Assembly: GCF_032925565.1 (NCBI RefSeq) | Contig: NZ_CP136708.1 | Span: forward strand, 4,154,001-4,218,000 | DNA length: 64,000 bases | Reading direction: 5' to 3' | Source of the DNA: Alteromonas sp. CI.11.F.A3 | GTDB lineage: Bacteria; Pseudomonadota; Gammaproteobacteria; Enterobacterales; Alteromonadaceae | Position numbers and translations under genes: made by a program | Shown: positions 1 to 64,000 of the stretch, piece by piece | How the letters are laid out: each line of letters starts with the position of its first letter | Numbering within the stretch: position 1 is the stretch's first letter | The notes under the pieces: generated by a model | What the model was told of the DNA's origin: nothing | Seen by the model: only the letters and a program-made list of their open reading frames with translations | The model's database searches: none

Positions 1-585
1 AGACACATCACTTAGCCTCACATCCATGCAACTGTTAATGTGAGTGGCCAATATAAATAGGCTATCTAGATCGCCGCTTTGAAGCTCAAGTTCAATCTCA
101 TTAATCGGTGAACTCGCTTTATCAGTGGCGGCTTCACCACAATCAAGTACTACCTCTACGCGACTCTTCTCTACCTCTACAATATAAGCATGGCGAGTAA
201 AGTGGGTACTAAATTGCTTTTCCAATTTGCTGTTCATGCTGGAAATATTCCAGCTAGAAGGCCACACTGAGGTATCAAACAGGGTTAAGTCGGGTTCAGG
301 TGCATTGAGATCAATGTTGTATTCTGCACGCTGATGTAACCCACCACTGACTTTCCCATTAGTTTTTAAGGTTTGCTCGTAGCTGCCATTATTGCCGCGT
401 ACACGAAAACCCATCTTACTTTCTTGAAAATCGTGATTTACCGTATCGTAATAATCGTTTTCAAGCCGAAGTTCGGTGTGGGAAATGAGGATGATATTAT
501 TTTTTTCGAAAAGAGGGAGTACGCGGTCTTTAAATGCTTGATGCGCACCATCTTGAGTAACAAATTTTAGTTCAATTTCAGACAT
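1..585 (-). CDS. ygiF: CYTH-domain inorganic triphosphatase, YgiF-like (C-terminus outside window)
   Basis: The reading frame begins at the ATG at 583-585 (minus) and runs off the left edge. The first residues, MSEIELKF, contain the ExExK signature of CYTH phosphohydrolases, which bind triphosphate through a tunnel of acidic and basic residues. Further CYTH-like features follow: ENDYYDT near residue 45, an FRVRG strand, and an EIELEL strand near residue 160. Full-length YgiF proteins carry a C-terminal CHAD domain, which would lie outside the window. The gene is divergent from the SH3 protein at 763, an arrangement like ygiF/ygiM in enterobacteria. The CYTH fold is clear; substrate is inferred from family. 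Confidence 0.85.
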   Translation of the reverse strand, partial: MSEIELKFVTQDGAHQAFKDRVLPLFEKNNIILISHTELRLENDYYDTVNHDFQESKMGFRVRGNNGSYEQTLKTNGKVSGGLHQRAEYNIDLNAPEPDLTLFDTSVWPSSWNISSMNSKLEKQFSTHFTRHAYIVEVEKSRVEVVLDCGEAATDKASSPINEIELELQSGDLDSLFILATHINSCMDVRLSDVS

Positions 586-762
586 ATTTGCGCAGTGGCA
601 CACGTGATAATGATGCAACCTTACCTGTGTCCAAACTAATTCGCAATGACACTGTTAACTGGTTGCGATGAAATTAACCAGTAGACAAAAGTGGAACAAA
701 CTTGCCTTTATCGCGGTCAACCAATACCATCTCCATGTTTTAGACGAGTATTTGGACTACCT

Positions 763-1365
763 ATGATTCGAAAGTGGTTAGCAGTTGCCCTTTTTGCATG
801 CTCTTGCCAAGCGCTGGCTCTTCAAGAGAGCGATACGCTAGAAGCGTCGTCGTCGCACTATATTCGCGATGATTTATTTATCTTTTTACACACGGGCCCA
901 GGCCGAAACTACCGTATTCTAGGGTCTGTAGAGGCAGGCACACCGATTACTGTGCTAGACCGTGATGCTGATGCAGAGTTCACGCAAGTGACCGATGATG
1001 AAGGTCGTAAGGGGTGGGTTGAATCAAAGTATGTGACTACAGAGATGTCACAAGCTGAAAAACTACCTATGTTAAGTGAGCAGTTAGCACAAAGCCAAAC
1101 CAGCTTACAAACTACCCAACGCGAGAATGCGAACCTGCGCCAGCAGCTTAATGATGCGCGCCAGCAAATTACGCAACTCACAACGGATACTGAACAACAA
1201 AGCAACGATATTAAACGCTTAAGTGCGCAAGTAGAAAGTGCAGATAAAGATGAACTGGTCACCTGGTTCACCCGTGGCGGCATTGTTGCCGGCGCAGGTA
1301 TTTTATTGGGCGTACTTCTGACTTATATGCCGAAAAAGCGTAATCGCAGTAAAGAGTGGATGTAA
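763..1365 (+). CDS. ygiM: TIGR04211-type SH3-domain signal-transduction protein, YgiM-like
   Basis: About 200 residues: a signal peptide (MIRKWLAVALFACSCQALA), a bacterial SH3 domain with the typical LHTGPGRNYRILGSVEAGTPITVL pattern split around residues 45-75, a glutamine-rich coiled coil, and a C-terminal transmembrane helix (GGIVAGAGILLGVLLTYM) ending in basic residues. This matches the YgiM/TIGR04211 architecture. The frame is open upstream to 691, but the ATG at 763 starts directly on the signal peptide and is preferred. The protein should be anchored in the inner membrane with SH3 domain and coil in the periplasm. Its molecular role is not established. Confidence 0.85.
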   Translation: MIRKWLAVALFACSCQALALQESDTLEASSSHYIRDDLFIFLHTGPGRNYRILGSVEAGTPITVLDRDADAEFTQVTDDEGRKGWVESKYVTTEMSQAEKLPMLSEQLAQSQTSLQTTQRENANLRQQLNDARQQITQLTTDTEQQSNDIKRLSAQVESADKDELVTWFTRGGIVAGAGILLGVLLTYMPKKRNRSKEWM

Positions 1366-1411
1366 TTACCGATACTGTTGTATCGATAAGGTAAAATTGT
1401 CGATGTTAAAA

Positions 1412-1437
1412 AAAGCGGCTTGTTAGCCGCTTTTTTT
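1412..1437. terminator. Bidirectional intrinsic terminator
   Basis: AGCGGCT, loop TGTT, AGCCGCT, flanked by A-run and T-run. It lies between the convergent ends of the SH3 protein gene and the histidine kinase gene and can serve both. Confidence 0.9.
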
Positions 1438-1461
1438 ATATCTAGGTATATAAAATGGCTC

Positions 1462-2811
1462 TCACGACTGCACTTCGGTATCTTCAGGTTCATTAAGAGT
1501 AAGTGTAACGTGATAACCATTTACGACCGCACCGGCCTGGAACTGCCATCCCAACCGTTCTGTTAATTTAGTAATTAGCTTAAGTCCCAACCCGTAACCA
1601 TTATCCTCAACGTTAGATAGTGACGAAGCCTCTGCGTCATTCTCGTTTAGGTTCTGGCTGTATTTTAACTCATGGTTCTCGATGGTTAAGGTAGTGTCAT
1701 TTAGTGAAATAGACACTACACCACTGTCGGTATGTTGAAAGGCATTTCGGATAACATTTCCAATAATTATTCTACTCGCCGTGTCGGGCAGATACAGTGT
1801 CGTACTTAGCACATTCACATCGACGGTGACGGTTTTTCCTTTTAATAAGTATCTCAAGTCATCACAAAGTTGATCAACCATGGTAGCAATGTCCACGGGA
1901 TGATGAGGCAAAGGTTGACTGTCTTCGCGTGCTAACCACAATAAAGTTTCGGTTAAATCGGTCATTGTTTTAGAGGCGTTATCAATCCGCATTAAGGCAT
2001 TTGTTCCTTTACTGCCAATTGTATGTGATTGATGTTGTAGTTGCTCTTTTTCTAAAACACGCTGTAGCAATTCCGTGCTGCTTCGAATAACCGCAATGGG
2101 AGTACGCAACTCATGACTGGCGTGATTAACAAAAGTACGCTCTCGCTCTAGGGTTTGTTTCACGCTTTGCAGGCTGTTGTGTATCAGTGACGCAAGCGCG
2201 TTGAGCTCTTTGTAGCGAAACCTTGGGATAGGTGCATCAAGTTGCTTTTCATCTAGCGCCGCCGCCCAATCCTGAAGCATTTCTACGGGCTTGGTCACGC
2301 TTCGCATGATAAGCAACAATACGATTGCGAACACGCCCAGTGCACCTACTCCAATAATGATACTTACCAGTTCATGGCTTAACCACACCGGCCGACGACC
2401 ACGTCCTTTGGGCTCGCCAAACACTTGAGAAATATACCTTACCTCGCCGCTTTCAAGTGGCACCATCACCAAAAATCGTGCGGCGTATGGGCGCGTAAAA
2501 AACCAATCACGCTTTAAATCTTTAACTAAAACAAAAGGTATAAGCTCATCTTGCTTGAATGACGCAAGAATTTCTTCTGGTTGTTGGTCAAATTCGGTAC
2601 TGATGTAGAAATTCAAAACACGCTGTGGCGACTTACCAACTAATTCGGTGTTGCTTGCCATCCTTACCATGGTACCGCGTAACATACCGTCCATACCTTG
2701 AAAAAAGCGTTCAGAGGAAAACATTGAAAACAAGGTAATCAGCACACTCCCCACGGCAAGCAAGGTCCACAACACATAGCGACGTAAACTCAGGTGTAAG
2801 CCTTTAACCAT
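1462..2811 (-). CDS. Two-component sensor histidine kinase
   Basis: About 449 residues. TM1 spans about 10-31, a short periplasmic sensor of roughly 115 residues follows, TM2 about 148-170, then a HAMP-like linker, HisKA with the phospho-acceptor in NHASHELRTP (His about 233), an N box (NVIRNAFQHT) and a G2 box (GYGLGLKL). The frame extends upstream to 2841 inside the regulator gene, but the ATG at 2811 lies one base past the regulator stop (TGATATG) and has GAGGA upstream, so it is chosen. It is last in the efflux operon and presumably phosphorylates the regulator at 2813. The ligand is unknown. Confidence 0.92.
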   Translation of the reverse strand: MVKGLHLSLRRYVLWTLLAVGSVLITLFSMFSSERFFQGMDGMLRGTMVRMASNTELVGKSPQRVLNFYISTEFDQQPEEILASFKQDELIPFVLVKDLKRDWFFTRPYAARFLVMVPLESGEVRYISQVFGEPKGRGRRPVWLSHELVSIIIGVGALGVFAIVLLLIMRSVTKPVEMLQDWAAALDEKQLDAPIPRFRYKELNALASLIHNSLQSVKQTLERERTFVNHASHELRTPIAVIRSSTELLQRVLEKEQLQHQSHTIGSKGTNALMRIDNASKTMTDLTETLLWLAREDSQPLPHHPVDIATMVDQLCDDLRYLLKGKTVTVDVNVLSTTLYLPDTASRIIIGNVIRNAFQHTDSGVVSISLNDTTLTIENHELKYSQNLNENDAEASSLSNVEDNGYGLGLKLITKLTERLGWQFQAGAVVNGYHVTLTLNEPEDTEVQS

Positions 2812-2812
2812 A

Positions 2813-3484
2813 TCAGCCGTCCTCAGTGAGGTAAAAACCACTGTTTGGCTTACTTAGCACCGAAATAGAGGCATTCACCTGTTCTAAACTTTTTCGTAAA
2901 TGATGCATGTGCACTTTAAGCACATTACTTTCCGGCGCGCTATCTTTCCAAGCTGCTTCAATAAGCCGTTCTCGGCTAACCACTTCCCCTTTGGCTAACA
3001 ACAGTTTTTTAAGCAGTGCATAGGTGATAGGGCTAAGTTTAATAAGGTTGCCATTTGCATGAGCCTCTTGCGTATTCATGTTAAGTGTCACATTACCCAT
3101 AGCGGTTTGATTTACCTGCGCAGATCGCCGACCTGCTAGAGCAGTTACCCTTGCGACGAGTTCAGCCATGGCAAAAGGCTTAATTAAATAATCGTCAGCG
3201 CCTTTTTTAAAACCAGTGAGCTTATCTTCAAGCTGGTCACGCGCTGTCAGCATAATAACCGGCGTGTCGTTACCATCGTTGCGCATACGCTCGCAAACGC
3301 TAAAACCATCTAAACGCGGCAAGTTGATATCAAGCACGAGTACGTCGTATTGATACTGATTAATGAATTGCAACGCAGCCACCCCATTGCTGGCGTGATC
3401 GCACTGCATATCCTCTAACTCCAAGTAGTCTAGGACGTTGCCAGCCAATCCAATATCATCTTCAACTAACAACACCCGATTCAT
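2813..3484 (-). CDS. OmpR/PhoB-family response regulator
   Basis: About 223 residues: receiver domain with acidic triad EDD (8-10), phospho-acceptor Asp52 (VLDINLPRLDG) and Lys102 (LIKPF), followed by a winged-helix DNA-binding domain ending LRKSLEQ...SGFYLTEDG. A GTG at 3493 is in frame, but the ATG at 3484 has the better spaced TTAGGTG ribosome site. It lies 15 bases after the RND pump gene and one base before the kinase. It probably controls this efflux operon; direct repeats ahead of the first operon gene (9409-9427) are a candidate binding site. Confidence 0.92.
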   Translation of the reverse strand: MNRVLLVEDDIGLAGNVLDYLELEDMQCDHASNGVAALQFINQYQYDVLVLDINLPRLDGFSVCERMRNDGNDTPVIMLTARDQLEDKLTGFKKGADDYLIKPFAMAELVARVTALAGRRSAQVNQTAMGNVTLNMNTQEAHANGNLIKLSPITYALLKKLLLAKGEVVSRERLIEAAWKDSAPESNVLKVHMHHLRKSLEQVNASISVLSKPNSGFYLTEDG

Positions 3485-3499
3485 TGTTTTCACCTAAGT

Positions 3500-6400
3500 T
3501 TAACCCGTCACTTGCATGGCAGCGTCTTTGGTTTTCTTGCCTAGCTTCGCTACATCTTCATAAATTAACAGCAATGCCGGAATTAATACTAGTGTAATGG
3601 CGGTAGCAAACAAAATTCCATAGCCTAACGATGCTGCTGCAGGTATTAAAAACTGTGCTTGAATAGAGGTTTCGCCCAATATGGGATACAGACCTAAAAA
3701 GGTCGTTATTGAGGTCAGCAAAACGGCGCGAAGGCGGCTAGAACATGCCTCTACTACCGCTTCTTGCACACGCATACCCGCTTCTTTTAACGCATTGTAT
3801 CGCGATACCAGCAATAAGCTATCATTCACCACTACACCGCTTAATGCCAAAATTCCGTTTAGTGACAGTATGCTCAGCATCAAGCCATTACTCCAATGTC
3901 CTAACACCGCGCCAACAATACCAAACGGAATAGCCGTCATAATAATAAGCGGCTGAATGTAAGACTTAAGCGGAATAGCAAGCAAGGCATAAATAGAGAT
4001 GAGCGCCAATATAAACACACTTTCCATTGAGCTTTGTGTTTCTTCTTGCTGCTCTGCTTCACCGGCAAAATGTAACGACAAATCTTGATATTGACGAGAC
4101 AAAGTAGGGACAAAACTTTCGTTTAAGAGGTTGACTAATTCGGTAGCGGTTATCACATCGCTATCTACTGATGCACTAACGGTTAACGCCCTAAGCCCGT
4201 CTATACGTACCACCTGCTTTTGTTGCACATCAGGGGTCATGGTCGCAATTACACTTAATGGGACAACCGTGCCATCGTCTAAACGAACCCGCGTATTCAT
4301 AACATCAGAGGGGTCCATGCGGTCTTCTTCAGGATAACGCACACGCACTTTCACTTCATTTTTGTTGCGTAAATAGCGCTGTACTATTTCACCGCCAAAG
4401 GCTTTTAATAACTGTTGCGATAAACTTTGTGTGTCCATGCCCATGGCACGGCCTTCTGGGGTCAGTTCGAAGCGCATCATGGCTTCACCAGGGGTGAGAG
4501 AGCTTTCAACACCAAATACCCCATCAATGTCAGCCAGCGCTTCTTGGAAGGCCATATTGGCAGCGGTAAGTGTTGCATCATCAATGCTTTTCAACTCTAC
4601 TTTAAACGCATCCACCATTTCGCGACGGGCTTGAATTTTTAGTTTTTTCACGGCTTCTAAATTGCCACTTAGTGCAGTCCAGCGTGCTGCCAATTCGTCA
4701 AGGGTGTATGGCTGAGCCTCGGCCAATGAAATAATAATAGTGCCACTTTGATCGCCATTAGCCGTCACTTGCAGGCTTTTTAAACCGCTCTCATCAGCGC
4801 CCTTTTCTTCCACTAGCTGCTTATCTGCCTCTAGCGCGGCATTTTCTAAACGCAATAAATTACGTTCGGTTTGACCAAAACTTGCATCGCTAAAAAGCGC
4901 CATATTGGCCGATACGGTATCCCCTTGCATGCTAGGGAAAAATCCGACTCGCACTACACCGGTAAGCGGCAAACTCATGACCACAATAAACAGTGTTATA
5001 AATAACAATACCGCGGCATAGCGATACGCAATTGTCGCACTCAACGCAGGCTGATAGAGCTTCTCATTAAACCAATTTAGTCCTCTATCGGCACCGTTTT
5101 GTACTTTGCCCCACCACCCAGCAATGCCTTTTTTAGGTGTTTTCTTCGTCGGTAAATGGGCTAAGTGCGACGGTAAAATTAATTTAGATTCCACGACCGA
5201 CAATAAAAGGCAAAGGGTGACGATAGTACCAAACTGCGAATAAAGCGTGCCTAAGCCGCCTGATACGTTCGACAAGGCGAAAAAGGTTGCTACCGTGGTC
5301 AGTACCCCAAAGATGGTAGGCACAGCCACTTTACGTGTGCCTTCAATAGTATTGGCTAAGGTGTCGCCGTACCGTTGCCGAGTGGAATACACACTCTCAC
5401 CCACCACGACTGCATCATCCACCACAATACCTAACGCCATAATAAAGCCGAAGGTTGTCATTTCGTTTAACGTCATGCCGGTGTAAGAGTCGGTCATGAA
5501 ATACAGCGTGCCAAAGAAAATAAACGGCAAACCTGCCGCTACCCAAAACGCGACCCGCAGATTAAGAAATATCGCTAGGGTAATAAACACCAGCACAATA
5601 CCCATTAGGGCGTTACTGGTAAGTAAGTCTAAGCGTTCAGTAATAAGCGTGCTTCTGTCATACCAGGTTTCAAGCTCTACACCTTCGGGAAGCACACCTC
5701 TTTCATGCCAGTCATCTACCACGGCATGCGCTTGTACCACCATGTCGGTGACATCACCGTATTTGTCCATTAATATTTGTAAGCCATACCCATTTTGGCC
5801 ATTGTATCTAGCCAATGAGTAGCTATCGTCGGCGAACGTGTCGGTTACTTCAGCAACATCACCCACCGTTAACACTGCACCACCTGCACTAGTAACAAGG
5901 GGAATTTTGGCAAAGTCTGCAGCATAATAAGCTTGCTCAGACGCTTTTAAGCGAATGACTTTTTCTTCGTTACGTAAACTGGTGGTTAATGCTGTAGATG
6001 ATTCTTCGTTAATACGAGAAGCAACATCAGATAAGGTTAAACCGTAAGCTTGCAGCTTCGCCTCATCAATTTCTATCGACATCATGGGGTCGACAAAACT
6101 TCCCGCTTTTACATCACGAATGTCGTCTTTGGCTAACAAGTCACGCTCTAATTGCTCGCCTAAATACTGTAGCTGTGCATGCGTTGCATCACCGTAAAGC
6201 TGTACCCAAATCACATGCTCTTCACGGGTGGCCTTATCGATAATGGCGTTTTCGGCGTCAGAAGGTAAATTTGATATGCTATCGACTTCTGTTTTTACAT
6301 CATTAAACAGTACATCTAAGTCGTAATTGGTTTCTTTTTCTACCTGAACACTGGCGCCGTTCGAGTTAGACGTTGAAGTAATACGCTTGATACCTGGGAC

Positions 6401-6631
6401 CGCTTCCAAGGCGTTTTCAATTTTAATCGCAATGCCTTCTTCGGCTTGCTCTGCATCACCACTATCATAAACCATAGAGATAGTGACAAACCTTGGCTCC
6501 ATACTGGGAAAGGCTTCTTTTCTAATATCGCCGTATGACACCATACCAAGCACGATAAGACCGACCATCAACAAGTTTGCTGCCACTGAATTTTGCGCAA
6601 ACCATGCAATTATGCCTTTGTGACTATTCAT
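3500..6631 (-). CDS. RND-family efflux pump permease (HAE1/AcrB type)
   Basis: About 1043 residues with the RND layout: TM1 near the N-terminus (NSVAANLLMVGLIVLGMVSYGDI), two large periplasmic loops, and two six-helix bundles. The proton-relay aspartates are visible in TM4 (FIMALGIVVDDAVVVGESVY). The second half carries NGILALSGVVVNDSLLLVSRYN. The frame is open to 6649, but the ATG at 6631 has GAGGAAAG upstream and overlaps the adaptor stop by 8 bases, so it is preferred. With the adaptor and the channel it should form a tripartite pump across both membranes. Substrates cannot be read from the sequence. Confidence 0.93.
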   Translation of the reverse strand: MNSHKGIIAWFAQNSVAANLLMVGLIVLGMVSYGDIRKEAFPSMEPRFVTISMVYDSGDAEQAEEGIAIKIENALEAVPGIKRITSTSNSNGASVQVEKETNYDLDVLFNDVKTEVDSISNLPSDAENAIIDKATREEHVIWVQLYGDATHAQLQYLGEQLERDLLAKDDIRDVKAGSFVDPMMSIEIDEAKLQAYGLTLSDVASRINEESSTALTTSLRNEEKVIRLKASEQAYYAADFAKIPLVTSAGGAVLTVGDVAEVTDTFADDSYSLARYNGQNGYGLQILMDKYGDVTDMVVQAHAVVDDWHERGVLPEGVELETWYDRSTLITERLDLLTSNALMGIVLVFITLAIFLNLRVAFWVAAGLPFIFFGTLYFMTDSYTGMTLNEMTTFGFIMALGIVVDDAVVVGESVYSTRQRYGDTLANTIEGTRKVAVPTIFGVLTTVATFFALSNVSGGLGTLYSQFGTIVTLCLLLSVVESKLILPSHLAHLPTKKTPKKGIAGWWGKVQNGADRGLNWFNEKLYQPALSATIAYRYAAVLLFITLFIVVMSLPLTGVVRVGFFPSMQGDTVSANMALFSDASFGQTERNLLRLENAALEADKQLVEEKGADESGLKSLQVTANGDQSGTIIISLAEAQPYTLDELAARWTALSGNLEAVKKLKIQARREMVDAFKVELKSIDDATLTAANMAFQEALADIDGVFGVESSLTPGEAMMRFELTPEGRAMGMDTQSLSQQLLKAFGGEIVQRYLRNKNEVKVRVRYPEEDRMDPSDVMNTRVRLDDGTVVPLSVIATMTPDVQQKQVVRIDGLRALTVSASVDSDVITATELVNLLNESFVPTLSRQYQDLSLHFAGEAEQQEETQSSMESVFILALISIYALLAIPLKSYIQPLIIMTAIPFGIVGAVLGHWSNGLMLSILSLNGILALSGVVVNDSLLLVSRYNALKEAGMRVQEAVVEACSSRLRAVLLTSITTFLGLYPILGETSIQAQFLIPAAASLGYGILFATAITLVLIPALLLIYEDVAKLGKKTKDAAMQVTG

Positions 6632-7994
6632 CGGCGCTTTCCTCAACAACAGGCGTTACTGGGGTGTTCACAAGGTAATTGCTAAGTGGACGTGCCACAA
6701 TTTGTGCCTGCGTGCTGCCAACTAGCGGTTCAATGTAAGCGTATCCTTCATACTCAAACAATACGGTCGGGGTAAATTTATTCAGTACATTTCTTTCTGG
6801 CTCAACAAACCATACTTCTTGCTTTTGCGATATGGCTGACGACGGGACTTTCCATACGTTATCTAGCGCTCTACCCTCAATATCAGCGACTAAGAATGTA
6901 CCGAAATACAGTGGACTCGCTAGGGTTAACGGATTCTCAACTACCGCAATAGCTCTACGTTGACGCGTATCTTCATCTTGATGAAGCTCAATTCGTTCGA
7001 TACTGGCTTGCCATTGATGGGCACCTGTTGTGTCGATTAGCGTGACCTTCCAACCGGGCTTTTCACCCACTGTCGCATCTGGCAGTTGCGCCCATTGGCT
7101 GGGTGAAAGTGGAATAGATATTTCGGCTAAATTAGCAGAATACAAGCTGGCAACTTCTGTCCCCACCTGTACATAACTTCCTGGCTGAATGCTGCGGCTG
7201 ACTACTAGCGCATCAAAAGGTGCAGTTATGTTAGTAAACGCTAAATCACGCTTTGCTGCTTTTACATTTTGCTGTGCTTCGCGCAGCGCTGCTTGAGCTG
7301 ATTTTAGCTGTGGTGCACGTAGCACTAATTCAGATTCAGGTTCACCGGATAAGCCTGAACGTATCCATTCATCTTGCGCTTGTACCCCCTGAAGGCGCTC
7401 TTCTTCAAGTGCCACATAGGCCGCTTCATACGTCGCTTCGGCTGACGCTAATGCTTGTTGATAATCGGTATCGTCTACATAGGCCAACACCTCCCCTTGC
7501 GACAACAACGCTCCGGTCTCAAATTGTGATGACAACCGTGTAATTTGACCACTCACTTGCGCTGATAAGGTCAATACATGAGTGGCGCTGGCTTGCCCAT
7601 AGCCTTTTACCTTTGCGTGATAGCTAGCTGGCGTGACATTAACCACACCCACTTCTGCAATATCTACTGCACTGCTGCGACTCGATACAGTTTGCTGAGC
7701 TTGAAGAGTATTCTGCGAACCTTTCGCTGGCCTTTCACTTTCGCCTTGATTTTCAAGACGCGCAGTTGTGCGATCACCCGTAGGTGCGCCGCCCTCTCGG
7801 TTAGCAGTCTTAGTGCGCTCGCCACCACGCTCTTCACTTTGAACAACTTGGCCACCACCACCATATCTTGGGCCCTTACCGCGTTTTCCACCTATGCTAG
7901 GGCCCTCATCGCCCATTTGACTCATGGTAAAAACGACAGCAATAACAATGGTCATTGCTGCTGCGAAGGTAACGATAACTTTTTTCTTATTCAT
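6624..7994 (-). CDS. RND efflux periplasmic adaptor (HlyD/AcrA-type membrane fusion protein)
   Basis: 456 residues. An N-terminal membrane anchor (residues 5-25) is followed by an unusually long polar, glycine-, arginine- and glutamate-rich linker (about 30-115), and only then by the lipoyl/barrel-sandwich halves (VSGQITRLSSQFETGALLSQGEVLAYVDD and FDALVVSRSIQPGSYVQVGT) around a helical hairpin, then beta-barrel and membrane-proximal regions. It overlaps the channel gene by 4 bases (ATGA) and the pump by 8, so the three are translationally coupled. The adaptor role is secure from fold and context. The linker is longer than in AcrA-like relatives. Confidence 0.92.
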   Translation of the reverse strand: MNKKKVIVTFAAAMTIVIAVVFTMSQMGDEGPSIGGKRGKGPRYGGGGQVVQSEERGGERTKTANREGGAPTGDRTTARLENQGESERPAKGSQNTLQAQQTVSSRSSAVDIAEVGVVNVTPASYHAKVKGYGQASATHVLTLSAQVSGQITRLSSQFETGALLSQGEVLAYVDDTDYQQALASAEATYEAAYVALEEERLQGVQAQDEWIRSGLSGEPESELVLRAPQLKSAQAALREAQQNVKAAKRDLAFTNITAPFDALVVSRSIQPGSYVQVGTEVASLYSANLAEISIPLSPSQWAQLPDATVGEKPGWKVTLIDTTGAHQWQASIERIELHQDEDTRQRRAIAVVENPLTLASPLYFGTFLVADIEGRALDNVWKVPSSAISQKQEVWFVEPERNVLNKFTPTVLFEYEGYAYIEPLVGSTQAQIVARPLSNYLVNTPVTPVVEESADE

Positions 7995-9388
7995 TGTGAT
8001 ACTCCAAGGCCTAGGGCAAGGCCTAAATCAATACGATTACTTAGCTGAGAATATTGAAGCTCGACGCGCTGCGCCTGCAAATTGAAAGTGGTGTCGTAAA
8101 CTGACAACAAATCTAAAATATCTACCAATCCTTGGCGGTATTGGCCGGAAAAAGTATCCGCACTACTTAGCGCTTTCTGATAGGCAATATCGATGTAGTG
8201 CTGACGTTGTGTAAACGCTTTCTCGTTATCCAAAGCATCTTGTACTTCTTGAACACTGTTTAAGAGTGTTTCACGGTATTGCCACCAGCTATTTAACGCG
8301 GTTAACTCGGCATCATCAATTTGTGCTCTTAGTGCGCCGCCTTGGAACAAAGGAGCGGTAATTTGACCCAATAAGCTCCACAACGGATTTGTTAATAACG
8401 ACTGAGACGGTGTAGTGCCATTGTCGGTGAGAGCAGCAGATAGGCTAATGCTGGGCAACAACGCTTTATAAGCCACTTTCACGTTCGCTTCACTGGCCTT
8501 TATATTGTAATACGCGGCTTGTAAATCTGGACGTCGGGCAAGATCTTGTTCTGGTAAGTTGATTAAAGGCTCCAGCACTTCTGGAAACTCAGTCACTGAA
8601 GGGAAATCAGACAAGTACTGATCTTGACGGCCTAGCAAGACCGCCAAAGTGCGCTTTGCGGTACTTATACTGTTTTCATAAAGCGCGATTGAGGCTCGGG
8701 TTGTTGCGCTGCTAGTTTGCGCATTGTCTAAGTCATCTAACGTACCTAACCCAGTGCGATAGCGTGTTAAAATAATACCTTCACTATTTTCGTAAACGCT
8801 TAAGCGCTCATGTTCAATGGCAAGAAGTTGTTGCTGGGTAATAATATCTAAGTAGCTTCGAATAACACTGGCCACTAACGCATCACGGGATGACTGGTAA
8901 GCGGCGCGAGCGCTGGATGCATCAAAACTGGCGGCCGTTACGCTATCACTGATTTTTTGCCACAGGTCTAACTCCCAACTGACGGTAACGCCTGCCGAGT
9001 AATTTTCATCACTGTTTTCGGTTTTACTTCCTGAAAAATTTGCATCCACATTAAGGTTATCTGCAGCCTCTGCCGAAGCAATGGCGACCTGCGCTTTTCG
9101 CAGTGTAATCAGGGTTTGTTGCAAGTTGGCGTTGTTTTTAAGTGCTTCATCAATGTAACTTTGTAACCCCTCCACAGCAACTAAATCGGTTAATGCCGTG
9201 GCTGAAACAGCTTCATCTGATTGTGCTTGCCAGATTATGCCGTCTCCCGTCATCTCAGAAGCCGTCTCGCTTAACGAAGGGTCTTGGTGACTAGCACAAG
9301 CGCTCAACCCCGTGAGTACAATTGCCATAAGTGGTATGAATGAAGTTTTACGTAACCCGATCATTGAAATTCGATTATTGCCTACCAT
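7991..9388 (-). CDS. TolC/NodT-family outer-membrane efflux lipoprotein
   Basis: About 465 residues. The N-terminus has a lipoprotein signal with lipobox LSAC, then two TolC-like repeats of long helices with the ARRPDLQAAYYNIKASEANVKVA signature typical of NodT-type factors. It should form the trimeric outer-membrane channel of the pump encoded downstream. It is first in the minus-strand operon. Two starts are possible, 9388 and an in-frame ATG at 9364 (MIGLRKTSFIPLM) that gives a more ordinary signal peptide. Neither has a strong ribosome site, so the start is uncertain. Confidence 0.92.
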   Translation of the reverse strand: MVGNNRISMIGLRKTSFIPLMAIVLTGLSACASHQDPSLSETASEMTGDGIIWQAQSDEAVSATALTDLVAVEGLQSYIDEALKNNANLQQTLITLRKAQVAIASAEAADNLNVDANFSGSKTENSDENYSAGVTVSWELDLWQKISDSVTAASFDASSARAAYQSSRDALVASVIRSYLDIITQQQLLAIEHERLSVYENSEGIILTRYRTGLGTLDDLDNAQTSSATTRASIALYENSISTAKRTLAVLLGRQDQYLSDFPSVTEFPEVLEPLINLPEQDLARRPDLQAAYYNIKASEANVKVAYKALLPSISLSAALTDNGTTPSQSLLTNPLWSLLGQITAPLFQGGALRAQIDDAELTALNSWWQYRETLLNSVQEVQDALDNEKAFTQRQHYIDIAYQKALSSADTFSGQYRQGLVDILDLLSVYDTTFNLQAQRVELQYSQLSNRIDLGLALGLGVSQ

Positions 9389-9408
9389 GAATTTAGCATG
9401 TCATAACG

Positions 9409-9427
9409 AGGGTTAAGGCAGGGTTAA
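9409..9427. promoter_or_regulatory. Direct repeats upstream of the efflux operon, candidate response-regulator site
   Basis: AGGGTTAA occurs twice, starting at 9409 and 9420, one helical turn apart (11 bases). OmpR/PhoB-family regulators typically bind head-to-tail repeats with this period. It lies about 20 bases ahead of the first gene of the operon that encodes such a regulator. Binding is inferred. Confidence 0.45.
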
Positions 9428-9500
9428 CGGTCTTAATTTTGTTTGAATTGTTTTATCGCGCGCAAATAAGCGAATCCCTAATGCACTATGAAACAACATA

Positions 9501-9529
9501 AAAAAAGCCAGTCACAAGGACTGGCTTTT
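9501..9529 (-). terminator. Intrinsic terminator of putA
   Basis: Stem AGCCAGTC/GACTGGCT with a short ACAAG loop, followed in minus sense by an A-to-T run. It lies 55 bases past the putA stop and separates putA from the efflux operon. Confidence 0.85.
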
Positions 9530-9584
9530 CAGCGTTACCGATTACTATAAGGCAAGTTACTTTGTACTAAATTACTTTGTGGTA

Positions 9585-12500
9585 TTACTCATCGTCTTCC
9601 ACTAACGTCATAAGAGATGTATTCCCTCCCGACGCCGTAGTATCGATACTAATGGTTTTTTCCGTCATTAAACGCTGAATCAACTTATCGTTATATTCTG
9701 CGGTGATCACTGGCAAGATAGCCCCTTCACGTGATGACAACATTGCGGTAATACGCGCAGTACGTTCTGTGCTTGAATCAACAACCACACCCGCTAAGTC
9801 TTCATCCATTAACAAGGCATCAAAGTGACCTAATCGCGCTACTTGGAATACCCCTTTAGGTGCGCCAGTAGACTCAAACTTGTTTTGAATTTCGATGGCT
9901 TCTTCGTAGAAGATTTCAGATACAACAGACACAACCGTGTTACCTGTGGCAAGCGCAGTCACAATAGAAAGCATCCAGTACTCAAACGATACATCTTTAT
10001 CTGCGAAACATACCAAGGTGCCTCTAGGCTCAAGATAAAGTTTGTTAGATTCACCTGTAGGACCAGGAAGTTCTGTGGGTTTCGCTAACTTACGCTCAAC
10101 ACTGGTTAACTGCTGACGGGCAGTGGCTAAGGTGCGGTTTAAATCGTCGGCTAGGTCGTCAACAATGTCGACCTTAGCAATTTTAGCCAGTAACTGACGC
10201 ACCATGGAAATACGATCATTTAAGGCCATATGACGCCACTGGGCTTCAACATCCTTAGCTTGATCCATCACCACATGGGCACGTTCGGCAATTTTATCAT
10301 CACCCATTAGCGCATTATCAGTACCATCTACATCGTCTATTAACGTGGGTTTTGGTGTAGCACGTTCCATCATTAAGCGAGGCAAGTAGTTTGGCCCACC
10401 CGCTTTTGGCCCCGTACCTGATAACCCGCGACCACCAAATGGTTGTACACCAACAATAGCGCCAATCATGTTGCGGTTAATATACACATTACCTGCACGG
10501 CTCTTCGCAGCAAGTTCGTACGCACGTTCTTCAATACGCGAATGAATACCCATGGTTAGGCCGTAACCCGTACCATTGATTTGCTCTAGAACGTTGTCTA
10601 ACTCTTTCGATTTAAAGCGTACTAAATGCACTACTGGGCCAAAGACTTCTTTTTCCAGTACATCTAAGTTATCAATTTGATAAAGCGTAGGTGGGAAGAA
10701 AGTGCCGTTTTCAGTACCTTCCGGCAGCTCGTTTCGATAAAGCAGTTTTCCTTTTCCTTCCATAAAGTCGACATGATCGGTAAGGCTCTTCAGTGCTTTT
10801 TCGTCAATCACTGGGCCCACGTCAGTTGCTAACAGGGTTGGGTCGCCAATGGTTAGTTCTTTCATGGCTCCGGTTAACATGCTGATGAGATCGTCTGCAA
10901 TTTCCTCTTGCACGAATAATACGCGAAGGGCTGAACAGCGTTGCCCCGCACTTTGGAAGCCTGAATGAATAACATCATCAACCACCTGCTCTGGCAGGGC
11001 AGTTGAGTCCACAATCATGCAGTTTTGCCCGCCGGTTTCGGCAATGAGCGGTACTTGCTCGCCACCACGGTTGGCAAGTTCTTGCGAGATTAGCGTGCCC
11101 GTTTGGGTTGAACCGGTAAACATCACTGCTTTAATACGTTCGTCAGAAAGTAAGGTTTCGCCCACTTCTTTACCTGGTGCAATAATAAGTTTTAGCGCGT
11201 CTTCAGGTAAGCCTACCGACTGCATAATATCTACAGCACGTTTAGCCACCATACTGGTTTGTTCAGCAGGTTTAGCAACAACCGTATTTCCAGTAACCAG
11301 TGCTGCTGATACCTGACCTAAAAATATTGCTAGCGGGAAGTTCCACGGGCTAATACACAGCACCACACCGCGAGGTAACAAGCGCTTATCTTCTGCCAAA
11401 TCTTGAGCACGGGCTGCGTAGTAACGACAAAAGTCGACCGCTTCACGTACTTCATCGATGCTGTCTTGCGCTACTTTACCCGCTTCACGCATACAGATAG
11501 CAATCAACTCTGCCATGTGGCGCTCTAGGGCATCGGCTGAACGATTAAGAATTTCAGCACGTTCTGACACATCGCGCTTAGACCACGCGTCGAAGCCCGC
11601 ATCTGCATCATCTAGTGCTTTGCGCATATCATCAGGTTGTGCGTAATAATGGTAACCCACCACATCGTTGTGATTCATTGGATTACGAACCGCCGTTGCC
11701 CCTTCCGGTACACCGTCAGTCACGCTGTAATATTCTTGCCAGCGCTCAAGTTCATGCTGAAGTGCACTAACCGCATTCACATCGGTTAAATCTAACCCTC
11801 GAGAGTTGTCACGTTCAGGGGCATATAAGCCACGAGGGGTTTTAATTAATTTGTTGAAACGAACTTTAAGACGCTGAGTTTTTTCAACTGGGTCTTCAAG
11901 TAATGACTCAACCGGTTTTTCGTCATCCACAATCGCGTTAACAAATGAAGAGTTAGCTCCATTTTCTAGCAAACGGCGTACAAGATAAGCCAATAAGTCT
12001 TCGTGTTCGCCTACCGGCGCATAAACACGGCACTGAATTTTCTCTTCCGTCACTACTTTGTCATACAACGTATCACCCATGCCGTGTAAGCACTGGAACT
12101 CAAACCCTTCTTTATCATCGCCTGCAAGTTCAATAATTACTGATGCAGAGTAGGCGTTGTGAGTAGCAAACTGCGGGTACAAGGTATCGCGGTATTCTAA
12201 TAAGCGGTTAGCACAAGCATGGTAAGACACATCAGTAGATGACTTACGGGTAAACACAGGGAACTCTTCTAAGCCCGCTTGTTGGGTAAGCTTAATTTCC
12301 GTATCCCAGTAAGCGCCTTTTACCAATCGCACCATTAACGAACGGCCAACTTCTAATGAAAGCACGCGTAAATGTTCAATTACATGAATAGCACGTTTTT
12401 GATAGGCTTGAACCGCAAGACCAAAGCCTGTCCAGCCATTTAAATCTTCATCACGGAATACCGCTTCAATAATATCGAGGGAAAGCTCTAAACGGTCGGC

Positions 12501-13382
12501 TTCTTCAGCGTCAACCGTTAAACCAATATCGTATTCTTTGGCCAGCATACACAAAGCTTTTAAGCGCGGCGGAATATCACGCATTGCGCGTTCTCTGTGT
12601 AAGAACTCAAAACGTGGATGTATTGCCGACAACTTAACTGAAATACCCGGCGAACGCTTAGGCCCACGGCCGTTAGCCGCTTTACCAATCACTTCAATAG
12701 CTTTAACGTAAGCATCGTAGTAGCGATCTGCATCTTCCATTGTACGGGCGCCTTCACCCAACATGTCGTAGGAATATACATAGCCTTTGGTTTCTTTTTC
12801 CTTCGCACGCTCTACCGCATCTTTTATGGTTTCACCCATAACGAACTGACGACCCATTACGCGCATGGCAATATTCATTGCGCGGCGAATAACCGGCTCA
12901 CCTAAACGCCCCAAAGTTTTCTTCAACAGGCCAAACTGTTCCTTCTTACGCTTATCGGCATAATTCACCATATTACCGGTAAACAATAAGCCCCATGCCG
13001 AAGCGTTCACGAATAAAGAATCTGAATTGCCAAGGTGTGGTGTCCACTGCCCTTTAGATAATTTGTCGCGAATAAGTTCGTCTTGCGTATCGCCATCGGG
13101 AACACGTAGTAAGGCTTCGGCTAAACACATCAGTACCACACCTTCAGAGGTGGATAATGAATACTCATTTAGCAATGCATCTACACCACCATGACCTTCT
13201 TGGTCGCGACGAATCTGTAATACCATTTTACGAGCGCGTTCCCACGCACGGCTTCTGGCACGAGGATTTACCTCAGCAATTGGTAAAATTTGATCCACAG
13301 CCACAGACTCACTAATTCGATAGTAGTCACGAATGCGCTGGCGTAGGGGAGATGTAGTATGAAGTGTGTCGTTAATGAGCAT
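9585..13382 (-). CDS. putA: Bifunctional proline dehydrogenase / L-glutamate gamma-semialdehyde dehydrogenase
   Basis: 1265 residues. The proline dehydrogenase barrel covers about 190-480 (SYDMLGEGARTMEDA, VKLSAIHPRF, RLVKGAYWD, FATHNAYS). The aldehyde dehydrogenase domain covers about 590-1030 (ISPWNFPLAIFLGQ, FTGSTQTG, AETGGQN, catalytic Cys in SAGQRCSALRV). A third, degenerate dehydrogenase-like C-terminal domain follows. There is no ribbon-helix-helix DNA-binding N-terminus, so unlike E. coli PutA this one should not repress its own gene; the size and third domain fit type B PutA. It oxidises proline to glutamate with FAD and NAD. AAAGGGTTGC precedes the ATG. Confidence 0.97.
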   Translation of the reverse strand: MLINDTLHTTSPLRQRIRDYYRISESVAVDQILPIAEVNPRARSRAWERARKMVLQIRRDQEGHGGVDALLNEYSLSTSEGVVLMCLAEALLRVPDGDTQDELIRDKLSKGQWTPHLGNSDSLFVNASAWGLLFTGNMVNYADKRKKEQFGLLKKTLGRLGEPVIRRAMNIAMRVMGRQFVMGETIKDAVERAKEKETKGYVYSYDMLGEGARTMEDADRYYDAYVKAIEVIGKAANGRGPKRSPGISVKLSAIHPRFEFLHRERAMRDIPPRLKALCMLAKEYDIGLTVDAEEADRLELSLDIIEAVFRDEDLNGWTGFGLAVQAYQKRAIHVIEHLRVLSLEVGRSLMVRLVKGAYWDTEIKLTQQAGLEEFPVFTRKSSTDVSYHACANRLLEYRDTLYPQFATHNAYSASVIIELAGDDKEGFEFQCLHGMGDTLYDKVVTEEKIQCRVYAPVGEHEDLLAYLVRRLLENGANSSFVNAIVDDEKPVESLLEDPVEKTQRLKVRFNKLIKTPRGLYAPERDNSRGLDLTDVNAVSALQHELERWQEYYSVTDGVPEGATAVRNPMNHNDVVGYHYYAQPDDMRKALDDADAGFDAWSKRDVSERAEILNRSADALERHMAELIAICMREAGKVAQDSIDEVREAVDFCRYYAARAQDLAEDKRLLPRGVVLCISPWNFPLAIFLGQVSAALVTGNTVVAKPAEQTSMVAKRAVDIMQSVGLPEDALKLIIAPGKEVGETLLSDERIKAVMFTGSTQTGTLISQELANRGGEQVPLIAETGGQNCMIVDSTALPEQVVDDVIHSGFQSAGQRCSALRVLFVQEEIADDLISMLTGAMKELTIGDPTLLATDVGPVIDEKALKSLTDHVDFMEGKGKLLYRNELPEGTENGTFFPPTLYQIDNLDVLEKEVFGPVVHLVRFKSKELDNVLEQINGTGYGLTMGIHSRIEERAYELAAKSRAGNVYINRNMIGAIVGVQPFGGRGLSGTGPKAGGPNYLPRLMMERATPKPTLIDDVDGTDNALMGDDKIAERAHVVMDQAKDVEAQWRHMALNDRISMVRQLLAKIAKVDIVDDLADDLNRTLATARQQLTSVERKLAKPTELPGPTGESNKLYLEPRGTLVCFADKDVSFEYWMLSIVTALATGNTVVSVVSEIFYEEAIEIQNKFESTGAPKGVFQVARLGHFDALLMDEDLAGVVVDSSTERTARITAMLSSREGAILPVITAEYNDKLIQRLMTEKTISIDTTASGGNTSLMTLVEDDE

Positions 13383-13804
13383 TGCAACCCTTTATTCGAA
13401 AAGCTGTAGAAAATGGTTCCGGTAACGGAATACAAGAATAACGTTACATGGAAAAAATGAATTAACAAGTAAAGCCTAGCTTTACTTGATGCGCCCCACC
13501 TAAAGTGTGCCGCGCTTGCGAATCTAAGTATTTAAACTTCGATCTTCTCAATGAAGATCACGATATCGCCGAAATTGCGCGGATACTAGCATAATTGCCT
13601 GTTTCGCCAAGCCCTGGCTGTCAACTTTTTGCACCACTGTGATAGGGCGTCTAAGAACGCGGGTGAATAACATTTCTTAAGTATTTTTATATAAGGTGGT
13701 GCTTCAGGAAATGTTAATTAAATGTTTAAAAATTCATGCATCGAGGTCAACATCTCCAATATAAGGTCTACACTAGATAATATAAAAAGTGGAGGTTTAC
13801 GCTG
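13383..13804. other. Intergenic region between putA and a divergent chemoreceptor gene
   Basis: 422 bases without a credible gene. It holds the promoters of two divergent genes and at least two inverted repeats: a strong one at 13466-13488 and a weaker GATCTTC/GAAGATC at 13541-13559. No RNA gene is recognisable. Confidence 0.6.
13466..13488. promoter_or_regulatory. 23-bp perfect palindrome, candidate operator of putA
   Basis: Ten-base arms CAAGTAAAGC and GCTTTACTTG around CTA. It lies 84 bases ahead of the putA start, where an operator would be expected because this PutA lacks its own DNA-binding domain. No T-run follows, so it is not a terminator. The regulator is unknown. Confidence 0.4.
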
Positions 13805-15427
13805 ATGTGGTTACGCAATTTTAGTTTAATTCAAAGGCTCAGTATCATTGTTGCGCTTACGGCGTTGCTATTTTTGGTGCTAACCGGTGCGGTATTAAAC
13901 CAGCACTACAAGGCACTGAAAGAAAAGTCCTATAAAGAAAATCAACACCTCGTAGAAGTTGTTCATACCTTGCTTGCAAGCTTTGAATCCTTGGAAGGGG
14001 TAGACGAAGACGCCGCTAAACAGATGGCGCTGACCGCGGTTAGCCGACTTAGGTACGATGAGAGCAACTATTTTTGGATTCAAGATGCCACCCCCGCGAT
14101 GGTCATGCACCCCATCAAACCATCGCTTAACGGGCAAGATTTACGCAGCTTTAAAGACGGCAACGGTAAAGCATTTTTTGTGGAAATGGCGCAAAAGATA
14201 AAGTCTACAGGCAGTGGCTTTGTTGATTACGTATGGCCGCTTCCGGGAGAAGAAACGCCGGTCGACAAAATTTCGTATGTTAAAGAGTTCAAACCATGGG
14301 GCTGGACTGTAGGTTCAGGCATCTACTTATCTACCCTTGAAGCTGAATACGCCCACTTACGTAATTTGCTTATCGTTATTTGTATTATTAGCGTGCTACT
14401 GGTGGTAGCGCTTATCTTCTACATTGGCGGCAGTATTGTTAAGCCAGTTCAGGAAGTCACAGAACGCATGAAAGATATTGCCATGGGAGATGGGGATTTA
14501 ACCCGTTCACTTCCTGAGTCGGGCCAAGATGAAATAACGCGACTTGCTCGCTACTTTAATGAATATACCAATAAAATGCGCCAATCATTGTTAGGTATAC
14601 GCGAAAATATCACCGCCCTTACCCAGCAGGCCGTACTGGTTGAAAGCGTGAGCCAAGACAGCAACGGTCAGGCGCAAAGCCAAAATGAAAATATGATGCA
14701 AGTTGCCGTGGCCATGGAACAAATGACCACCCAAATCCAGCAAGTGAGCGAAAATGCAGATACGGCTGAAACCAGCACCAGCGGCGCACGAGCCAATGTA
14801 GAACAAGGCAGCAGCGTAGTAGAAAGTACCGTAAGTGATATTCGCTCATTAACGTCGAATATTGAGAGCGTGAGCCATGTGGTTACCGAGCTTGCTGAAC
14901 AAACCAACAGTATTGGCGCAGTACTAGACGTTATTCGTGGCATTGCCGATCAGACTAACTTACTTGCACTTAACGCTGCGATTGAGGCTGCTCGAGCCGG
15001 AGAACAAGGGAGAGGGTTTGCCGTGGTGGCCGATGAAGTGCGCACCCTAGCCAGTCGCACAGGCCAAAGTACTGATGAAATTCAAGCTATGATTGAAAAG
15101 CTACAGAGCAATGCAAAAGCCGCCGTAGACGCCGTGCAAGTGAGTCAAAGTGCTTCAGCAAGTACGGTGGACAATGCCACTAAAGCGAACGAAAGCTTAA
15201 AAGAAGCCGACCGGCTTATGAATGAGATTTCAGGTATGAGTAGCCAAATAGCCCGGGCAACAGAACAGCAGGCTGAAGCCGCGAATGAGGCCAATATTCG
15301 TATCAACGCTTTGTCTGGTGCAGCTGATAGCAGTTTAAAAACGGCAGAAAAATTGGCTAGTGCCAGTCAGGCTCTCAAAGCAAGCTGTGTGGCTATAAAA
15401 GAAATTGCCAGCAAATTTAAACTTTAG
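13805..15427 (+). CDS. Methyl-accepting chemotaxis protein with Cache-type sensor
   Basis: 540 residues: TM1 (about 10-32), a periplasmic single-Cache-like domain with [21 protein letters not shown] and [14 protein letters not shown]2 (about 190-212), HAMP, and a long signalling coil whose tip is [20 protein letters not shown] followed by [17 protein letters not shown]. This tip contacts CheA/CheW. The ligand is unknown, though Cache_2 domains often bind small carboxylates. A GTGGAGG ribosome site precedes the ATG. It is transcribed away from putA. Confidence 0.94.
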
Positions 15428-15512
15428 TGAACCAAATTAGTCGTAAAAAGGAAGGTATTCACAGGTTTATACTACTTCCTGCGTATGGAAGTATTTAAAG
15501 CGGTGCTTTAGA

Positions 15513-15540
15513 CTGGTTATCTACATCGTTAGATAACCAG
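15513..15540. promoter_or_regulatory. Hairpin between the chemoreceptor gene and the next gene
   Basis: Ten-base arms CTGGTTATCT and AGATAACCAG with an 8-base loop. No T-run follows, so it is either a weak terminator or an operator or leader element of the gene at 15568. Confidence 0.35.
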
Positions 15541-15567
15541 CTAAACGTCGTTTACAAGGAGTGATAT

Positions 15568-17286
15568 ATGAGCAGTGATAGTAAAGGGATCCCAATCAAA
15601 TATTGGGTATTGGGCTTTTTTGTTCTACTTATCTTAGTGTATGTTCTATTTGCTAATACCATTATTAAAGCCGTACTAGAGTCGAAATTAGGCGAGTCTT
15701 ATGGCGCAGAAGTCAACATTGCCGAATTTGATCACTCTTTATACCCTACCACTGTCACCCTTAAAGGCATTGGCTTAACCAACGCCACTAAGCCTTCGCA
15801 TAATCAAGTGTTAGTTGGCGAAGCAAATGCTGACGTTGCCCTTATGCCGCTGTTGTCTAATCAAGTTGTGGTAAACAACCTCAATTTACTTGATGTGCAA
15901 TTTGACCAAGTTCGAGAGCATGAAGGTGAAGTTTATCGGGTGCCAGAAAGCTCACTGTCTTACGATGAAATTAAAGCAAAAGCCAAAGAAGCCGTGCCTT
16001 CTGTTGACGAAATGCTTGCTCGTAACCCCCTTAAAACTACCGCCGCCGTTGCCGAAGCAAAAGAAGCCTACGCCACCTACTCAGAAGGCTTAAAGCAAGA
16101 TTATGAAAACTTGCCTGATAAAGAACGCATCGACTATTACAAAACCCAAGTTGCTGCGCTTAAAGAAACGAATTACAAAGATCCTCAAGCCCTTATTCAA
16201 GCTAAATCGTCGTTAGATAAGTTAAAAGAAGAGATGAGTGCAGATCGTGCGCTTATTAGCAGTTTTACCGACAAAGCGTCGAATGCTAAGAGTGCATTAA
16301 GCCAATCGGTAAAAGCCTTAAAAGAAGCCCCCAGTGAAGACTATGCGTTACTTAAAGGGGTGATTGCGGGCGATGAAGCTGCACTATCTCAGGTGACTTA
16401 TTTCGTATTTGGCGACAAAGCCGCTGAATACACCGAGTACTTGATGTCTGCCATGCAAATTGTGATGCCACTACTGCAAGGCGGAGATACGCCCGAAGAA
16501 CCTGCAGCCGACATGCCTTCTATTTTGGTGAAGCAAGCTAACGTGTCTGTACTTTGGCAAAACGAGTCGATAAGCAGTTCGTGGCAGAACATTACCAACA
16601 CCCACAGTGTGTTTGGTGACCCAACAACCTTTACCATTGAAGCGGCTGGCGACATGCTGCAGCAATTTACCTCAAGCGGTGAATTCTGGATTGATGAAAG
16701 TGGCGTAGATGCCAGCCAAGTTTGGGAGCTAGCTGGGGTGAATATGTCGAATATTCCAGTAAGCGGTAATGAAACCCTTAACGCGGTGATGAAAACTGCA
16801 CTCATGGCCACCACAGGCTCAATGGAAGTGGTTGATAATCAGTTAAGCGGTAACGGTAAAGTTAACTTACAAGAGCTAGTGATGGAAGCCACAGGTACCA
16901 GCGACGTAACAAGCGCTATTGCCTCTGCACTGCAATCGTTAAGCAGTTTATCGATGACCATGCTACTTGATGGCACCTTAGCTAACCCAGGGTTTAACAT
17001 TAAGTCAGATTTAGACAACAAACTGGCCCAAGCCGCGATTTCTCAACTCACCGCATCTCAGCAAGATAAGCTTGATGAACTTAATACCAAGCTGAATGCG
17101 ATGGTTGCCAGTGAACAAGATGCTCTTTCTGGTGAGTTGGTTGATATTAATTCAATGCTAAGTGCAGCGCAGGGTGATAGCAGTGCCTTACAAGAATTAC
17201 TGCAAAGCCAGCTAAGCAGTGTGGTTGAAGAACAAAAGAATAAACTGTTCGACAAACTAAAAGGTAAATTAGGTCAAGGTGAATAA
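15568..17286 (+). CDS. AsmA-like membrane-anchored protein resembling TIGR03545
   Basis: 572 residues with one N-terminal membrane helix (about 12-30), then an AsmA-like stretch (VNIAEFDHSLYPTTVTLKGIGLTN, ADVALMPLLSNQVVVNNLNL), a long charged coiled-coil region (about 130-260), a beta-rich part and a glutamine-rich C-terminal helix. The arrangement resembles the TIGR03545 family of gammaproteobacteria. The bulk should be periplasmic. The function is not known; AsmA-related proteins are linked to envelope lipid transport. An AAGGAG ribosome site precedes the ATG. Confidence 0.75.
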   Translation: MSSDSKGIPIKYWVLGFFVLLILVYVLFANTIIKAVLESKLGESYGAEVNIAEFDHSLYPTTVTLKGIGLTNATKPSHNQVLVGEANADVALMPLLSNQVVVNNLNLLDVQFDQVREHEGEVYRVPESSLSYDEIKAKAKEAVPSVDEMLARNPLKTTAAVAEAKEAYATYSEGLKQDYENLPDKERIDYYKTQVAALKETNYKDPQALIQAKSSLDKLKEEMSADRALISSFTDKASNAKSALSQSVKALKEAPSEDYALLKGVIAGDEAALSQVTYFVFGDKAAEYTEYLMSAMQIVMPLLQGGDTPEEPAADMPSILVKQANVSVLWQNESISSSWQNITNTHSVFGDPTTFTIEAAGDMLQQFTSSGEFWIDESGVDASQVWELAGVNMSNIPVSGNETLNAVMKTALMATTGSMEVVDNQLSGNGKVNLQELVMEATGTSDVTSAIASALQSLSSLSMTMLLDGTLANPGFNIKSDLDNKLAQAAISQLTASQQDKLDELNTKLNAMVASEQDALSGELVDINSMLSAAQGDSSALQELLQSQLSSVVEEQKNKLFDKLKGKLGQGE

Positions 17287-17333
17287 AGCACCTTTGATTC
17301 CTAAGCCCTTCGCGGCATAATAGGTAATAACGT

Positions 17334-17358
17334 AAAGGGCAGTTTACTGCCCTTTTTA
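17334..17358 (+). terminator. Intrinsic terminator
   Basis: AAAGGGCAGT, TT, ACTGCCCTTT followed by T and A residues, 47 bases past the AsmA-like gene and just before ftsB. Confidence 0.85.
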
Positions 17359-17393
17359 AATTTTCCTCCGCTTACCAGTTTTCAGGTGATTTT

Positions 17394-17684
17394 GTGTGGC
17401 AAGATAAATGGCTTCCTATTGTACTCATCACCCTATTAGGGTTGTTGCAGTATCGGCTATGGTTTGGAAAAAACAGTATTCCTGACTACCTAAGTCGAGA
17501 GCAGGAAGTGAAAACTCAAGCGCAGCAAAACGCAAACCTTGCACAGCGAAATGCCCTATTAAACGCAGACATCACCGACCTAAAAGTAGGTCTAGAAGCC
17601 ATTGAAGAGCGCGCTCGCAATGAACTAGGCCTGATTAAGCAAGGGGAAACTTTTTACCGGATTTTACCGCCAGAAACTAAGTGA
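17394..17684 (+). CDS. ftsB: Cell division protein FtsB
   Basis: 96 residues: short cytoplasmic end, one membrane helix (PIVLITLLGLLQYRLWFG), then a periplasmic leucine-zipper-like coil and the conserved ERARNELGLIKQGETFYRI motif. FtsB forms the FtsQLB complex that activates septal peptidoglycan synthesis. It begins with GTG after CAGGTG. Its stop overlaps the start of ispD, the usual gammaproteobacterial order. Confidence 0.95.
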   Translation: MWQDKWLPIVLITLLGLLQYRLWFGKNSIPDYLSREQEVKTQAQQNANLAQRNALLNADITDLKVGLEAIEERARNELGLIKQGETFYRILPPETK

Positions 17685-18421
17685 GTAACATGACATCCTC
17701 CTCTGTGGTTGCGGTTATTCCCGCAGCTGGAATTGGCAGCCGAATGCAGGCTGATCGCCCAAAGCAGTATTTAACCCTTCAAGGAAAAACAATTCTTGAA
17801 CACACCGTTGAAATACTTCTTAACCATCACGCCATTGATTACCTTGTTATAGCCATTAGTCCTCACGATACTTATTTCCCATCGCTTGCCATTGCCAATA
17901 ACCCTAAGGTGAAAGTGGTAGAGGGTGGCAATGAACGGGCTGATTCTGTGCTAAATGCTGTAAACACCTTGCCAGACAATACTTGGGCGTTAGTGCATGA
18001 TGCCGCGCGCCCTTGCGTAAGTACCAATGACATTACTCAACTACTGACGGTGATGGATAATGAACAGGTCGCAGGTGGCATCTTAGCCTCTCGGGTTAGA
18101 GATACTATGAAACGAGGCGCTGCCAGCCAAGGGGCTGATATCAATTTCCCCACTGTGCTTCATACTGAAAGCAGAGAAAATTTATGGCATGCCCTTACGC
18201 CTCAGTTGTTTCCTACAGCGGTGCTTAAAAGCGCGCTGCAAGATGGCCTAGCTGCAGGCGCAACCATTACCGATGAAGCATCAGCCATAGAATACAGCGG
18301 CCGTAAGGTTGCACTTATTGATAGCGACCCAGCGAATATTAAAATAACCCACCCTGGGGACTTACCCTTGGCAGATTTTTACTTACATCAACGACAGAAG
18401 GCACAAGCAGAATGCGAATAG
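17681..18421 (+). CDS. ispD: 2-C-methyl-D-erythritol 4-phosphate cytidylyltransferase
   Basis: About 246 residues with the cytidylyltransferase loop ([20 protein letters not shown]), [14 protein letters not shown] and HDAARPCV. It makes CDP-methylerythritol in the non-mevalonate isoprenoid route. The GTG at 17681 overlaps the ftsB stop (GTGA); an ATG at 17690 is an equally plausible start. The end overlaps ispF by 10 bases, so the two pathway steps are translationally coupled. Confidence 0.96.
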
Positions 18422-18885
18422 GACACGGTTTCGACGTTCATAAATTTGGTGGCGACGGCCCCATTGTTATTGGTGGTGTAAACATTGACTATGAACAAGG
18501 CTTAGTCGCCCATTCTGATGGCGACGTATTACTACATGCCTTATGCGACGCATTACTTGGCGCTGCGGCTTTAGGTGATATAGGCAAGCATTTTCCGGAT
18601 ACTGATGATGCCTATTTAGGTGCCGATAGCCGTGTACTGCTTAGGCATGTTATGCACGAAGTAAATGAAAAAGGCTATACCTTAGGCAACGCTGATATGA
18701 CCATAGTGGCGCAAGCCCCAAAAATGGCACCGCATATTCAAGCCATGCGAGAAATCATAGCCGAAGACTGTCATTGCGAGCTTGATGCTATCAACGTGAA
18801 AGCTACCACGACAGAAAAATTAGGATATACAGGCAGAAAGGAAGGCATTGCTGCTCACGCGGTAGTGCTACTGGAAAAGATATGA
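18412..18885 (+). CDS. ispF: 2-C-methyl-D-erythritol 2,4-cyclodiphosphate synthase
   Basis: 157 residues. Metal ligands are in GHGFDVHKF (Asp8, His10) and the [11 protein letters not shown] region. The conserved [23 protein letters not shown] and [25 protein letters not shown] blocks are all present. It closes the cyclodiphosphate ring in the methylerythritol phosphate pathway as a trimer. It overlaps ispD and truD. Confidence 0.97.
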
Positions 18886-19952
18886 AACCATTACATACCC
18901 AACATTGGAATTACTATTACGGTAAACCCGTTTCTACCGGCTTATTTAAGTTTCAAGCCGATGACTTTCAAGTGGTTGAGGATTTAGGCTACGAGCCCTG
19001 CGGTGAAGGCGAGCACCAGTTTGTCTTTGTTGAAAAAATTAATACCAATACTGCATTTGTTGCCGAGCAACTTGCTCGCTACACCAAACTACCTCTTCGC
19101 CAAGTGACGTATGCAGGTAGGAAAGACAAATATGCCCTCACCCGTCAGTGGTTCGGTTTACATGCACCAGGGCAAGCTGATTTCGACTTCAGCGATTTTG
19201 AGCTAGAAGGTGTACGGGTTATTAAGCAAACTCGCCACAATAGAAAACTTCGTACAGGCCAATTAAAAGGCAATGCCTTCACCATTACGCTGCGTCAAGT
19301 TGTGCATCCAGAAGCTATTGAAGAACGCCTTCTGGAAATCGCCAAACATGGTGTGCCGAATTATTATGGCGAACAGCGATTTGGCGTGATGCGGGTGAAC
19401 GAGCAAGGCGAAGTTCAACGCGGTGGTAACCTTGCTATGGCTGAACGGATGATAAACGGTGAAACCATTCGCCACCGCAATAAGCGCTCTATGGCACTGT
19501 CAGCCTTGCGTAGCTGGTTATTTAATGAGGTCATTTCTATTCGTTTAGAAAACGAGACCTTCGATAAGGTACTTACCGGTGACGCACTGGTATTAACCGG
19601 CTCAAACAGCTTCTTTATTGACGATGATAAACAGCAAGACAGTCAGCAACGTTATGAAGATAAAGATGTATGTCCTTCGGCACCGCTATGGGGCAAGGGA
19701 GATTTAATCACCACGTCAGAAGCAAACGCCACCGAAGAGCAGGTTGCATCGAGTCACCCTGAAGTTATCGACTTTTTAGGGCAATGTGGCTTCGAGCAAG
19801 AACGTCGTGCTATAAAAATATGGCCATCGCAACTTGAATGGCAAAGTAAGGGTGATACATTAACGCTATCGTTTTCATTGCCTAGCGGTTGTTTTGCTAC
19901 ATCCGTACTTAGGGAATGTGTTGAAACCGTTTCCCCCATTCACAGTATTTAG
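18882..19952 (+). CDS. truD: tRNA pseudouridine(13) synthase
   Basis: 356 residues. The catalytic aspartate is in [17 protein letters not shown], with NYYGEQRFG and [12 protein letters not shown] nearby and the TruD-specific insertion domain after it. It converts U13 of certain tRNAs to pseudouridine. It overlaps ispF by 4 bases (ATGA) and is followed 10 bases later by surE. Confidence 0.96.
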
Positions 19953-19962
19953 TTGAGATTGC

Positions 19963-20706
19963 ATGAAGATCCTAATGAGTAATGACGATGGTGTGTTTGC
20001 AAAAGGCTTGGCTGTTTTGCACGAGACCATTGCCAGCGAGCACGATATTACTGTTATCGCCCCCGATCGTAACTGTAGCGGCGCAAGTAACGCCCTTTCG
20101 TTACATCAACCCCTTCGCATTCAACGAATGGACAGTGGCTTTTATTCTGTTAATGGTACCCCTTCAGATTGTGTACACTTGGGTATCAGCCGAATTTTAA
20201 AAGATGACCCCGAACTGGTGGTATCTGGTATTAATCATGGTGCTAATTTAGGCGATGATGTCGTTTATTCTGGTACGGTAGCCGCGGCGACAGAGGGCAG
20301 ATATATGGGCTTGCCTGCCATTGCCGTGTCGCTTGCCAGTAAGAAAGGTGAGAATTTTGAAACGGCAGCGCGGGTAGTGCTAGATATTATCCGTAAACTT
20401 CAATCTCATCCTTTACCTGCAAATCAAATTTTGAACGTAAATGTTCCTGATATACCCTATGATGAGCTTAAAGGTATAGAAGTTACCAGACAGGGTCGCC
20501 GACATCGTGCTGAACCTATGTTTGAAGATAAAGACCCGTTTGGTCAAACCATCTATTGGTACGGTCCAGCAGGTTCAGAACAAGATGCAGGCCCAGGTAC
20601 AGACTTTCACGCAGTGGCAAACGGATATTGCTCCGTGACTCCACTTAGCGTTGATATGACTGCCTACCAGAGCTTAGACAATATGAAAGAATGGTTAGCC
20701 AAGTAA
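19963..20706 (+). CDS. surE: 5'/3'-nucleotidase SurE
   Basis: 247 residues. The metal site begins with MSNDDGVFAKG (Asp8, Asp9). APDRNCSGASNALSL, VNGTPSDCVHLG and SGINHGANLGDDVVYSGTVAAATEG are the standard SurE blocks. It dephosphorylates nucleoside monophosphates and is linked to stationary-phase survival; it sits in the conserved surE-pcm-nlpD-rpoS block. Confidence 0.97.
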   Translation: MKILMSNDDGVFAKGLAVLHETIASEHDITVIAPDRNCSGASNALSLHQPLRIQRMDSGFYSVNGTPSDCVHLGISRILKDDPELVVSGINHGANLGDDVVYSGTVAAATEGRYMGLPAIAVSLASKKGENFETAARVVLDIIRKLQSHPLPANQILNVNVPDIPYDELKGIEVTRQGRRHRAEPMFEDKDPFGQTIYWYGPAGSEQDAGPGTDFHAVANGYCSVTPLSVDMTAYQSLDNMKEWLAK

Positions 20707-20748
20707 TCCAATAGTGCGCAGCCGATAATAAGGATAACAAGCACCACC

Positions 20749-21384
20749 ATGAGAGCCTCCAGAAAAGGGGATGCGCTAGCACAGCTGCTTTATGACGAAG
20801 GAATCCGTTCGCAGCCGGTGCTCAATGCCATTGCAGGTACACCCCGGGAAACATTCTTACCTGATGCGCTTAAGCATAAAGCCTATCAGAATACAGCGTT
20901 GCCTATCGGGCAGGGACAAACTATTTCGCAACCTTATATTGTTGCGAAAATGACTGAACTGCTGCTAGATAGTCCGAATAAGCCTGAAAAAGTCTTAGAG
21001 ATTGGTACAGGCTCTGGTTACCAGACCGCTATTCTTGCACAGCTTTTTTCGGCTGTATTCAGCGTAGAACGAATCAAATCGCTACAGTTTCATGCTAAAA
21101 GACGGATGAACCAACTCGATTTACATAATATTGCCATGAAGCATGGTGATGGGTGGAAAGGGTGGGCATCTAAAGGTCCTTACGATGCCATTATTGTGAC
21201 GGCTGCGGCCAGTAGTTTACCGCAAGATTTATGCGATCAATTAAAAGAAGGAGGCCGCCTGATCATTCCCGTAGGAAATGAACAGCAGTCTCTGTTGTGT
21301 ATCGACAGGATAGAAGGCGAATTAAAAACCACCACCATAGAAGCGGTGCGTTTTGTTCCCTTAGTAGCAGGAGAGCTATTGTGA
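20749..21384 (+). CDS. pcm: Protein-L-isoaspartate O-methyltransferase
   Basis: 211 residues. The SAM-binding motif is [15 protein letters not shown]. The isoaspartyl-binding [18 protein letters not shown] and the [11 protein letters not shown] strand are present. It repairs age-damaged proteins. It is close to the usual length of about 208 residues. Its stop overlaps the GTG of the next gene. Confidence 0.97.
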
Positions 21385-21959
21385 AATTGTTTGAGCCAAT
21401 GTATGACATGGCACTTCGATGGGCTAGACACCGCCATGCGGTAAAATATCTAGGGGGGCTAAGCTTTGCTGAGTCAGTATTTTTCCCTATTCCGCCCGAT
21501 GTCATGCTTGCGCCCATGTCGCTGTCTCAACCCGACAAAGCGTGGCGCTTTGCGCTAATTACTACACTTGCATCAATTTTTGGGGGCATAGCTGGTTATT
21601 GGCTAGGTTATTTTGCATTTGATGCTTGGCTATCGCCTATTATCGAAAGTTGGGGTTATACCCACAAGATAGAAACTGCCACGCAGTGGTTTACCGACTA
21701 CGGCGTATGGGTGGTGTTTGTTGCGGGCTTCTCCCCTATTCCCTATAAAGTCTTCACCACTAGCGCTGGCTTTCTACAAATGGCCTTCTTTCCCTTTCTT
21801 ATTGCCTCTGCTGTGGGCCGTGGCGCAAGGTTCTTCTTGGTCGCAGGGCTTATGCGTTGGGGCGGTGCTCCTATGGAAGCTAAGCTTCGTCAGTATGTAG
21901 AAATATTGGGTTGGGGAGTTGTGTTACTGGCCGTTGCCGCATACCTCATCTTGCGGTAA
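21381..21959 (+). CDS. yqaA: DedA/SNARE-associated membrane protein, YqaA-like
   Basis: 192 residues. The GTG at 21381 overlaps the pcm stop (GTGA) and has AGGAG upstream. The open frame from 21297 would overlap pcm by 88 bases and is not used. The protein starts [17 protein letters not shown] and has several membrane segments with the DedA-like [16 protein letters not shown] and [18 protein letters not shown] re-entrant motifs. DedA-family proteins are implicated in lipid-carrier flipping and envelope homeostasis. The precise role of YqaA is unknown. Confidence 0.9.
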
Positions 21960-21969
21960 TAGCGCAGCG

Positions 21970-22833
21970 ATGTCATACCGCATCATTCTAATTAGTGTTG
22001 TGCTACTGCTACTCCAAAGTTGCAGTAGCCGAACCGCCCCTGCCCCTGTTGTTTTATTAAATAGTCAAGCAGATCAAGAGTCTGGTGGGTTTACATCAGA
22101 TACTTATAAAGTGCAACCGGGCGATACCCTTTTCGGCATTGCTTGGTACACCGGCAATGACTATCGGGATATCGCGAAATTTAACAGCTTATCAGCGCCT
22201 TATCGCATTTTCCCCGGTCAAGAATTACGCATTTCTCCCCCGCCCAAAATGGTAAAAATTGCGCCGAAATCTAAGCCGCAGACCATTCGGTCAGCAGATC
22301 CGACCACGACCTCAGTAGACAAAAGTTTGATTGACCCCCCTATATCACAGGGGTATGGTGAAGGTGAAAAAGTTGTTAAGCGACAAAACGTTACGAGCGT
22401 CAAGAGGCCGTCAGAAAGCGTCAAAATAACGACACCCAACCATTTTCCTGACAAGGTAAAAAAGTGGGTTTGGCCAACGAAGGGCAAGGTTGTTGAAACG
22501 TTCAGTAAATCGGAGTCGGGCAATAAAGGAATTGATATCGCTGCCGCTAAAGGTACATCGATACACGCGGCAGCAGATGGAAAAGTTGTTTATTCAGGAA
22601 GCGCCTTAAGAGGCTACGGTAAATTGGTCATCATCAAACATACCGACACCTTTTTAAGTGCCTACGCATACAACGACACCATTATCGTCAAAGAACGAGA
22701 CTGGGTGTCTGCGGGGCAGAAAATCGCCACCATGGGTGACAGCGGAACAAATTCGGTAAAACTTCATTTTGAAGTTAGGTATCGCGGAAAGTCTTTAGAT
22801 CCACTGCGTTATCTGCCAGCTACACGACCATAA
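21970..22833 (+). CDS. nlpD: Murein hydrolase activator NlpD
   Basis: 287 residues. The ATG at 21970 starts a lipoprotein signal with lipobox LLQSC. A LysM domain follows (YKVQPGDTLFGIAWYTGNDYRDIAKFN split across residues 45-75), then a low-complexity linker and a C-terminal M23/LytM-like domain. That domain has HTDTFLSAYAY and LHFEVRYRG but not the full zinc-ligand set, as in NlpD, so it should activate amidases rather than cut peptidoglycan. The rpoS promoter is commonly inside nlpD in this order. Confidence 0.94.
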   Translation: MSYRIILISVVLLLLQSCSSRTAPAPVVLLNSQADQESGGFTSDTYKVQPGDTLFGIAWYTGNDYRDIAKFNSLSAPYRIFPGQELRISPPPKMVKIAPKSKPQTIRSADPTTTSVDKSLIDPPISQGYGEGEKVVKRQNVTSVKRPSESVKITTPNHFPDKVKKWVWPTKGKVVETFSKSESGNKGIDIAAAKGTSIHAAADGKVVYSGSALRGYGKLVIIKHTDTFLSAYAYNDTIIVKERDWVSAGQKIATMGDSGTNSVKLHFEVRYRGKSLDPLRYLPATRP

Positions 22834-22906
22834 TAATAATAAATAACAATAAGAAACGAATAAAGGAGAAACGTCGAAAGGTAAACCTTGAAGCAGGAGA
22901 TTCATT

Positions 22907-23899
22907 GTGGGTCATATAAATAAAAGCCTAGAATCAAATACGAAAGATGACTTAAACGTCATTGATATGCCAGCCGATCTGAAAACAGATAAAACAATAT
23001 CTGATGACACTGACACCGATTCAGAAGAATTAGTGTTAAGCCAAGACGACCAACCAAAAAATCTAGATGCCACACAGTTATATCTAGGTGAAATCGGCTT
23101 CTCGCCTCTGCTCAGTGCAGAAGAAGAAGTATTTTTCGCCAGAAAGGCTCTACGTGGATGTGAAGCCTCACGCAAGCGCATGATTGTTAGTAATTTACGC
23201 CTGGTTGTGAAAATAGCGCGTCGATATAACAACCGCGGTCTTGCCCTGTTAGATCTAATCGAAGAAGGGAATCTAGGACTTATACGTGCTGTTGAAAAGT
23301 TCGATCCCGAACGGGGTTTTCGATTTTCAACGTACGCAACGTGGTGGATAAGACAAACCATTGAACGCGCAATTATGAACCAAACGCGCACTATTCGCTT
23401 GCCAATCCACGTCGTTAAAGAACTTAATGTATATTTACGCGCAGCTCGTGAGTTATCTCAGAAACTTGACCACGAACCTACTGCCGAAGAAATCGCCCTT
23501 GCCTTAGACAAACCTGTCGAAGATGTGACCAAGATGCTGCGACTTAATGAACGTATTACGTCGGTAGATACCCCAATTGGTGGCGAAAACGATAAAGCGT
23601 TGTTAGATATTCTAGCCGATGAAAAAGAATTCGGCCCTGAAGAGAACTTGCAAGACTCAGACATCAAATCAAATATTGTTGGCTGGTTGGAAGAACTCAA
23701 TCCTAAACAACGTGAAGTATTGGCAAGACGCTTTGGATTAATGGGTTATGAGCCCTCAACGCTTGAAGATGTGGGTGCTGAAATTGGTCTTACTCGTGAA
23801 CGAGTTCGTCAAATTCAAGTAGAAGCGCTACGTCGATTGCGAGACATTCTAGGCCACCAAGGTCTATCGTTAGAGAATTTATTTAATCAAATGAATTAA
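22907..23899 (+). CDS. rpoS: RNA polymerase sigma factor RpoS
   Basis: 330 residues. Region 1.2 is [16 protein letters not shown], region 2 is [42 protein letters not shown] and [17 protein letters not shown], and region 4 has [20 protein letters not shown]. It starts at a GTG with AGGAGA 5 bases upstream. The acidic N-terminal extension is somewhat longer than usual. It directs general stress and stationary-phase transcription. Confidence 0.97.
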
Positions 23900-23920
23900 T
23901 AGCGAAGTGATATGACACCA

Positions 23921-23955
23921 TGCCGAGGCGCAGTTTGCCCTCGGCATTTTTATTT
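23921..23955. terminator. Intrinsic terminator between rpoS and folA
   Basis: TGCCGAGG, 8-9 base loop, CCTCGGCA, then TTTTTATTT. It serves rpoS; the A-residues on the other side are weak for the convergent folA. Confidence 0.85.
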
Positions 23956-23961
23956 GTAGTA

Positions 23962-24462
23962 CTACCCTCTAACCAAGCTCACGAATGTGTAGTTATGTGG
24001 GTTTTTCTCATCGGCGGTATGCGCTTCCCGGCTTATCTCTTCCCAATGATCTTGGGCTTCATAATCAGGAAACTGTGTATCACCTTCCACCGCTAGTTCG
24101 ATAAATGTTAGGTGCAAAGTATCAGCCTTTTTCAAAAACGCCTGATAAATTGTCCCACCGCCAATAATCATCACCTCGTCCGACTGACTCTCTAGCGCCG
24201 AAGCATGCTCTATAGCCGCTTCAGGTGACGATACTACAGTTGCATCTGGCAAACTGTAAGCACTGTTTGTAGTGATGACAATGTTTGGTCTTCCCGGTAA
24301 AGCGCGGCCAATTGACTCATAGGTTTTACGCCCCATAATGACAGGCTTGCCCATGGTTACTTGCTTAAAATGTTTTAAATCTGCTGGCAAATGCCAGGGC
24401 ATGTCGTTATCTGCACCGATAACGCGATTATTAGCCATTGCGGCAATCATGGCAATTTTCAT
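23962..24462 (-). CDS. folA: Dihydrofolate reductase
   Basis: 166 residues: MKIAMIAAMANNRVIG, the substrate loop DNDMPWHLPADLKHFKQVTMGKPVIMGRKT in part, Asp in the active-site helix, and the GGGTIY cofactor motif. It makes tetrahydrofolate. The open frame goes back to a TTG at 24477; the ATG at 24462 is preferred. It is convergent with rpoS. Confidence 0.96.
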   Translation of the reverse strand: MKIAMIAAMANNRVIGADNDMPWHLPADLKHFKQVTMGKPVIMGRKTYESIGRALPGRPNIVITTNSAYSLPDATVVSSPEAAIEHASALESQSDEVMIIGGGTIYQAFLKKADTLHLTFIELAVEGDTQFPDYEAQDHWEEISREAHTADEKNPHNYTFVSLVRG

Positions 24463-24653
24463 ACTAATTTTAACCAATGCGTTGTTATTTTGCCTATGAT
24501 AACTGATTAGGCCTATGGCGATAACTCTTGCGTTAGTAACAATCCAATATTCCTCACCTTTCTGGCTAAACTGTTCTTCTCATAACGCCATGCCCATTGT
24601 GTTTACCTATCTTGTTTCTGTTCACTGTTAGTTGATTGACTTAAATTACACAT

Positions 24654-24678
24654 GCAAATAATAACAATTATCATTTGC
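24654..24678. promoter_or_regulatory. Fur-type box upstream of the nickel superoxide dismutase locus
   Basis: A 25-base near-perfect palindrome from GCAAAT to ATTTGC with core ATAATAACAATTATCATT; 10 of 12 base pairs are symmetric. It resembles the Fur consensus of interlocked GATAAT hexamers. It sits 46 bases ahead of the first gene at 24724. A Fur paralogue (Nur, Mur or Zur) could also bind such a site. Confidence 0.7.
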
Positions 24679-24723
24679 ATTTATGTTTTATATCGACTAG
24701 GGTGTATTCAGGAGGGCAAGCAA

Positions 24724-25092
24724 ATGCAAATAACTTACTTGTGTGCAAAACACGAAGATTGGATTTACAGCAACCCGAAGCAAGCGCTTCACTTTATGGC
24801 CAGAGACGAGATGCAGGGCACGCTTTTACTGCATTGCGGCCAATACACAGAAGCCATTCCTTATTTAGGCTGCGCTTTTGATATTGCGGTTATTCTTTTA
24901 GAAGTAGATGGAGGCGAGAATGAAGCGATGAAAAGCAAAGTTAAGAGCCTAGCTGGATTACTTGAAGAAACCTATTACCACTTGAAATTGCCAGAGTATC
25001 GAAACGCTATTTTAGATAGAGCTAGCTCCGTCTTACACGCCACAGAATCGGCAATGTTGTCAGCTTTTTTGCTTAAATCTGTGCATCAATAA
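24724..25092 (+). CDS. Small helical protein, first gene of the sodN locus
   Basis: 122 residues, no recognised family. An ATG at 24652 is in frame but lies inside the Fur-type box; the ATG at 24724 has AGGAGGG upstream and is chosen. The sequence is helical with a TPR-like pattern (TLLLHCGQYTEAIPYLGCAFDIAVILLEVDGG). It has three cysteines and no signal peptide. It is 12 bases ahead of a second helical protein and in one direction with sodN and sodX, so a part in dismutase expression, nickel handling or maturation is an inference from position only. Confidence 0.75.
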   Translation: MQITYLCAKHEDWIYSNPKQALHFMARDEMQGTLLLHCGQYTEAIPYLGCAFDIAVILLEVDGGENEAMKSKVKSLAGLLEETYYHLKLPEYRNAILDRASSVLHATESAMLSAFLLKSVHQ

Positions 25093-25104
25093 GTTGAAAA
25101 TACT

Positions 25105-25635
25105 ATGCATACTTATCTTGCAGCAAATCATAAACGCAACGTTAAGCAGCACGACACTAGTGACTTTAAAGCATTATTAGGTCAATGGGAGCGGCAAGTT
25201 CTTAATGCCAATAACGCATTTTCAAATAGGCAATGGCTCTCGACACTTGCGTTGTACAACCAAGCTATAGCGCTTGCCAACCAGTTAATAGCGATATCAC
25301 CCTACCGCAAAGAAGCCACATTTTCGTTATTGGTGAGCTTTCACAATCTTTCCGACACCTACTTGCAGTACGCCAGTGAGGCGCCGTCTGAAGAAAGAAT
25401 GGCTATTTATCACATGTCACTTGCTACTTTATCTGAAGTACAAACACGCTTTGATACGCAAGCAATGCTGTTGCCTGATAACACTGATGTGCTGCGCGCT
25501 AGGCGAATTGCACATCAACAGCGATGGTTATTATTAAAACAGCATCCCGAGTTGGAGAATGCGCTAAATAATCCCCCCACTATCGACAATTCATTCACTG
25601 TCTTTGCTGCTACCGCAGGCAAAGTTAGTCATTAA
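25105..25635 (+). CDS. TPR-like helical protein of the sodN locus
   Basis: 176 residues, cytoplasmic, almost all helix. FSNRQWLSTLALYNQAIALA and ATFSLLVSFHNLSDTYLQYA look like degenerate tetratricopeptide helices. It is histidine-rich for its size but has no clear metal motif. It lies between the first locus gene and the His-rich membrane peptide. No Shine-Dalgarno sequence is obvious, so the start is tentative. Function unknown. Confidence 0.72.
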   Translation: MHTYLAANHKRNVKQHDTSDFKALLGQWERQVLNANNAFSNRQWLSTLALYNQAIALANQLIAISPYRKEATFSLLVSFHNLSDTYLQYASEAPSEERMAIYHMSLATLSEVQTRFDTQAMLLPDNTDVLRARRIAHQQRWLLLKQHPELENALNNPPTIDNSFTVFAATAGKVSH

Positions 25636-25667
25636 CTGATTCTATTTTCAATTAACTAGGAGTTCAT

Positions 25668-25877
25668 ATGAAAAATACGATAAACAATGTCATTTACGCC
25701 GTCGCGTCTGTGGCTGTGACCTCTTCCCCCGCCTTTGCACATGCTGGACACGATCATAACCACTGGAGCAGCCAGTTCATGCACGGGCTTTTCTATTTGT
25801 CACTTGCTGCGGTAGGTGCTGCATGCTTATTCGCAGGCTACAAGGCCTATTCTCGCAAACAATCTTCATCTAAATAG
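25668..25877 (+). CDS. Histidine-rich single-pass membrane peptide of the sodN locus
   Basis: 69 residues. A signal-like N-terminus ends in SPAFA, after which the chain reads HAGHDHNHW, then one membrane helix (FYLSLAAVGAACLFAGYKA) and a basic tail. Cleavage after AFA would leave an N-terminal His in a His-rich cluster, suited to binding Ni or another transition metal outside the membrane. AGGAG precedes the ATG. It lies 10 bases ahead of sodN. A role in nickel capture is inferred. Confidence 0.75.
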   Translation: MKNTINNVIYAVASVAVTSSPAFAHAGHDHNHWSSQFMHGLFYLSLAAVGAACLFAGYKAYSRKQSSSK

Positions 25878-25887
25878 GGAAGTTATC

Positions 25888-26385
25888 ATGCTAAACAGCT
25901 TACTTACGACGCTTCACCGTAGAAACCCCTTAACTACCGCGAGCGCTCACTGCGATATTCCATGTAAAATCTACGATCCTATTTCAGCCCAACTCGCTGC
26001 ATTAAGTGTTATTCGTTTTGTTGATTTACTGAATGAGTTAAGTGAAAAAGAAAACCTTTCGTTTGCTGATCATGCCCAGTTCAGTCGCCTAATTAGCGAA
26101 AAAGAGACCCATGCAGAAAAAGTAAAACATGAAGTCAGGGTTATTTGGGGTGATTACTTCAAAGCGCCTCAATTTGAGAAATACCCAGATACTAACGAAT
26201 TGGTCCACAATATTATGCTTACCGGATCGGCGTGTAAGCAGCATGTTTCACGCGAGAAAGCAGAAGCACTACTCACATTGGTGAATGAGTTCGCTGAAAG
26301 TTTCTGGGCCACTAAAGGTGTTGAAACTAAGACAGCCACGTGCCCTTATCCGCCTGCGGAACAAGTGGTATACCCTAAACTTTAA
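25888..26385 (+). CDS. sodN: Nickel superoxide dismutase precursor
   Basis: 165 residues. After a 20-residue leader (MLNSLLTTLHRRNPLTTASA) the chain reads HCDIPCKIYDP, the nickel hook of Ni-SOD. His21, Cys22 and Cys26 become His1, Cys2 and Cys6 after cleavage and bind Ni through amine, backbone and thiolates. The rest is the expected helical bundle. The leader must be removed precisely for activity, and the next gene encodes the likely protease. TAGGGAAG precedes the ATG at 25888; the longer frame from 25816 overlaps the previous gene. Confidence 0.95.
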   Translation: MLNSLLTTLHRRNPLTTASAHCDIPCKIYDPISAQLAALSVIRFVDLLNELSEKENLSFADHAQFSRLISEKETHAEKVKHEVRVIWGDYFKAPQFEKYPDTNELVHNIMLTGSACKQHVSREKAEALLTLVNEFAESFWATKGVETKTATCPYPPAEQVVYPKL

Positions 26386-26387
26386 TC

Positions 26388-26705
26388 ATGCTTCGATTAT
26401 TAGCGATTGAAGGAAACAGTATGCAACCCATGCTGTTTGCTGGCGACTTTATTTTAACCTGCAAGTGGCCAAAAGCGTGGCTGCAAATTGGCCATGTGGT
26501 GGTAGTTAAAAGCGATAAATATGGTGTAATTGTAAAGCGCATTACCAAAGTATGCGCTATTAAAGGCGTTATGCTGCAAGGTGATAATGCACTAGAAAGT
26601 GTGAGCACGTTGGCAATGGGCTGGATAAAGCCAAGCGACATTATTGGAAAGGTTATATTTACTTCGTCTTCGAGAAATCAGAAGCTTTTAACAAAAAACC
26701 GCTAG
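26388..26705 (+). CDS. sodX: Nickel-type superoxide dismutase maturation protease (S24/S26 peptidase)
   Basis: 105 residues. The Ser-Lys dyad of the LepB-like fold is visible: Ser in EGNSMQPML (about residue 12) and Lys in VIVKRITKV (about residue 48), with QGDNALESVS downstream. It begins 2 bases after sodN. Pairing of sodN with such a small peptidase is the standard arrangement, and it should release the N-terminal His of SodN. There is no membrane anchor, fitting cytoplasmic processing. Confidence 0.9.
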   Translation: MLRLLAIEGNSMQPMLFAGDFILTCKWPKAWLQIGHVVVVKSDKYGVIVKRITKVCAIKGVMLQGDNALESVSTLAMGWIKPSDIIGKVIFTSSSRNQKLLTKNR

Positions 26706-26727
26706 TTTTGGCAAACTAGCGGTTTTA
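26697..26727. terminator. Bidirectional intrinsic terminator between sodX and obgE
   Basis: Twelve-base stem AACCGCTAGTTT/AAACTAGCGGTT with loop TGGC, T-run on one side and A-run on the other. Confidence 0.92.
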
Positions 26728-26738
26728 ATGTTGTTCAA

Positions 26739-27935
<1,197 letters not shown>

Positions 27936-28052
27936 TTATCACTCCGGGCATGGTTGCCGTAGGGGTTATTTACACTCAGTATTTAACTACTAAGTTTACA
28001 CCAAATTGTTATGTACTGCCCGAATACTAAAGCTCGGGTTTCCATAAAACAA

Positions 28053-28077
28053 AAAACCCCGCAAGCGCGGGGTTTTT
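28053..28077 (-). terminator. Intrinsic terminator after rpmA
   Basis: Stem AACCCCGC/GCGGGGTT with loop AAGC, bounded by A- and T-runs. It may reduce read-through from rplU-rpmA into obgE. Confidence 0.88.
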
Positions 28078-28107
28078 CTAAGCCTGTTCGGCGAGTAGCT
28101 AAGGCGC

Positions 28108-28365
28108 TTACTCTGCTACGATGCTTACAAATTTACGGTTGTTCGGTCCTTTAACATCAAACTGAACTTTACCGCTTTTTAATGCAAACAACGTGTGGTC
28201 TTTACCGATACCCATGTTGTCACCAGCGTGGAAACGAGTACCACGTTGACGAACAATGATGTTACCAGCAAGAACAGATTCTCCACCAAAGCGTTTAACA
28301 CCTAGGCGTTTACTCTCTGAATCACGACCGTTTTTGGTACTACCACCAGCTTTTTTATGTGCCAT
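28108..28365 (-). CDS. rpmA: 50S ribosomal protein L27
   Basis: 85 residues, [24 protein letters not shown], the glycine-rich N-terminal tail that reaches the peptidyl transferase centre. Usual length. It is 15 bases downstream of rplU. Confidence 0.98.
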
Positions 28366-28380
28366 GTGTTCGTGCTCCTA

Positions 28381-28692
28381 TTAAGCGTTAATGCCAGTAA
28401 TTTTCACTTCCGTGAACCACTGACGGTGACCCATCTGCTTACGTGAATGCTTACGACGACGGAACTTAACGATTTTAATTTTATCGCCACGACCGTGTGT
28501 AACCACCTCAGCAGTCACCTTACCACCAGCAACGTTTGGTGTGCCGATTTTTACATCGTCACCATTGCTGACCATTAAAACTTTGTCGAATTCAACCGTG
28601 TCACCTGGGGCAACTTCGATTTTTTCTAGACGAACGGTTTGGCCTTCGGCCACACGGTGTTGTTTACCGCCACTTTGGAAAACCGCGTACAT
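28381..28692 (-). CDS. rplU: 50S ribosomal protein L21
   Basis: 103 residues, [14 protein letters not shown] at the start and [16 protein letters not shown] near the end, the standard L21 signatures. First gene of the rplU-rpmA unit; its promoter must lie in the spacer beyond 28692. Confidence 0.98.
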
Positions 28693-29385
28693 AGTTAACT
28701 CCGCTCTGCGTCACTGACGCAATCAATTCAAAAAACAGGGCGCGAATTGTACGTGAAACATCCGCAAATCACAACCCCGATTCTGATAAAAGTAGATTAT
28801 TTTTCCAACATGGGTGAATTTTTGCGTGAATTCACCCAAAAATGCACGATGTCACACTTAGAAAACAACACTAAGTGAATGACAAACGGTAAAATTGAAG
28901 ATGATAACCGCCAAATTCGATAAGCATTTATTGCTAAAAAAGCATGGAATGCGATATCTGTAGATGGAAAATCGAATACGATCCAATCGTGCCGATCTGA
29001 TCATGAAAAACGCACCTAAAACGCGCTTTTTAATCACAATGATCAAAACGATCGAATAACAGATCCGAGATTGTAGCATTTTGATCTAGCCTGCGCAGCT
29101 AGCAAAAAGAATTTTTCTGAAAATACACATTTCAGGTCGATATTAACCGATAGCGCCTATAATAGAACATATCATTACGATGAAAGTAACGATAAGTGGT
29201 CCGTGAATTACCGTTAAATGTAATAACCGTCGTTTTTTAAAAACAAATCGGCTGTTAATCGGTTCAATTCTGTCACCAATATGTTTAATTCGGTGGGCAA
29301 TACGTTGAATTGGGTGGATAGTGCCGCGCATTCAGGTACAATCAGCCCCTATAATTGCCTAAGAAATAAATAAGTTTTTACGCCC
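28693..29385. other. Long spacer between divergent rplU and ispB
   Basis: About 690 bases, AT-rich. It must carry the divergent promoters. Apart from one possible small membrane protein at 29143-29331 (minus) no gene, RNA or strong hairpin is recognisable. The open frame at 28858-29079 has no family features. Confidence 0.5.
29143..29331 (-). CDS. Possible small membrane protein
   Basis: 62 codons. The first third is a basic amphipathic repeat (HPIQRIAHRIKHIGDRIEPI) with isoleucine-arginine spacing, the last third a hydrophobic helix (GPLIVTFIVMICSIIGAIG). This layout is unusual for a chance frame. There is no clear Shine-Dalgarno sequence, and the start is only 55 bases from ispB on the other strand, so it may not be expressed. 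Confidence 0.3.
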   Translation of the reverse strand: MRGTIHPIQRIAHRIKHIGDRIEPINSRFVFKKRRLLHLTVIHGPLIVTFIVMICSIIGAIG

Positions 29386-30366
29386 ATGCCGATGGATATA
29401 AATCAAATACGCGCGCTATCAAATGATGATATGCAAGCGGTTAACCAATTGATTCAACAGCAAGTCGACTCTGATGTTGCGCTTATTAATCAATTGGGAT
29501 TCTACATTGTTAACAGTGGCGGTAAGCGCCTTCGCCCATTACTTACCGTGCTAAGTGCACGTGCAATGGGAATTGAAAATGCAGACCATCACACCCTCGC
29601 CGCTATTGTTGAATTTATACATACAGCGACCTTGTTGCACGATGATGTGGTTGATGAATCGACCATGCGACGCGGACGTGAAACCGCTAACGCCGTATTT
29701 GGCAATCAAGCATCGGTTTTGGTAGGTGATTTCTTATATACCCGCTCATTTCAGATGATGGTAAGTTTGAAACGCATGCGTGTGATGGACATTTTATCTG
29801 AAGCGACCAACCAAATTGCTGAGGGTGAAGTATTGCAGCTAATGAACTGCAATGATGCCTCTACCACAGAAGCACGCTATTTCGACGTAATTTACGGTAA
29901 AACCGCTCGTTTGTTTGAAGCGGCTACGCAACTGTCGGCGGTATTAACCGACCAACCAGAAAACGTAGAGCATGCCATGCAAGAATACGGCAAGCACTTA
30001 GGGACCGCCTTTCAGTTAGCCGATGATATTCTAGATTACATGGCCGACAGTGATGAAATGGGTAAGAACGCGGGCGATGATTTAGCGGAAGGAAAGCCAA
30101 CACTACCTTTGCTATACGCAATGTGGAATACCGACAGTGAAGAAGATAAAGCGCTTATTCGCGATGCGATAGAGCAAAGCAACGGTTTACCTCACCTCAC
30201 TCGTATTCAAAAAATCATGGAAAGCACTGGGGCATTAGATTACACCCGTTCGTGTGCCAACAACGAAGTGAAAATGGCTATTGATAGTTTGTCTATTATT
30301 CCAGATTCACCTTATAAAGAGGCATTGATTGCCCTTGCTCATATTTCGGTAGAACGCACTAGCTAG
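29386..30366 (+). CDS. ispB: Octaprenyl diphosphate synthase
   Basis: 326 residues with both aspartate-rich motifs of long-chain prenyl synthases: LLHDDVVDES and QLADDILDYM, plus SGGKRLRPLL and GEVLQL. It makes the side chain of ubiquinone. The ATG at 29386 or the one at 29392 could start translation. Divergence from rplU-rpmA is the usual order. Confidence 0.95.
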   Translation: MPMDINQIRALSNDDMQAVNQLIQQQVDSDVALINQLGFYIVNSGGKRLRPLLTVLSARAMGIENADHHTLAAIVEFIHTATLLHDDVVDESTMRRGRETANAVFGNQASVLVGDFLYTRSFQMMVSLKRMRVMDILSEATNQIAEGEVLQLMNCNDASTTEARYFDVIYGKTARLFEAATQLSAVLTDQPENVEHAMQEYGKHLGTAFQLADDILDYMADSDEMGKNAGDDLAEGKPTLPLLYAMWNTDSEEDKALIRDAIEQSNGLPHLTRIQKIMESTGALDYTRSCANNEVKMAIDSLSIIPDSPYKEALIALAHISVERTS

Positions 30367-30374
30367 TGCGTTCG

Positions 30375-31094
30375 TTAGCCCCCTTCAAGCATCGCGCCCA
30401 CCAGCCCCACCAAGAAGCCGAGTATAGCGCCTAGTGGCGGTAACCAATGGTTTTCCATACGAATACCTGGGGCGATGTCTTGAAATACAGAATACAAAAT
30501 TCCCCCCGCAGCAAATAGCATAATGCCACTCATGATGACGGGAAAATCTGCCAAATAATAAAACCCTATCACACTCATGAGCGGCCCAAGCAAGCTCATT
30601 AGTACAAAAATCCAAATAAGCTTAGTGCTGCGGTTTTTATTCGTTGGGGTCATTTCACGATAAGCATTGAACCCTTCCGGTAAATTCTGTACCGCAATTA
30701 ACACACCTAACAACATAGTACCGCCACCTAATGCAGCAGTGGTGCCTAGTGCCACAGACTCTGGCACAAAATCACTTAACATGGCGGCAAGTTGGCTGCC
30801 TGCGGTTTTCTTCTTAGCCAAATAGATATCCAACGCCATGAAGGCAAGTGCCCCGCCGATAAAGCAGCTACACGCCATTAGTACCGATACGTCTTCAATA
30901 CCCTCAGGCACTAATACTAAAGCAACCGCTGAAATTAATGCGCCAGCGCCCAACGCAAGAATACCGTGTCGTAATTCTTGTTCTAACCACTTAGGGCGCA
31001 AACCTTTCATCTTAGATAATAGCGCACCAGCTGGCATGGCTAGCCCAGCTAACGTGGCCACAATAATCAAATTTACAATATCGGGGTCTTGCAT
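30375..31094 (-). CDS. ZIP-family metal transporter
   Basis: About 239 residues with about eight membrane segments. The ZIP metal-binding helices are visible: FVPESVALGTTAALGG and AVQNLPEGFNAYREM (the H/N-x3-E pattern). ZIP proteins bring Zn or other divalent metals into the cytoplasm. The frame is open to 31157, but the ATG at 31094 has AGAGGGAGC 7 bases upstream and clears the terminator at 31165, so it is preferred. The gene is convergent with ispB. Confidence 0.85.
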   Translation of the reverse strand: MQDPDIVNLIIVATLAGLAMPAGALLSKMKGLRPKWLEQELRHGILALGAGALISAVALVLVPEGIEDVSVLMACSCFIGGALAFMALDIYLAKKKTAGSQLAAMLSDFVPESVALGTTAALGGGTMLLGVLIAVQNLPEGFNAYREMTPTNKNRSTKLIWIFVLMSLLGPLMSVIGFYYLADFPVIMSGIMLFAAGGILYSVFQDIAPGIRMENHWLPPLGAILGFLVGLVGAMLEGG

Positions 31095-31164
31095 GTTGGC
31101 TCCCTCTGCCTTGAGTTGTTCCGTTACTTGGCCTAACACTACTGGCAAAATGCTCAATATCCAT

Positions 31165-31199
31165 AAAAAAAGACAGCTCGAAATTGGCTGTCTTTTTTT
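31165..31199. terminator. Intrinsic terminator after pepQ
   Basis: A-run, GACAGC, loop of 9, GCTGTC, seven T. It lies past the pepQ stop and ahead of the ZIP gene on the minus strand. Confidence 0.88.
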
Positions 31200-31265
31200 G
31201 CTTAGCGCATCTATAAATTTTTAAGCCTTACGCTATTAATCATAGAGTAATGCGCCGCGATGAGA

Positions 31266-32591
<1,326 letters not shown>

Positions 32592-32780
32592 TCATTTAAG
32601 TTTTTTGATTTGCATGGCTAATTGGTCTTCTTCAATTAGCAAGGGGTTACCAGCCATTTCAATTGCGCTGGTACCAAGCTAGCGTCGCTACTACGCGAGA
32701 AGAGAAAAATATTAGCCATTGTCGTTAAGTGCGCTTGCTCTTACGTGCGCTTATGTTTAAGGCAAAGAGTGTACCACGAT

Positions 32781-32806
32781 AGCCGCTCGGCTTTCACCGA
32801 GCGGCT
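32781..32806. terminator. Hairpin downstream of slt
   Basis: Ten-base stem AGCCGCTCGG/CCGAGCGGCT with loop CTTTCA, 25 bases past the slt stop. No T-run on either side, so it may be a Rho-assisted end or mRNA 3' stabiliser. Confidence 0.45.
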
Positions 32807-32830
32807 TGTATAACTAGTTATTCATCGGCG

Positions 32831-34831
32831 CTAGCGAGGCGCCAATTGCAAGGTTCCCGTTACAGGATGGGTGCTCACTGCACTTGAAGAAGGAATAACA
32901 TCTCGAGTAAGCTGCGGAAACACATTTTTATTTTCCCCCAACTGATGCTCGTAAATATACTGATAAGCCAACACCGCTTTCACATAACTACGGGTTTCTT
33001 TGTAAGGAATATTCTCAATCCAAATATCCACTGGCAACGCTTCGCCGGCAGGTAACCATTCCAACACTTTACGCCAACCAGCGTTATACGATGCCGACAC
33101 CAATACCGGATTATTATCTAGCTTATCGCCTAAATAACGCAAATATTGCACGCCGTAGTCGAGGTTATTCTCAACTTGAAACAAGGTATTTCGACTCACT
33201 TTCTCTTTAGCCAAATACTGCGCTGTACCTGGCATAAGTTGCATTAAGCCTGCCGCGCCCACCGGCGATACCGCATCTACCATGAACGAACTTTCACGAC
33301 GGGCAATTGCCATAGCAAACGCTTTTGATACGTCGTAGGTTTCACTCTTTTCACTGAACTGTGACTCGAACGCCAAGGGGAAGCGACGTTCAACATCGTC
33401 CCAATAACCACTTTTAGCGAAACTGATGATGGCTTGGTCGTATATCCCCCACTCGTAAGCCAACACACCGGCGTCTGTTACTTGTGAGTCGGGTAAATTC
33501 GACAATAAATAGCGCCACTCTCGACGCGCTTCGGTTGAACGTTCTAAACGGTAAAACTCCATCGCTCGTTGGGTAGCTGGGGTATTGGCAATGGCTTGCA
33601 CCGCACTTTGTACCCGAGGCGCTGGCGTATGAGACAAATTTGGCTGGCTATTAATACGGGCACTGGCCATAAAGCCATAATAATTGCGCTCATTGGCTAG
33701 CTGCTGATACATCACCGTGGCCTGCATCACATTCCCTAGTTCTTCGAGGGCGCGCGCTTTCCAGTACCGGTAGTTTTCTTCTTGCTGAAGTTCAGGGCTG
33801 GCGGCATCGATGACATCCACTACACGCTGCCATTGCTTGGCGCGAAGCAAAAACGACACATGCCATAATTTCACATCATCGCTAGCACCTGCGATATCGG
33901 CCTTATCTAACCATTCATGGGCTTCAGGCAAAAAGTCGAGCGTGGCACTTAGCGCGATAGCACGCTGTATAATATGTAGTTCAGGCACGGAAAAAATGTT
34001 TTTCGGGGCATAAGTATTGTATGCCTTCATCGCCGCTCTAGGGTTTCTCCACGCCAGCTTTTCAATTCCCCAGGTTAGAATTTCAGCTTCGTTATGCTTG
34101 TGCTTCATAGGAAACAGACGAGTTCGATTAACTAAACTTACATCACGTGATACCGATGACCACGCATCAGCTAAATACTGATGACTGGTGGGCAATTGGC
34201 GTTTTAAATAAGGAATAATACGGCGGTTATCTTCTTTCGCTGCAATGGCTATACGCTTAACTACTTTGTCTGGCGTCATGAGGCCATTACTTCGCCACTT
34301 TGCAAATAATGGGTCGCATTCATCGGGCTGTGATTGACCGCTATACCAAAGTGGGTCTACATCGGTTAGCACAGGTTTAGGATCGTCGGTACGTTTTAAC
34401 TTGTAACCTAACGCTTGGCAGGTAAGTTTGGCCCCCATGCCATTTCGATAGCTGTCTAAAAACGCATTTTCGTGACCACGAGAGGCTAGGTAATTTAACC
34501 AGCGATAGCGCAAACCATAACTAACCGGTTGCCCCGCGTAATCCTCTAAGAATTGTTCTACTTCACGCTGGGTTTTAAGCGACATGGTGCGTTCTAATCG
34601 CAAACGAAGTAGGTACGGATAAAGAGGGTAATTCGCCAACCCGTAAATTTCTGCGTCTAAATCTTCTAAACGTCTTTTCGGTAATGTACGCAGGCTCTTT
34701 TCTAACATTAAGAAACGAGCTCGCTCATCGGCGTAGATGTCATCAGGGAATAGCGGAGAAACTTGCGCATGACTGAGTTGAAAGCAGCTTGAAATAGCTA
34801 CCAATGTGAAAACGTGAAACGACTTGTGCAT
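32831..34831 (-). CDS. slt: Soluble lytic murein transglycosylase
   Basis: About 666 residues: signal peptide (MHKSFHVFTLVAISSCFQLSHA), a long superhelix of short helices, and a C-terminal SLT domain with the catalytic Glu in ARRESSFM, then VSPVGAAGLMQLMPGTAQ and VSASYNAGWRKV. It cuts glycan strands to anhydro-muropeptides in the periplasm. The frame is open to 34921, but the ATG at 34831 starts the signal peptide. Length is close to E. coli Slt70. Confidence 0.94.
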   Translation of the reverse strand: MHKSFHVFTLVAISSCFQLSHAQVSPLFPDDIYADERARFLMLEKSLRTLPKRRLEDLDAEIYGLANYPLYPYLLRLRLERTMSLKTQREVEQFLEDYAGQPVSYGLRYRWLNYLASRGHENAFLDSYRNGMGAKLTCQALGYKLKRTDDPKPVLTDVDPLWYSGQSQPDECDPLFAKWRSNGLMTPDKVVKRIAIAAKEDNRRIIPYLKRQLPTSHQYLADAWSSVSRDVSLVNRTRLFPMKHKHNEAEILTWGIEKLAWRNPRAAMKAYNTYAPKNIFSVPELHIIQRAIALSATLDFLPEAHEWLDKADIAGASDDVKLWHVSFLLRAKQWQRVVDVIDAASPELQQEENYRYWKARALEELGNVMQATVMYQQLANERNYYGFMASARINSQPNLSHTPAPRVQSAVQAIANTPATQRAMEFYRLERSTEARREWRYLLSNLPDSQVTDAGVLAYEWGIYDQAIISFAKSGYWDDVERRFPLAFESQFSEKSETYDVSKAFAMAIARRESSFMVDAVSPVGAAGLMQLMPGTAQYLAKEKVSRNTLFQVENNLDYGVQYLRYLGDKLDNNPVLVSASYNAGWRKVLEWLPAGEALPVDIWIENIPYKETRSYVKAVLAYQYIYEHQLGENKNVFPQLTRDVIPSSSAVSTHPVTGTLQLAPR

Positions 34832-35343
34832 AGGTAACCGCTTGAAGAGCGTTACCGCTGTTGAAAGAAAACTTACACCTACTTTATTCGACACAATGTG
34901 AACTCCTACCCCTTGTTGCATTCAAACACACCAGAGTTGGTGTAATTATAGAACGATGCTTGCTTGAAAGCCGATAAATTATCGGCGTGGCTCCATGCCA
35001 CAGAAGTAAAAAAGTGCCAGCGCTGTTAGTTATACCTTACAAACATTAATGCCATGATTGTAGATTATTCTTATGCTGGATTGGCGCTTTGCGTCAATAG
35101 TGCCCATTATACAAACACTATTATTGAAATCGAGCTTGATTTTCAATGAATGGCCACCATTTTTAACAATTGAAACACTCGTTTGAATTTTTCATTGATA
35201 TTTTGTTTAAGTTTAGTTAAAAAGCTAGCCACCCTAATGCATTAGTGTTGTGGTACGACCAGAATGTATGATTGGTTTATACGCTTATAGCGAATGGTTA
35301 GATTGCTTCACTAATATCCCGGCCAACGCCGAAGGAGATGATA
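34832..35343. other. Spacer between divergent slt and fadB
   Basis: About 510 bases without a gene. It should hold the slt and fadBA promoters. A PsrA-type box lies at 35172-35185. A short TGGC/GCCA hairpin lies near 34990. Nothing else is recognisable. Confidence 0.55.
35172..35185. promoter_or_regulatory. PsrA-type operator ahead of fadBA
   Basis: GAAACACTCGTTTG fits the inverted-repeat pattern GAAAC-N4-GTTTG of PsrA, the fatty-acid-responsive TetR repressor of beta-oxidation genes in pseudomonads and Alteromonadales. It lies about 160 bases ahead of fadB. No FadR-type site is seen. Binding is inferred from motif only. Confidence 0.5.
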
Positions 35344-37494
35344 ATGATATACACAGGCAAGAGTCTATCCGTCAGTCTGTTAGATGACGGCTTTGCTGAA
35401 CTGGTATTTGATGCCGAAGGTTCAGTAAACAAGTTCGATCGCCAAACCGTGACCGAGCTTGATGAAGCAACCCAAGCACTGCTTAAAGAAAGCGGTGTTA
35501 AAGGCTTAGTAGTACGCAGCGCAAAATCTGCATTTATTGTAGGTGCTGATATCACCGAATTTACCGGCTTATTCGCGATGGATGAAGCCGAAGTACTAAA
35601 CTGGGTAGCAAACACATCTCAAGTGTTTGACCGCTTCGAAGATTTGCCTTTCCCTACCGTTGCTGCCATTAACGGTTTCGCACTGGGCGGCGGCTGTGAA
35701 ATGACACTAGCCTGTGACCTTCGCGTTGCAGATACAACAGCTTCTATTGGCCTACCAGAAGTTAAACTAGGCATAATGCCTGGCTTTGGTGGCACAGTAC
35801 GTTTACCTCGTTTGATTGGTGCTGATAACGCACTAGAGTGGATGACTACGGGTAAAGATCGCAAAGGCGCGAAAGCCCTTGCTGAAGGCGCCGTTGACGC
35901 CGTAGTTGCACCTGAGTCATTACGTGACAGCGCGCTTTCTATGCTGAAAGATGCAGTAGATGGTAAGTTTAAATGGGAAGCACGTCGTGCTCAGAAAAAA
36001 GCCCCATTACAACTGAACAAAAACGAAGCCATGATGAGCTTTTCTACGGCGCAAGCTATGGTATTTGCCCAAGCAGGCAAACACTACCCTGCTCCGCACA
36101 AAATGGTAGAAACCGTTCAAAAAGCCGCTGGCCTTGACCGCGACGGCGCACTTAAGCTTGAGAACGAAGGCTTTGTAGCCCTAACTAAAACCGATGCAGC
36201 GCAAGCGCAAATTGGTATTTTCCTAGCCGACCAGCTAGTAAAAGGCAAAGGTAAGAAACAAGCTAAAGCTGCCACAAAAGATGTAAAACTTAATGCCGTA
36301 CTGGGTGCAGGTATTATGGGTGGCGGTATTGCGTATCAAAGTGCTGTTAAAGGCATGCCAGTGATAATGAAAGACATTAACACTGATGCACTAGACCTAG
36401 GCTTAAACGAAGCCGCCAATATTCTTGGTAAAGGTATGCAGCGCGGTAAAGTTGATGCCAAAACCATGGCAAAAACCCTTAACGCTATTACGCCTACCCT
36501 TGACTACAACACGCTTAAAGACGCAGACCTTGTGATTGAAGCGGTTGTTGAAAACCCGAAAGTAAAAGGCATAGTGCTTAAAGAAGTAGAAGACGTAGTG
36601 GCCGATGACGCTATCATCTGTTCTAACACCTCTACTATTTCAATTAACCAACTAGCGAAAAGCTTAGACAAGCCAGAACGCTTCTGTGGTATGCACTTCT
36701 TTAACCCAGTACACCGCATGCCATTGGTAGAAATTATTCGTGGTGAAAACACCTCGGAAGACACTATCAATGCCGTAGTGGCAACCACACTTCGCATGGG
36801 TAAAACCCCTATCGTAGTTAACGATTGCCCAGGGTTCTTAGTGAACCGCGTATTGTTCCCTTACTTTGCAGGCTTTAGTAAGTTGCTAATAGATGGCGCT
36901 GATTTTGTTGCCGTTGATAAAGTAATGGAGAAACAGTTCGGCTGGCCAATGGGCCCTGCTTACCTAATGGATGTTGTTGGTATTGATACTGGCGACCATG
37001 CTGCAGACGTTATGGCTGCGGGTATTCCAGAGCGTATGGCACGTATTGGCGACGACCCAGTAACTGTGCTTTATAAAGAAAAACGCTTAGGCCAGAAAAA
37101 TGGCAAAGGCTTTTATAACTACGGTAAAGACAAGCGCGGCAAGCCTACCAAAGTGGCCGCTGAAGAAGCGTATAGCTTGCTTGCTCCTATTACTGCCGAT
37201 ACCAAAGACTTCGACGCGCAAGATATTATTGCACGCTTGATGATCCCTATGGCTAACGAAGCAATTCGTTGCCTAGAAGAAGGCATTGTAGGTACTGCAG
37301 CTGAAGCAGATATGGCCTTACTTTACGGTTTAGGCTTCCCTCCATTCCGCGGTGGTGTATTCCGCTGGATTGAAACAATGGGATTAGCGAACTTTGTCGA
37401 ACTAGCCGACAAATACGCCAGTCTTGGCCCGATTTACCAAATTTCAGATGGCGTTCGCAAGATGGCCGCTGAAGGTAAATCTTACTTCGCTTAA
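35344..37494 (+). CDS. fadB: Fatty-acid oxidation complex alpha subunit
   Basis: 716 residues: enoyl-CoA hydratase domain first ([49 protein letters not shown]), then 3-hydroxyacyl-CoA dehydrogenase with the NAD motif [13 protein letters not shown] and [14 protein letters not shown]. The ATG at 35344 has AAGGAG 6 bases upstream; another in-frame ATG lies at 35338. It forms the alpha2-beta2 complex with FadA, 18 bases downstream. Confidence 0.97.
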
Positions 37495-38676
<1,182 letters not shown>

Positions 38677-38697
38677 TTAGTTAAATACGTTTTGTTG

Positions 38698-38720
38698 AAA
38701 GGGCCTTCGGGCCCTTTTTT
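38698..38720 (+). terminator. Intrinsic terminator of fadBA
   Basis: AAAGGGC, CTTCGG-type loop, GCCCTTTTTT. It also lies close to the 3' end of the convergent integrase gene. Confidence 0.9.
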
Positions 38721-38758
38721 GTTAATTAGCTTTAACGTTTAATGCTTTTAAAAAAATA

Positions 38759-39727
38759 CTATTTTAAAACACGGGAAAGCGGGCTAACTACCCCCTGCGC
38801 GCCCTGTTGCAATACATGCGTGTAAATTTGGGTGGTTTTCACATCAGAATGACCAAGCTGCGTTTGCACCGTGCGGATGTCGGCCCCCGACTGTAAAAGG
38901 TGAGTAGCAAACGAATGCCGTAAGGTATGCGGCGTAACCTTCTTTTTAAGCCCGCATGCATTGGCAGTATTTCTTATTGCTTTTTGTATGCTTGATTCAT
39001 CAATATGATGTCGACGCACTTTTTTATTCTCGGGATCAACCGATAAACGGGAAGAGGGAAAAAGATAATGCCAGCCTAGCTCTTTAGGCGCATTTTGATA
39101 TTTTACACGTAAACGATGAGGTAAATATACCCCCTGATAATTAGGGTTATCTAAATCAGCGATGAGGTAATTTTCAACCATACTTATTTGCCGAGTAAGC
39201 CCAGGCTTGAGCTCTGCGGCTAACGTAACAACACGATGCTTTCCACCTTTTCCATCCCAAATTCGAATAGCGTTATAATCGAAATCGATGTCTTTCACCC
39301 GTAACCGAACCGCTTCCATTAAACGCAAACCGCTTCCATACAGCAATGAAATAGGTAACTTTAAATGAGCGGGAAGTTGAGTAAAAAGCGAGACTACTTC
39401 GTCTTGCGTAAGCACAACAGGCAGCTTGGCCTGCCTGCGGCTTGCAACGAAATCAAGATTTAAAGAAAGCGGTTTTTCTAGAATGTCTCGATATAGAAAT
39501 GCCAACGCATTGAGTGCACTCGCCTGCGTGGCTGGCGCCACATTCTTTATATTCACTAAGTGAGATAGAAACAACTCTACCTCTTTATCGCCCATCTCGG
39601 CAGGATGCTTAGTATTGTGAAAGCGTATATAACTAATAATCCACCCGCTATAAAGCTGGATAGAGCGCTTGGCATAACGGCGATTTCGCATGTGTTGAAT
39701 CACCATTTGCATAAACATCGACTTCAT
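38759..39727 (-). CDS. intI: Integron integrase (tyrosine recombinase)
   Basis: 322 residues with all catalytic residues: Arg135 (GSGLRLMEAVRLR), His267 and Arg270 (TPHTLRHSFATH), His293 (LGHSDVKTT) and Tyr302 (IYTHV). The extra integron-specific segment lies at about 203-243 (LPHRLRVKYQNAPKELGWHY, DPENKKVRRHHIDE), which separates IntI from XerC/D. It has no frameshift and should be active. It excises and inserts cassettes by recombining folded single-stranded attC with attI. It is transcribed away from the array. GAGAAG precedes the ATG. Confidence 0.97.
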   Translation of the reverse strand: MKSMFMQMVIQHMRNRRYAKRSIQLYSGWIISYIRFHNTKHPAEMGDKEVELFLSHLVNIKNVAPATQASALNALAFLYRDILEKPLSLNLDFVASRRQAKLPVVLTQDEVVSLFTQLPAHLKLPISLLYGSGLRLMEAVRLRVKDIDFDYNAIRIWDGKGGKHRVVTLAAELKPGLTRQISMVENYLIADLDNPNYQGVYLPHRLRVKYQNAPKELGWHYLFPSSRLSVDPENKKVRRHHIDESSIQKAIRNTANACGLKKKVTPHTLRHSFATHLLQSGADIRTVQTQLGHSDVKTTQIYTHVLQQGAQGVVSPLSRVLK

Positions 39728-39953
39728 TTTTACTTCTCATATTTAACTGTAATTACATACAGCATTACGATTTTTTGATACGACGTAAAATAAAAAGGAA
39801 GAATTCCGTACTTAAGTACAGTGTTTTCAGATACAAAGTGTAGGATATTGATATAAGTTAACTTACGTGCGAAAGTTGAAACATTATTAGCGTGATATAT
39901 GGAAATTTTCCGCCTTGCATAAAGGATTTTTTCCGTACACTAAATTGTTATAT
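39728..39953 (+). other. attI primary recombination site with intI promoter region
   Basis: The core GTTATAT at 39947-39953 is the exact complement of the R'' box ATATAAC of the first cassette, which fixes the recombination point between 39947 and 39948. The region also holds a 12-base palindrome (GTACTTAAGTAC, 39808-39819) and the word GTGTTTTCAG at 39821, repeated at 39971 inside cassette 1. A cassette promoter must lie here but I cannot assign its -35 and -10. Confidence 0.75.
39747..39762. promoter_or_regulatory. LexA (SOS) box of intI
   Basis: CTGTAATTACATACAG matches the CTGT-N8-ACAG consensus perfectly. It starts 19 bases upstream of the intI start codon. Many integron integrases are repressed by LexA, so cassette shuffling here should rise after DNA damage. 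Confidence 0.85.
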
Positions 39954-39993
39954 TGCTAAATGAATTCAGTGTGTTTTCAGCTTTGGAGAATAA

Positions 39994-40479
39994 ATGAAAA
40001 AGGGACTTACAGATATATTTGAAGTTGATTCAGTAGCAAAGACTCTAGCCCTTTGTGTGCTTACTATTGGCGCATATTTAATATATAAGCTTTATCAATT
40101 CTCAAACAGTATTAATCAAAAGACCGAACACAGAATACCCAATGTTTTCATTGTAATAACCATTTTCTTATTCACTATATCTTTAGGTAGTTTAATTTAT
40201 GGCTTAGTTAACCTGAATGAGCCTACTATTTTAAGAAGCTCAATTGGTATTCATGTTGTCTCAAGTATTTTCGACGTTACTTGGATAATTATGGTACGTA
40301 ATCGTATTAATTTAATCGCGGGCTCTAATCGTGGTGATAAGCTTTGGTTAAACCCTTTTATTACGTCAATATTTCATGTGATTTATATGCAGTATAAAAT
40401 AAATCAAGGGTTGGCAACGTCGCAATATAACAAACAAATTATGGCAGGGACGCACAAACAACGTGCGCCCCATATTTGA
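39994..40479 (+). CDS. Cassette 1: three-helix membrane protein of unknown function
   Basis: 161 residues with membrane segments near 17-35 (LALCVLTIGAYLIYKLY), 50-72 and 82-100. TTTGGAGAATAA precedes the ATG. The last 16 codons are also attC sequence: GTHKQRAPHI is encoded by the attC arms, so the gene has run into, or evolved with, its recombination site. It is first after attI, where expression from the integron promoter should be highest. No family recognised with confidence. Confidence 0.75.
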   Translation: MKKGLTDIFEVDSVAKTLALCVLTIGAYLIYKLYQFSNSINQKTEHRIPNVFIVITIFLFTISLGSLIYGLVNLNEPTILRSSIGIHVVSSIFDVTWIIMVRNRINLIAGSNRGDKLWLNPFITSIFHVIYMQYKINQGLATSQYNKQIMAGTHKQRAPHI

Positions 40480-40488
40480 AGCGTTAGA
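40425..40488 (+). repeat. attC of cassette 1 (short, 64 bp)
   Basis: R'' ATATAAC, left arm GCAGGGACGC, right arm GTGCGCCCC, R' GTTAGAA. It lacks the long central stem of the other sites and overlaps the 3' end of the coding sequence. Confidence 0.85.
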
Positions 40489-40903
40489 AGGCGCCAGCCT
40501 AAACCTCGTTTGGCTTAATACAAATCTCAATGCAACTACCCTCACCTGCTTTCACCAACATCGCTCTGGCTTTTGGTGGTTTTAACTTCGCCGCATTGAC
40601 TTCAAAGGTCGCGCAATAGGCGATTTTCCGCCAAGTTCTTATTCTAGGCCAGCAAGCGCCATTGCGTTTACCAATTCAAATGGCGGCTTGCTTCAGCTAA
40701 ATCACCTACATCACTGCACTGGCATTTTGCTTGTTTGCTTTAGCAATCAATCGTATGCTGACTTCATTAGTTTTTAATAAAGCCAAAGGAATAGGCTCTG
40801 CTTCTAACAAAGCGCTTAAGCCTCTCCCTTCGGTCGCTGGGACGCCTATACGCGGGGCGGCTTCGCCAATTATGCCCCACGTATCTGCGCCCCTTAGCTT
40901 AAA
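40482..40903 (+). repeat. Cassette 2: gene-less family A unit, copy 1
   Basis: 422 bases from GTTAGAA to its attC. It opens with GGCGCCAGCCTAAACCTCG and carries several short hairpins, for example AGCAAGCGCCATT with AATGGCGGCTTGCT. No frame with a start and family features lies outside the attC, and short frames are not kept in copies 2 and 3. It is followed directly by two more copies. Confidence 0.9.
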
Positions 40904-40910
40904 GTTAGAA
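40802..40910 (+). repeat. attC of cassette 2
   Basis: R'' TTCTAAC and R' GTTAGAA; arms GCTGGGACGC and TCTGCGCCCC; central stem CGGGGCGGCTTCGCC. Confidence 0.92.
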
Positions 40911-41323
40911 GGCGCCAGCCTAAACCTCGTTTGACTCAATACAAATCTCAATGCAACTACCCTCACCTGCTTTCACCAGCATCGCTCTGGCTTTTGGTGG
41001 TTTTAACTTCGCCGCATTAACTTCGAAGGTCGCGCAATAGGCGCTTTACCGCCAAGTTATTGTTCTAGGCCAGCAAGCGCCATTGCATTTGGTAATTCAT
41101 AGAACGGCTTGCTTCAGCTAAATCACCTACATCACTGCACTGGCATTTTGCTTGTTTGTGTTAACAATCAATCGTATGCTGGCTTAATTAGTTTTTAATA
41201 AGACCAAAGGAACAGGCTCTGCTTCTAACAAAGCGCTTAAGCCACTCCCTCCGGTCGCTGGGACGCCTATACGCGGGGCGGCTTCGCCATTATGCCCCAC
41301 GCATCTGCGCCCCTTAGCTTAAA
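40904..41323 (+). repeat. Cassette 3: gene-less family A unit, copy 2
   Basis: 420 bases, very similar to copy 1 along its whole length including the non-attC part, with scattered substitutions. One substitution group weakens the right arm of the AGCAAGC hairpin. In-frame stops differ from copy 1, supporting a non-coding role. Confidence 0.9.
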
Positions 41324-41330
41324 GTTAGAA
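41223..41330 (+). repeat. attC of cassette 3
   Basis: R'' TTCTAAC, R' GTTAGAA, same arms and central stem as cassette 2. Confidence 0.92.
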
Positions 41331-41742
41331 GGCGTCAGCCTAAACTACGTTTGGCTTTATAAAAATATCAGTTCAATCGCCCTCACCTGCTGTTTCCAAC
41401 ATCGCCCAAGCATTGGTAGTTTTAATATCACCGCGCTTACTTTAAAGGTCGCGCAATAGGCGATTAATCGCCAAGTTCTTACTTCCTGCCAGCATGCGCC
41501 ATTGCGTTTGTTAGCTCAAAAGGCGGTTTGTTTCCTTCAAATCACCAACATCACATCGTTGGCATTTCGCTTGTTTGTGTTAACAATCAATCGTATGCTG
41601 ACTTTATTAGTTTTTAATTAGGCCAAAGGAACAGGCTCTGCTTCTAACAAAGCGCTTAAGCCTCTCCCTTCGGTCGCTGGGACGCCTATACGCGGGGCGG
41701 CTTCGCCATTATGCCCCACGCATCTGCGCCCCTTAGCTTAAA
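41324..41742 (+). repeat. Cassette 4: gene-less family A unit, copy 3
   Basis: 419 bases. The most diverged of the three, but its length and order of blocks are unchanged. It contains TGGCATTTCGC, a word also found in both family B units. Confidence 0.9.
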
Positions 41743-41749
41743 GTTATGC
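41642..41749 (+). repeat. attC of cassette 4
   Basis: R'' TTCTAAC, R' GTTATGC (start of next cassette), same arms as cassettes 2 and 3. Confidence 0.92.
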
Positions 41750-41887
41750 GGGGCTTACACTTGTATAAACCCAAAGTCATTTGGCTGGGTTTATCCTCAA
41801 TTGTAACAAGGTATTTGTATTGTCTTGAAATAACTCCTTTTTTGTTTTCTATTTGCATGTGTTGAAGTCATACTTTTAGGAAATTAT

Positions 41888-42307
41888 ATGTTCGAATGGA
41901 ATGGCGATAGAAAACAGCTTCTATCAGTGTTATGGATTTTTCTCTCAGTTAACTATATCTACTGCGACATATTTTCTCTTCACCACGCAGAGACGCTCAA
42001 AGGGTTTATTGCCGGCGAAATCGGAGGTATGAAGCTTACGGAAGAGTTTTTGCTTTCCTTTGCGTTTATCATGCAAATCCCCATGGCAATGATAGTTTTG
42101 TCACGGGTTTTGGTGTTTCGTATTAACAAGTATCTCAATATTGTTGCAGCTTTAATAACTGGCTCAATACAAAGCTACACCCTTTATATGGGCGGCACCC
42201 TTCACTATGTGTTTTTTAGTATTATAGAAATAAGTACCGCTATACTCATACTTTATCTAGCGGTCACGTGGCGCGAAGCGGATGCAGTTAAGAACCGCAC
42301 CGCATAA
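41888..42307 (+). CDS. Cassette 5: four-helix membrane protein, DUF6326-like
   Basis: 139 residues with four membrane segments. WIFLSVNYIYCDIFSLHH near the N-terminus, an Ile/Met-rich second helix and a final SIIEISTAILILYLAVTW resemble the DUF6326 family by memory. TTAGGAAATTAT precedes the ATG. A 145-base leader separates it from the cassette start. The stop codon lies inside the R'' box. Function unknown. Confidence 0.78.
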   Translation: MFEWNGDRKQLLSVLWIFLSVNYIYCDIFSLHHAETLKGFIAGEIGGMKLTEEFLLSFAFIMQIPMAMIVLSRVLVFRINKYLNIVAALITGSIQSYTLYMGGTLHYVFFSIIEISTAILILYLAVTWREADAVKNRTA

Positions 42308-42410
42308 CAAAAAAATCAAGTTCGCCCGCTGCGCGGGCTGGGACGCATACACGCAGGGCGGCTTCGCCATTATGCCCTGCGCGCCTGCGCCCCTTATTTA
42401 AAAGTTATGC
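42302..42410 (+). repeat. attC of cassette 5
   Basis: R'' GCATAAC, R' GTTATGC; arms CTGGGACGC and CTGCGCCCC; central stem with GGGCGGCTTCGCC. Confidence 0.93.
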
Positions 42411-42425
42411 CCTTCTGGAAAACGA

Positions 42426-42959
42426 ATGTCTTCGAAAAGCAATTTCATATTAATGGCTGAATACAATAAATGGATGAACGCTTCTATCTATTCTGCTGCG
42501 TCGAATTTAAGCTCAGTGGAACTTGCCAAGGATAGAGGGGCTTTCTTTGGATCTATCATCGGTACACTCAATCATATCGTGGTGGCAGATATAATTTGGC
42601 TTAAACGTTTTGCCACTCATCCCAAAGCTTTTACAGCATTAGATTCGTTAGCATCGAAGCCTAAACCTGAAAAACTAGACACACTTCTGTTCTCAGAACT
42701 CGCCCTGCTTAAACAAGAAAGGGTAAATCTGGATAATACAATCTTGAATTTTGTTAATCAGCTTTCCGAGGGCGTTTTAGCAAGTGACCTAAACTATCAA
42801 AATATGGGAGGCGTCTCGTATTCAAAATGCTTCGCACATCTATTGCTGCATTTCTTTAATCATCAAACTCATCATCGTGGACAGGTGTCTACACTGTTGT
42901 CACAACTTGGTGTAGATTTAGGCGTCACGGATTTGCTAGTTAAAATACCCAATGCGTAA
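42426..42959 (+). CDS. Cassette 6: DinB-family protein
   Basis: 177 residues with the four-helix DinB fold. Metal-binding histidines are in IGTLNHIVVADIIWL and FFNHQTHHRGQV. DinB-like proteins act as metal-dependent thiol transferases or hydrolases, but the substrate here is unknown. The start lies only 22 bases into the cassette. Confidence 0.88.
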   Translation: MSSKSNFILMAEYNKWMNASIYSAASNLSSVELAKDRGAFFGSIIGTLNHIVVADIIWLKRFATHPKAFTALDSLASKPKPEKLDTLLFSELALLKQERVNLDNTILNFVNQLSEGVLASDLNYQNMGGVSYSKCFAHLLLHFFNHQTHHRGQVSTLLSQLGVDLGVTDLLVKIPNA

Positions 42960-42962
42960 AGG

Positions 42963-43070
42963 GCATAACAAAAAAATTAAGTCACTCACTTCGTTCGCTG
43001 GGACGCAAACACGCGGGGCGGCTTCGCCATTATGCCCCACATGTCTGCGCCCCTTATTTAAAAGTTAGGC
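42963..43070 (+). repeat. attC of cassette 6
   Basis: R'' GCATAAC, R' GTTAGGC; arms CTGGGACGC and CTGCGCCCC. Confidence 0.93.
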
Positions 43071-43480
43071 GTCATTTACTAACAGCATTAAAAAGTAAGT
43101 TCAGCAGTGACATTTCAGCATCAAGGTTGTTTCACTAGGTTGTCTTCGTGGCTAGCTTTCTCAGTTGTTTAAATGACTTTAGCAACGCGGATTTTATCAA
43201 CACAGCAACGCCAACAGTCAACACTACAAGTTGTCTAAACTCGCTCTTTTATCCAGCAATGTCCTTAACATCTGGCATTTCGCACAGGGTTGTTTTATCT
43301 TAATTTCAATAATTTAAATAAGTGGCCTTATCGGCTAGTGGTGGCAGCAAAGCTGCGTACTTTCCTTTGTACGCCTAACAAAACGCTGTTGGCACTCCCT
43401 TCGGTCGCTGGGACGCTAACACGTGGGCTGGCTCGCTTCGCTCGGATTTTAGCCCACGTGCTAGCGCCCCAAAGCTTAGC
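43064..43480 (+). repeat. Cassette 7: gene-less family B unit, copy 1
   Basis: 417 bases from GTTAGGC. No credible gene; the open frame from 43290 runs through the attC into the next gene. It contains TGGCATTTCGCACAGGGTTG, an AT-rich stretch near 43300-43320 that could hold a promoter, and two stems just before R'': GCAGC/GCTGC and GCGTAC/GTACGC. Confidence 0.88.
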
Positions 43481-43487
43481 GTTATGC
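43373..43487 (+). repeat. attC of cassette 7
   Basis: R'' GCCTAAC, R' GTTATGC; arms GCTGGGACGC and CTAGCGCCCC; longer central stem with GGCTCGCTTCGCTC. Confidence 0.92.
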
Positions 43488-43502
43488 GATAAGGATATCG
43501 AT

Positions 43503-44003
43503 TTGAATTTTTTGGTAGTTATAGCAAGCTCTAGGTCTGATGGTAATACTGCAAAGTTATCCCATGTTATTGCAGATAGTCTTCAAGCCCAGACCGTTGA
43601 TCTTCAAAAGTTATCAATTTCATATTTTGATTACGAAAATCGCAATAAATCTGATGACTTTATTCCGTTAATTGAACGCATAGTGTCATCAGACTTTGTT
43701 GTATTCGCTACGCCTGTATACTGGTATTCCATGTCGGCACAGATGAAAACCTTCTTTGACCGTATTACTGATTTGCTAACAGTAAACAGAGAACTAGGGC
43801 GAAAGCTGCGGGGTATGCCAATATCGGTAGTTGCTACAGGTACAGATGCGGAATTGCCTTCTAGTTTCAAAAGCCAATTCGAGCTAATCTCTGGCTACCT
43901 AGGGCTGGTCTATCACGAACCTCTCTATTGTTGCTGTCCGGATGAATTCAGCCTTCAGCAACACCAGCAGGCAATCCAAGGTTATCTTAACAAAATCGCA
44001 TAA
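43503..44003 (+). CDS. Cassette 8: flavodoxin-fold NADPH-dependent FMN reductase
   Basis: 166 residues. The flavin phosphate loop is SSRSDGNTAKL and the isoalloxazine-side loop is TPVYWYSMSAQMKTFFDRI, as in the NADPH-dependent FMN reductase/flavodoxin family. Two cysteines precede CPDEF near the C-terminus. The start is a TTG at 43503 with AAGGA 7 bases upstream; the frame extends into the previous cassette but not as a gene. The stop is inside R''. Confidence 0.87.
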   Translation: MNFLVVIASSRSDGNTAKLSHVIADSLQAQTVDLQKLSISYFDYENRNKSDDFIPLIERIVSSDFVVFATPVYWYSMSAQMKTFFDRITDLLTVNRELGRKLRGMPISVVATGTDAELPSSFKSQFELISGYLGLVYHEPLYCCCPDEFSLQQHQQAIQGYLNKIA

Positions 44004-44113
44004 CAAACTGCTGTAGTCGCTCGCGGGCTCGCTGGGACGCAAACACATGGGCTGCGTCGCTTCGCTCCTAAATTTTAGCCCATGTGTCTCCGCCCCTAAG
44101 CAGGGCGTTAGGC
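43998..44113 (+). repeat. attC of cassette 8
   Basis: R'' GCATAAC, R' GTTAGGC; arms CTGGGACGC and CTCCGCCCC. Confidence 0.92.
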
Positions 44114-44511
44114 GTCATTTACTTACAGCTTAAAAAAGGGGGTCAATCGTGACATTCCAGCATAAAGGCTGTTTCACTAGGTTGTCTTTGCGGCTAGCTT
44201 TTCGGTAGTTTCAACGGCTTTAGCAACGCGCTTTTCATCAACACCGCAACGCCAACATTCAACATCACTAGCTTTCTAAACTCGCTCATTTATCCAGCAA
44301 TGTCGTTAACATCTGGCATTTCGCACAGGGTTGTTTTATCTTAAATTTAATAATTTAAACATGCGGTCTAATTGGCTAGTGGTGGCAGCAGAGCTGCGTA
44401 CTTTCAGTTGTACGCCTAACAAAACGCTGTTGGCACTCCCTTCGGTCGCTGGGACGCTAACACGGGGCCGCTTCGCGATTATAGCCCCATGTTAGCGCCC
44501 CAAAGCTTAAA
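44107..44511 (+). repeat. Cassette 9: gene-less family B unit, copy 2
   Basis: 405 bases, collinear with cassette 7 (TTTCACTAGGTTGTCTT, CATCTGGCATTTCGCACAGG, GCGTAC/GTACGC) with many substitutions. It is not adjacent to copy 1; the flavin reductase cassette lies between. No gene. Confidence 0.9.
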
Positions 44512-44518
44512 GTTAGGT
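44414..44518 (+). repeat. attC of cassette 9
   Basis: R'' GCCTAAC, R' GTTAGGT; arms GCTGGGACGC and TTAGCGCCCC. Confidence 0.92.
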
Positions 44519-44523
44519 GATAA

Positions 44524-44856
44524 GTGGAGAGTCTAAGAACAAGCCTTTTTTTATGTGGCGCTTTCTCTTATTTGTATTTTTTATATAAATACGTCAATGC
44601 ACTCGACCTAGTTTGCAAAGAGTTGAAGTCGCAAGACAATTTAAAGGTTTTTGGTATAACGGTAGAGCCGACAAAGTTAATTTTACTTGCAACTCCCAAG
44701 CTGACTGCTACGTTGATAAGTCGCTCGTATATGAAAGGTCGTCAAAGTGATTCGAGTTTTGTGTGCGCTCATAATTTGGCAAGAAAATACTTTTTAGCTA
44801 TGGCTTTCTCTGCGCTTTCTTCGTTTTTATTGGTAGTTTTGCTCAAGGATGTTTGA
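44524..44856 (+). CDS. Cassette 10: small membrane protein
   Basis: 110 residues starting at GTG. Hydrophobic segments near 5-24 and 90-107 with a basic cytoplasmic-like middle. No recognised family. No strong ribosome site, so the start is tentative. It begins 12 bases into the cassette. Confidence 0.65.
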   Translation: MESLRTSLFLCGAFSYLYFLYKYVNALDLVCKELKSQDNLKVFGITVEPTKLILLATPKLTATLISRSYMKGRQSDSSFVCAHNLARKYFLAMAFSALSSFLLVVLLKDV

Positions 44857-44872
44857 GATGTCACCTAACAAC

Positions 44873-44970
44873 TCAATAAACTCGCTCACTACGTTCGCTG
44901 GGACGCATACACGCAGGGCGGCTTCGCCATTATGCCCCACGCGCCTGCGCCCGTTATTGAAAAGTTATAT
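44873..44970 (+). repeat. attC of cassette 10
   Basis: R'' ACCTAAC, R' GTTATAT; arms CTGGGACGC and CTGCGCCCG. Confidence 0.92.
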
Positions 44971-44985
44971 TTTTCAAGGAAGACA

Positions 44986-45360
44986 ATGAGATCAACGCTT
45001 TTATTAGTCATCGTTTTTTCTGTTCAAGCGTATGCATCAAGAGTTATTGACGCCACGAGTCTTACTACCAACCTAGCTGATAATTTAGGTTTTGATGTCA
45101 TAAAAACTAAGGATAAATTTGGTTTAACTATTGAGCTGAAAGGTCCTAGTGAACTCGATGGTTCTTGTAAGCCTCTTGCGGCTGGTCATTTTGTTATTAA
45201 AAATGACGAAGAAGTATCAGCTTTTATTGGTAGTGCTCACCCCAGTGAACCCCAATCTACTAGTTTTATTGCCGACGCAAATAACACTGAGTTGGTTGCT
45301 TTTATTGATTACCAGTGTGAAAGCACGTCCAAAAGGTATACTGTTTCTAGTAATGAATAA
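44986..45360 (+). CDS. Cassette 11: secreted small protein
   Basis: 124 residues. A signal peptide (MRSTLLLVIVFSVQAYA) precedes a beta-rich mature part with two cysteines (DGSCKPLAAG and DYQCES) that could form a disulfide. The ATG at 44986 has CAAGGAAG upstream; the frame from 44932 lies in the preceding attC. No family recognised. Probably periplasmic. Confidence 0.72.
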   Translation: MRSTLLLVIVFSVQAYASRVIDATSLTTNLADNLGFDVIKTKDKFGLTIELKGPSELDGSCKPLAAGHFVIKNDEEVSAFIGSAHPSEPQSTSFIADANNTELVAFIDYQCESTSKRYTVSSNE

Positions 45361-45366
45361 GCACAA

Positions 45367-45474
45367 ATATAACAACTCAATAAACTCGCTCACTACGTTC
45401 ACTGGGACGCATACACGCAGGGCGGCTTCGCCATTATGCCCTACGTGCCTGCGCCCGTTATTGAAAAGTTAGGT
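45367..45474 (+). repeat. attC of cassette 11
   Basis: R'' ATATAAC, R' GTTAGGT; arms CTGGGACGC and CTGCGCCCG. Close to the attC of cassette 10. Confidence 0.92.
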
Positions 45475-45480
45475 GCTTCA

Positions 45481-45846
45481 ATGGCATTCAAACCACCTTT
45501 CCATGAACAAATACTAGAACTCGCTTTGACTATGACCAACGAGCCTTCAACAAAAGTTTACTGGGAAGCACATAATAAGCTTAGAGTCATTTGCGAAACT
45601 CACAAGAACTCAGCTCTAGATCACCCGTTTCAGTGGGAAACTCTTGCTGACTTCACTGTGGATAGTGAAGTGAAATTAGCTGTGTATTTAAAGGCTCTTG
45701 AATTAGCGCAAAAGTACAACCTGCTTTCATACGTTGTATCGGTTGCTACAGAGATCTCGGAATTATACTTGGAGCAAAATGACAATGACCATGCAATGAT
45801 TTATTCTAAAATCGCAAAGACTGCCACTCTACAGATGGAAGTATAA
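45481..45846 (+). CDS. Cassette 12: helical-repeat protein of unknown function
   Basis: 121 residues, cytoplasmic, mostly helix with a TPR-like end (VVSVATEISELYLEQNDNDHAMIYSKIAKTA in part). The ATG at 45481 is 13 bases into the cassette; upstream frame is attC. No catalytic motif is seen. Confidence 0.7.
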   Translation: MAFKPPFHEQILELALTMTNEPSTKVYWEAHNKLRVICETHKNSALDHPFQWETLADFTVDSEVKLAVYLKALELAQKYNLLSYVVSVATEISELYLEQNDNDHAMIYSKIAKTATLQMEV

Positions 45847-45876
45847 AAAGTTGATTAAAGGTTGGTTTAGGCACGC

Positions 45877-45984
45877 ACCTAACAAAAAAATCAAGTCACT
45901 CACTTCGTTCGCTGGGACGCATACATGAGGGGCGGCTTCGCCATTATGCCCCACATGCCTGCGCCCCTTATTTAAAAGTTAAAT
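45877..45984 (+). repeat. attC of cassette 12
   Basis: R'' ACCTAAC, R' GTTAAAT; arms CTGGGACGC and CTGCGCCCC. Confidence 0.92.
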
Positions 45985-46435
45985 GCCTATGAGTATCAGA
46001 ACAACACTTTTAATTTTTTTCTGTTTGTTTAGCTCGAAAATAATTGCGAACGGTTGTGAAAGTTCAGTTGCTACGAAAGACTTCACATCAATTCTTTCAA
46101 ACTGTGTCACAAAGAATGATCCGAACCAACGCAACCAACTGGCGATTTTGCAGAAGAATGTAATTCACCAATTTGGTTCGTTGGATAGCAAGCCAGAGTT
46201 TATTCAAAGTTTGTATGAGCAAGCCAAACAAGGAAATAAACGAGCTCAGCATACTTATGGACTTATTTGTTATTTTTTCTACACGCCAACATATCAGGAA
46301 TGGAAAGGTATACCACCAAATACAAGCTTTACCGCAAATAATACCGAGTATCGTCAATTCCAATTAGAAAGAGAAAGTATTTCAAATGAATGCAAGGAAT
46401 GGATCACGAAGTCAGGTCTTCAAACAAAATGGTAA
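45983..46435 (+). CDS. Cassette 13: secreted protein of unknown function
   Basis: 150 residues. Signal peptide (MSIRTTLLIFFCLFSSKIIA) then a mature part with several cysteines (NGCESS, NCVTKND, NECKEW) and SLYEQAKQGNKRAQHTYGLICYF, reminiscent of a Sel1-like helix pair. The start at 45983 or 45989 lies inside or next to the R' core, so the gene has almost no leader of its own. Confidence 0.7.
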   Translation: MPMSIRTTLLIFFCLFSSKIIANGCESSVATKDFTSILSNCVTKNDPNQRNQLAILQKNVIHQFGSLDSKPEFIQSLYEQAKQGNKRAQHTYGLICYFFYTPTYQEWKGIPPNTSFTANNTEYRQFQLERESISNECKEWITKSGLQTKW

Positions 46436-46453
46436 AGGATGTTTTAAGAAGGC

Positions 46454-46558
46454 ATTTAACAAGGCGCTTAACTCGTTCCCTTCGGTCACTGGGACACAAA
46501 CACGCGGCGGCTTCGCCATTTTCGCCGCATGTTTGCGCCCGTTAGCTTAGCGTTAGGT
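46454..46558 (+). repeat. attC of cassette 13
   Basis: R'' ATTTAAC, R' GTTAGGT; arms CTGGGACAC and TTGCGCCCG. Confidence 0.9.
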
Positions 46559-46576
46559 GCTTCAGGGTAGGCTCTA

Positions 46577-46951
46577 TTGATTTCAGTTTTCTTAATCTCT
46601 TTAGCTATTTGGGTTGTCTTTTTTCTAATAGCAGCCAAGGTCAATAAACGGCTCTCGACATTGGGGAACGTATTATTTTATTTAGCCTCTTTTGTCTTAT
46701 TTATACTTTATGGCTACTATTTTGAAGCATCGGAATATGGCAGGGTGAATAGGCAACGTGAACTTATTATCACACTAGTAATTGTTTATTCATTGCCAAT
46801 TTTTATTACTGGTTGCATTGTCAAGCTCGTGGACCGACACTGCAGCAGTCTTAGTTATTTCATAGGTGCTGTCTTGGCTGCATTAATCAGTTTGGTTTGG
46901 CCGTTTTTCTCTTTGGTTACATCGTGCGAAATTGGCTCAGACTGCATTTAG
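46577..46951 (+). CDS. Cassette 14: four-helix membrane protein
   Basis: 124 residues, TTG start with GGTAGG upstream. Four hydrophobic segments (SVFLISLAIWVVFFLIAA, VLFYLASFVLFILYGYYF, LIITLVIVYSLPIFITGC, LSYFIGAVLAALISLVW). No family recognised. Confidence 0.68.
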   Translation: MISVFLISLAIWVVFFLIAAKVNKRLSTLGNVLFYLASFVLFILYGYYFEASEYGRVNRQRELIITLVIVYSLPIFITGCIVKLVDRHCSSLSYFIGAVLAALISLVWPFFSLVTSCEIGSDCI

Positions 46952-46991
46952 TATTTCTAGACTCTCTGATACGGAGGCTTAATCAGTACGC

Positions 46992-47108
46992 ACCTAACAA
47001 ACAACTGTAGCCGTTCGCTGGCGCTCACTGGGACAATAACAAGCAGGCTCAGTCGCTCCGCTCCAAGTTTAGCCTGCGTGTTATTGCCCCTAAGTTGGGC
47101 GGTTAGTT
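46992..47108 (+). repeat. attC of cassette 14
   Basis: R'' ACCTAAC, R' GTTAGTT; arms CACTGGGACAAT and TATTGCCCC. The arms differ from the main group, as in cassettes 16 and 20. Confidence 0.88.
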
Positions 47109-47125
47109 GCCTAGGGAGATTGTCT

Positions 47126-47512
47126 TTGATACCGGAGTATTGGAAAAATTTCATCATTAAAAATGAATTAGTGGGCGAATACTGTGAAATTCCAGAATCC
47201 GCTGATTTGTCAGAGTTAGATGGTGGTAACCTTAAGCTACTCGATGAATATCAAATTCTAAATGAGGCTAACGAGTTTTATCCTGGAATCGCAGTAAAGA
47301 AATTTGGGTACATTCCTGTTGCTAGTTGCTCACTAGGTTCCGGTGATCCATATTTCATAAACATAAATGATGGCGTTAATGGAAACTTGTATAGAATTTA
47401 TCACGATGCTGAAATGATTGATGATGAATCTTACAATATGGATGAAGCCGCTAATGTAGTACTAGCTGATTACGCAGATTTACTGAAATACCTCTGCAAA
47501 AACGGCAACTAA
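47126..47512 (+). CDS. Cassette 15: SMI1/KNR4 (SUKH)-like protein
   Basis: 128 residues, start TTG at 47126 with AGGGAG 7 bases upstream. LSELDGGNLKLLDEYQILN, a hydrophobic-glycine-aspartate pattern (ASCSLGSGDPYFININ) and a final helix (NVVLADYADLLKYL) fit the SUKH fold, which often serves as immunity protein against nuclease toxins or contact-dependent toxins. No toxin is adjacent, so it may be an orphan immunity gene. Its stop is inside R''. Confidence 0.7.
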   Translation: MIPEYWKNFIIKNELVGEYCEIPESADLSELDGGNLKLLDEYQILNEANEFYPGIAVKKFGYIPVASCSLGSGDPYFININDGVNGNLYRIYHDAEMIDDESYNMDEAANVVLADYADLLKYLCKNGN

Positions 47513-47603
47513 CAAACGCCTCAACAAAGGACGCAAGATGCTTGGCTTGCGTCACTTCGTTCCTAATTTTAGCCAAGCATCTTGCGCCTGTTAGGCGGGC
47601 GTT
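47507..47603 (+). repeat. attC of cassette 15, interrupted in R' by an IS
   Basis: R'' AACTAAC, left part AAGGACGCAAGATGC, right part GCATCTTGCGCC, then GGCGGGCGTT where the insertion begins. The remainder of R' (ATGC or TATGC) lies at about 49225-49229 on the far side of the element. Confidence 0.85.
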
Positions 47604-47689
47604 GGTATGACTCCCCTTGTCAATAAAAACCGAGTGTCTCCCTGACATTTTTTCGGTCCATAATTAGCTGTGTTCTTACTCATATTAAA

Positions 47690-47937
47690 TGAGCTAACGC
47701 ACCGGATGAGGCAGTAATGTCGTCGGTTGTCATGGCGAGTGTCGCCCCAGTGGTATTAATGGATTATTCACCTTTCAGTGAACAGCGCCTACCTTACTCA
47801 CTCCGCCGTATCCCGGTGACCGCTCAGCCTTTCTCATCAGTCTATGCTCGTGGGTCAATAACCGTTAAGTTATTGCCATCATAACGCCCTCGTAGGTTGT
47901 GCCACATTCCGCGGCCTGATCCGAATGCGTTAGCTCA
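47690..47937 (-). ncRNA. Candidate bridge/seek RNA of the IS
   Basis: The non-coding part 3' of the transposase is where IS1111-group elements encode their guide RNA. It is bounded by a perfect 12-base inverted repeat (TGAGCTAACGCA at 47690, TGCGTTAGCTCA at 47926). CATAACGCCC at 47880-47889 is the reverse complement of GGGCGTTATG, the rebuilt target junction. GTGTC (47739) and GGTAT (47752) repeat the sequences of the two element ends. Limits of the RNA and its folds are not determined. Confidence 0.5.
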
Positions 47938-47947
47938 AACTCGCTTA

Positions 47948-49102
47948 TCATGCAGGTACTCTGCTCAATCTCAATTTTGGATTAACTGGCGTAAGCACCA
48001 CTTCTTTAGCGATAGCCCATATGTAGGCTGCCATCTCTCTGGCTATTGCGGTGATAATGAGATTGTAATACTTACCTTTTTTACTCATTCGCTGGTAGCG
48101 TTTGCACAGACGAAGCTGTGCTTTCCACGCAATATCGACGATGTCTTTGGGTAGCCCTTCTTGGCGAATTTGAATATCCGTCGAGATATTGGCTGGATAG
48201 CGATAACTATGTGCGCCCTCAATGAGTAAGCGCCTAGCTCTACCATTCCCACATTTGGTTATTGCGCCTAAGTGCCGTTTTCCACCAGAGGAATGTTCGC
48301 TGGGTACCAAGCCTAAATAAGCCATGAGCTTTCTAGGATGGTCGAAGCGGTGTAAATCTCCAAGTTCAGCAACAACCCCAACCGCCACTAGCAGCCTCAC
48401 ACCACGCATGGCTTGGATCGCTTTAACGACAGGATAATAACGCCACTGGTGTACATGATGGGTTAGCTCATTATCCAGCCTTTCTAAGCGGCGGATCCGC
48501 TCTTCAATAGTCTGCAACTGTTCCTGCAATACGATTTGCTGCGCCGGATGAGGTAATATCAGTTCAGTCAGCCACCGCAGATGTTTCTTCGACCAATTAG
48601 CAGTGCCTTCATACCGAATATTGTTTCTCAGCAGCAGCGCTTTGAGTTGGTATTTGGCTTCTTTTAAATCTTTCATCGCAAGCTCTCGAGCGCGGGATAA
48701 ATCTCTTACCGCTCCATCTTCAGGCTCAGGAACATAGATAGGTGTAAGATCTTCCGACTTTAGTAACTTCACTAATTTAAGTGCATCACGGCGGTCAGTC
48801 TTAATCCGTTCACCAGGCTTTTTGGGTATAAGGGACGGCGCTACAACATAGCAACAATGCCCTAAACTTGTGATAAGTCGGTAGATCCAATATCCACATG
48901 GCCCTGCTTCATACACCACATGAATTGTCGCGCCCGGATACTTCGATTCAAACTGACGGATAAGCTTTTTGACGCTGACTTTTGAAGAAGGAATGCGGCC
49001 ATAGTGCACCGCACTTACTCCACGCTGCTCTTCACAATAAGCTACTTCGTGAAATTCTTTGTGAGTATCTAATCCTAAAAAAACTATGCTATGTTTGTTC
49101 AT
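47948..49102 (-). CDS. IS110-family transposase (DEDD)
   Basis: 384 residues. The RuvC-like DEDD residues are visible: Asp in FLGLDTHKE, Glu in VVYEAGPCGYW, and both Asp in KTDRRDALKL. The C-terminal Tnp20 domain has AYLGLVPSEHSSGGKRHLGAITKCGNGRARRLL in two parts, including the conserved serine block. The ATG at 49102 has GGAGG 5 bases upstream and is preferred over 49114. The frame is intact, so the element may be active. Confidence 0.93.
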   Translation of the reverse strand: MNKHSIVFLGLDTHKEFHEVAYCEEQRGVSAVHYGRIPSSKVSVKKLIRQFESKYPGATIHVVYEAGPCGYWIYRLITSLGHCCYVVAPSLIPKKPGERIKTDRRDALKLVKLLKSEDLTPIYVPEPEDGAVRDLSRARELAMKDLKEAKYQLKALLLRNNIRYEGTANWSKKHLRWLTELILPHPAQQIVLQEQLQTIEERIRRLERLDNELTHHVHQWRYYPVVKAIQAMRGVRLLVAVGVVAELGDLHRFDHPRKLMAYLGLVPSEHSSGGKRHLGAITKCGNGRARRLLIEGAHSYRYPANISTDIQIRQEGLPKDIVDIAWKAQLRLCKRYQRMSKKGKYYNLIITAIAREMAAYIWAIAKEVVLTPVNPKLRLSRVPA

Positions 49103-49247
49103 GCTAGCCTCCAAATGATTTAGTCTTAAGCAAACTAATAATGGACTCCGGCCGGCGCTCCGGTGGCTGAAAAGTTAACCCACGAAAATGCGGAGGCTAG
49201 CATTTCTCAGGGAGTCATTGTGTCTATGCACCTAGGAGACATCGATA

Positions 49248-49634
49248 GTGATTTCACACATTACGTTAGGAACTAACGATCTCAATAAAGCTATTGGGTT
49301 TTATGACCAAATTCTCGGTCTAATCGCTGCAAAACAAGTAGCAAAAACCGAAGACGTTGTGTTTTATGCATTTCCAGGCTCTGATACAAAGTTATCCATT
49401 ACTAAACCACACAATGAAAACCCTGCGACATTCGGTAATGGAACCATGTTGGCACTCAAAGTTAACAGTAATGAACTTGTTAAAGAGATCTATCAGTTAG
49501 CAATCAGCCTAGGCTCGATTAGCGAAGGAAAGCCTGGCCCGCGAAATGATAATGCTTATTTTGCTTCTTACATTCGGGATTTGGATAATAATAAAATCGC
49601 GGTTTTTCATAGAGATGACAGTATAAGTGCATAA
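49248..49634 (+). CDS. Cassette 16: VOC/glyoxalase-fold protein
   Basis: 128 residues, GTG start after AGGAG. ISHITLGTNDLNKAIGFYDQILGL opens the first beta-alpha-beta-beta-beta unit, and NAYFASYIRDLDNNKIAVFHR closes the second with the usual D-x-x-N-K. The first-strand His and late Glu/His ligands of metallo-glyoxalases are only partly kept. Substrate unknown; relatives include glyoxalase I and fosfomycin-modifying enzymes. The cassette leader is split by the IS. Confidence 0.85.
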   Translation: MISHITLGTNDLNKAIGFYDQILGLIAAKQVAKTEDVVFYAFPGSDTKLSITKPHNENPATFGNGTMLALKVNSNELVKEIYQLAISLGSISEGKPGPRNDNAYFASYIRDLDNNKIAVFHRDDSISA

Positions 49635-49733
49635 CAAACGCATAAACACTCGCTTCGCTCGCGGGGGACAAATACACGTAGGCACCCCTCGCTCTGCTCG
49701 GTATTTTAGCCTACGTATATTTGCCCGTTATGT
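49629..49733 (+). repeat. attC of cassette 16
   Basis: R'' GCATAAC, R' GTTATGT; arms GGGGGACAAATA and TATTTGCCC. R'' predicts that the cassette began with GTTATGC, now split by the IS. Confidence 0.9.
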
Positions 49734-49749
49734 GCCAAAAGGAATTTGA

Positions 49750-50187
49750 ATGCGCAAGAATAGTCAACTAATAATCGCTGGCAGTTTAAGCATCTTGGCT
49801 GCATTACTTCATATTAGTTGTATTTTCGGCGGTCCTGACTGGTATCTCTTTTTTGGTGCTGGTCAACGAATGGCTCAGCTCGCTGCTCAGGGCGACCCGT
49901 ATCCCACAATTGCCACTTTGGTTATTGCTTCAATTCTTACCGGCTGGGGCTTATATGCTTTTTCTGGTGCAGGCATCATCGTTAAATTACCACTACTAAA
50001 AACCTGTTTAGCGTTAATCACTGCCATCTATTTGTTGCGTGGCATCGCAGGTTTAGTTGGTCCATTTCTAACCTCAGACCCTGTGGTACATCAAAATTCA
50101 ATAACATTTTGGTTAGTAAGCTCAATTGTATGCTGTATTTATGGTACGTTTTATTTATTGGGCACAGTAAAGTTATGGCGGCAGTAG
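49750..50187 (+). CDS. Cassette 17: four-helix membrane protein
   Basis: 145 residues. Four membrane segments: IIAGSLSILAALLHISCIF, IATLVIASILTGWGLYAF, TCLALITAIYLLRGIAGLV, SSIVCCIYGTFYLLG. AHRLH-type small integral proteins are frequent in cassettes; no family is assigned. AAAAGGAATTTGA precedes the ATG. Confidence 0.75.
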   Translation: MRKNSQLIIAGSLSILAALLHISCIFGGPDWYLFFGAGQRMAQLAAQGDPYPTIATLVIASILTGWGLYAFSGAGIIVKLPLLKTCLALITAIYLLRGIAGLVGPFLTSDPVVHQNSITFWLVSSIVCCIYGTFYLLGTVKLWRQ

Positions 50188-50200
50188 AAAGTGTGCTGGC

Positions 50201-50308
50201 ACATAACAAAAAAATTAAGTCACTCACTTCGTTCGCTGGGACGCATACATGCGGGGCGGCTTCGCCATTATGCCCCACATGCCTGCGCCCCTTATTTAAA
50301 AGTTATGC
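50201..50308 (+). repeat. attC of cassette 17
   Basis: R'' ACATAAC, R' GTTATGC; arms CTGGGACGC and CTGCGCCCC. Confidence 0.92.
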
Positions 50309-50359
50309 GCTCAAAAAATTACGCTAGCAATCCGTAACCCCTGAGGTTACAATGGAACC

Positions 50360-50638
50360 ATGATTAAGAGTTTTATACATAAAGGCCTTCAGAAGTTTTA
50401 CGCTAAAGGAACCACTTCAGGAATTCAGAAAAAGCACGAAAAAAAGCTTCGTCTTATTCTGTCGAATCTCGATCAAGCCGAAACACCTGATGACATGGAT
50501 TTACCCGGCCTTCATATGCACAAACTCAAAGGTAACAGAAATGATATTTGGTCTGTCCGGGTAAGTGGAAACTGGAGAGTTACATACCGCTTTGTTGGAC
50601 GAGATGTTGAAATCGTTAATTACGAGGATTATCACTAA
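50360..50638 (+). CDS. higB: Cassette 18: HigB-type toxin (RelE/ParE superfamily)
   Basis: 92 residues. The HigB-like core is DMDLPGLHMHKLKGNRNDIWSVRVSGNWRVTYRF, and the end is IVNYEDYH. Toxins of this family cleave mRNA in the ribosome. The stop shares one base with the antitoxin ATG, so the pair is co-translated, toxin first, as in higBA. A 58-base leader could hold its own promoter, usual for cassette toxin-antitoxin pairs. Confidence 0.92.
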   Translation: MIKSFIHKGLQKFYAKGTTSGIQKKHEKKLRLILSNLDQAETPDDMDLPGLHMHKLKGNRNDIWSVRVSGNWRVTYRFVGRDVEIVNYEDYH

Positions 50639-50934
50639 TGAATATGCATAACCCTGCGCACCCCGGTGAGATACTCAAAGATCTTGTTATTGATGCTCTA
50701 GAACTGACCATTACTGACGTAGCGCAACATTTAGATGTGAGCCGTAAAACATTATCGAAAGTTCTTAATGGTAAAGGGGCTATCACCCCAGAGATGGCTC
50801 TTCGTCTTGAACTCGTTTTCGGTAAGCCGTCTGCGGCCCATTGGCTTCGTTTGCAAAATGCTTTTGATTTGTGGCAAACAAGACAACATCAAAGCTCTTT
50901 GCATGTCTCACCGTATAATATGGCTGCGGTGTAA
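50638..50934 (+). CDS. higA: Cassette 18: HigA-type antitoxin
   Basis: 98 residues. HPGEILKDLVIDALELTITDVAQHLDVSRKTLSKVLNGKGAITPEMALRLE (in parts) is the XRE helix-turn-helix of HigA. It should neutralise the toxin and repress the pair. Confidence 0.93.
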   Translation: MNMHNPAHPGEILKDLVIDALELTITDVAQHLDVSRKTLSKVLNGKGAITPEMALRLELVFGKPSAAHWLRLQNAFDLWQTRQHQSSLHVSPYNMAAV

Positions 50935-50939
50935 AACGC

Positions 50940-50990
50940 GCATAACAAAAAAATCAAGTTCGCCCGCTGCGCGGGCTGGGACGCAAACAT
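50940..50990 (+). repeat. Truncated attC of cassette 18 (left half)
   Basis: R'' GCATAAC and left arm GCTGGGACGCAAACAT are intact, then the sequence switches to the inside of a second higB at ACATAAGG. Right arm and R' are missing. Confidence 0.88.
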
Positions 50991-51248
50991 AAGGGTCTGA
51001 AACTCTTTTTCGAAAAAGGGAAAACCTCAGGCATACAAACTAAGCATGCGAAAAAGCTTCGTATGCAGTTAGCAGCTATTCATACCGCACAAGATATTGA
51101 TGACATTAATCTACCTGGTTTTTCTCTCCATCAACTCAAGGGAGAAAGATCTAACATTTGGTCAATATCAGTAAACGGTAATTGGAGAGTAACTTTCGAG
51201 TTCACGGATGGTAATGCTTACATCTTAAATTACGAGGATTATCACTAA
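50988..51248 (+). pseudogene. 5'-truncated higB toxin gene
   Basis: Homology to the upstream HigB begins at HKGL (codon 7 or so) and continues to NYEDYH without a frameshift. The start codon, first six residues, leader and promoter are gone. An internal ATG at 51063 would give 61 residues lacking the first helices. It is probably inactive. Confidence 0.8.
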
Positions 51249-51541
51249 TGAATATGCATAACCCACCACATCCAGGTGAATTTATTGAGTCCATTTACAT
51301 GGAGCCACATGGTATAAGTTGCAGATCACTAGCTACCCATCTTGGTGTTGCAGCTTCAACACTAAATCGTGTTGTAAAGGGCAAAAGTGCAGTAACGCCA
51401 GAAATGGCCTTAAGGCTATCAAAAGTATTGGGGCGCAGCCCTGAAAGTTGGCTTAGCATGCAAGACAATTATGAGCTTTGGCAAGCGAAAAAGAAAATTA
51501 ACTTGGATAATGTAGAGCCAATAGATCTGCATGCAGCCTAA
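51248..51541 (+). CDS. higA: Cassette 19: HigA-type antitoxin
   Basis: 97 residues, same start MNMHNPPHPGEF as the first HigA and the same HTH layout (CRSLATHLGVAASTLNRVVKGKSAVTPEMALRL in parts), then diverged. It is intact although its toxin is truncated and its own promoter is lost, so expression would depend on read-through from the upstream higBA. It overlaps the toxin remnant by one base. Confidence 0.9.
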   Translation: MNMHNPPHPGEFIESIYMEPHGISCRSLATHLGVAASTLNRVVKGKSAVTPEMALRLSKVLGRSPESWLSMQDNYELWQAKKKINLDNVEPIDLHAA

Positions 51542-51650
51542 CAAAAAAATTAAGCTCGCCCGCTGCGCGGCCTGGGACGCAAACATGTGGCTGTTTCGCT
51601 TCGCTCAGATTTTAGCCCACATGCCTGCGCCCCTTATCTAGAAGTTATAT
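51536..51650 (+). repeat. attC of cassette 19
   Basis: R'' GCCTAAC, R' GTTATAT; arms CTGGGACGC and CTGCGCCCC. R'' predicts a lost cassette start GTTAGGC. Confidence 0.92.
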
Positions 51651-51665
51651 TCAAAAAGGAATTTT

Positions 51666-52004
51666 ATGAAATCTTTATTTTTTACACTTTCTATTTTACT
51701 TATTGCTGGCTGCGCCAGTGTAGATGAAAACTTGGTATTGAATGGAAAGTCTGCTGCTTCACTCGAAAACGATATAAACACCATCGTAGAATCTCTACCA
51801 AACAGGAAAAAACATGAGTTCATGATTGCTCTGCTATCTATACAGATGGATGTAACTCAAAGCCCATTGGCTTTTTTGGGTAACCCAGATGGCAACGCCG
51901 TAAATTACGAATTACTATCCCAGCACTTAGATGGCCTAAATTACAAGCAGGTGCTAGAGCTTGCATCTAAATCAAAAGCTTCGGTCGAAGTCTTAACAAA
52001 TTGA
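51666..52004 (+). CDS. Cassette 20: small lipoprotein, DUF6694-like
   Basis: 112 residues. Lipobox LIAGC, then SAASLENDINTIVESLPNRKKHEFMIALLSI and HLDGLNYKQVLELA, a pattern that resembles the DUF6694 lipoproteins by memory. AAAAGGAATTTT precedes the ATG. Envelope location is likely, function unknown. Confidence 0.78.
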   Translation: MKSLFFTLSILLIAGCASVDENLVLNGKSAASLENDINTIVESLPNRKKHEFMIALLSIQMDVTQSPLAFLGNPDGNAVNYELLSQHLDGLNYKQVLELASKSKASVEVLTN

Positions 52005-52110
52005 ATATAACAACTCAATCAACACTCTCACTACGTTCGCTGGGACAAAAATACGTAGGCTCTCAGCGCTTCGCTTGGTAATGTAACCAAAATATATTTG
52101 CCCGTTGTGT
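52005..52110 (+). repeat. attC of cassette 20
   Basis: R'' ATATAAC, R' GTTGTGT; arms GCTGGGACAAAAATA and TATATTTGCCC. The last complete attC of the array. Confidence 0.85.
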
Positions 52111-52163
52111 GGGTAAGACCAACGTTCAAATTGTAGACAAAAGATAAGGAGTTCTTTTTTAAC

Positions 52164-52361
52164 ATGAGTATTTGGCAAATTATTATTTTTATTGTGCTTT
52201 TCAGTCTAACGCTTCTACCAGTAATAATTGCGTTAACATCAAAAAAAGCCAAAGGGGTACACAAATTAGGTTGGTCTCTCGTTTCACTACTCTTTTCATG
52301 GCTAGGCTTTTTAGTTTATTACTTTTTTGTTGTCAGAGGTTTGAGTGAGCGCAACGTATAA
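52164..52361 (+). CDS. Cassette 21: two-helix membrane protein
   Basis: 65 residues: IIIFIVLFSLTLLPVIIAL, a short basic loop (TSKKAKGVHK), then LGWSLVSLLFSWLGFLVYYFF. The layout resembles superinfection-immunity-type small membrane proteins, but this is only a similarity of shape. AAGGAG lies 14 bases upstream. It resembles the product of 53753 in layout. Confidence 0.65.
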   Translation: MSIWQIIIFIVLFSLTLLPVIIALTSKKAKGVHKLGWSLVSLLFSWLGFLVYYFFVVRGLSERNV

Positions 52362-52398
52362 AAAACCAATTAACCCACTTACTGTGTCCGTTACGGGA
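52349..52398 (+). repeat. Degenerate left half of an attC
   Basis: GCGCAAC followed by AAAAAACCAATTAACCCAC, alignable with the ACAAAAAAATTAAGTCACTC of the good sites. The left arm is eroded and no right half follows. This cassette can no longer be excised normally. Confidence 0.6.
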
Positions 52399-52540
52399 AA
52401 GTTTGGCACTATTTGGATTGAGGGCTTTTAAGCAAAACAAGCTGTTAAACAAGGCAGTCAAAATTGTTACGGCCTTCGGCCTCCATGGGGCCCCTTGTCA
52501 GTGCGTCGTTTTTTGCTGGCATTAGACATACGGAATTATC

Positions 52541-52996
52541 ATGCACAGTACATTGTCACTTTCACAATACGTTAAAAAGCGAAATGGTCTTCCTTTGGGT
52601 GCAAGTCACTCTATGAGGAATATGCTTTCACGTTCTTTCGGTGCAAAATCTTTCCCCATTTTTTGGCACTATTGGAACCCAATTTGGAGCTATTATTTAT
52701 CCCGCAATGTCATGCGACCGCTAGCCACTTATCTCCCTATTTCCCTTTCTATTCTTATCACATTTTTAGTTAGTGGTGCGCTTCATGATTTGGCGGTCTC
52801 GGTTGTAAAGTGGAAAACCATTGTATTTTTTACGCCGTGGTTTGGATTAATGGGCTTAATAGTTATAGCGTCACAAAAAGCAGGAGTATCGTATGGGCAT
52901 CTTGCTTGGTTTGTTCGGGCATCAATCAATGCGTCTTTCATTTTTGTTTCGCTAGGGGTCACTTACTTTGTGGAGGCTATACTGTTGTGGATATAG
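52541..52996 (+). CDS. MBOAT-like small membrane protein
   Basis: 151 residues. FPIFWHYWNPIWSYYLSRNV and FLVSGALHDLAV resemble the H-x-x-W-N and S-G-x-x-H-D regions of membrane-bound O-acyltransferases, but the protein is much shorter than a full MBOAT. It has three or four membrane segments. The upstream spacer (52399-52540) has a GGCCTTCGGCC hairpin and an attC-like ATTAGAC end but no complete site. Probably a former cassette gene. Confidence 0.65.
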   Translation: MHSTLSLSQYVKKRNGLPLGASHSMRNMLSRSFGAKSFPIFWHYWNPIWSYYLSRNVMRPLATYLPISLSILITFLVSGALHDLAVSVVKWKTIVFFTPWFGLMGLIVIASQKAGVSYGHLAWFVRASINASFIFVSLGVTYFVEAILLWI

Positions 52997-53403
52997 ATAT
53001 TTCTTGGGGTGGCTATTATGCAAGCATCAGTGATGATAATGGTGAGATAACGTTGTTTCGGCTATTAGATTTCAATAGGGATGATTACCATATTGCAATT
53101 TATCAGGAGAAATTTCAGTCTATCCCGTCGCTGAATGAAGTTGAAGATTTGTCACCATTTATTCGCCACGTTCCATTAGATAGTAGATCATTACTGAACA
53201 ACAAAAAAACTCTCTTAATTGGAAACCGTCATTTATCGAAATCAGATCTGGCTGGATATTTGATTTACCTAGAAAGCTTTGAAGTTCCTAGTGAAGATTT
53301 AGAGCTGTTAATCCAATCGATTCAGGAGTACAGCCAGGAGCCACCTCTTCAGTTAAGGCTAACTTTGGTTGAAGAAGAACTTCAAATTAGCAGAATTGAG
53401 TAG
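52987..53403 (+). CDS. Cytoplasmic protein of unknown function
   Basis: 138 residues from a GTG at 52987 that overlaps the previous gene by 10 bases, with GGAGG about 10 bases upstream. The sequence is acidic and has no signal or membrane helix: DISWGGYYASISDDNGEITLF, then a C-terminal helical part. The overlap suggests coupling with the MBOAT-like gene. No family recognised. Confidence 0.65.
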   Translation: MDIDISWGGYYASISDDNGEITLFRLLDFNRDDYHIAIYQEKFQSIPSLNEVEDLSPFIRHVPLDSRSLLNNKKTLLIGNRHLSKSDLAGYLIYLESFEVPSEDLELLIQSIQEYSQEPPLQLRLTLVEEELQISRIE

Positions 53404-53407
53404 CAAC

Positions 53408-53662
53408 GTGGAACTGCCTACCAAGCCAACAATTTGGGGAAATGGTTCATATGAGCCTTCAGCTAAATGCCCTAATTGCGGATTGATAATGTATCTTGGA
53501 AACCAATGCCCGCACTGCCATCATTGGCTATCTGATTTTGAAAAGCTTGAACACCACTATTTTTGGAAAAAACAAAAGAAATCTGCAATGCTAAAAGGCA
53601 GTGTACTATTTCCTGTTTTGCTTTTATTGTTGTACGTTGTTTTTACGCTAATTTTAGATTAA
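53408..53662 (+). CDS. Zinc-ribbon membrane protein of unknown function
   Basis: 84 residues from a GTG at 53408; a TTG at 53369 is also possible. A CPNC-x10-CPHC zinc ribbon (about residues 20-40) precedes a basic stretch and a C-terminal membrane helix (VLFPVLLLLLYVVFTLIL). It follows closely on the previous gene. Function unknown. Confidence 0.65.
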   Translation: MELPTKPTIWGNGSYEPSAKCPNCGLIMYLGNQCPHCHHWLSDFEKLEHHYFWKKQKKSAMLKGSVLFPVLLLLLYVVFTLILD

Positions 53663-53673
53663 AGGCTGCTAGC

Positions 53674-53704
53674 ACTTAATACCCCATGTATTTGTGCCCG
53701 TGAG
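53674..53704 (+). repeat. Degenerate right half of an attC
   Basis: TACCCCATGTATTTGTGCCCG resembles the right arm of the TATTTGCCC-type sites (cassettes 14, 16, 20) but has no left half and no clear R'. Confidence 0.5.
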
Positions 53705-53752
53705 TAGATGGCTATTTGCCAATACTTTTATATATTCAAACAAGGATGCTTC

Positions 53753-53965
53753 ATGAATATCAGTGTAAATTTTATGTCTATCGTTTTATTAATTTTCACC
53801 ATCGCACCAACTATCCTAGCTGTATTTCTAGCTCGAAAACAAAATCGCTCAATGTGGATTGCCGGATTAGTCACTTTCTTTCTTGGTCTGTTCACATGGA
53901 TAGGTAGCTGGGTTTATCTTGGTCTCATGAATCTTATGAGCCCCAAGCAGGCTGTGACTGAGTAA
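53753..53965 (+). CDS. Two-helix membrane protein
   Basis: 70 residues from the ATG at 53753, which has AAGGA upstream. MSIVLLIFTIAPTILAVFLA, basic loop (RKQNRS), then IAGLVTFFLGLFTWIGSWVYL. Same size and topology as cassette 21, so the two may be distant relatives. Function unknown. Confidence 0.68.
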   Translation: MNISVNFMSIVLLIFTIAPTILAVFLARKQNRSMWIAGLVTFFLGLFTWIGSWVYLGLMNLMSPKQAVTE

Positions 53966-54044
53966 AACTGTAAAATTTGGTAAGTTATTATCTAACTTAC
54001 ATTTCCTATTTCAAACGGACGCTATAATTCAGGAAGGAACCATT

Positions 54045-54524
54045 ATGAAACCACTTTTAATATGCGGATTTTCGTTATTGTTTTTATGCTCTTGTGGAAG
54101 TAGTAGCGATTCGCCTTCAGTTGATATTGAAGAAGTTAAGTCTCTTCTTTTAGAAAATCAAAGTAAGTGGGATTCAGCTGCAATTATGGATTACTCATTT
54201 ACTTACAGCCGCTCACCTGGAGACTGTCCAATGGCTGACGAATTACCTGCTATCGATATTTATGTAGAAGATAACATTGCCGTGTCCGCTTACTATAGTG
54301 GTACCAGCGAACTAGCAGATATAGAATTCGCTGTTACTATCAATGAGATATTCTCTGAATTTTTGAATATGGCAAATGAACAGCCCGTTAAATTCAGTAA
54401 CGCCAAAGACAGTAATGCAATGCCCGACTTCGATATTGATTATGGTTTCCCACAGGCTGTGTACATTGATAAGAGCAAAGATACGTGTGATGCAACGTCT
54501 TATAGAATTTTAGATTTCTCGTAA
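54045..54524 (+). CDS. Lipoprotein, DUF6174-like
   Basis: 159 residues. Lipobox LFLCSC (the mature Cys followed by GSSSDSPS), then NQSKWDSAAIMDYSFTYSRSPGDCP and a beta-rich domain with DIYVEDNIAVSAYY and GFPQAVYIDKS. This tryptophan/tyrosine and V-x-V-x-x-x pattern resembles DUF6174. AGGAAGG precedes the ATG. Outer-membrane lipoprotein of unknown role. Confidence 0.75.
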   Translation: MKPLLICGFSLLFLCSCGSSSDSPSVDIEEVKSLLLENQSKWDSAAIMDYSFTYSRSPGDCPMADELPAIDIYVEDNIAVSAYYSGTSELADIEFAVTINEIFSEFLNMANEQPVKFSNAKDSNAMPDFDIDYGFPQAVYIDKSKDTCDATSYRILDFS

Positions 54525-54557
54525 ATGCAATAAGTACTTAGCAATCCTAGGATTTAA

Positions 54558-55076
54558 ATGGTTACCCTACGAAACTTCAATGACAATGATATTAATAGAC
54601 TATTACACATCTTAAATGACGAAGCGGTTACCGAGTTCCTTTCTACTAAAATCCCTTACCCTTATACAAGTGCAGATGCTGCCTGGTGGGTTAATGAAGG
54701 CAGTCAATCTGGCATCATCAAAGCCATTTCTTACGATAATGTGTTGGTAGGGTGCGTTGGGGTTAATCGAGGGCAGTTTGAATATGAGCGCTCTGGTGAG
54801 ATTGGCTACTGGCTTGATAAGCAGTATTGGCGTAAAGGCATAACCGCAGAGGCTATTCGACAAATGACAGATTTTGTCTTTGCCCATACCAATATTGTAA
54901 GAATTTTCGGCGCTGTGTTTGCGGGTAACCATGCCTCTATGCAACTGCTTTTGAAATCAGGCTTTAACGAAGAAGCTATACTGAAAAAGGCCATTTATAA
55001 AAATGAGCGCTTTTACGACAAGCATGTTTTTGCGAAGTTACTGATAAGTGAACCATCCCCTATCGAACAAACCTAG
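54558..55076 (+). CDS. GNAT-family N-acetyltransferase (RimJ/RimL-like)
   Basis: 172 residues. The acetyl-CoA site is GYWLDKQYWRKGITAEAIRQM, with VFAGNHASMQLLLKSGFNEE after it, as in RimJ/RimL-type enzymes. Acceptor unknown: ribosomal protein N-termini or small molecules are options. Confidence 0.9.
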   Translation: MVTLRNFNDNDINRLLHILNDEAVTEFLSTKIPYPYTSADAAWWVNEGSQSGIIKAISYDNVLVGCVGVNRGQFEYERSGEIGYWLDKQYWRKGITAEAIRQMTDFVFAHTNIVRIFGAVFAGNHASMQLLLKSGFNEEAILKKAIYKNERFYDKHVFAKLLISEPSPIEQT

Positions 55077-55220
55077 CACCGGTGTGTCTTTGCCGTTATA
55101 CCGGTAACAATTTGGCAACAACAATATGGGCTAATCTGGCGTAGTGATGGTATAAATAGAGGTTATGTCATTGCGAAGACTGTTGTACTCGCAACTACCT
55201 GAAAAGATTAAGGGGCTAGA

Positions 55221-55322
55221 ATGGATTTTTTACTCAATATTTTACTGTCAGTTGGGTTTGTTATTTTTATCATTTTTATTGTTGGTCTTATGGCCGCTAA
55301 AAAAATGAATTCGAAAGAATAA
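55221..55322 (+). CDS. 33-residue single-pass membrane protein
   Basis: MDFLLNILLSVGFVIFII and IVGLMAAKKMNSKE: one membrane helix and a basic tail. AAGGGGCTAGA lies just before the ATG, and a hairpin follows the stop. It is too short for routine gene calling. The ribosome site and terminator-like end make it credible. Function unknown. Confidence 0.6.
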   Translation: MDFLLNILLSVGFVIFIIFIVGLMAAKKMNSKE

Positions 55323-55348
55323 TAACGGAGGATCACTCCCCCGTTATT
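55321..55348. terminator. Hairpin after the 33-residue gene
   Basis: AATAACGG with CCGTTATT around a short middle that can pair further (GAG/CTC). No strong T-run. It may serve both this gene and the convergent oxygenase gene. Confidence 0.45.
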
Positions 55349-55375
55349 GCTGCTATTTATTGTTAGGTACCACAC

Positions 55376-56287
55376 TTAAAATGGTGCAAAGTTATCTAGT
55401 GCTTGAGAGGGTACTGTCCATCTTTCACGGGCATCAACATTAACGCCTTTCACACCTTGTGGAGGCATTTGCCCACGATTGCCATACAACCAGAGTACGA
55501 AATTAGTTCGCTCGCCACTGGTGATAGGCTGTGCCGTATGCGGTACGTTCCCACGGTGGAGCATAGCGCTACCAGGCTTGAACGTTAATGGGTTTACTTT
55601 ACCCGCCTTCACATCATAAAAGTCTACTGTCGAGCCTGTAAATGTTTCTCCCGGTACATTTAAGTTAATATTCAGCGTTACCGCTGATGCATCGGTATGC
55701 GGTCTGATCGACGTGTCTGTATTTGGCTGATAGTGAATAGAAAAGCCAAAGGTTTGTGTGTCGTACCCCATAATTTCAGGAAACAGTAAACGAGCAATTG
55801 GGCGCATGTATGTGTCTAGCATCATGCGATAAAACGCTTGAAAACTTGGCGCAGCCAAATACCCTTCCGAGCGCTCATCTAACATGGCACCACGACGGTT
55901 TAACACTATACCGTAGGGTGGTCTTAACGCTATTTCTGCATCCCATACTTTTTCCAAATAGGCGCGTAGTTCAACCAAACGTTCAGGATCAAAGAATTGG
56001 AATTGATACACATCAGGCGATACCTCTTCCAAAAGTGCTTTTACTTCTGTTTCTTTTTCGGGATTTTCCCACGCTTGCATTACTGCGTTACGTAACTTGG
56101 CATCTAGCAAGGAGTCATCAAGGGTGAATAAGTTTTCTTTTTCACTTGCTTCCCACTCTTTCCACGCATTGCTCAGCAGCTGGTTGTTCGTATTCCAAAA
56201 CTGTTGAACGGATGGTGCACGATGAAGCATGGCTTCGCGCGTTGGTAAATCTAAAGCACGTGCATGCTGTAATTGAGTAAACGTCAT
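55376..56287 (-). CDS. 2-oxoglutarate/Fe(II)-dependent oxygenase
   Basis: 303 residues. The C-terminal double-stranded beta helix has the iron ligands His and Asp in SIRPHTDASAV, the distal His in HRGNVPHTAQPI, and the 2-oxoglutarate Arg in GERTNFVLWLYG. The N-terminal 100 residues are helical and of unknown role. Similar proteins include the prolyl hydroxylase-like PKHD group. Substrate unknown. Confidence 0.85.
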   Translation of the reverse strand: MTFTQLQHARALDLPTREAMLHRAPSVQQFWNTNNQLLSNAWKEWEASEKENLFTLDDSLLDAKLRNAVMQAWENPEKETEVKALLEEVSPDVYQFQFFDPERLVELRAYLEKVWDAEIALRPPYGIVLNRRGAMLDERSEGYLAAPSFQAFYRMMLDTYMRPIARLLFPEIMGYDTQTFGFSIHYQPNTDTSIRPHTDASAVTLNINLNVPGETFTGSTVDFYDVKAGKVNPLTFKPGSAMLHRGNVPHTAQPITSGERTNFVLWLYGNRGQMPPQGVKGVNVDARERWTVPSQALDNFAPF

Positions 56288-56565
56288 AATAAATTATCTC
56301 CAATGGCAAATGGGGGACTAGCGTTCTTCTTCAAAACGATTTCAAAACCGACATCAAACCGGATTCCCAAACCTATGCCTATAATCTATTACACCTGATT
56401 CAGTTAATAAATGCGGCTATTATGGAAACAGAATTAAGATTTGGAAGATAATTGCAAAGGAATATTCACTGAGATGATTTGCGATTTGCGCTTCAGTACC
56501 TCACTATTATTCCCACCACGGGCGTTGTCGGCTCAGCCGGATAGTTTTGTGAAAGGGGCGTACAA

Positions 56566-57249
56566 ATGAAGTTTCTTATTTTCTTAGGCACGGTACGGGA
56601 TAGCACACCACCTAGACCTGCTCGCCTTGGTGAACGTGTGGCAAAGGCGGTAATGGCCTGCTTACAGCTTCGTTACGACGAGCATGACGTAGAATTAATA
56701 GACCCGTTAAATTACCCTCTAGATGCCGTGTTTAAGCCCCATTTTGCTTTTGCAAAGGGTAAAGCGCCTGTGGAGCTAAATACATTGGCTGAAAAAATTG
56801 CTAATTGTGATGGTTATGTCATGGTTAGCCCCGAGTACAATCATTCCATGAGCCCTGCCCTTTCGAATCTACTAAATCATTTTGGTAGTTCGTTATTTGC
56901 TTATAAGCCAAGCGCTATTGTTACCTATTCCGCTGGGCAATGGGGGGGTATGCGAGCGGCGGTTGGCATGCGTACTTATCTTTCTGAGTTAGGTTGCTTG
57001 CCAGTATCGGCTATGATTCATATTCCTAAGGCGCAGGAAGTATTCGAAGCAAACGGAGAGATGTGTTCGGGGGAAGACCAATCATCGTGGTTTGATTATT
57101 TTTCTCGTACTTTACATCAATTGATGTGGTGGGCAGAAGCGGCCAAGCGCCATAGTGAAGACATTAACCCTCATAAGGTGATTAAAAACTTCAAAACCGC
57201 ACCGTCAGAGCGCAATGCGCCTAAAGGTAAAGAGCGCAATGCGCCTTAA
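56566..57249 (+). CDS. NAD(P)H-dependent FMN reductase
   Basis: 227 residues with the flavodoxin-like fold: FLGTVRDSTPPRPARLGERVA for flavin phosphate, VMVSPEYNHSMSPALSNLLNHF for the ring, and YSAGQWGGMRAAVGMR. It reduces FMN or quinones. The tail ends ERNAPKGKERNAP, a short duplication. AAAGGGG precedes the ATG. Confidence 0.88.
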   Translation: MKFLIFLGTVRDSTPPRPARLGERVAKAVMACLQLRYDEHDVELIDPLNYPLDAVFKPHFAFAKGKAPVELNTLAEKIANCDGYVMVSPEYNHSMSPALSNLLNHFGSSLFAYKPSAIVTYSAGQWGGMRAAVGMRTYLSELGCLPVSAMIHIPKAQEVFEANGEMCSGEDQSSWFDYFSRTLHQLMWWAEAAKRHSEDINPHKVIKNFKTAPSERNAPKGKERNAP

Positions 57250-57414
57250 ATTCAAAACGGGAATTGGAGCCAATTACCCAGCCCTTGAGTTGATGTGCTT
57301 TAAATTTGATTTACTACCGTGAATACCGCGAAGTAACACGAAACCTATCTACATCGCTTTAGCTTTGCTGTATAACAAGCCTCTTCTTACCTTGTCGAGC
57401 GCGCAGGAAACAAA

Positions 57415-57669
57415 ATGAAAATATTAATACGTAATTTAGACAGACAAACTACACAAGAAGAGCTTGCTAGCTTATTTAAAACCTTCGGTTCTGTGCAGTC
57501 TTGCACGATTGTTGTTGATGAAAAAAGCGGTGCCTCTAAAGGGTTTGGTTTTGTAGAAATGCCAAAGCCAGGCGAAGCTAAAGCTGCCATTAAGTCGTTG
57601 AACAACCATGCGTTAGGCGATGCGAATATTCGTGTTAAAAAAGCAGAAGATAAACCTGAAACAAAGTAA
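57415..57669 (+). CDS. RRM-type RNA-binding protein
   Basis: 84 residues, one RNA-recognition motif with RNP2 ILIRNL (residues 3-8) and RNP1 KGFGFVEM (about 42-49), then a charged tail. Stand-alone bacterial RRM proteins are often cold-induced and bind mRNA. A 165-base upstream spacer could be a regulated leader. AGGAAAC precedes the ATG. Confidence 0.92.
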   Translation: MKILIRNLDRQTTQEELASLFKTFGSVQSCTIVVDEKSGASKGFGFVEMPKPGEAKAAIKSLNNHALGDANIRVKKAEDKPETK

Positions 57670-57758
57670 ACCGTAGCAGTGTAAAATCCACCAGCATGGC
57701 ATCTCATTACAACTGGGATCTATAGCAAGCTGGGGCATATAAAGAAGTGAAGGTGTGT

Positions 57759-58244
57759 ATGAATATAGAAATCATAAAAGCAGATTATTTTGACGACGCT
57801 CATAAAGAAGCTATTCCTTATTTGCTAAATGAATATGCGAAAGATCCTATGGGGGGTGCTGAGGCACTTTCTAAATACACCTACGACAATTTAGTCGATA
57901 AACTATCTACATTACCCCATGCCTTTAGCATTCTCGCTTTTGTTGGCGGCAAGCCTGCTGGGCTAATAAATTGCTTTGAAGCGTTTTCTACCTTTGCCTG
58001 CAAACCGCTTATTAATACTCACGATATCGCTGTGCTGCCCGAGTTCCGTGGTTTAGGACTTAGCCAAAAGATGTTAGATAAAGTCGAGGAAATAGCGCTT
58101 GAGAAAGGCTGCTGCAAAATTACGCTAGAAGTATTAAGTAACAACACTGTAGCAAAATCGGCCTATGAAAAGTTTGGCTTTACTAGCTATGAACTGGCAG
58201 AGGGCGAAGGCCACGCGTTGTTTTGGCAAAAGAAGCTAGGATAG
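57759..58244 (+). CDS. GNAT-family N-acetyltransferase
   Basis: 161 residues from the ATG at 57759, which has GAAGGTG upstream; a start at 57747 is possible. The acetyl-CoA motif is LPEFRGLGLSQKML, followed by EVLSNNTVAKSAYEKFGFTSYEL. Substrate unknown. Confidence 0.9.
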   Translation: MNIEIIKADYFDDAHKEAIPYLLNEYAKDPMGGAEALSKYTYDNLVDKLSTLPHAFSILAFVGGKPAGLINCFEAFSTFACKPLINTHDIAVLPEFRGLGLSQKMLDKVEEIALEKGCCKITLEVLSNNTVAKSAYEKFGFTSYELAEGEGHALFWQKKLG

Positions 58245-58251
58245 CCTTTTA

Positions 58252-58494
58252 GTGGAAAACGCACTTTTAATTGTTACAACCCTGGTAGTTGGCCTTTTAT
58301 GCGCCGCAGCACTTATCTTGGGCGCCATAGACTTATTTGCTAGGGCGTCTGAAAAAGGGGTGAAAGGAATTGTTATTTATGTGCTTTGTTGGTTGTTTCT
58401 TAGCCCTATTATTGCGCTAGTGTCATTGCTGGCAGGTTTTTACGTGCTATATCAAATAGTAGTGCTTATCTTCACAAAACGCGCGTCATCGTAA
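58252..58494 (+). CDS. Small two-helix membrane protein
   Basis: 80 residues from a GTG 7 bases after the GNAT stop. Two or three hydrophobic segments (LLIVTTLVVGLLCAAALILG, GIVIYVLCWLFLSPIIALV, LAGFYVLYQIVVLIF). Likely co-transcribed with the GNAT gene. No family recognised. Confidence 0.7.
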   Translation: MENALLIVTTLVVGLLCAAALILGAIDLFARASEKGVKGIVIYVLCWLFLSPIIALVSLLAGFYVLYQIVVLIFTKRASS

Positions 58495-58537
58495 CTTGGC
58501 GCGTCAAGCTCAGCCCTAGCAAAACCTAAGTTCCAGC

Positions 58538-59818
58538 CTAGCCCCATTTCCACCATACAAATAACAGTAAAAATCCAAACAAATACACTAAACCCACATA
58601 GCTCAGTAATGTAACCCACCAGCTGGCTTTTGCATCTTCATGCAATGCTGCGCTTTTAACTAAACGGTGATTTAGCCAGGCAAACATAGGGGTAGTTACA
58701 AAGGCCAATGTCATCGCAAACCCTAGCATAGCGAGTAACGCAGATTTGAAAAACAATACGATACTAAAACTGATGGCTGCCATTGCCAGTAGCACAGGAA
58801 CAAATACTGCATCACGCGCCATCTTCTTTGGTAATACTAATGAAATAGCTTCGGCAATCACGCGGGCATAACCATCGTAAACCGTTAATGCTGATCCAAA
58901 AATACAAAGAAAGGCTACGATGGCAATAAGCCAGTGAGCCCAGTCGCCAATGGTGTTGGCATAAAGGCTGACCAATTGCTGTGAAAAGCCTATTCCTCCC
59001 GTTGCAAGCGTTTCGCCACTTCCGTGTAATACCAATGCGCCTAAACCTAGGAAAAGCAGGGCTAAAATAGTGGTCACCGCATAACCTAAGTTAAAGTCGA
59101 ACAATGCATTTTTTGGCGTGACAGCTTGGGTTTTACATTGGCGTTTTAACCACAACGACGTGATGCTAGATATTTCTATTGGCGCGGGCATCCACCCCAT
59201 GGTGACCACCAAAAAACCTACGGTAGCTAGCGTCCACGGAGAGGGAGACTCAAAGCTGGCTGGCGTAGGCTCTATATTTATAACCGCCGCACAAAAAGCG
59301 GCGATGGTTGCTAAAACCAGCACTCCCATAATGGCTTTTGCCACACCCTCAAGCGCTTCAAAGTGCCCTGCCAGTAAGATAAATAAAATGGCACCGAGAA
59401 TAGCCGCAGAGGCGATAGCAATAGATATATTGAAAGGGAGAAAATAAGAAAGCAAGCTTGCTGCAAAAAGCAGTAGCGCTGCTGCGTTCACCACAGATGC
59501 TAAAGCATTTAAACACAGCGCAACAATAAGGTAGCCCTTACCCATTTGATGATAGCCGTATTGCAGGGTTTGCTTAGTGCTGATGGTATAACTAACACCG
59601 GCGCGGAAAAAGGGGTACTTAAGCACATTAACCGCAAGAATAAGTACTACTAACTGCCAACCGAATTTCGCGCCAGCTTGCGTTGATGCAACAAGATGGC
59701 TTCCGCCAACAGCGGCTGTGGCCATTAATACGCCTGGACCAAGTAACTGCACCATGCGAATGAAGCGTTGATATTGTGTGAGTGAAATACTGTGACTCAA
59801 TCCCTTTCCTTTAATCAC
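58538..59818 (-). CDS. Nramp-related transporter lacking the canonical metal motif
   Basis: 426 residues with about 11 membrane helices. The first helix reads GPGVLMATAAVGGSHLVASTQAG, where Nramp metal transporters have GPG...DPGN; Asp and Asn of the metal site are replaced by Gly and His. The TM6 region (FLVVTMGWMPAPIEISS) also lacks the usual A-x-x-M-P-H metal pattern. The fold is Nramp-like, the substrate is uncertain. It lies 86 bases after the porin gene in the same direction. Confidence 0.8.
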   Translation of the reverse strand: MIKGKGLSHSISLTQYQRFIRMVQLLGPGVLMATAAVGGSHLVASTQAGAKFGWQLVVLILAVNVLKYPFFRAGVSYTISTKQTLQYGYHQMGKGYLIVALCLNALASVVNAAALLLFAASLLSYFLPFNISIAIASAAILGAILFILLAGHFEALEGVAKAIMGVLVLATIAAFCAAVINIEPTPASFESPSPWTLATVGFLVVTMGWMPAPIEISSITSLWLKRQCKTQAVTPKNALFDFNLGYAVTTILALLFLGLGALVLHGSGETLATGGIGFSQQLVSLYANTIGDWAHWLIAIVAFLCIFGSALTVYDGYARVIAEAISLVLPKKMARDAVFVPVLLAMAAISFSIVLFFKSALLAMLGFAMTLAFVTTPMFAWLNHRLVKSAALHEDAKASWWVTLLSYVGLVYLFGFLLLFVWWKWG

Positions 59819-59904
59819 AAACTGCTAGAAGCGGTTACGGAGTATACCTATTCCCGTCACAAAATTGCGAGCTTCCAACAGTATTAGATTAAAATGAATA
59901 AGAA

Positions 59905-61230
59905 TTAGAACTTATAAAGCGCGCCGGTAAATACAAATTGGCTATCATCTGGGTAATCGCCGCGCTCGAAGCCATCACCTTTAAGCAAATAAGCCGCACC
60001 AACGGCAACCCTTAACGAAGGTAGTATCTGCCAGCGCCATCTTGCTTCTACCTGATGCCCAATAAAGTTATCGACAGATTCTGGTGCTTTTTGATACCAC
60101 ATGGCCTTGTAGCTCACCATGATGTTGTGTTCTTTCGTGGGTTTGGTCACACTTCTTGCCCCTACCGTATACAAGTTTCTTCTGGGCATTGCTTGGTAAA
60201 CATCTGTTGGGCCAAAATCGAAACGCCTAACACCATACAGGCTATCAAAGTCTGAAATGGTGTTATCTGAACTATCATTATCGCCGCTAATTGCATCTAT
60301 TTCGCCACGTAAGAATGTATGATGGGTAATTTTCTTGCCCACGTTCGCATGAAGTAGCCAGCTTTCTACGTCTAATTCTGTCGTGTCGCTTGCACTTGCC
60401 GTTTGATGTGATGTGCCGGTTTGTCCAATGACTTCAATATTCGCTTTCCAGGTATCAGCAAAGAGTTTTGTGTAATCAACCGAAAGTGTGTACAAATCGC
60501 GATTTTTCGTGGCAAGCTTTGCTGAGTCTTCTTCTTTTAACCAGTAACTCTGTAGCTTCACGTTTTTATCAGGTGATGTAATATATAAACCGAAAAACTC
60601 ACGCTCACTGTAACTTTTGTCAAAAGCGCGTTCTGCATCAGCAACTGCACCGCTGTCGCTAGGGAGTCGGCTGACCGGCAGTAAGTAAAAACCTCGAATG
60701 TTCCAATCGCTAACTTGGTAATCGACCAATACGCCATCGAAAGCATTTTTTGTATTGCGGTACACGCCTTGGCCTATAAGCCTGCGACTACCGTGATCGA
60801 AGGTAACTCGCCCTGCCGTGATCCCTTTTAAGTATTTGCTATCTTGGGGCGTGTAGCGCGCGAAAAACTGTAAAGGCTCTAAGGTATTCACCTGTGATGA
60901 TTTCAACGTAGGGTCGTTATCATCTAACCATACACGGGAATCGGCTAATTCAAGGGTGACATTGAATACATCCCAATTAGCTTCCGTTTTAAGTAGCACA
61001 CGAGATGACACACGCCGATTCACTTGGTCTCGCGTTTCGCTTGAAGCCGGGAATATAGGGTTATTTAGATGTTCATAACGAAGACGCCATGAACCGCTTA
61101 CATCGAAGTTAAGGTCGCTTGCAAACGAAGGAGCTACCGTAGCGCCTATCGCGCAAAACGCGATTGATAATTTTACAAGACCAGCATTAACACATTCTAT
61201 TGTTGCGCTTTTTGACCAACCTAATTTCAT
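59905..61230 (-). CDS. Outer-membrane porin, alginate-export (AlgE)-like
   Basis: About 441 residues. Signal peptide ending in APSFA, then an N-terminal SGSWRLRYEHLNNP strand and alternating beta strands to a C-terminal Phe (FTGALYKF), as needed for outer-membrane assembly. SWRLRYE and GVRRFDFGPTDVYQAMPRRNLYTVG (in parts) resemble alginate-export family porins. The ATG at 61230 has AGAGGT upstream; the longer frame to 61260 has none. Substrate unknown. Confidence 0.82.
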   Translation of the reverse strand: MKLGWSKSATIECVNAGLVKLSIAFCAIGATVAPSFASDLNFDVSGSWRLRYEHLNNPIFPASSETRDQVNRRVSSRVLLKTEANWDVFNVTLELADSRVWLDDNDPTLKSSQVNTLEPLQFFARYTPQDSKYLKGITAGRVTFDHGSRRLIGQGVYRNTKNAFDGVLVDYQVSDWNIRGFYLLPVSRLPSDSGAVADAERAFDKSYSEREFFGLYITSPDKNVKLQSYWLKEEDSAKLATKNRDLYTLSVDYTKLFADTWKANIEVIGQTGTSHQTASASDTTELDVESWLLHANVGKKITHHTFLRGEIDAISGDNDSSDNTISDFDSLYGVRRFDFGPTDVYQAMPRRNLYTVGARSVTKPTKEHNIMVSYKAMWYQKAPESVDNFIGHQVEARWRWQILPSLRVAVGAAYLLKGDGFERGDYPDDSQFVFTGALYKF

Positions 61231-61439
61231 TTCTATACCTCTTTTGTCCAAAGACGTCACCCGCTCTCACGAAACGAAGTATAGAAGGTTGTCGGAAAAA
61301 TGCTTTATCTCTTTGGTCTATGTATTTGTGATGTGATAACTATTTAAAAGTCTAAATGCAAAGCAATAAAAACTAGACTACCCTTTGCACAGTTGTTCAA
61401 TAACTAGACTTGCAATTACTAAGCTAGGGAAAATACGCC

Positions 61440-63083
61440 ATGTTGAATTTTGATAATTTATCTGTCAGGCAGAAGTTTGCAGTACCGTTGAGCTTTGTTG
61501 CCATTTTAGTACTGGTTGTAAGCACAATAAGTATCAATAACAGTCGATATTTGGCACACAATACTGAGACACTTTCTACGGTCTACACCCAATCAATCAG
61601 TATCGCCCTGAATGCTGATCGAGATTTATATCAAGCCCACTCAGCGCTGTTAGAACTTATGCTTAATCGCTCTATGAATTCAGCATCTATCAGTGATCAC
61701 CTTGCCGACTACGAAGAAAATGCTGAGCAAGCAAAAGCGAGAATGATTGAGGTAAAAAGTTTAATAAAAGATTACCCTGAAATGCTCAGCGTCACGCGAG
61801 ACTTCACCCAAGATTATCAAAACTGGATAGCGTTAAACCAAACGGTCATAGAGCAAATTGAAAATGGGAATATATCAACGGCGGCCCAACGTTATCGCAC
61901 CGAGGGCATGGAATTATTCGAAACGCTGCGTGGAAACTATGACCGTATCGGTGAAGCGGTTAAAACACAATCTGATGAAGTCACTCAACAAAGCTTAGAT
62001 TCAAATGCGCTCCAGACTTGGTTTCTCATTATTGCTATCGTGCTTGCGGTGCTTGCTTGTATAGGAAGTATTATTGTAGGCCCACGGCTTGTTACCCGAC
62101 GCATTCAAATTCTGAAAAATATGCTGGTTTCTATTAGCGAGGGCGAAGGTGATTTAACCCAACGTTTAAACACTGATGGGAACGATGAAATTACTGATGT
62201 AGCCGTAGCTTTTAATCATTTCATGAATAACCTACAACGACTTATCACCATGGTGAAAGCAGATGCGCAATCGTTAGCCGACGCACAATATTCACTAATT
62301 AGTGCAGCCGATGCGACAAACACTATTTCGGGTCAGCAGAGCGAAAACCTAGATCAAATTGCGACTGCGGTTACCGAATTGAGTCATGCACTTCGTGAGG
62401 TCGCCAATAGTACGCAAGGCTCACTATCAGAAACGCAATTGGCAAACGATGAAGCTCTTGCTTCCCAAGATGCGGTAACACAATCTACTGAAAGCATTTC
62501 ACTGATGTCAGGAACCATTAGCAAAGCCAGACATGTTATTGAAGAATTAGCGAAGGAAACGACAAAAATATCTTCTTTGTTAGGGGTTATTCGTGATATT
62601 GCAGATCAAACTAATTTGCTAGCACTAAACGCTGCGATTGAGGCAGCCCGTGCCGGAGAGCAAGGCAGAGGGTTTGCTGTTGTGGCAGATGAAGTGCGCT
62701 CTTTAGCAAACAGAACTCAACAAGCAACAGGCGATATTAATACTATGCTGATTAACCTTAACAAGGGCGTAGATGAGGCGGTGGACTCAATAAACAGTGG
62801 TGCAGCACAGGTTACTGATGTGGTGGATTTATCCTCAGCACTTTCTGAGCGATTACTTAAAGTGGTAGAGGCCGTGAGTGGCGCTAATGACGGCATCTAT
62901 CAAATAGCCTCGGCTACTGAACAGCAGAGTCAGGTAGTTGATAGCGTAAACGAAAATATTTCTTCACTGAATACCCTTACTCAAAAAGCAGTACAGACTG
63001 TTTCTAGGTCTAGCGAAGCCAGTGAGAATGTTAATAAAGTATCCAATAGCTTAGGACAAAATGTAGGACGTTTTACGGTATAG
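61440..63083 (+). CDS. Methyl-accepting chemotaxis protein with four-helix-bundle sensor
   Basis: 547 residues: TM1 about 13-30, a periplasmic helical sensor of about 160 residues ([18 protein letters not shown] resembles 4HB domains), TM2 about 193-215, HAMP, then the signalling coil with [20 protein letters not shown] and [17 protein letters not shown]. It is divergent from the porin gene. Ligand unknown. Confidence 0.94.
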
Positions 63084-63124
63084 ACGCAGCTTAGGGCTGT
63101 TTCTCTACCCATTCACGTATAATG

Positions 63125-63150
63125 AAAAAGGAGAGCATGCTCTCCTTTTT
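63125..63150. terminator. Bidirectional intrinsic terminator
   Basis: AAAAAGGAGAGCATGCTCTC followed by CTTTTT: a 26-base perfect palindrome with A- and T-ends between two convergent genes. Confidence 0.92.
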
Positions 63151-63205
63151 AACGCCTTTGTGCCTACCCTGTAGCGGTTAGCGCCTAGAAGTAAATGTTT
63201 ACCCG

Positions 63206-64000
63206 TTAACGTCTATCGAAGTTAACTGGCTTTTTGGGATCTTGATAAAAGCCATCTTTTAATAACCGTTTGAAACGGGTTAACTTTCCATCCAGTCTCA
63301 ACTCTTCTAAACCCTTATTAAAAAGCTCAATAAGTAACCTGTCGTCATTTCTTCCTTTCGCAACCAATAAGTGCGTTGTTACGGTGGAAATAAACGGATC
63401 GATAGGCTTGACGGCCTGACGCTGTTCATCTGAGAAGTCGCGTTGAAGCAAGTACCAACCCGTTAAATCATCAATGGGAAACAAATCAATTTCCCCGCTC
63501 ACTAAGGCTTCAAGGTTCTCTTTATCGGTAGCGTAGGTGGTTACCGATGGGGTATTTTCAATATAAGTGGCCAACTCGTTATTGTACAAATAGCCTTCTG
63601 TCACCCCCATTTTTTTATCTTTCAGTTCGTCGAAACTTGACCATGACGCTATGTCAGACTTCCTATTAACGTAAAAAACCAGGCTTTCCGCTGTGATTGG
63701 GTCGCTATGCCAGAATTTTTCACCACGCGCGCGCACGAAGTTACCGTAAGACAGCGCATCAAATTCACCATTCAATGTGGCTTCTACGGCTTCATCCCAC
63801 GGCATTGATACAAACTCAACCACCACACCTGTCTCTAAAAAAGCCTGTGAAATAATGTGGTTAATATACCCTTTATGCTCCATTTCAGATGAGGTGTAAG
63901 GCGCATATTCTGTGGTAGCAATTTTAATTTTTAACCAAGCATGCCCCCAACTTTGCAGTGGGACTAACGCCAATAGTAATGTGAAAATAGCCAATAAACG
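63206..64000 (-). CDS. Periplasmic solute-binding protein, family 3-like (5' end outside window)
   Basis: At least 264 residues. The frame stays open to the right edge, and the first visible residues (LLAIFTLLLALVPLQSWGHA) are the core of a signal peptide, so the start lies beyond 64000. The rest is a type-2 periplasmic binding fold: IKIATTEYAPYTSSE, FDALSYGNFVRARGE, KKMGVTEGYLYN, EIDLFPID. It may bind an amino acid or a sensor ligand. No permease genes are in view. Confidence 0.85.
   Translation of the reverse strand, partial: RLLAIFTLLLALVPLQSWGHAWLKIKIATTEYAPYTSSEMEHKGYINHIISQAFLETGVVVEFVSMPWDEAVEATLNGEFDALSYGNFVRARGEKFWHSDPITAESLVFYVNRKSDIASWSSFDELKDKKMGVTEGYLYNNELATYIENTPSVTTYATDKENLEALVSGEIDLFPIDDLTGWYLLQRDFSDEQRQAVKPIDPFISTVTTHLLVAKGRNDDRLLIELFNKGLEELRLDGKLTRFKRLLKDGFYQDPKKPVNFDRR

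Follow-up and report, generated by a model that had tools for sequence, protein, structure and literature searches.

A sedentary chromosomal integron of Alteromonas with cassette turnover, gene-less cassette families and an IS1111-type element in an attC site

The window analysed here, a stretch of 64,000 nucleotides from the 4.66-Mb single contig of an Alteromonas strain, contains a run of small cassettes next to fadA. This locus raises two questions: is the run an integron whose content changes between strains, and what are cassettes without a gene doing in it? To the first we can answer with high confidence that it is a sedentary chromosomal integron of Alteromonas with cassette turnover, a confidence that is meant to exclude the function of the gene-less cassettes.

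Integrase, attI and cassette boundaries

The conserved chromosomal neighbour fadA (37513..38676, plus strand) was identified by NF006510 and TIGR02445 above cut-off. On the minus strand, positions 38759..39727 encode an intact integron integrase (IntI) of 322 amino acids, whose reading frame is uninterrupted from end to end. In the profile search its product reached 459.9 bits with TIGR02249 (cut-off 265), whereas the XerC and XerD models scored below their own cut-offs, and residues 2-320 align with Vibrio IntI4 (2a3v). An integrase match at E<=1e-100 is present in 55 of 59 genus genomes, and intI adjoins fadA in 19 of the 80 retained relatives (L008-L025, L037). Upstream of intI lies a LexA/SOS-box-like motif, CTG-N10-CAG (39747..39762), which was found in the window and in all 18 relatives examined; of 799 tiles of 80 nt taken from the window, 10 hold a motif of this type. 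The motif suggests that intI may be under SOS control. The attI region (39728..39947), with its junction at G39947, the start of cassette 1, is conserved across 19 sequences, with 342 substitutions and 3 indels. The integron is presumably active: IntI, which DNA damage probably induces, would join the folded bottom-strand attC sites of circular cassettes to attI, and it is this recombination of attC with attI that would build up, beside fadA, an array running in one direction.

The GTT sites that mark cassette boundaries number twenty, the first at 39947 and the last at 52104; they delimit 19 intervals, and since one of these (50302-51644) holds two fused cassettes, the array comprises 20 cassettes. 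The R'' box is the exact reverse complement of the first seven bases of its own cassette in 17 of the 19 intervals, that is, in all 17 uninterrupted cassettes. Under random assignment the full match would have a probability of 7.3e-12; 20000 permutations of the R'' assignment gave a mean of 2.5 matches and a maximum of 9, and a control comparing R'' with the start of the next cassette gave 3. The rule is broken in two intervals because of an IS insertion in cassette 16 and a fusion of HigBA cassettes. In the former the IS follows the GTT of cassette 16, and this GTT together with the bases behind the IS fits the R'' box GCATAAC; in the latter the start of the first partner, GTTATGC, fits GCATAAC at 50940.

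A covariance model (R1) was built from 15 attC sites, with three further sites held out. On the window's minus strand it found 18 attC sites (E <= 2.3e-10), recovering the held-out sites at 1.1e-16, 3.9e-14 and 2.3e-10; the truncated attC reached E 0.035, the 65-bp attC of cassette 1 was not found in this window search, and the other 11 matches were weaker, lay on the plus strand and overlay the same sites. Beyond the array R1 detected no attC in the window at E <= 10. When 16 attC sites were folded as DNA, 15 gave z values of -1.84 to -6.06 against shuffles, and the last attC of the array folds no better than shuffles (z -0.56). By eye, a stretch near 53680, past the array end at 52110, looks like half an attC site; it gave no match to R1.

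A preliminary description of the locus had claimed a complete integrase, an attI junction and 20 cassettes up to 52110 beside fadA, had taken the match between R'' and the first seven bases as the expected trace of circular, correctly bounded cassettes, and had proposed the attC covariance search as a check; these claims agree with our results. The one-way array that it described also stands. Its near-identical attC sites turned out to be similar only, with a mean column identity of 67%, and its assumption of a gene in every cassette fails for five of the 20. The IS element, the fused pair and the other arrays of the genome are absent from it.

Cassette content and the gene-less families F1 and F2

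All cassettes are given on the plus strand. Cassette 1 (39947..40482) encodes a small protein whose match to DUF4234 stays below cut-off, and its attC (40425-40489) is unlike the other attC sites. Cassette 5 (41743..42403) carries a DUF6326 protein (41888-42307; Pfam, 211 bits), cassette 6 (42404..43063) a DinB-family protein (42426-42959) and cassette 8 (43481..44106) an NADPH-dependent FMN reductase-like protein (43503-44003). Cassettes 10-15 (44512..47600; starts at 44512, 44964, 45468, 45978, 46552 and 47102) encode one protein each, with no Pfam match at E<=0.01 and no PADLOC match. A glyoxalase-superfamily protein (49248-49634) is encoded by cassette 16 (49226..49726, its first GTT at 47601-47603), and one protein without an assigned function by cassette 17 (49727..50301). 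The fused pair consists of cassette 18 (50302..50989, right limit approximate), with a HigB-HigA pair and a shortened attC from 50940, and cassette 19 (50990..51643), which has lost its original cassette start and carries HigA and a HigB without its beginning. Cassette 20 (51644..52110) encodes a DUF6694 protein and ends with the last attC (52005-52110). When ten proteins from the region were screened for defence genes, the only match was a short one to Cas12a (E 0.0035), which we judged to be due to chance.

The gene-less cassettes belong to two families, F1 (cassettes 2, 3 and 4 at 40483-40903, 40904-41323 and 41324-41742) and F2 (cassettes 7 and 9 at 43064..43480 and 44107..44511). Of 59 genomes of the genus, 23 contain F1 (319 nt) and 21 contain F2 (309 nt) at nearly full length. 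Our alignments hold the copies in retrieved loci, which are fewer than the copies listed by the searches; one 255-nt F2 copy was removed beforehand, gap columns were removed before substitutions were counted, and terminal gapped columns were removed in the controls. By parsimony on trees that ignore recombination between copies, F1 shows 1010 substitutions and 15 indels (67 per indel; indel ratio 0.015) and F2 569 substitutions and 7 indels (81 per indel; 0.012). Three intergenic controls of the genus gave ratios of 0.092, 0.394 and 0.964, the latter two from gappy alignments that may overstate indels; the intergenic control 34921-35338 yielded too few sequences. Both families contain invariant blocks. 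Exceptions to the rule that R'' is the reverse complement of the cassette's first seven bases occur among the F1 copies (8 of 53, by one base each) and among the F2 copies (2 of 35).

F1 and F2 look like selected non-coding elements. Kept as functional units, they would most likely be portable promoters, as in Vibrio, or structured, regulatory RNA units for neighbouring cassettes. It seems quite possible, if somewhat short of probable, that they are selfish or regulatory gene-less cassette elements, with a nearly fixed length held by selection, many per genome, and spread over plasmids and over Alteromonas genomes with clearly different integron integrases, F1 acting through a stem-loop as RNA or as single-stranded DNA.

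More tentatively, F1 (and perhaps F2) might encode a structured RNA, with promoter activity being secondary. This would fit a conserved F1 stem carrying compensatory changes across 53 copies, located in cassette 2 at 40612..40666 (arms 40612-40625 and 40654-40666). Among helices of at least 5 pairs it stands out on both strands, with covariation sums of 0.78 (minus) and 0.62 (plus) against 0.07 and 0.02 for the next helix, and none of 60 column shuffles, on either strand, reached a fold energy as low as that of F1, which was computed from 30 of the 53 copies. However, single column pairs outside any helix score nearly as much (for example 0.41 against 0.44), so that what stands out is the complete helix and not its single pairs, and there is hardly any variation in the inner half of the stem. 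The wobble cells point to both strands: columns 130-143 favour the minus strand by 23 to 0 (18 of these from one column pair), whereas the pair next to them, 129-185, speaks for the plus strand by 30 to 0, which counters a reading of the stem as a bottom-strand structure. F2 has no comparable helix in the covariation scan, and its fold scores are weak (3 and 11 of 60 shuffles equally good). Rfam gave nothing in the window at gathering thresholds; a microRNA match in 40480-44520 (E 0.069, 24 bits against 90) was judged to be due to chance.

As to promoters, a scan of 39700-45000 returned 4 promoter-like sites, fewer than shuffles (10.5, sd 3.9). TTGT[TC]T-N17-TAT[GT]CT is present in all 53 F1 copies, TTGTTT-N17-TTTAAA in 31 of 34 F2 copies and, on the opposite strand, TTTAAA-N17-TACGAT in 28 of 53 F1 copies; each of these patterns is only suggestive of a promoter.

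We consider it unlikely that F1 and F2 are decayed, functionless protein genes carried in cassettes. Some gene-less Vibrio cassettes are decayed genes, according to the portion of PMC11014356 on which we draw, and F2 has a 54-codon stretch that is stop-free in at least 95% of copies (an ORF of at least 40 aa with a start codon lies in it in only 6 of 34 copies). Against decay stand the indel ratios, which are below those of all three intergenic stretches, the invariant blocks and the covarying stem of F1. There is no codon-position signal in F1 or F2 (p 0.91 and 0.98) and no Pfam match for five of their ORFs, on which grounds a coding reading was rejected as well.

A possible origin of F1 in Vibrio is not supported by the comparisons made. 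In the loci compared, eleven Vibrio loci included, the best match outside Alteromonas was at E 0.23 for F1 and at E 0.011 for F2 (L066, Rheinheimera), and no motif occurs in the eleven Vibrio loci. The F1 core pattern was present in 2 of 369 genomes of the class, sampled with few genomes per family, and an order-wide search with two candidates scored per genome found F1 in 4 of 394; all of these belong to the genus of the window.

Turnover, further arrays and the IS1111-type element

The genome has three further attC arrays of 34, 9 and 5 sites (L096, L098 and L099; plus strand; E<=1e-5). None of its seven Phage_integrase matches lies within these stretches, which are CALINs, that is, attC clusters without an integrase nearby. 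Cassettes would be gained and lost between strains and would also reside in such integrase-free arrays elsewhere on the same chromosome. The preliminary description had proposed a strain comparison, and its outcome is that the genes of the array do not form a fixed block: when 39947-47500 was searched at E<=1e-60 in a draft genome of the same species (G435), only the two gene-less families of this stretch matched and none of its ten coding cassettes was found. Cassette 5 has a copy in another genome of the genus (G437) that is 100% identical over 666 bases; here it directly follows F1, and there about 1.9 kb without a match at the same cut-off separates it from the nearest F1. Both genomes are draft assemblies, G435 in about 80 contigs and G437 in about 180, and missing sequence could therefore add to the difference in content. 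Being chromosomal, at a fixed locus and variable in its cassettes, the array is a sedentary chromosomal integron. It is very improbable that the block is an island of tandem genes that has become fixed and no longer exchanges cassettes: the position of the integrase, next to a conserved housekeeping gene in each of 19 relatives, would fit, but the circle trace in all 17 intact cassettes, the intact integrase and the different content of the one same-species genome examined argue strongly against it.

Between cassettes 15 and 16 an IS1111-type element (47604..49225, minus strand, ends uncertain by one base) is inserted in the R' box; its transposase (47948-49114, minus strand) matches NF033542 with 274.5 bits. 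All three copies in the genome lie in an attC R' box, in one orientation and within attC arrays. A sequence equal to the target, GGGCGTTAT (47881..47889, minus strand), is found in the non-coding tail, as expected of a seekRNA guide, and might function as such. In an alignment of 20 rows, which represent 19 distinct elements, every row has GGCGTT; the left flank reads GCGTT in 18 rows and GTGTT in one, and one is cut at gtt. IS DNA matches at E<=1e-10 occur in 43 of the 196 genomes searched in the family. Judged from these features, it is probably an RNA-guided jumping element aimed at cassette joints, in which RNA from the non-coding tail would direct insertion between GTT and AT of attC R' boxes.

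Comparison with known systems

The integron itself is one more well-bounded example. Less expected are the conserved gene-free cassettes in many relatives and the IS aimed at cassette joints. F1 and F2 make it testable whether gene-less cassettes are debris or working parts, as they offer dozens of naturally occurring variants in which some positions are conserved and others vary, a compensatory stem and copies in different neighbourhoods. The IS is a natural case of an element of the RNA-guided kind aimed at the joints of a gene-capture array, with a readable guide.

A 2014 paper (PMC4119200) had already described integrons of Alteromonas that have two additional attC arrays. Judging by the sections of that paper used here, the locus is ordinary for its genus; the preliminary description, correct on the integron, had rated it as striking. 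As here, the published fGI2 combines an integrase-bearing array with attC arrays lacking an integrase, and has strain-specific cassettes, many unknown genes, toxin-antitoxin pairs and IS elements. In contrast, fadA is absent from its text, and gene-less families and an IS target are not among the features described in those sections.

The IS resembles ISKpn4 and the IS1111-attC group as partly covered by PMC11187229 (which cites Tetu and Holmes 2008 and Post and Hall 2009): a DEDD transposase of the IS110/IS1111 kind, insertion in attC and a long non-coding region downstream of the gene that holds the target sequence. With the Vibrio cholerae superintegron and its IntI4 our locus shares an integrase alignment almost from end to end and a one-way array of small cassettes; strain N16961 has 179 cassettes, as stated in an excerpt of PMC11551772, compared with 20 here. 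Gene-less promoter cassettes are known from Vibrio (PMC11014356, 2024) and, like F1 and F2, are cassettes without a gene within integron arrays. Compared with what the consulted part of that article describes, the cassettes found here differ in forming two multi-copy, genus-wide families of nearly fixed length, with a covarying stem in F1.

The integron beside fadA

The host sequence is a one-contig chromosome of 4.66 Mb, and the relatives of the window place its source in Alteromonas. The chromosomal integron reported in the preliminary description is confirmed by our analysis, and the interpretation given there is supported. The integrase gene intI (38759-39727) reaches 459.9 bits with the curated integron-integrase model (cut-off 265) and is not claimed by the XerC and XerD models in the same curated-model search. 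Residues 2-320 align with Vibrio IntI4, in line with the claim that the integrase is complete. A CTG-N10-CAG motif lies upstream of intI in the window and in 18 of 18 relatives, as LexA control would predict, and we infer such control from the motif.

fadA adjoins the integrase in 19 of the 80 relatives kept (loci L008-L025 and L037). Among 59 genomes of the genus, 55 have an integrase match at E<=1e-100, with at least 80% identity in 23 (own genome counted). In the remaining 32 the best match is only 53-61% identical, hence these genomes carry a clearly different integron integrase.

Cassette boundaries were taken directly from the sequence. The region from 39947 to 52104 divides into 19 intervals and holds the 20 cassettes originally counted, because one interval contains a fused pair. 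In 17 of the 19, R'' is identical to the reverse complement of the cassette's first seven bases, the rule claimed for all intact cassettes; the other two break it because of an inserted IS in one and the fusion in the other. For these 17 intervals the probability under random assignment is 7.3e-12, permutations reach 9 matches at most, and pairing R'' with the start of the next cassette as a control gives 3. At the fusion (50940-51100) two HigBA cassettes are joined; the first attC is shortened, the second HigB is without its beginning and its HigA is complete.

An attC covariance model, a check proposed with the original claim, was trained on 15 of the array's sites. On the window's minus strand it finds 18 attC, including three outside the training set, and all 30 hits in the window fall inside the array. 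The truncated attC is found weakly and the 65-bp attC of cassette 1 is missed in this window search. When 16 attC were folded as single-strand DNA, z ranged from -1.84 to -6.06 in 15 and was -0.56 in the last site. By the R'' rule and the covariance hits this is a genuine array with a single orientation and correct boundaries; calling its attC 'near-identical' was too strong.

The attC of cassette 1 (40425-40489) differs from the others and was perhaps captured from another integron lineage. Past the last cassette, 53676-53705 looks by eye like the right-hand half of a decayed attC, which the covariance model does not find; small ORFs lie at 52164 and 53708, and the whole is perhaps an eroded array end.

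Array turnover and further arrays

Cassette content was compared over 7.5 kb of the array (39947-47500) at E<=1e-60, following another suggestion of the preliminary description. A same-species draft genome (G435) shares only the gene-less families described below, and cassette 5 is present in a draft of the same genus (G437) with 100% identity over 666 bases. We take this as array turnover.

Elsewhere on the chromosome the same covariance model detects three more attC arrays, with 34, 9 and 5 sites (E<=1e-5; L096, L098 and L099); none of the seven integrase-family matches in the genome falls in them. The 34-site array (G000:C1:2163000-2182999), ~2 Mb from the integrase, includes four copies of gene-less family F1. 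According to a 2014 Alteromonas paper (PMC4119200), both the integron and extra attC regions have been published, so the headline finding is already known for the genus. The parts worth following are the gene-less families and an IS aimed at attC.

Two families of gene-less cassettes

Among the 20 cassettes, five are without a gene: 2, 3 and 4 (F1), and 7 and 9 (F2). The own genome has seven full-length F1 copies, three in the window array and four in L096. F1 matches occur in 23 of the 59 genus genomes, five of which (G412, G413, G414, G426, G430) have integrase matches at E<=1e-100 of the more distant kind only. For F2, matches of any length, often short ones, occur in 39 of the 59 genomes; 21 genomes have copies covering at least 305 of its 309 bases. 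Alteromonas macleodii plasmids carry both families (F1 in two records, F2 in one). In G426 a region of ~5 kb (C1:1152909-1157985) holds four copies of each family, ~3 kb from the integron integrase of that genome; gene-less cassettes can thus form much of an array. A diverged F2 relative (L017:1518-1757) is possibly a third gene-less family. A search of titles and abstract starts in the open-access literature found no earlier work on F1 or F2 in Alteromonas.

The alignments comprise 53 different copies of F1 and 34 of F2, taken from the loci that the analysis covered. The R'' rule holds in 45/53 F1 and 33/35 F2 copies, and they are true cassettes. Length is exactly 319 nt in 39/53 F1 and 309 nt in 27/35 F2 copies. 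By parsimony, F1 shows 1010 substitutions and 15 indels, and F2 shows 569 and 7. Counted likewise, the attI region, which is non-coding but functional, has 342 and 3, and three intergenic stretches have 65 and 6, 142 and 56, and 139 and 134; the alignments of the second and third of these stretches are gappy. A codon-position signal is absent (p 0.91 in F1, 0.98 in F2). In F1 the longest stretch that is stop-free in at least 95% of copies has 28 codons. That of F2 has 54, with a start giving at least 40 aa in only 6/34 copies; it may be the relic of a gene. We read these observations as selection on non-coding sequence.

Among the helices of at least five pairs retained in the F1 alignment, one stands out in two-sided changes: its score is 0.78 when read on the minus strand and 0.62 on the plus strand, against 0.07 and 0.02 for the respective runners-up. 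These changes lie in the outer pairs of the helix (columns 130-135 with 179-184), among them A-U to U-A in 18/53 copies and C-G to U-A in 5/53, and the inner half (137-143 with 172-178) is almost invariant. Single column pairs outside helices score similarly, so support for the helix comes from its stacked pairs jointly. Wobble pairs cannot give the strand of the stem: 23 wobble cells (columns 130-143) favour minus and 30 (adjoining pair 129-185) favour plus. The same screen finds no comparable helix in the F2 alignment. The sense strand of 53/53 F1 copies has TTGT[TC]T-N17-TAT[GT]CT, a weak promoter-like pair; a section heading in PMC11014356, a 2024 paper on gene-less promoter cassettes of Vibrio, states that in silico identification of promoters in such cassettes is not possible. 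That paper shows portable promoters in gene-less Vibrio cassettes, and we therefore rank promoter function first and structured RNA second.

An IS element in attC sites

The inserted element (47604-49225) carries on the minus strand a transposase gene that a curated model assigns to the IS110 family. The genome has three copies, all inside attC arrays and in one orientation, each in the R' box between GTT and ATRY, with exact ends uncertain by one base. GGCGTT is conserved in 20/20 aligned rows of relatives, among which the window element appears twice. The left flank ends in GCGTT in 18 of these rows and in GTGTT in another, while the remaining row is cut at gtt; the attC context was tested for the own genome's three copies.

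A long non-coding part lies downstream of the transposase gene, which is the IS1111 layout as given in the seekRNA paper (PMC11187229). This part contains GGGCGTTAT once, on the minus strand; it equals the target of two copies and has one mismatch to that of the third. Such a match fits the seekRNA model, with the RNA itself a candidate, and that paper names ISKpn4 among the elements targeting attC.
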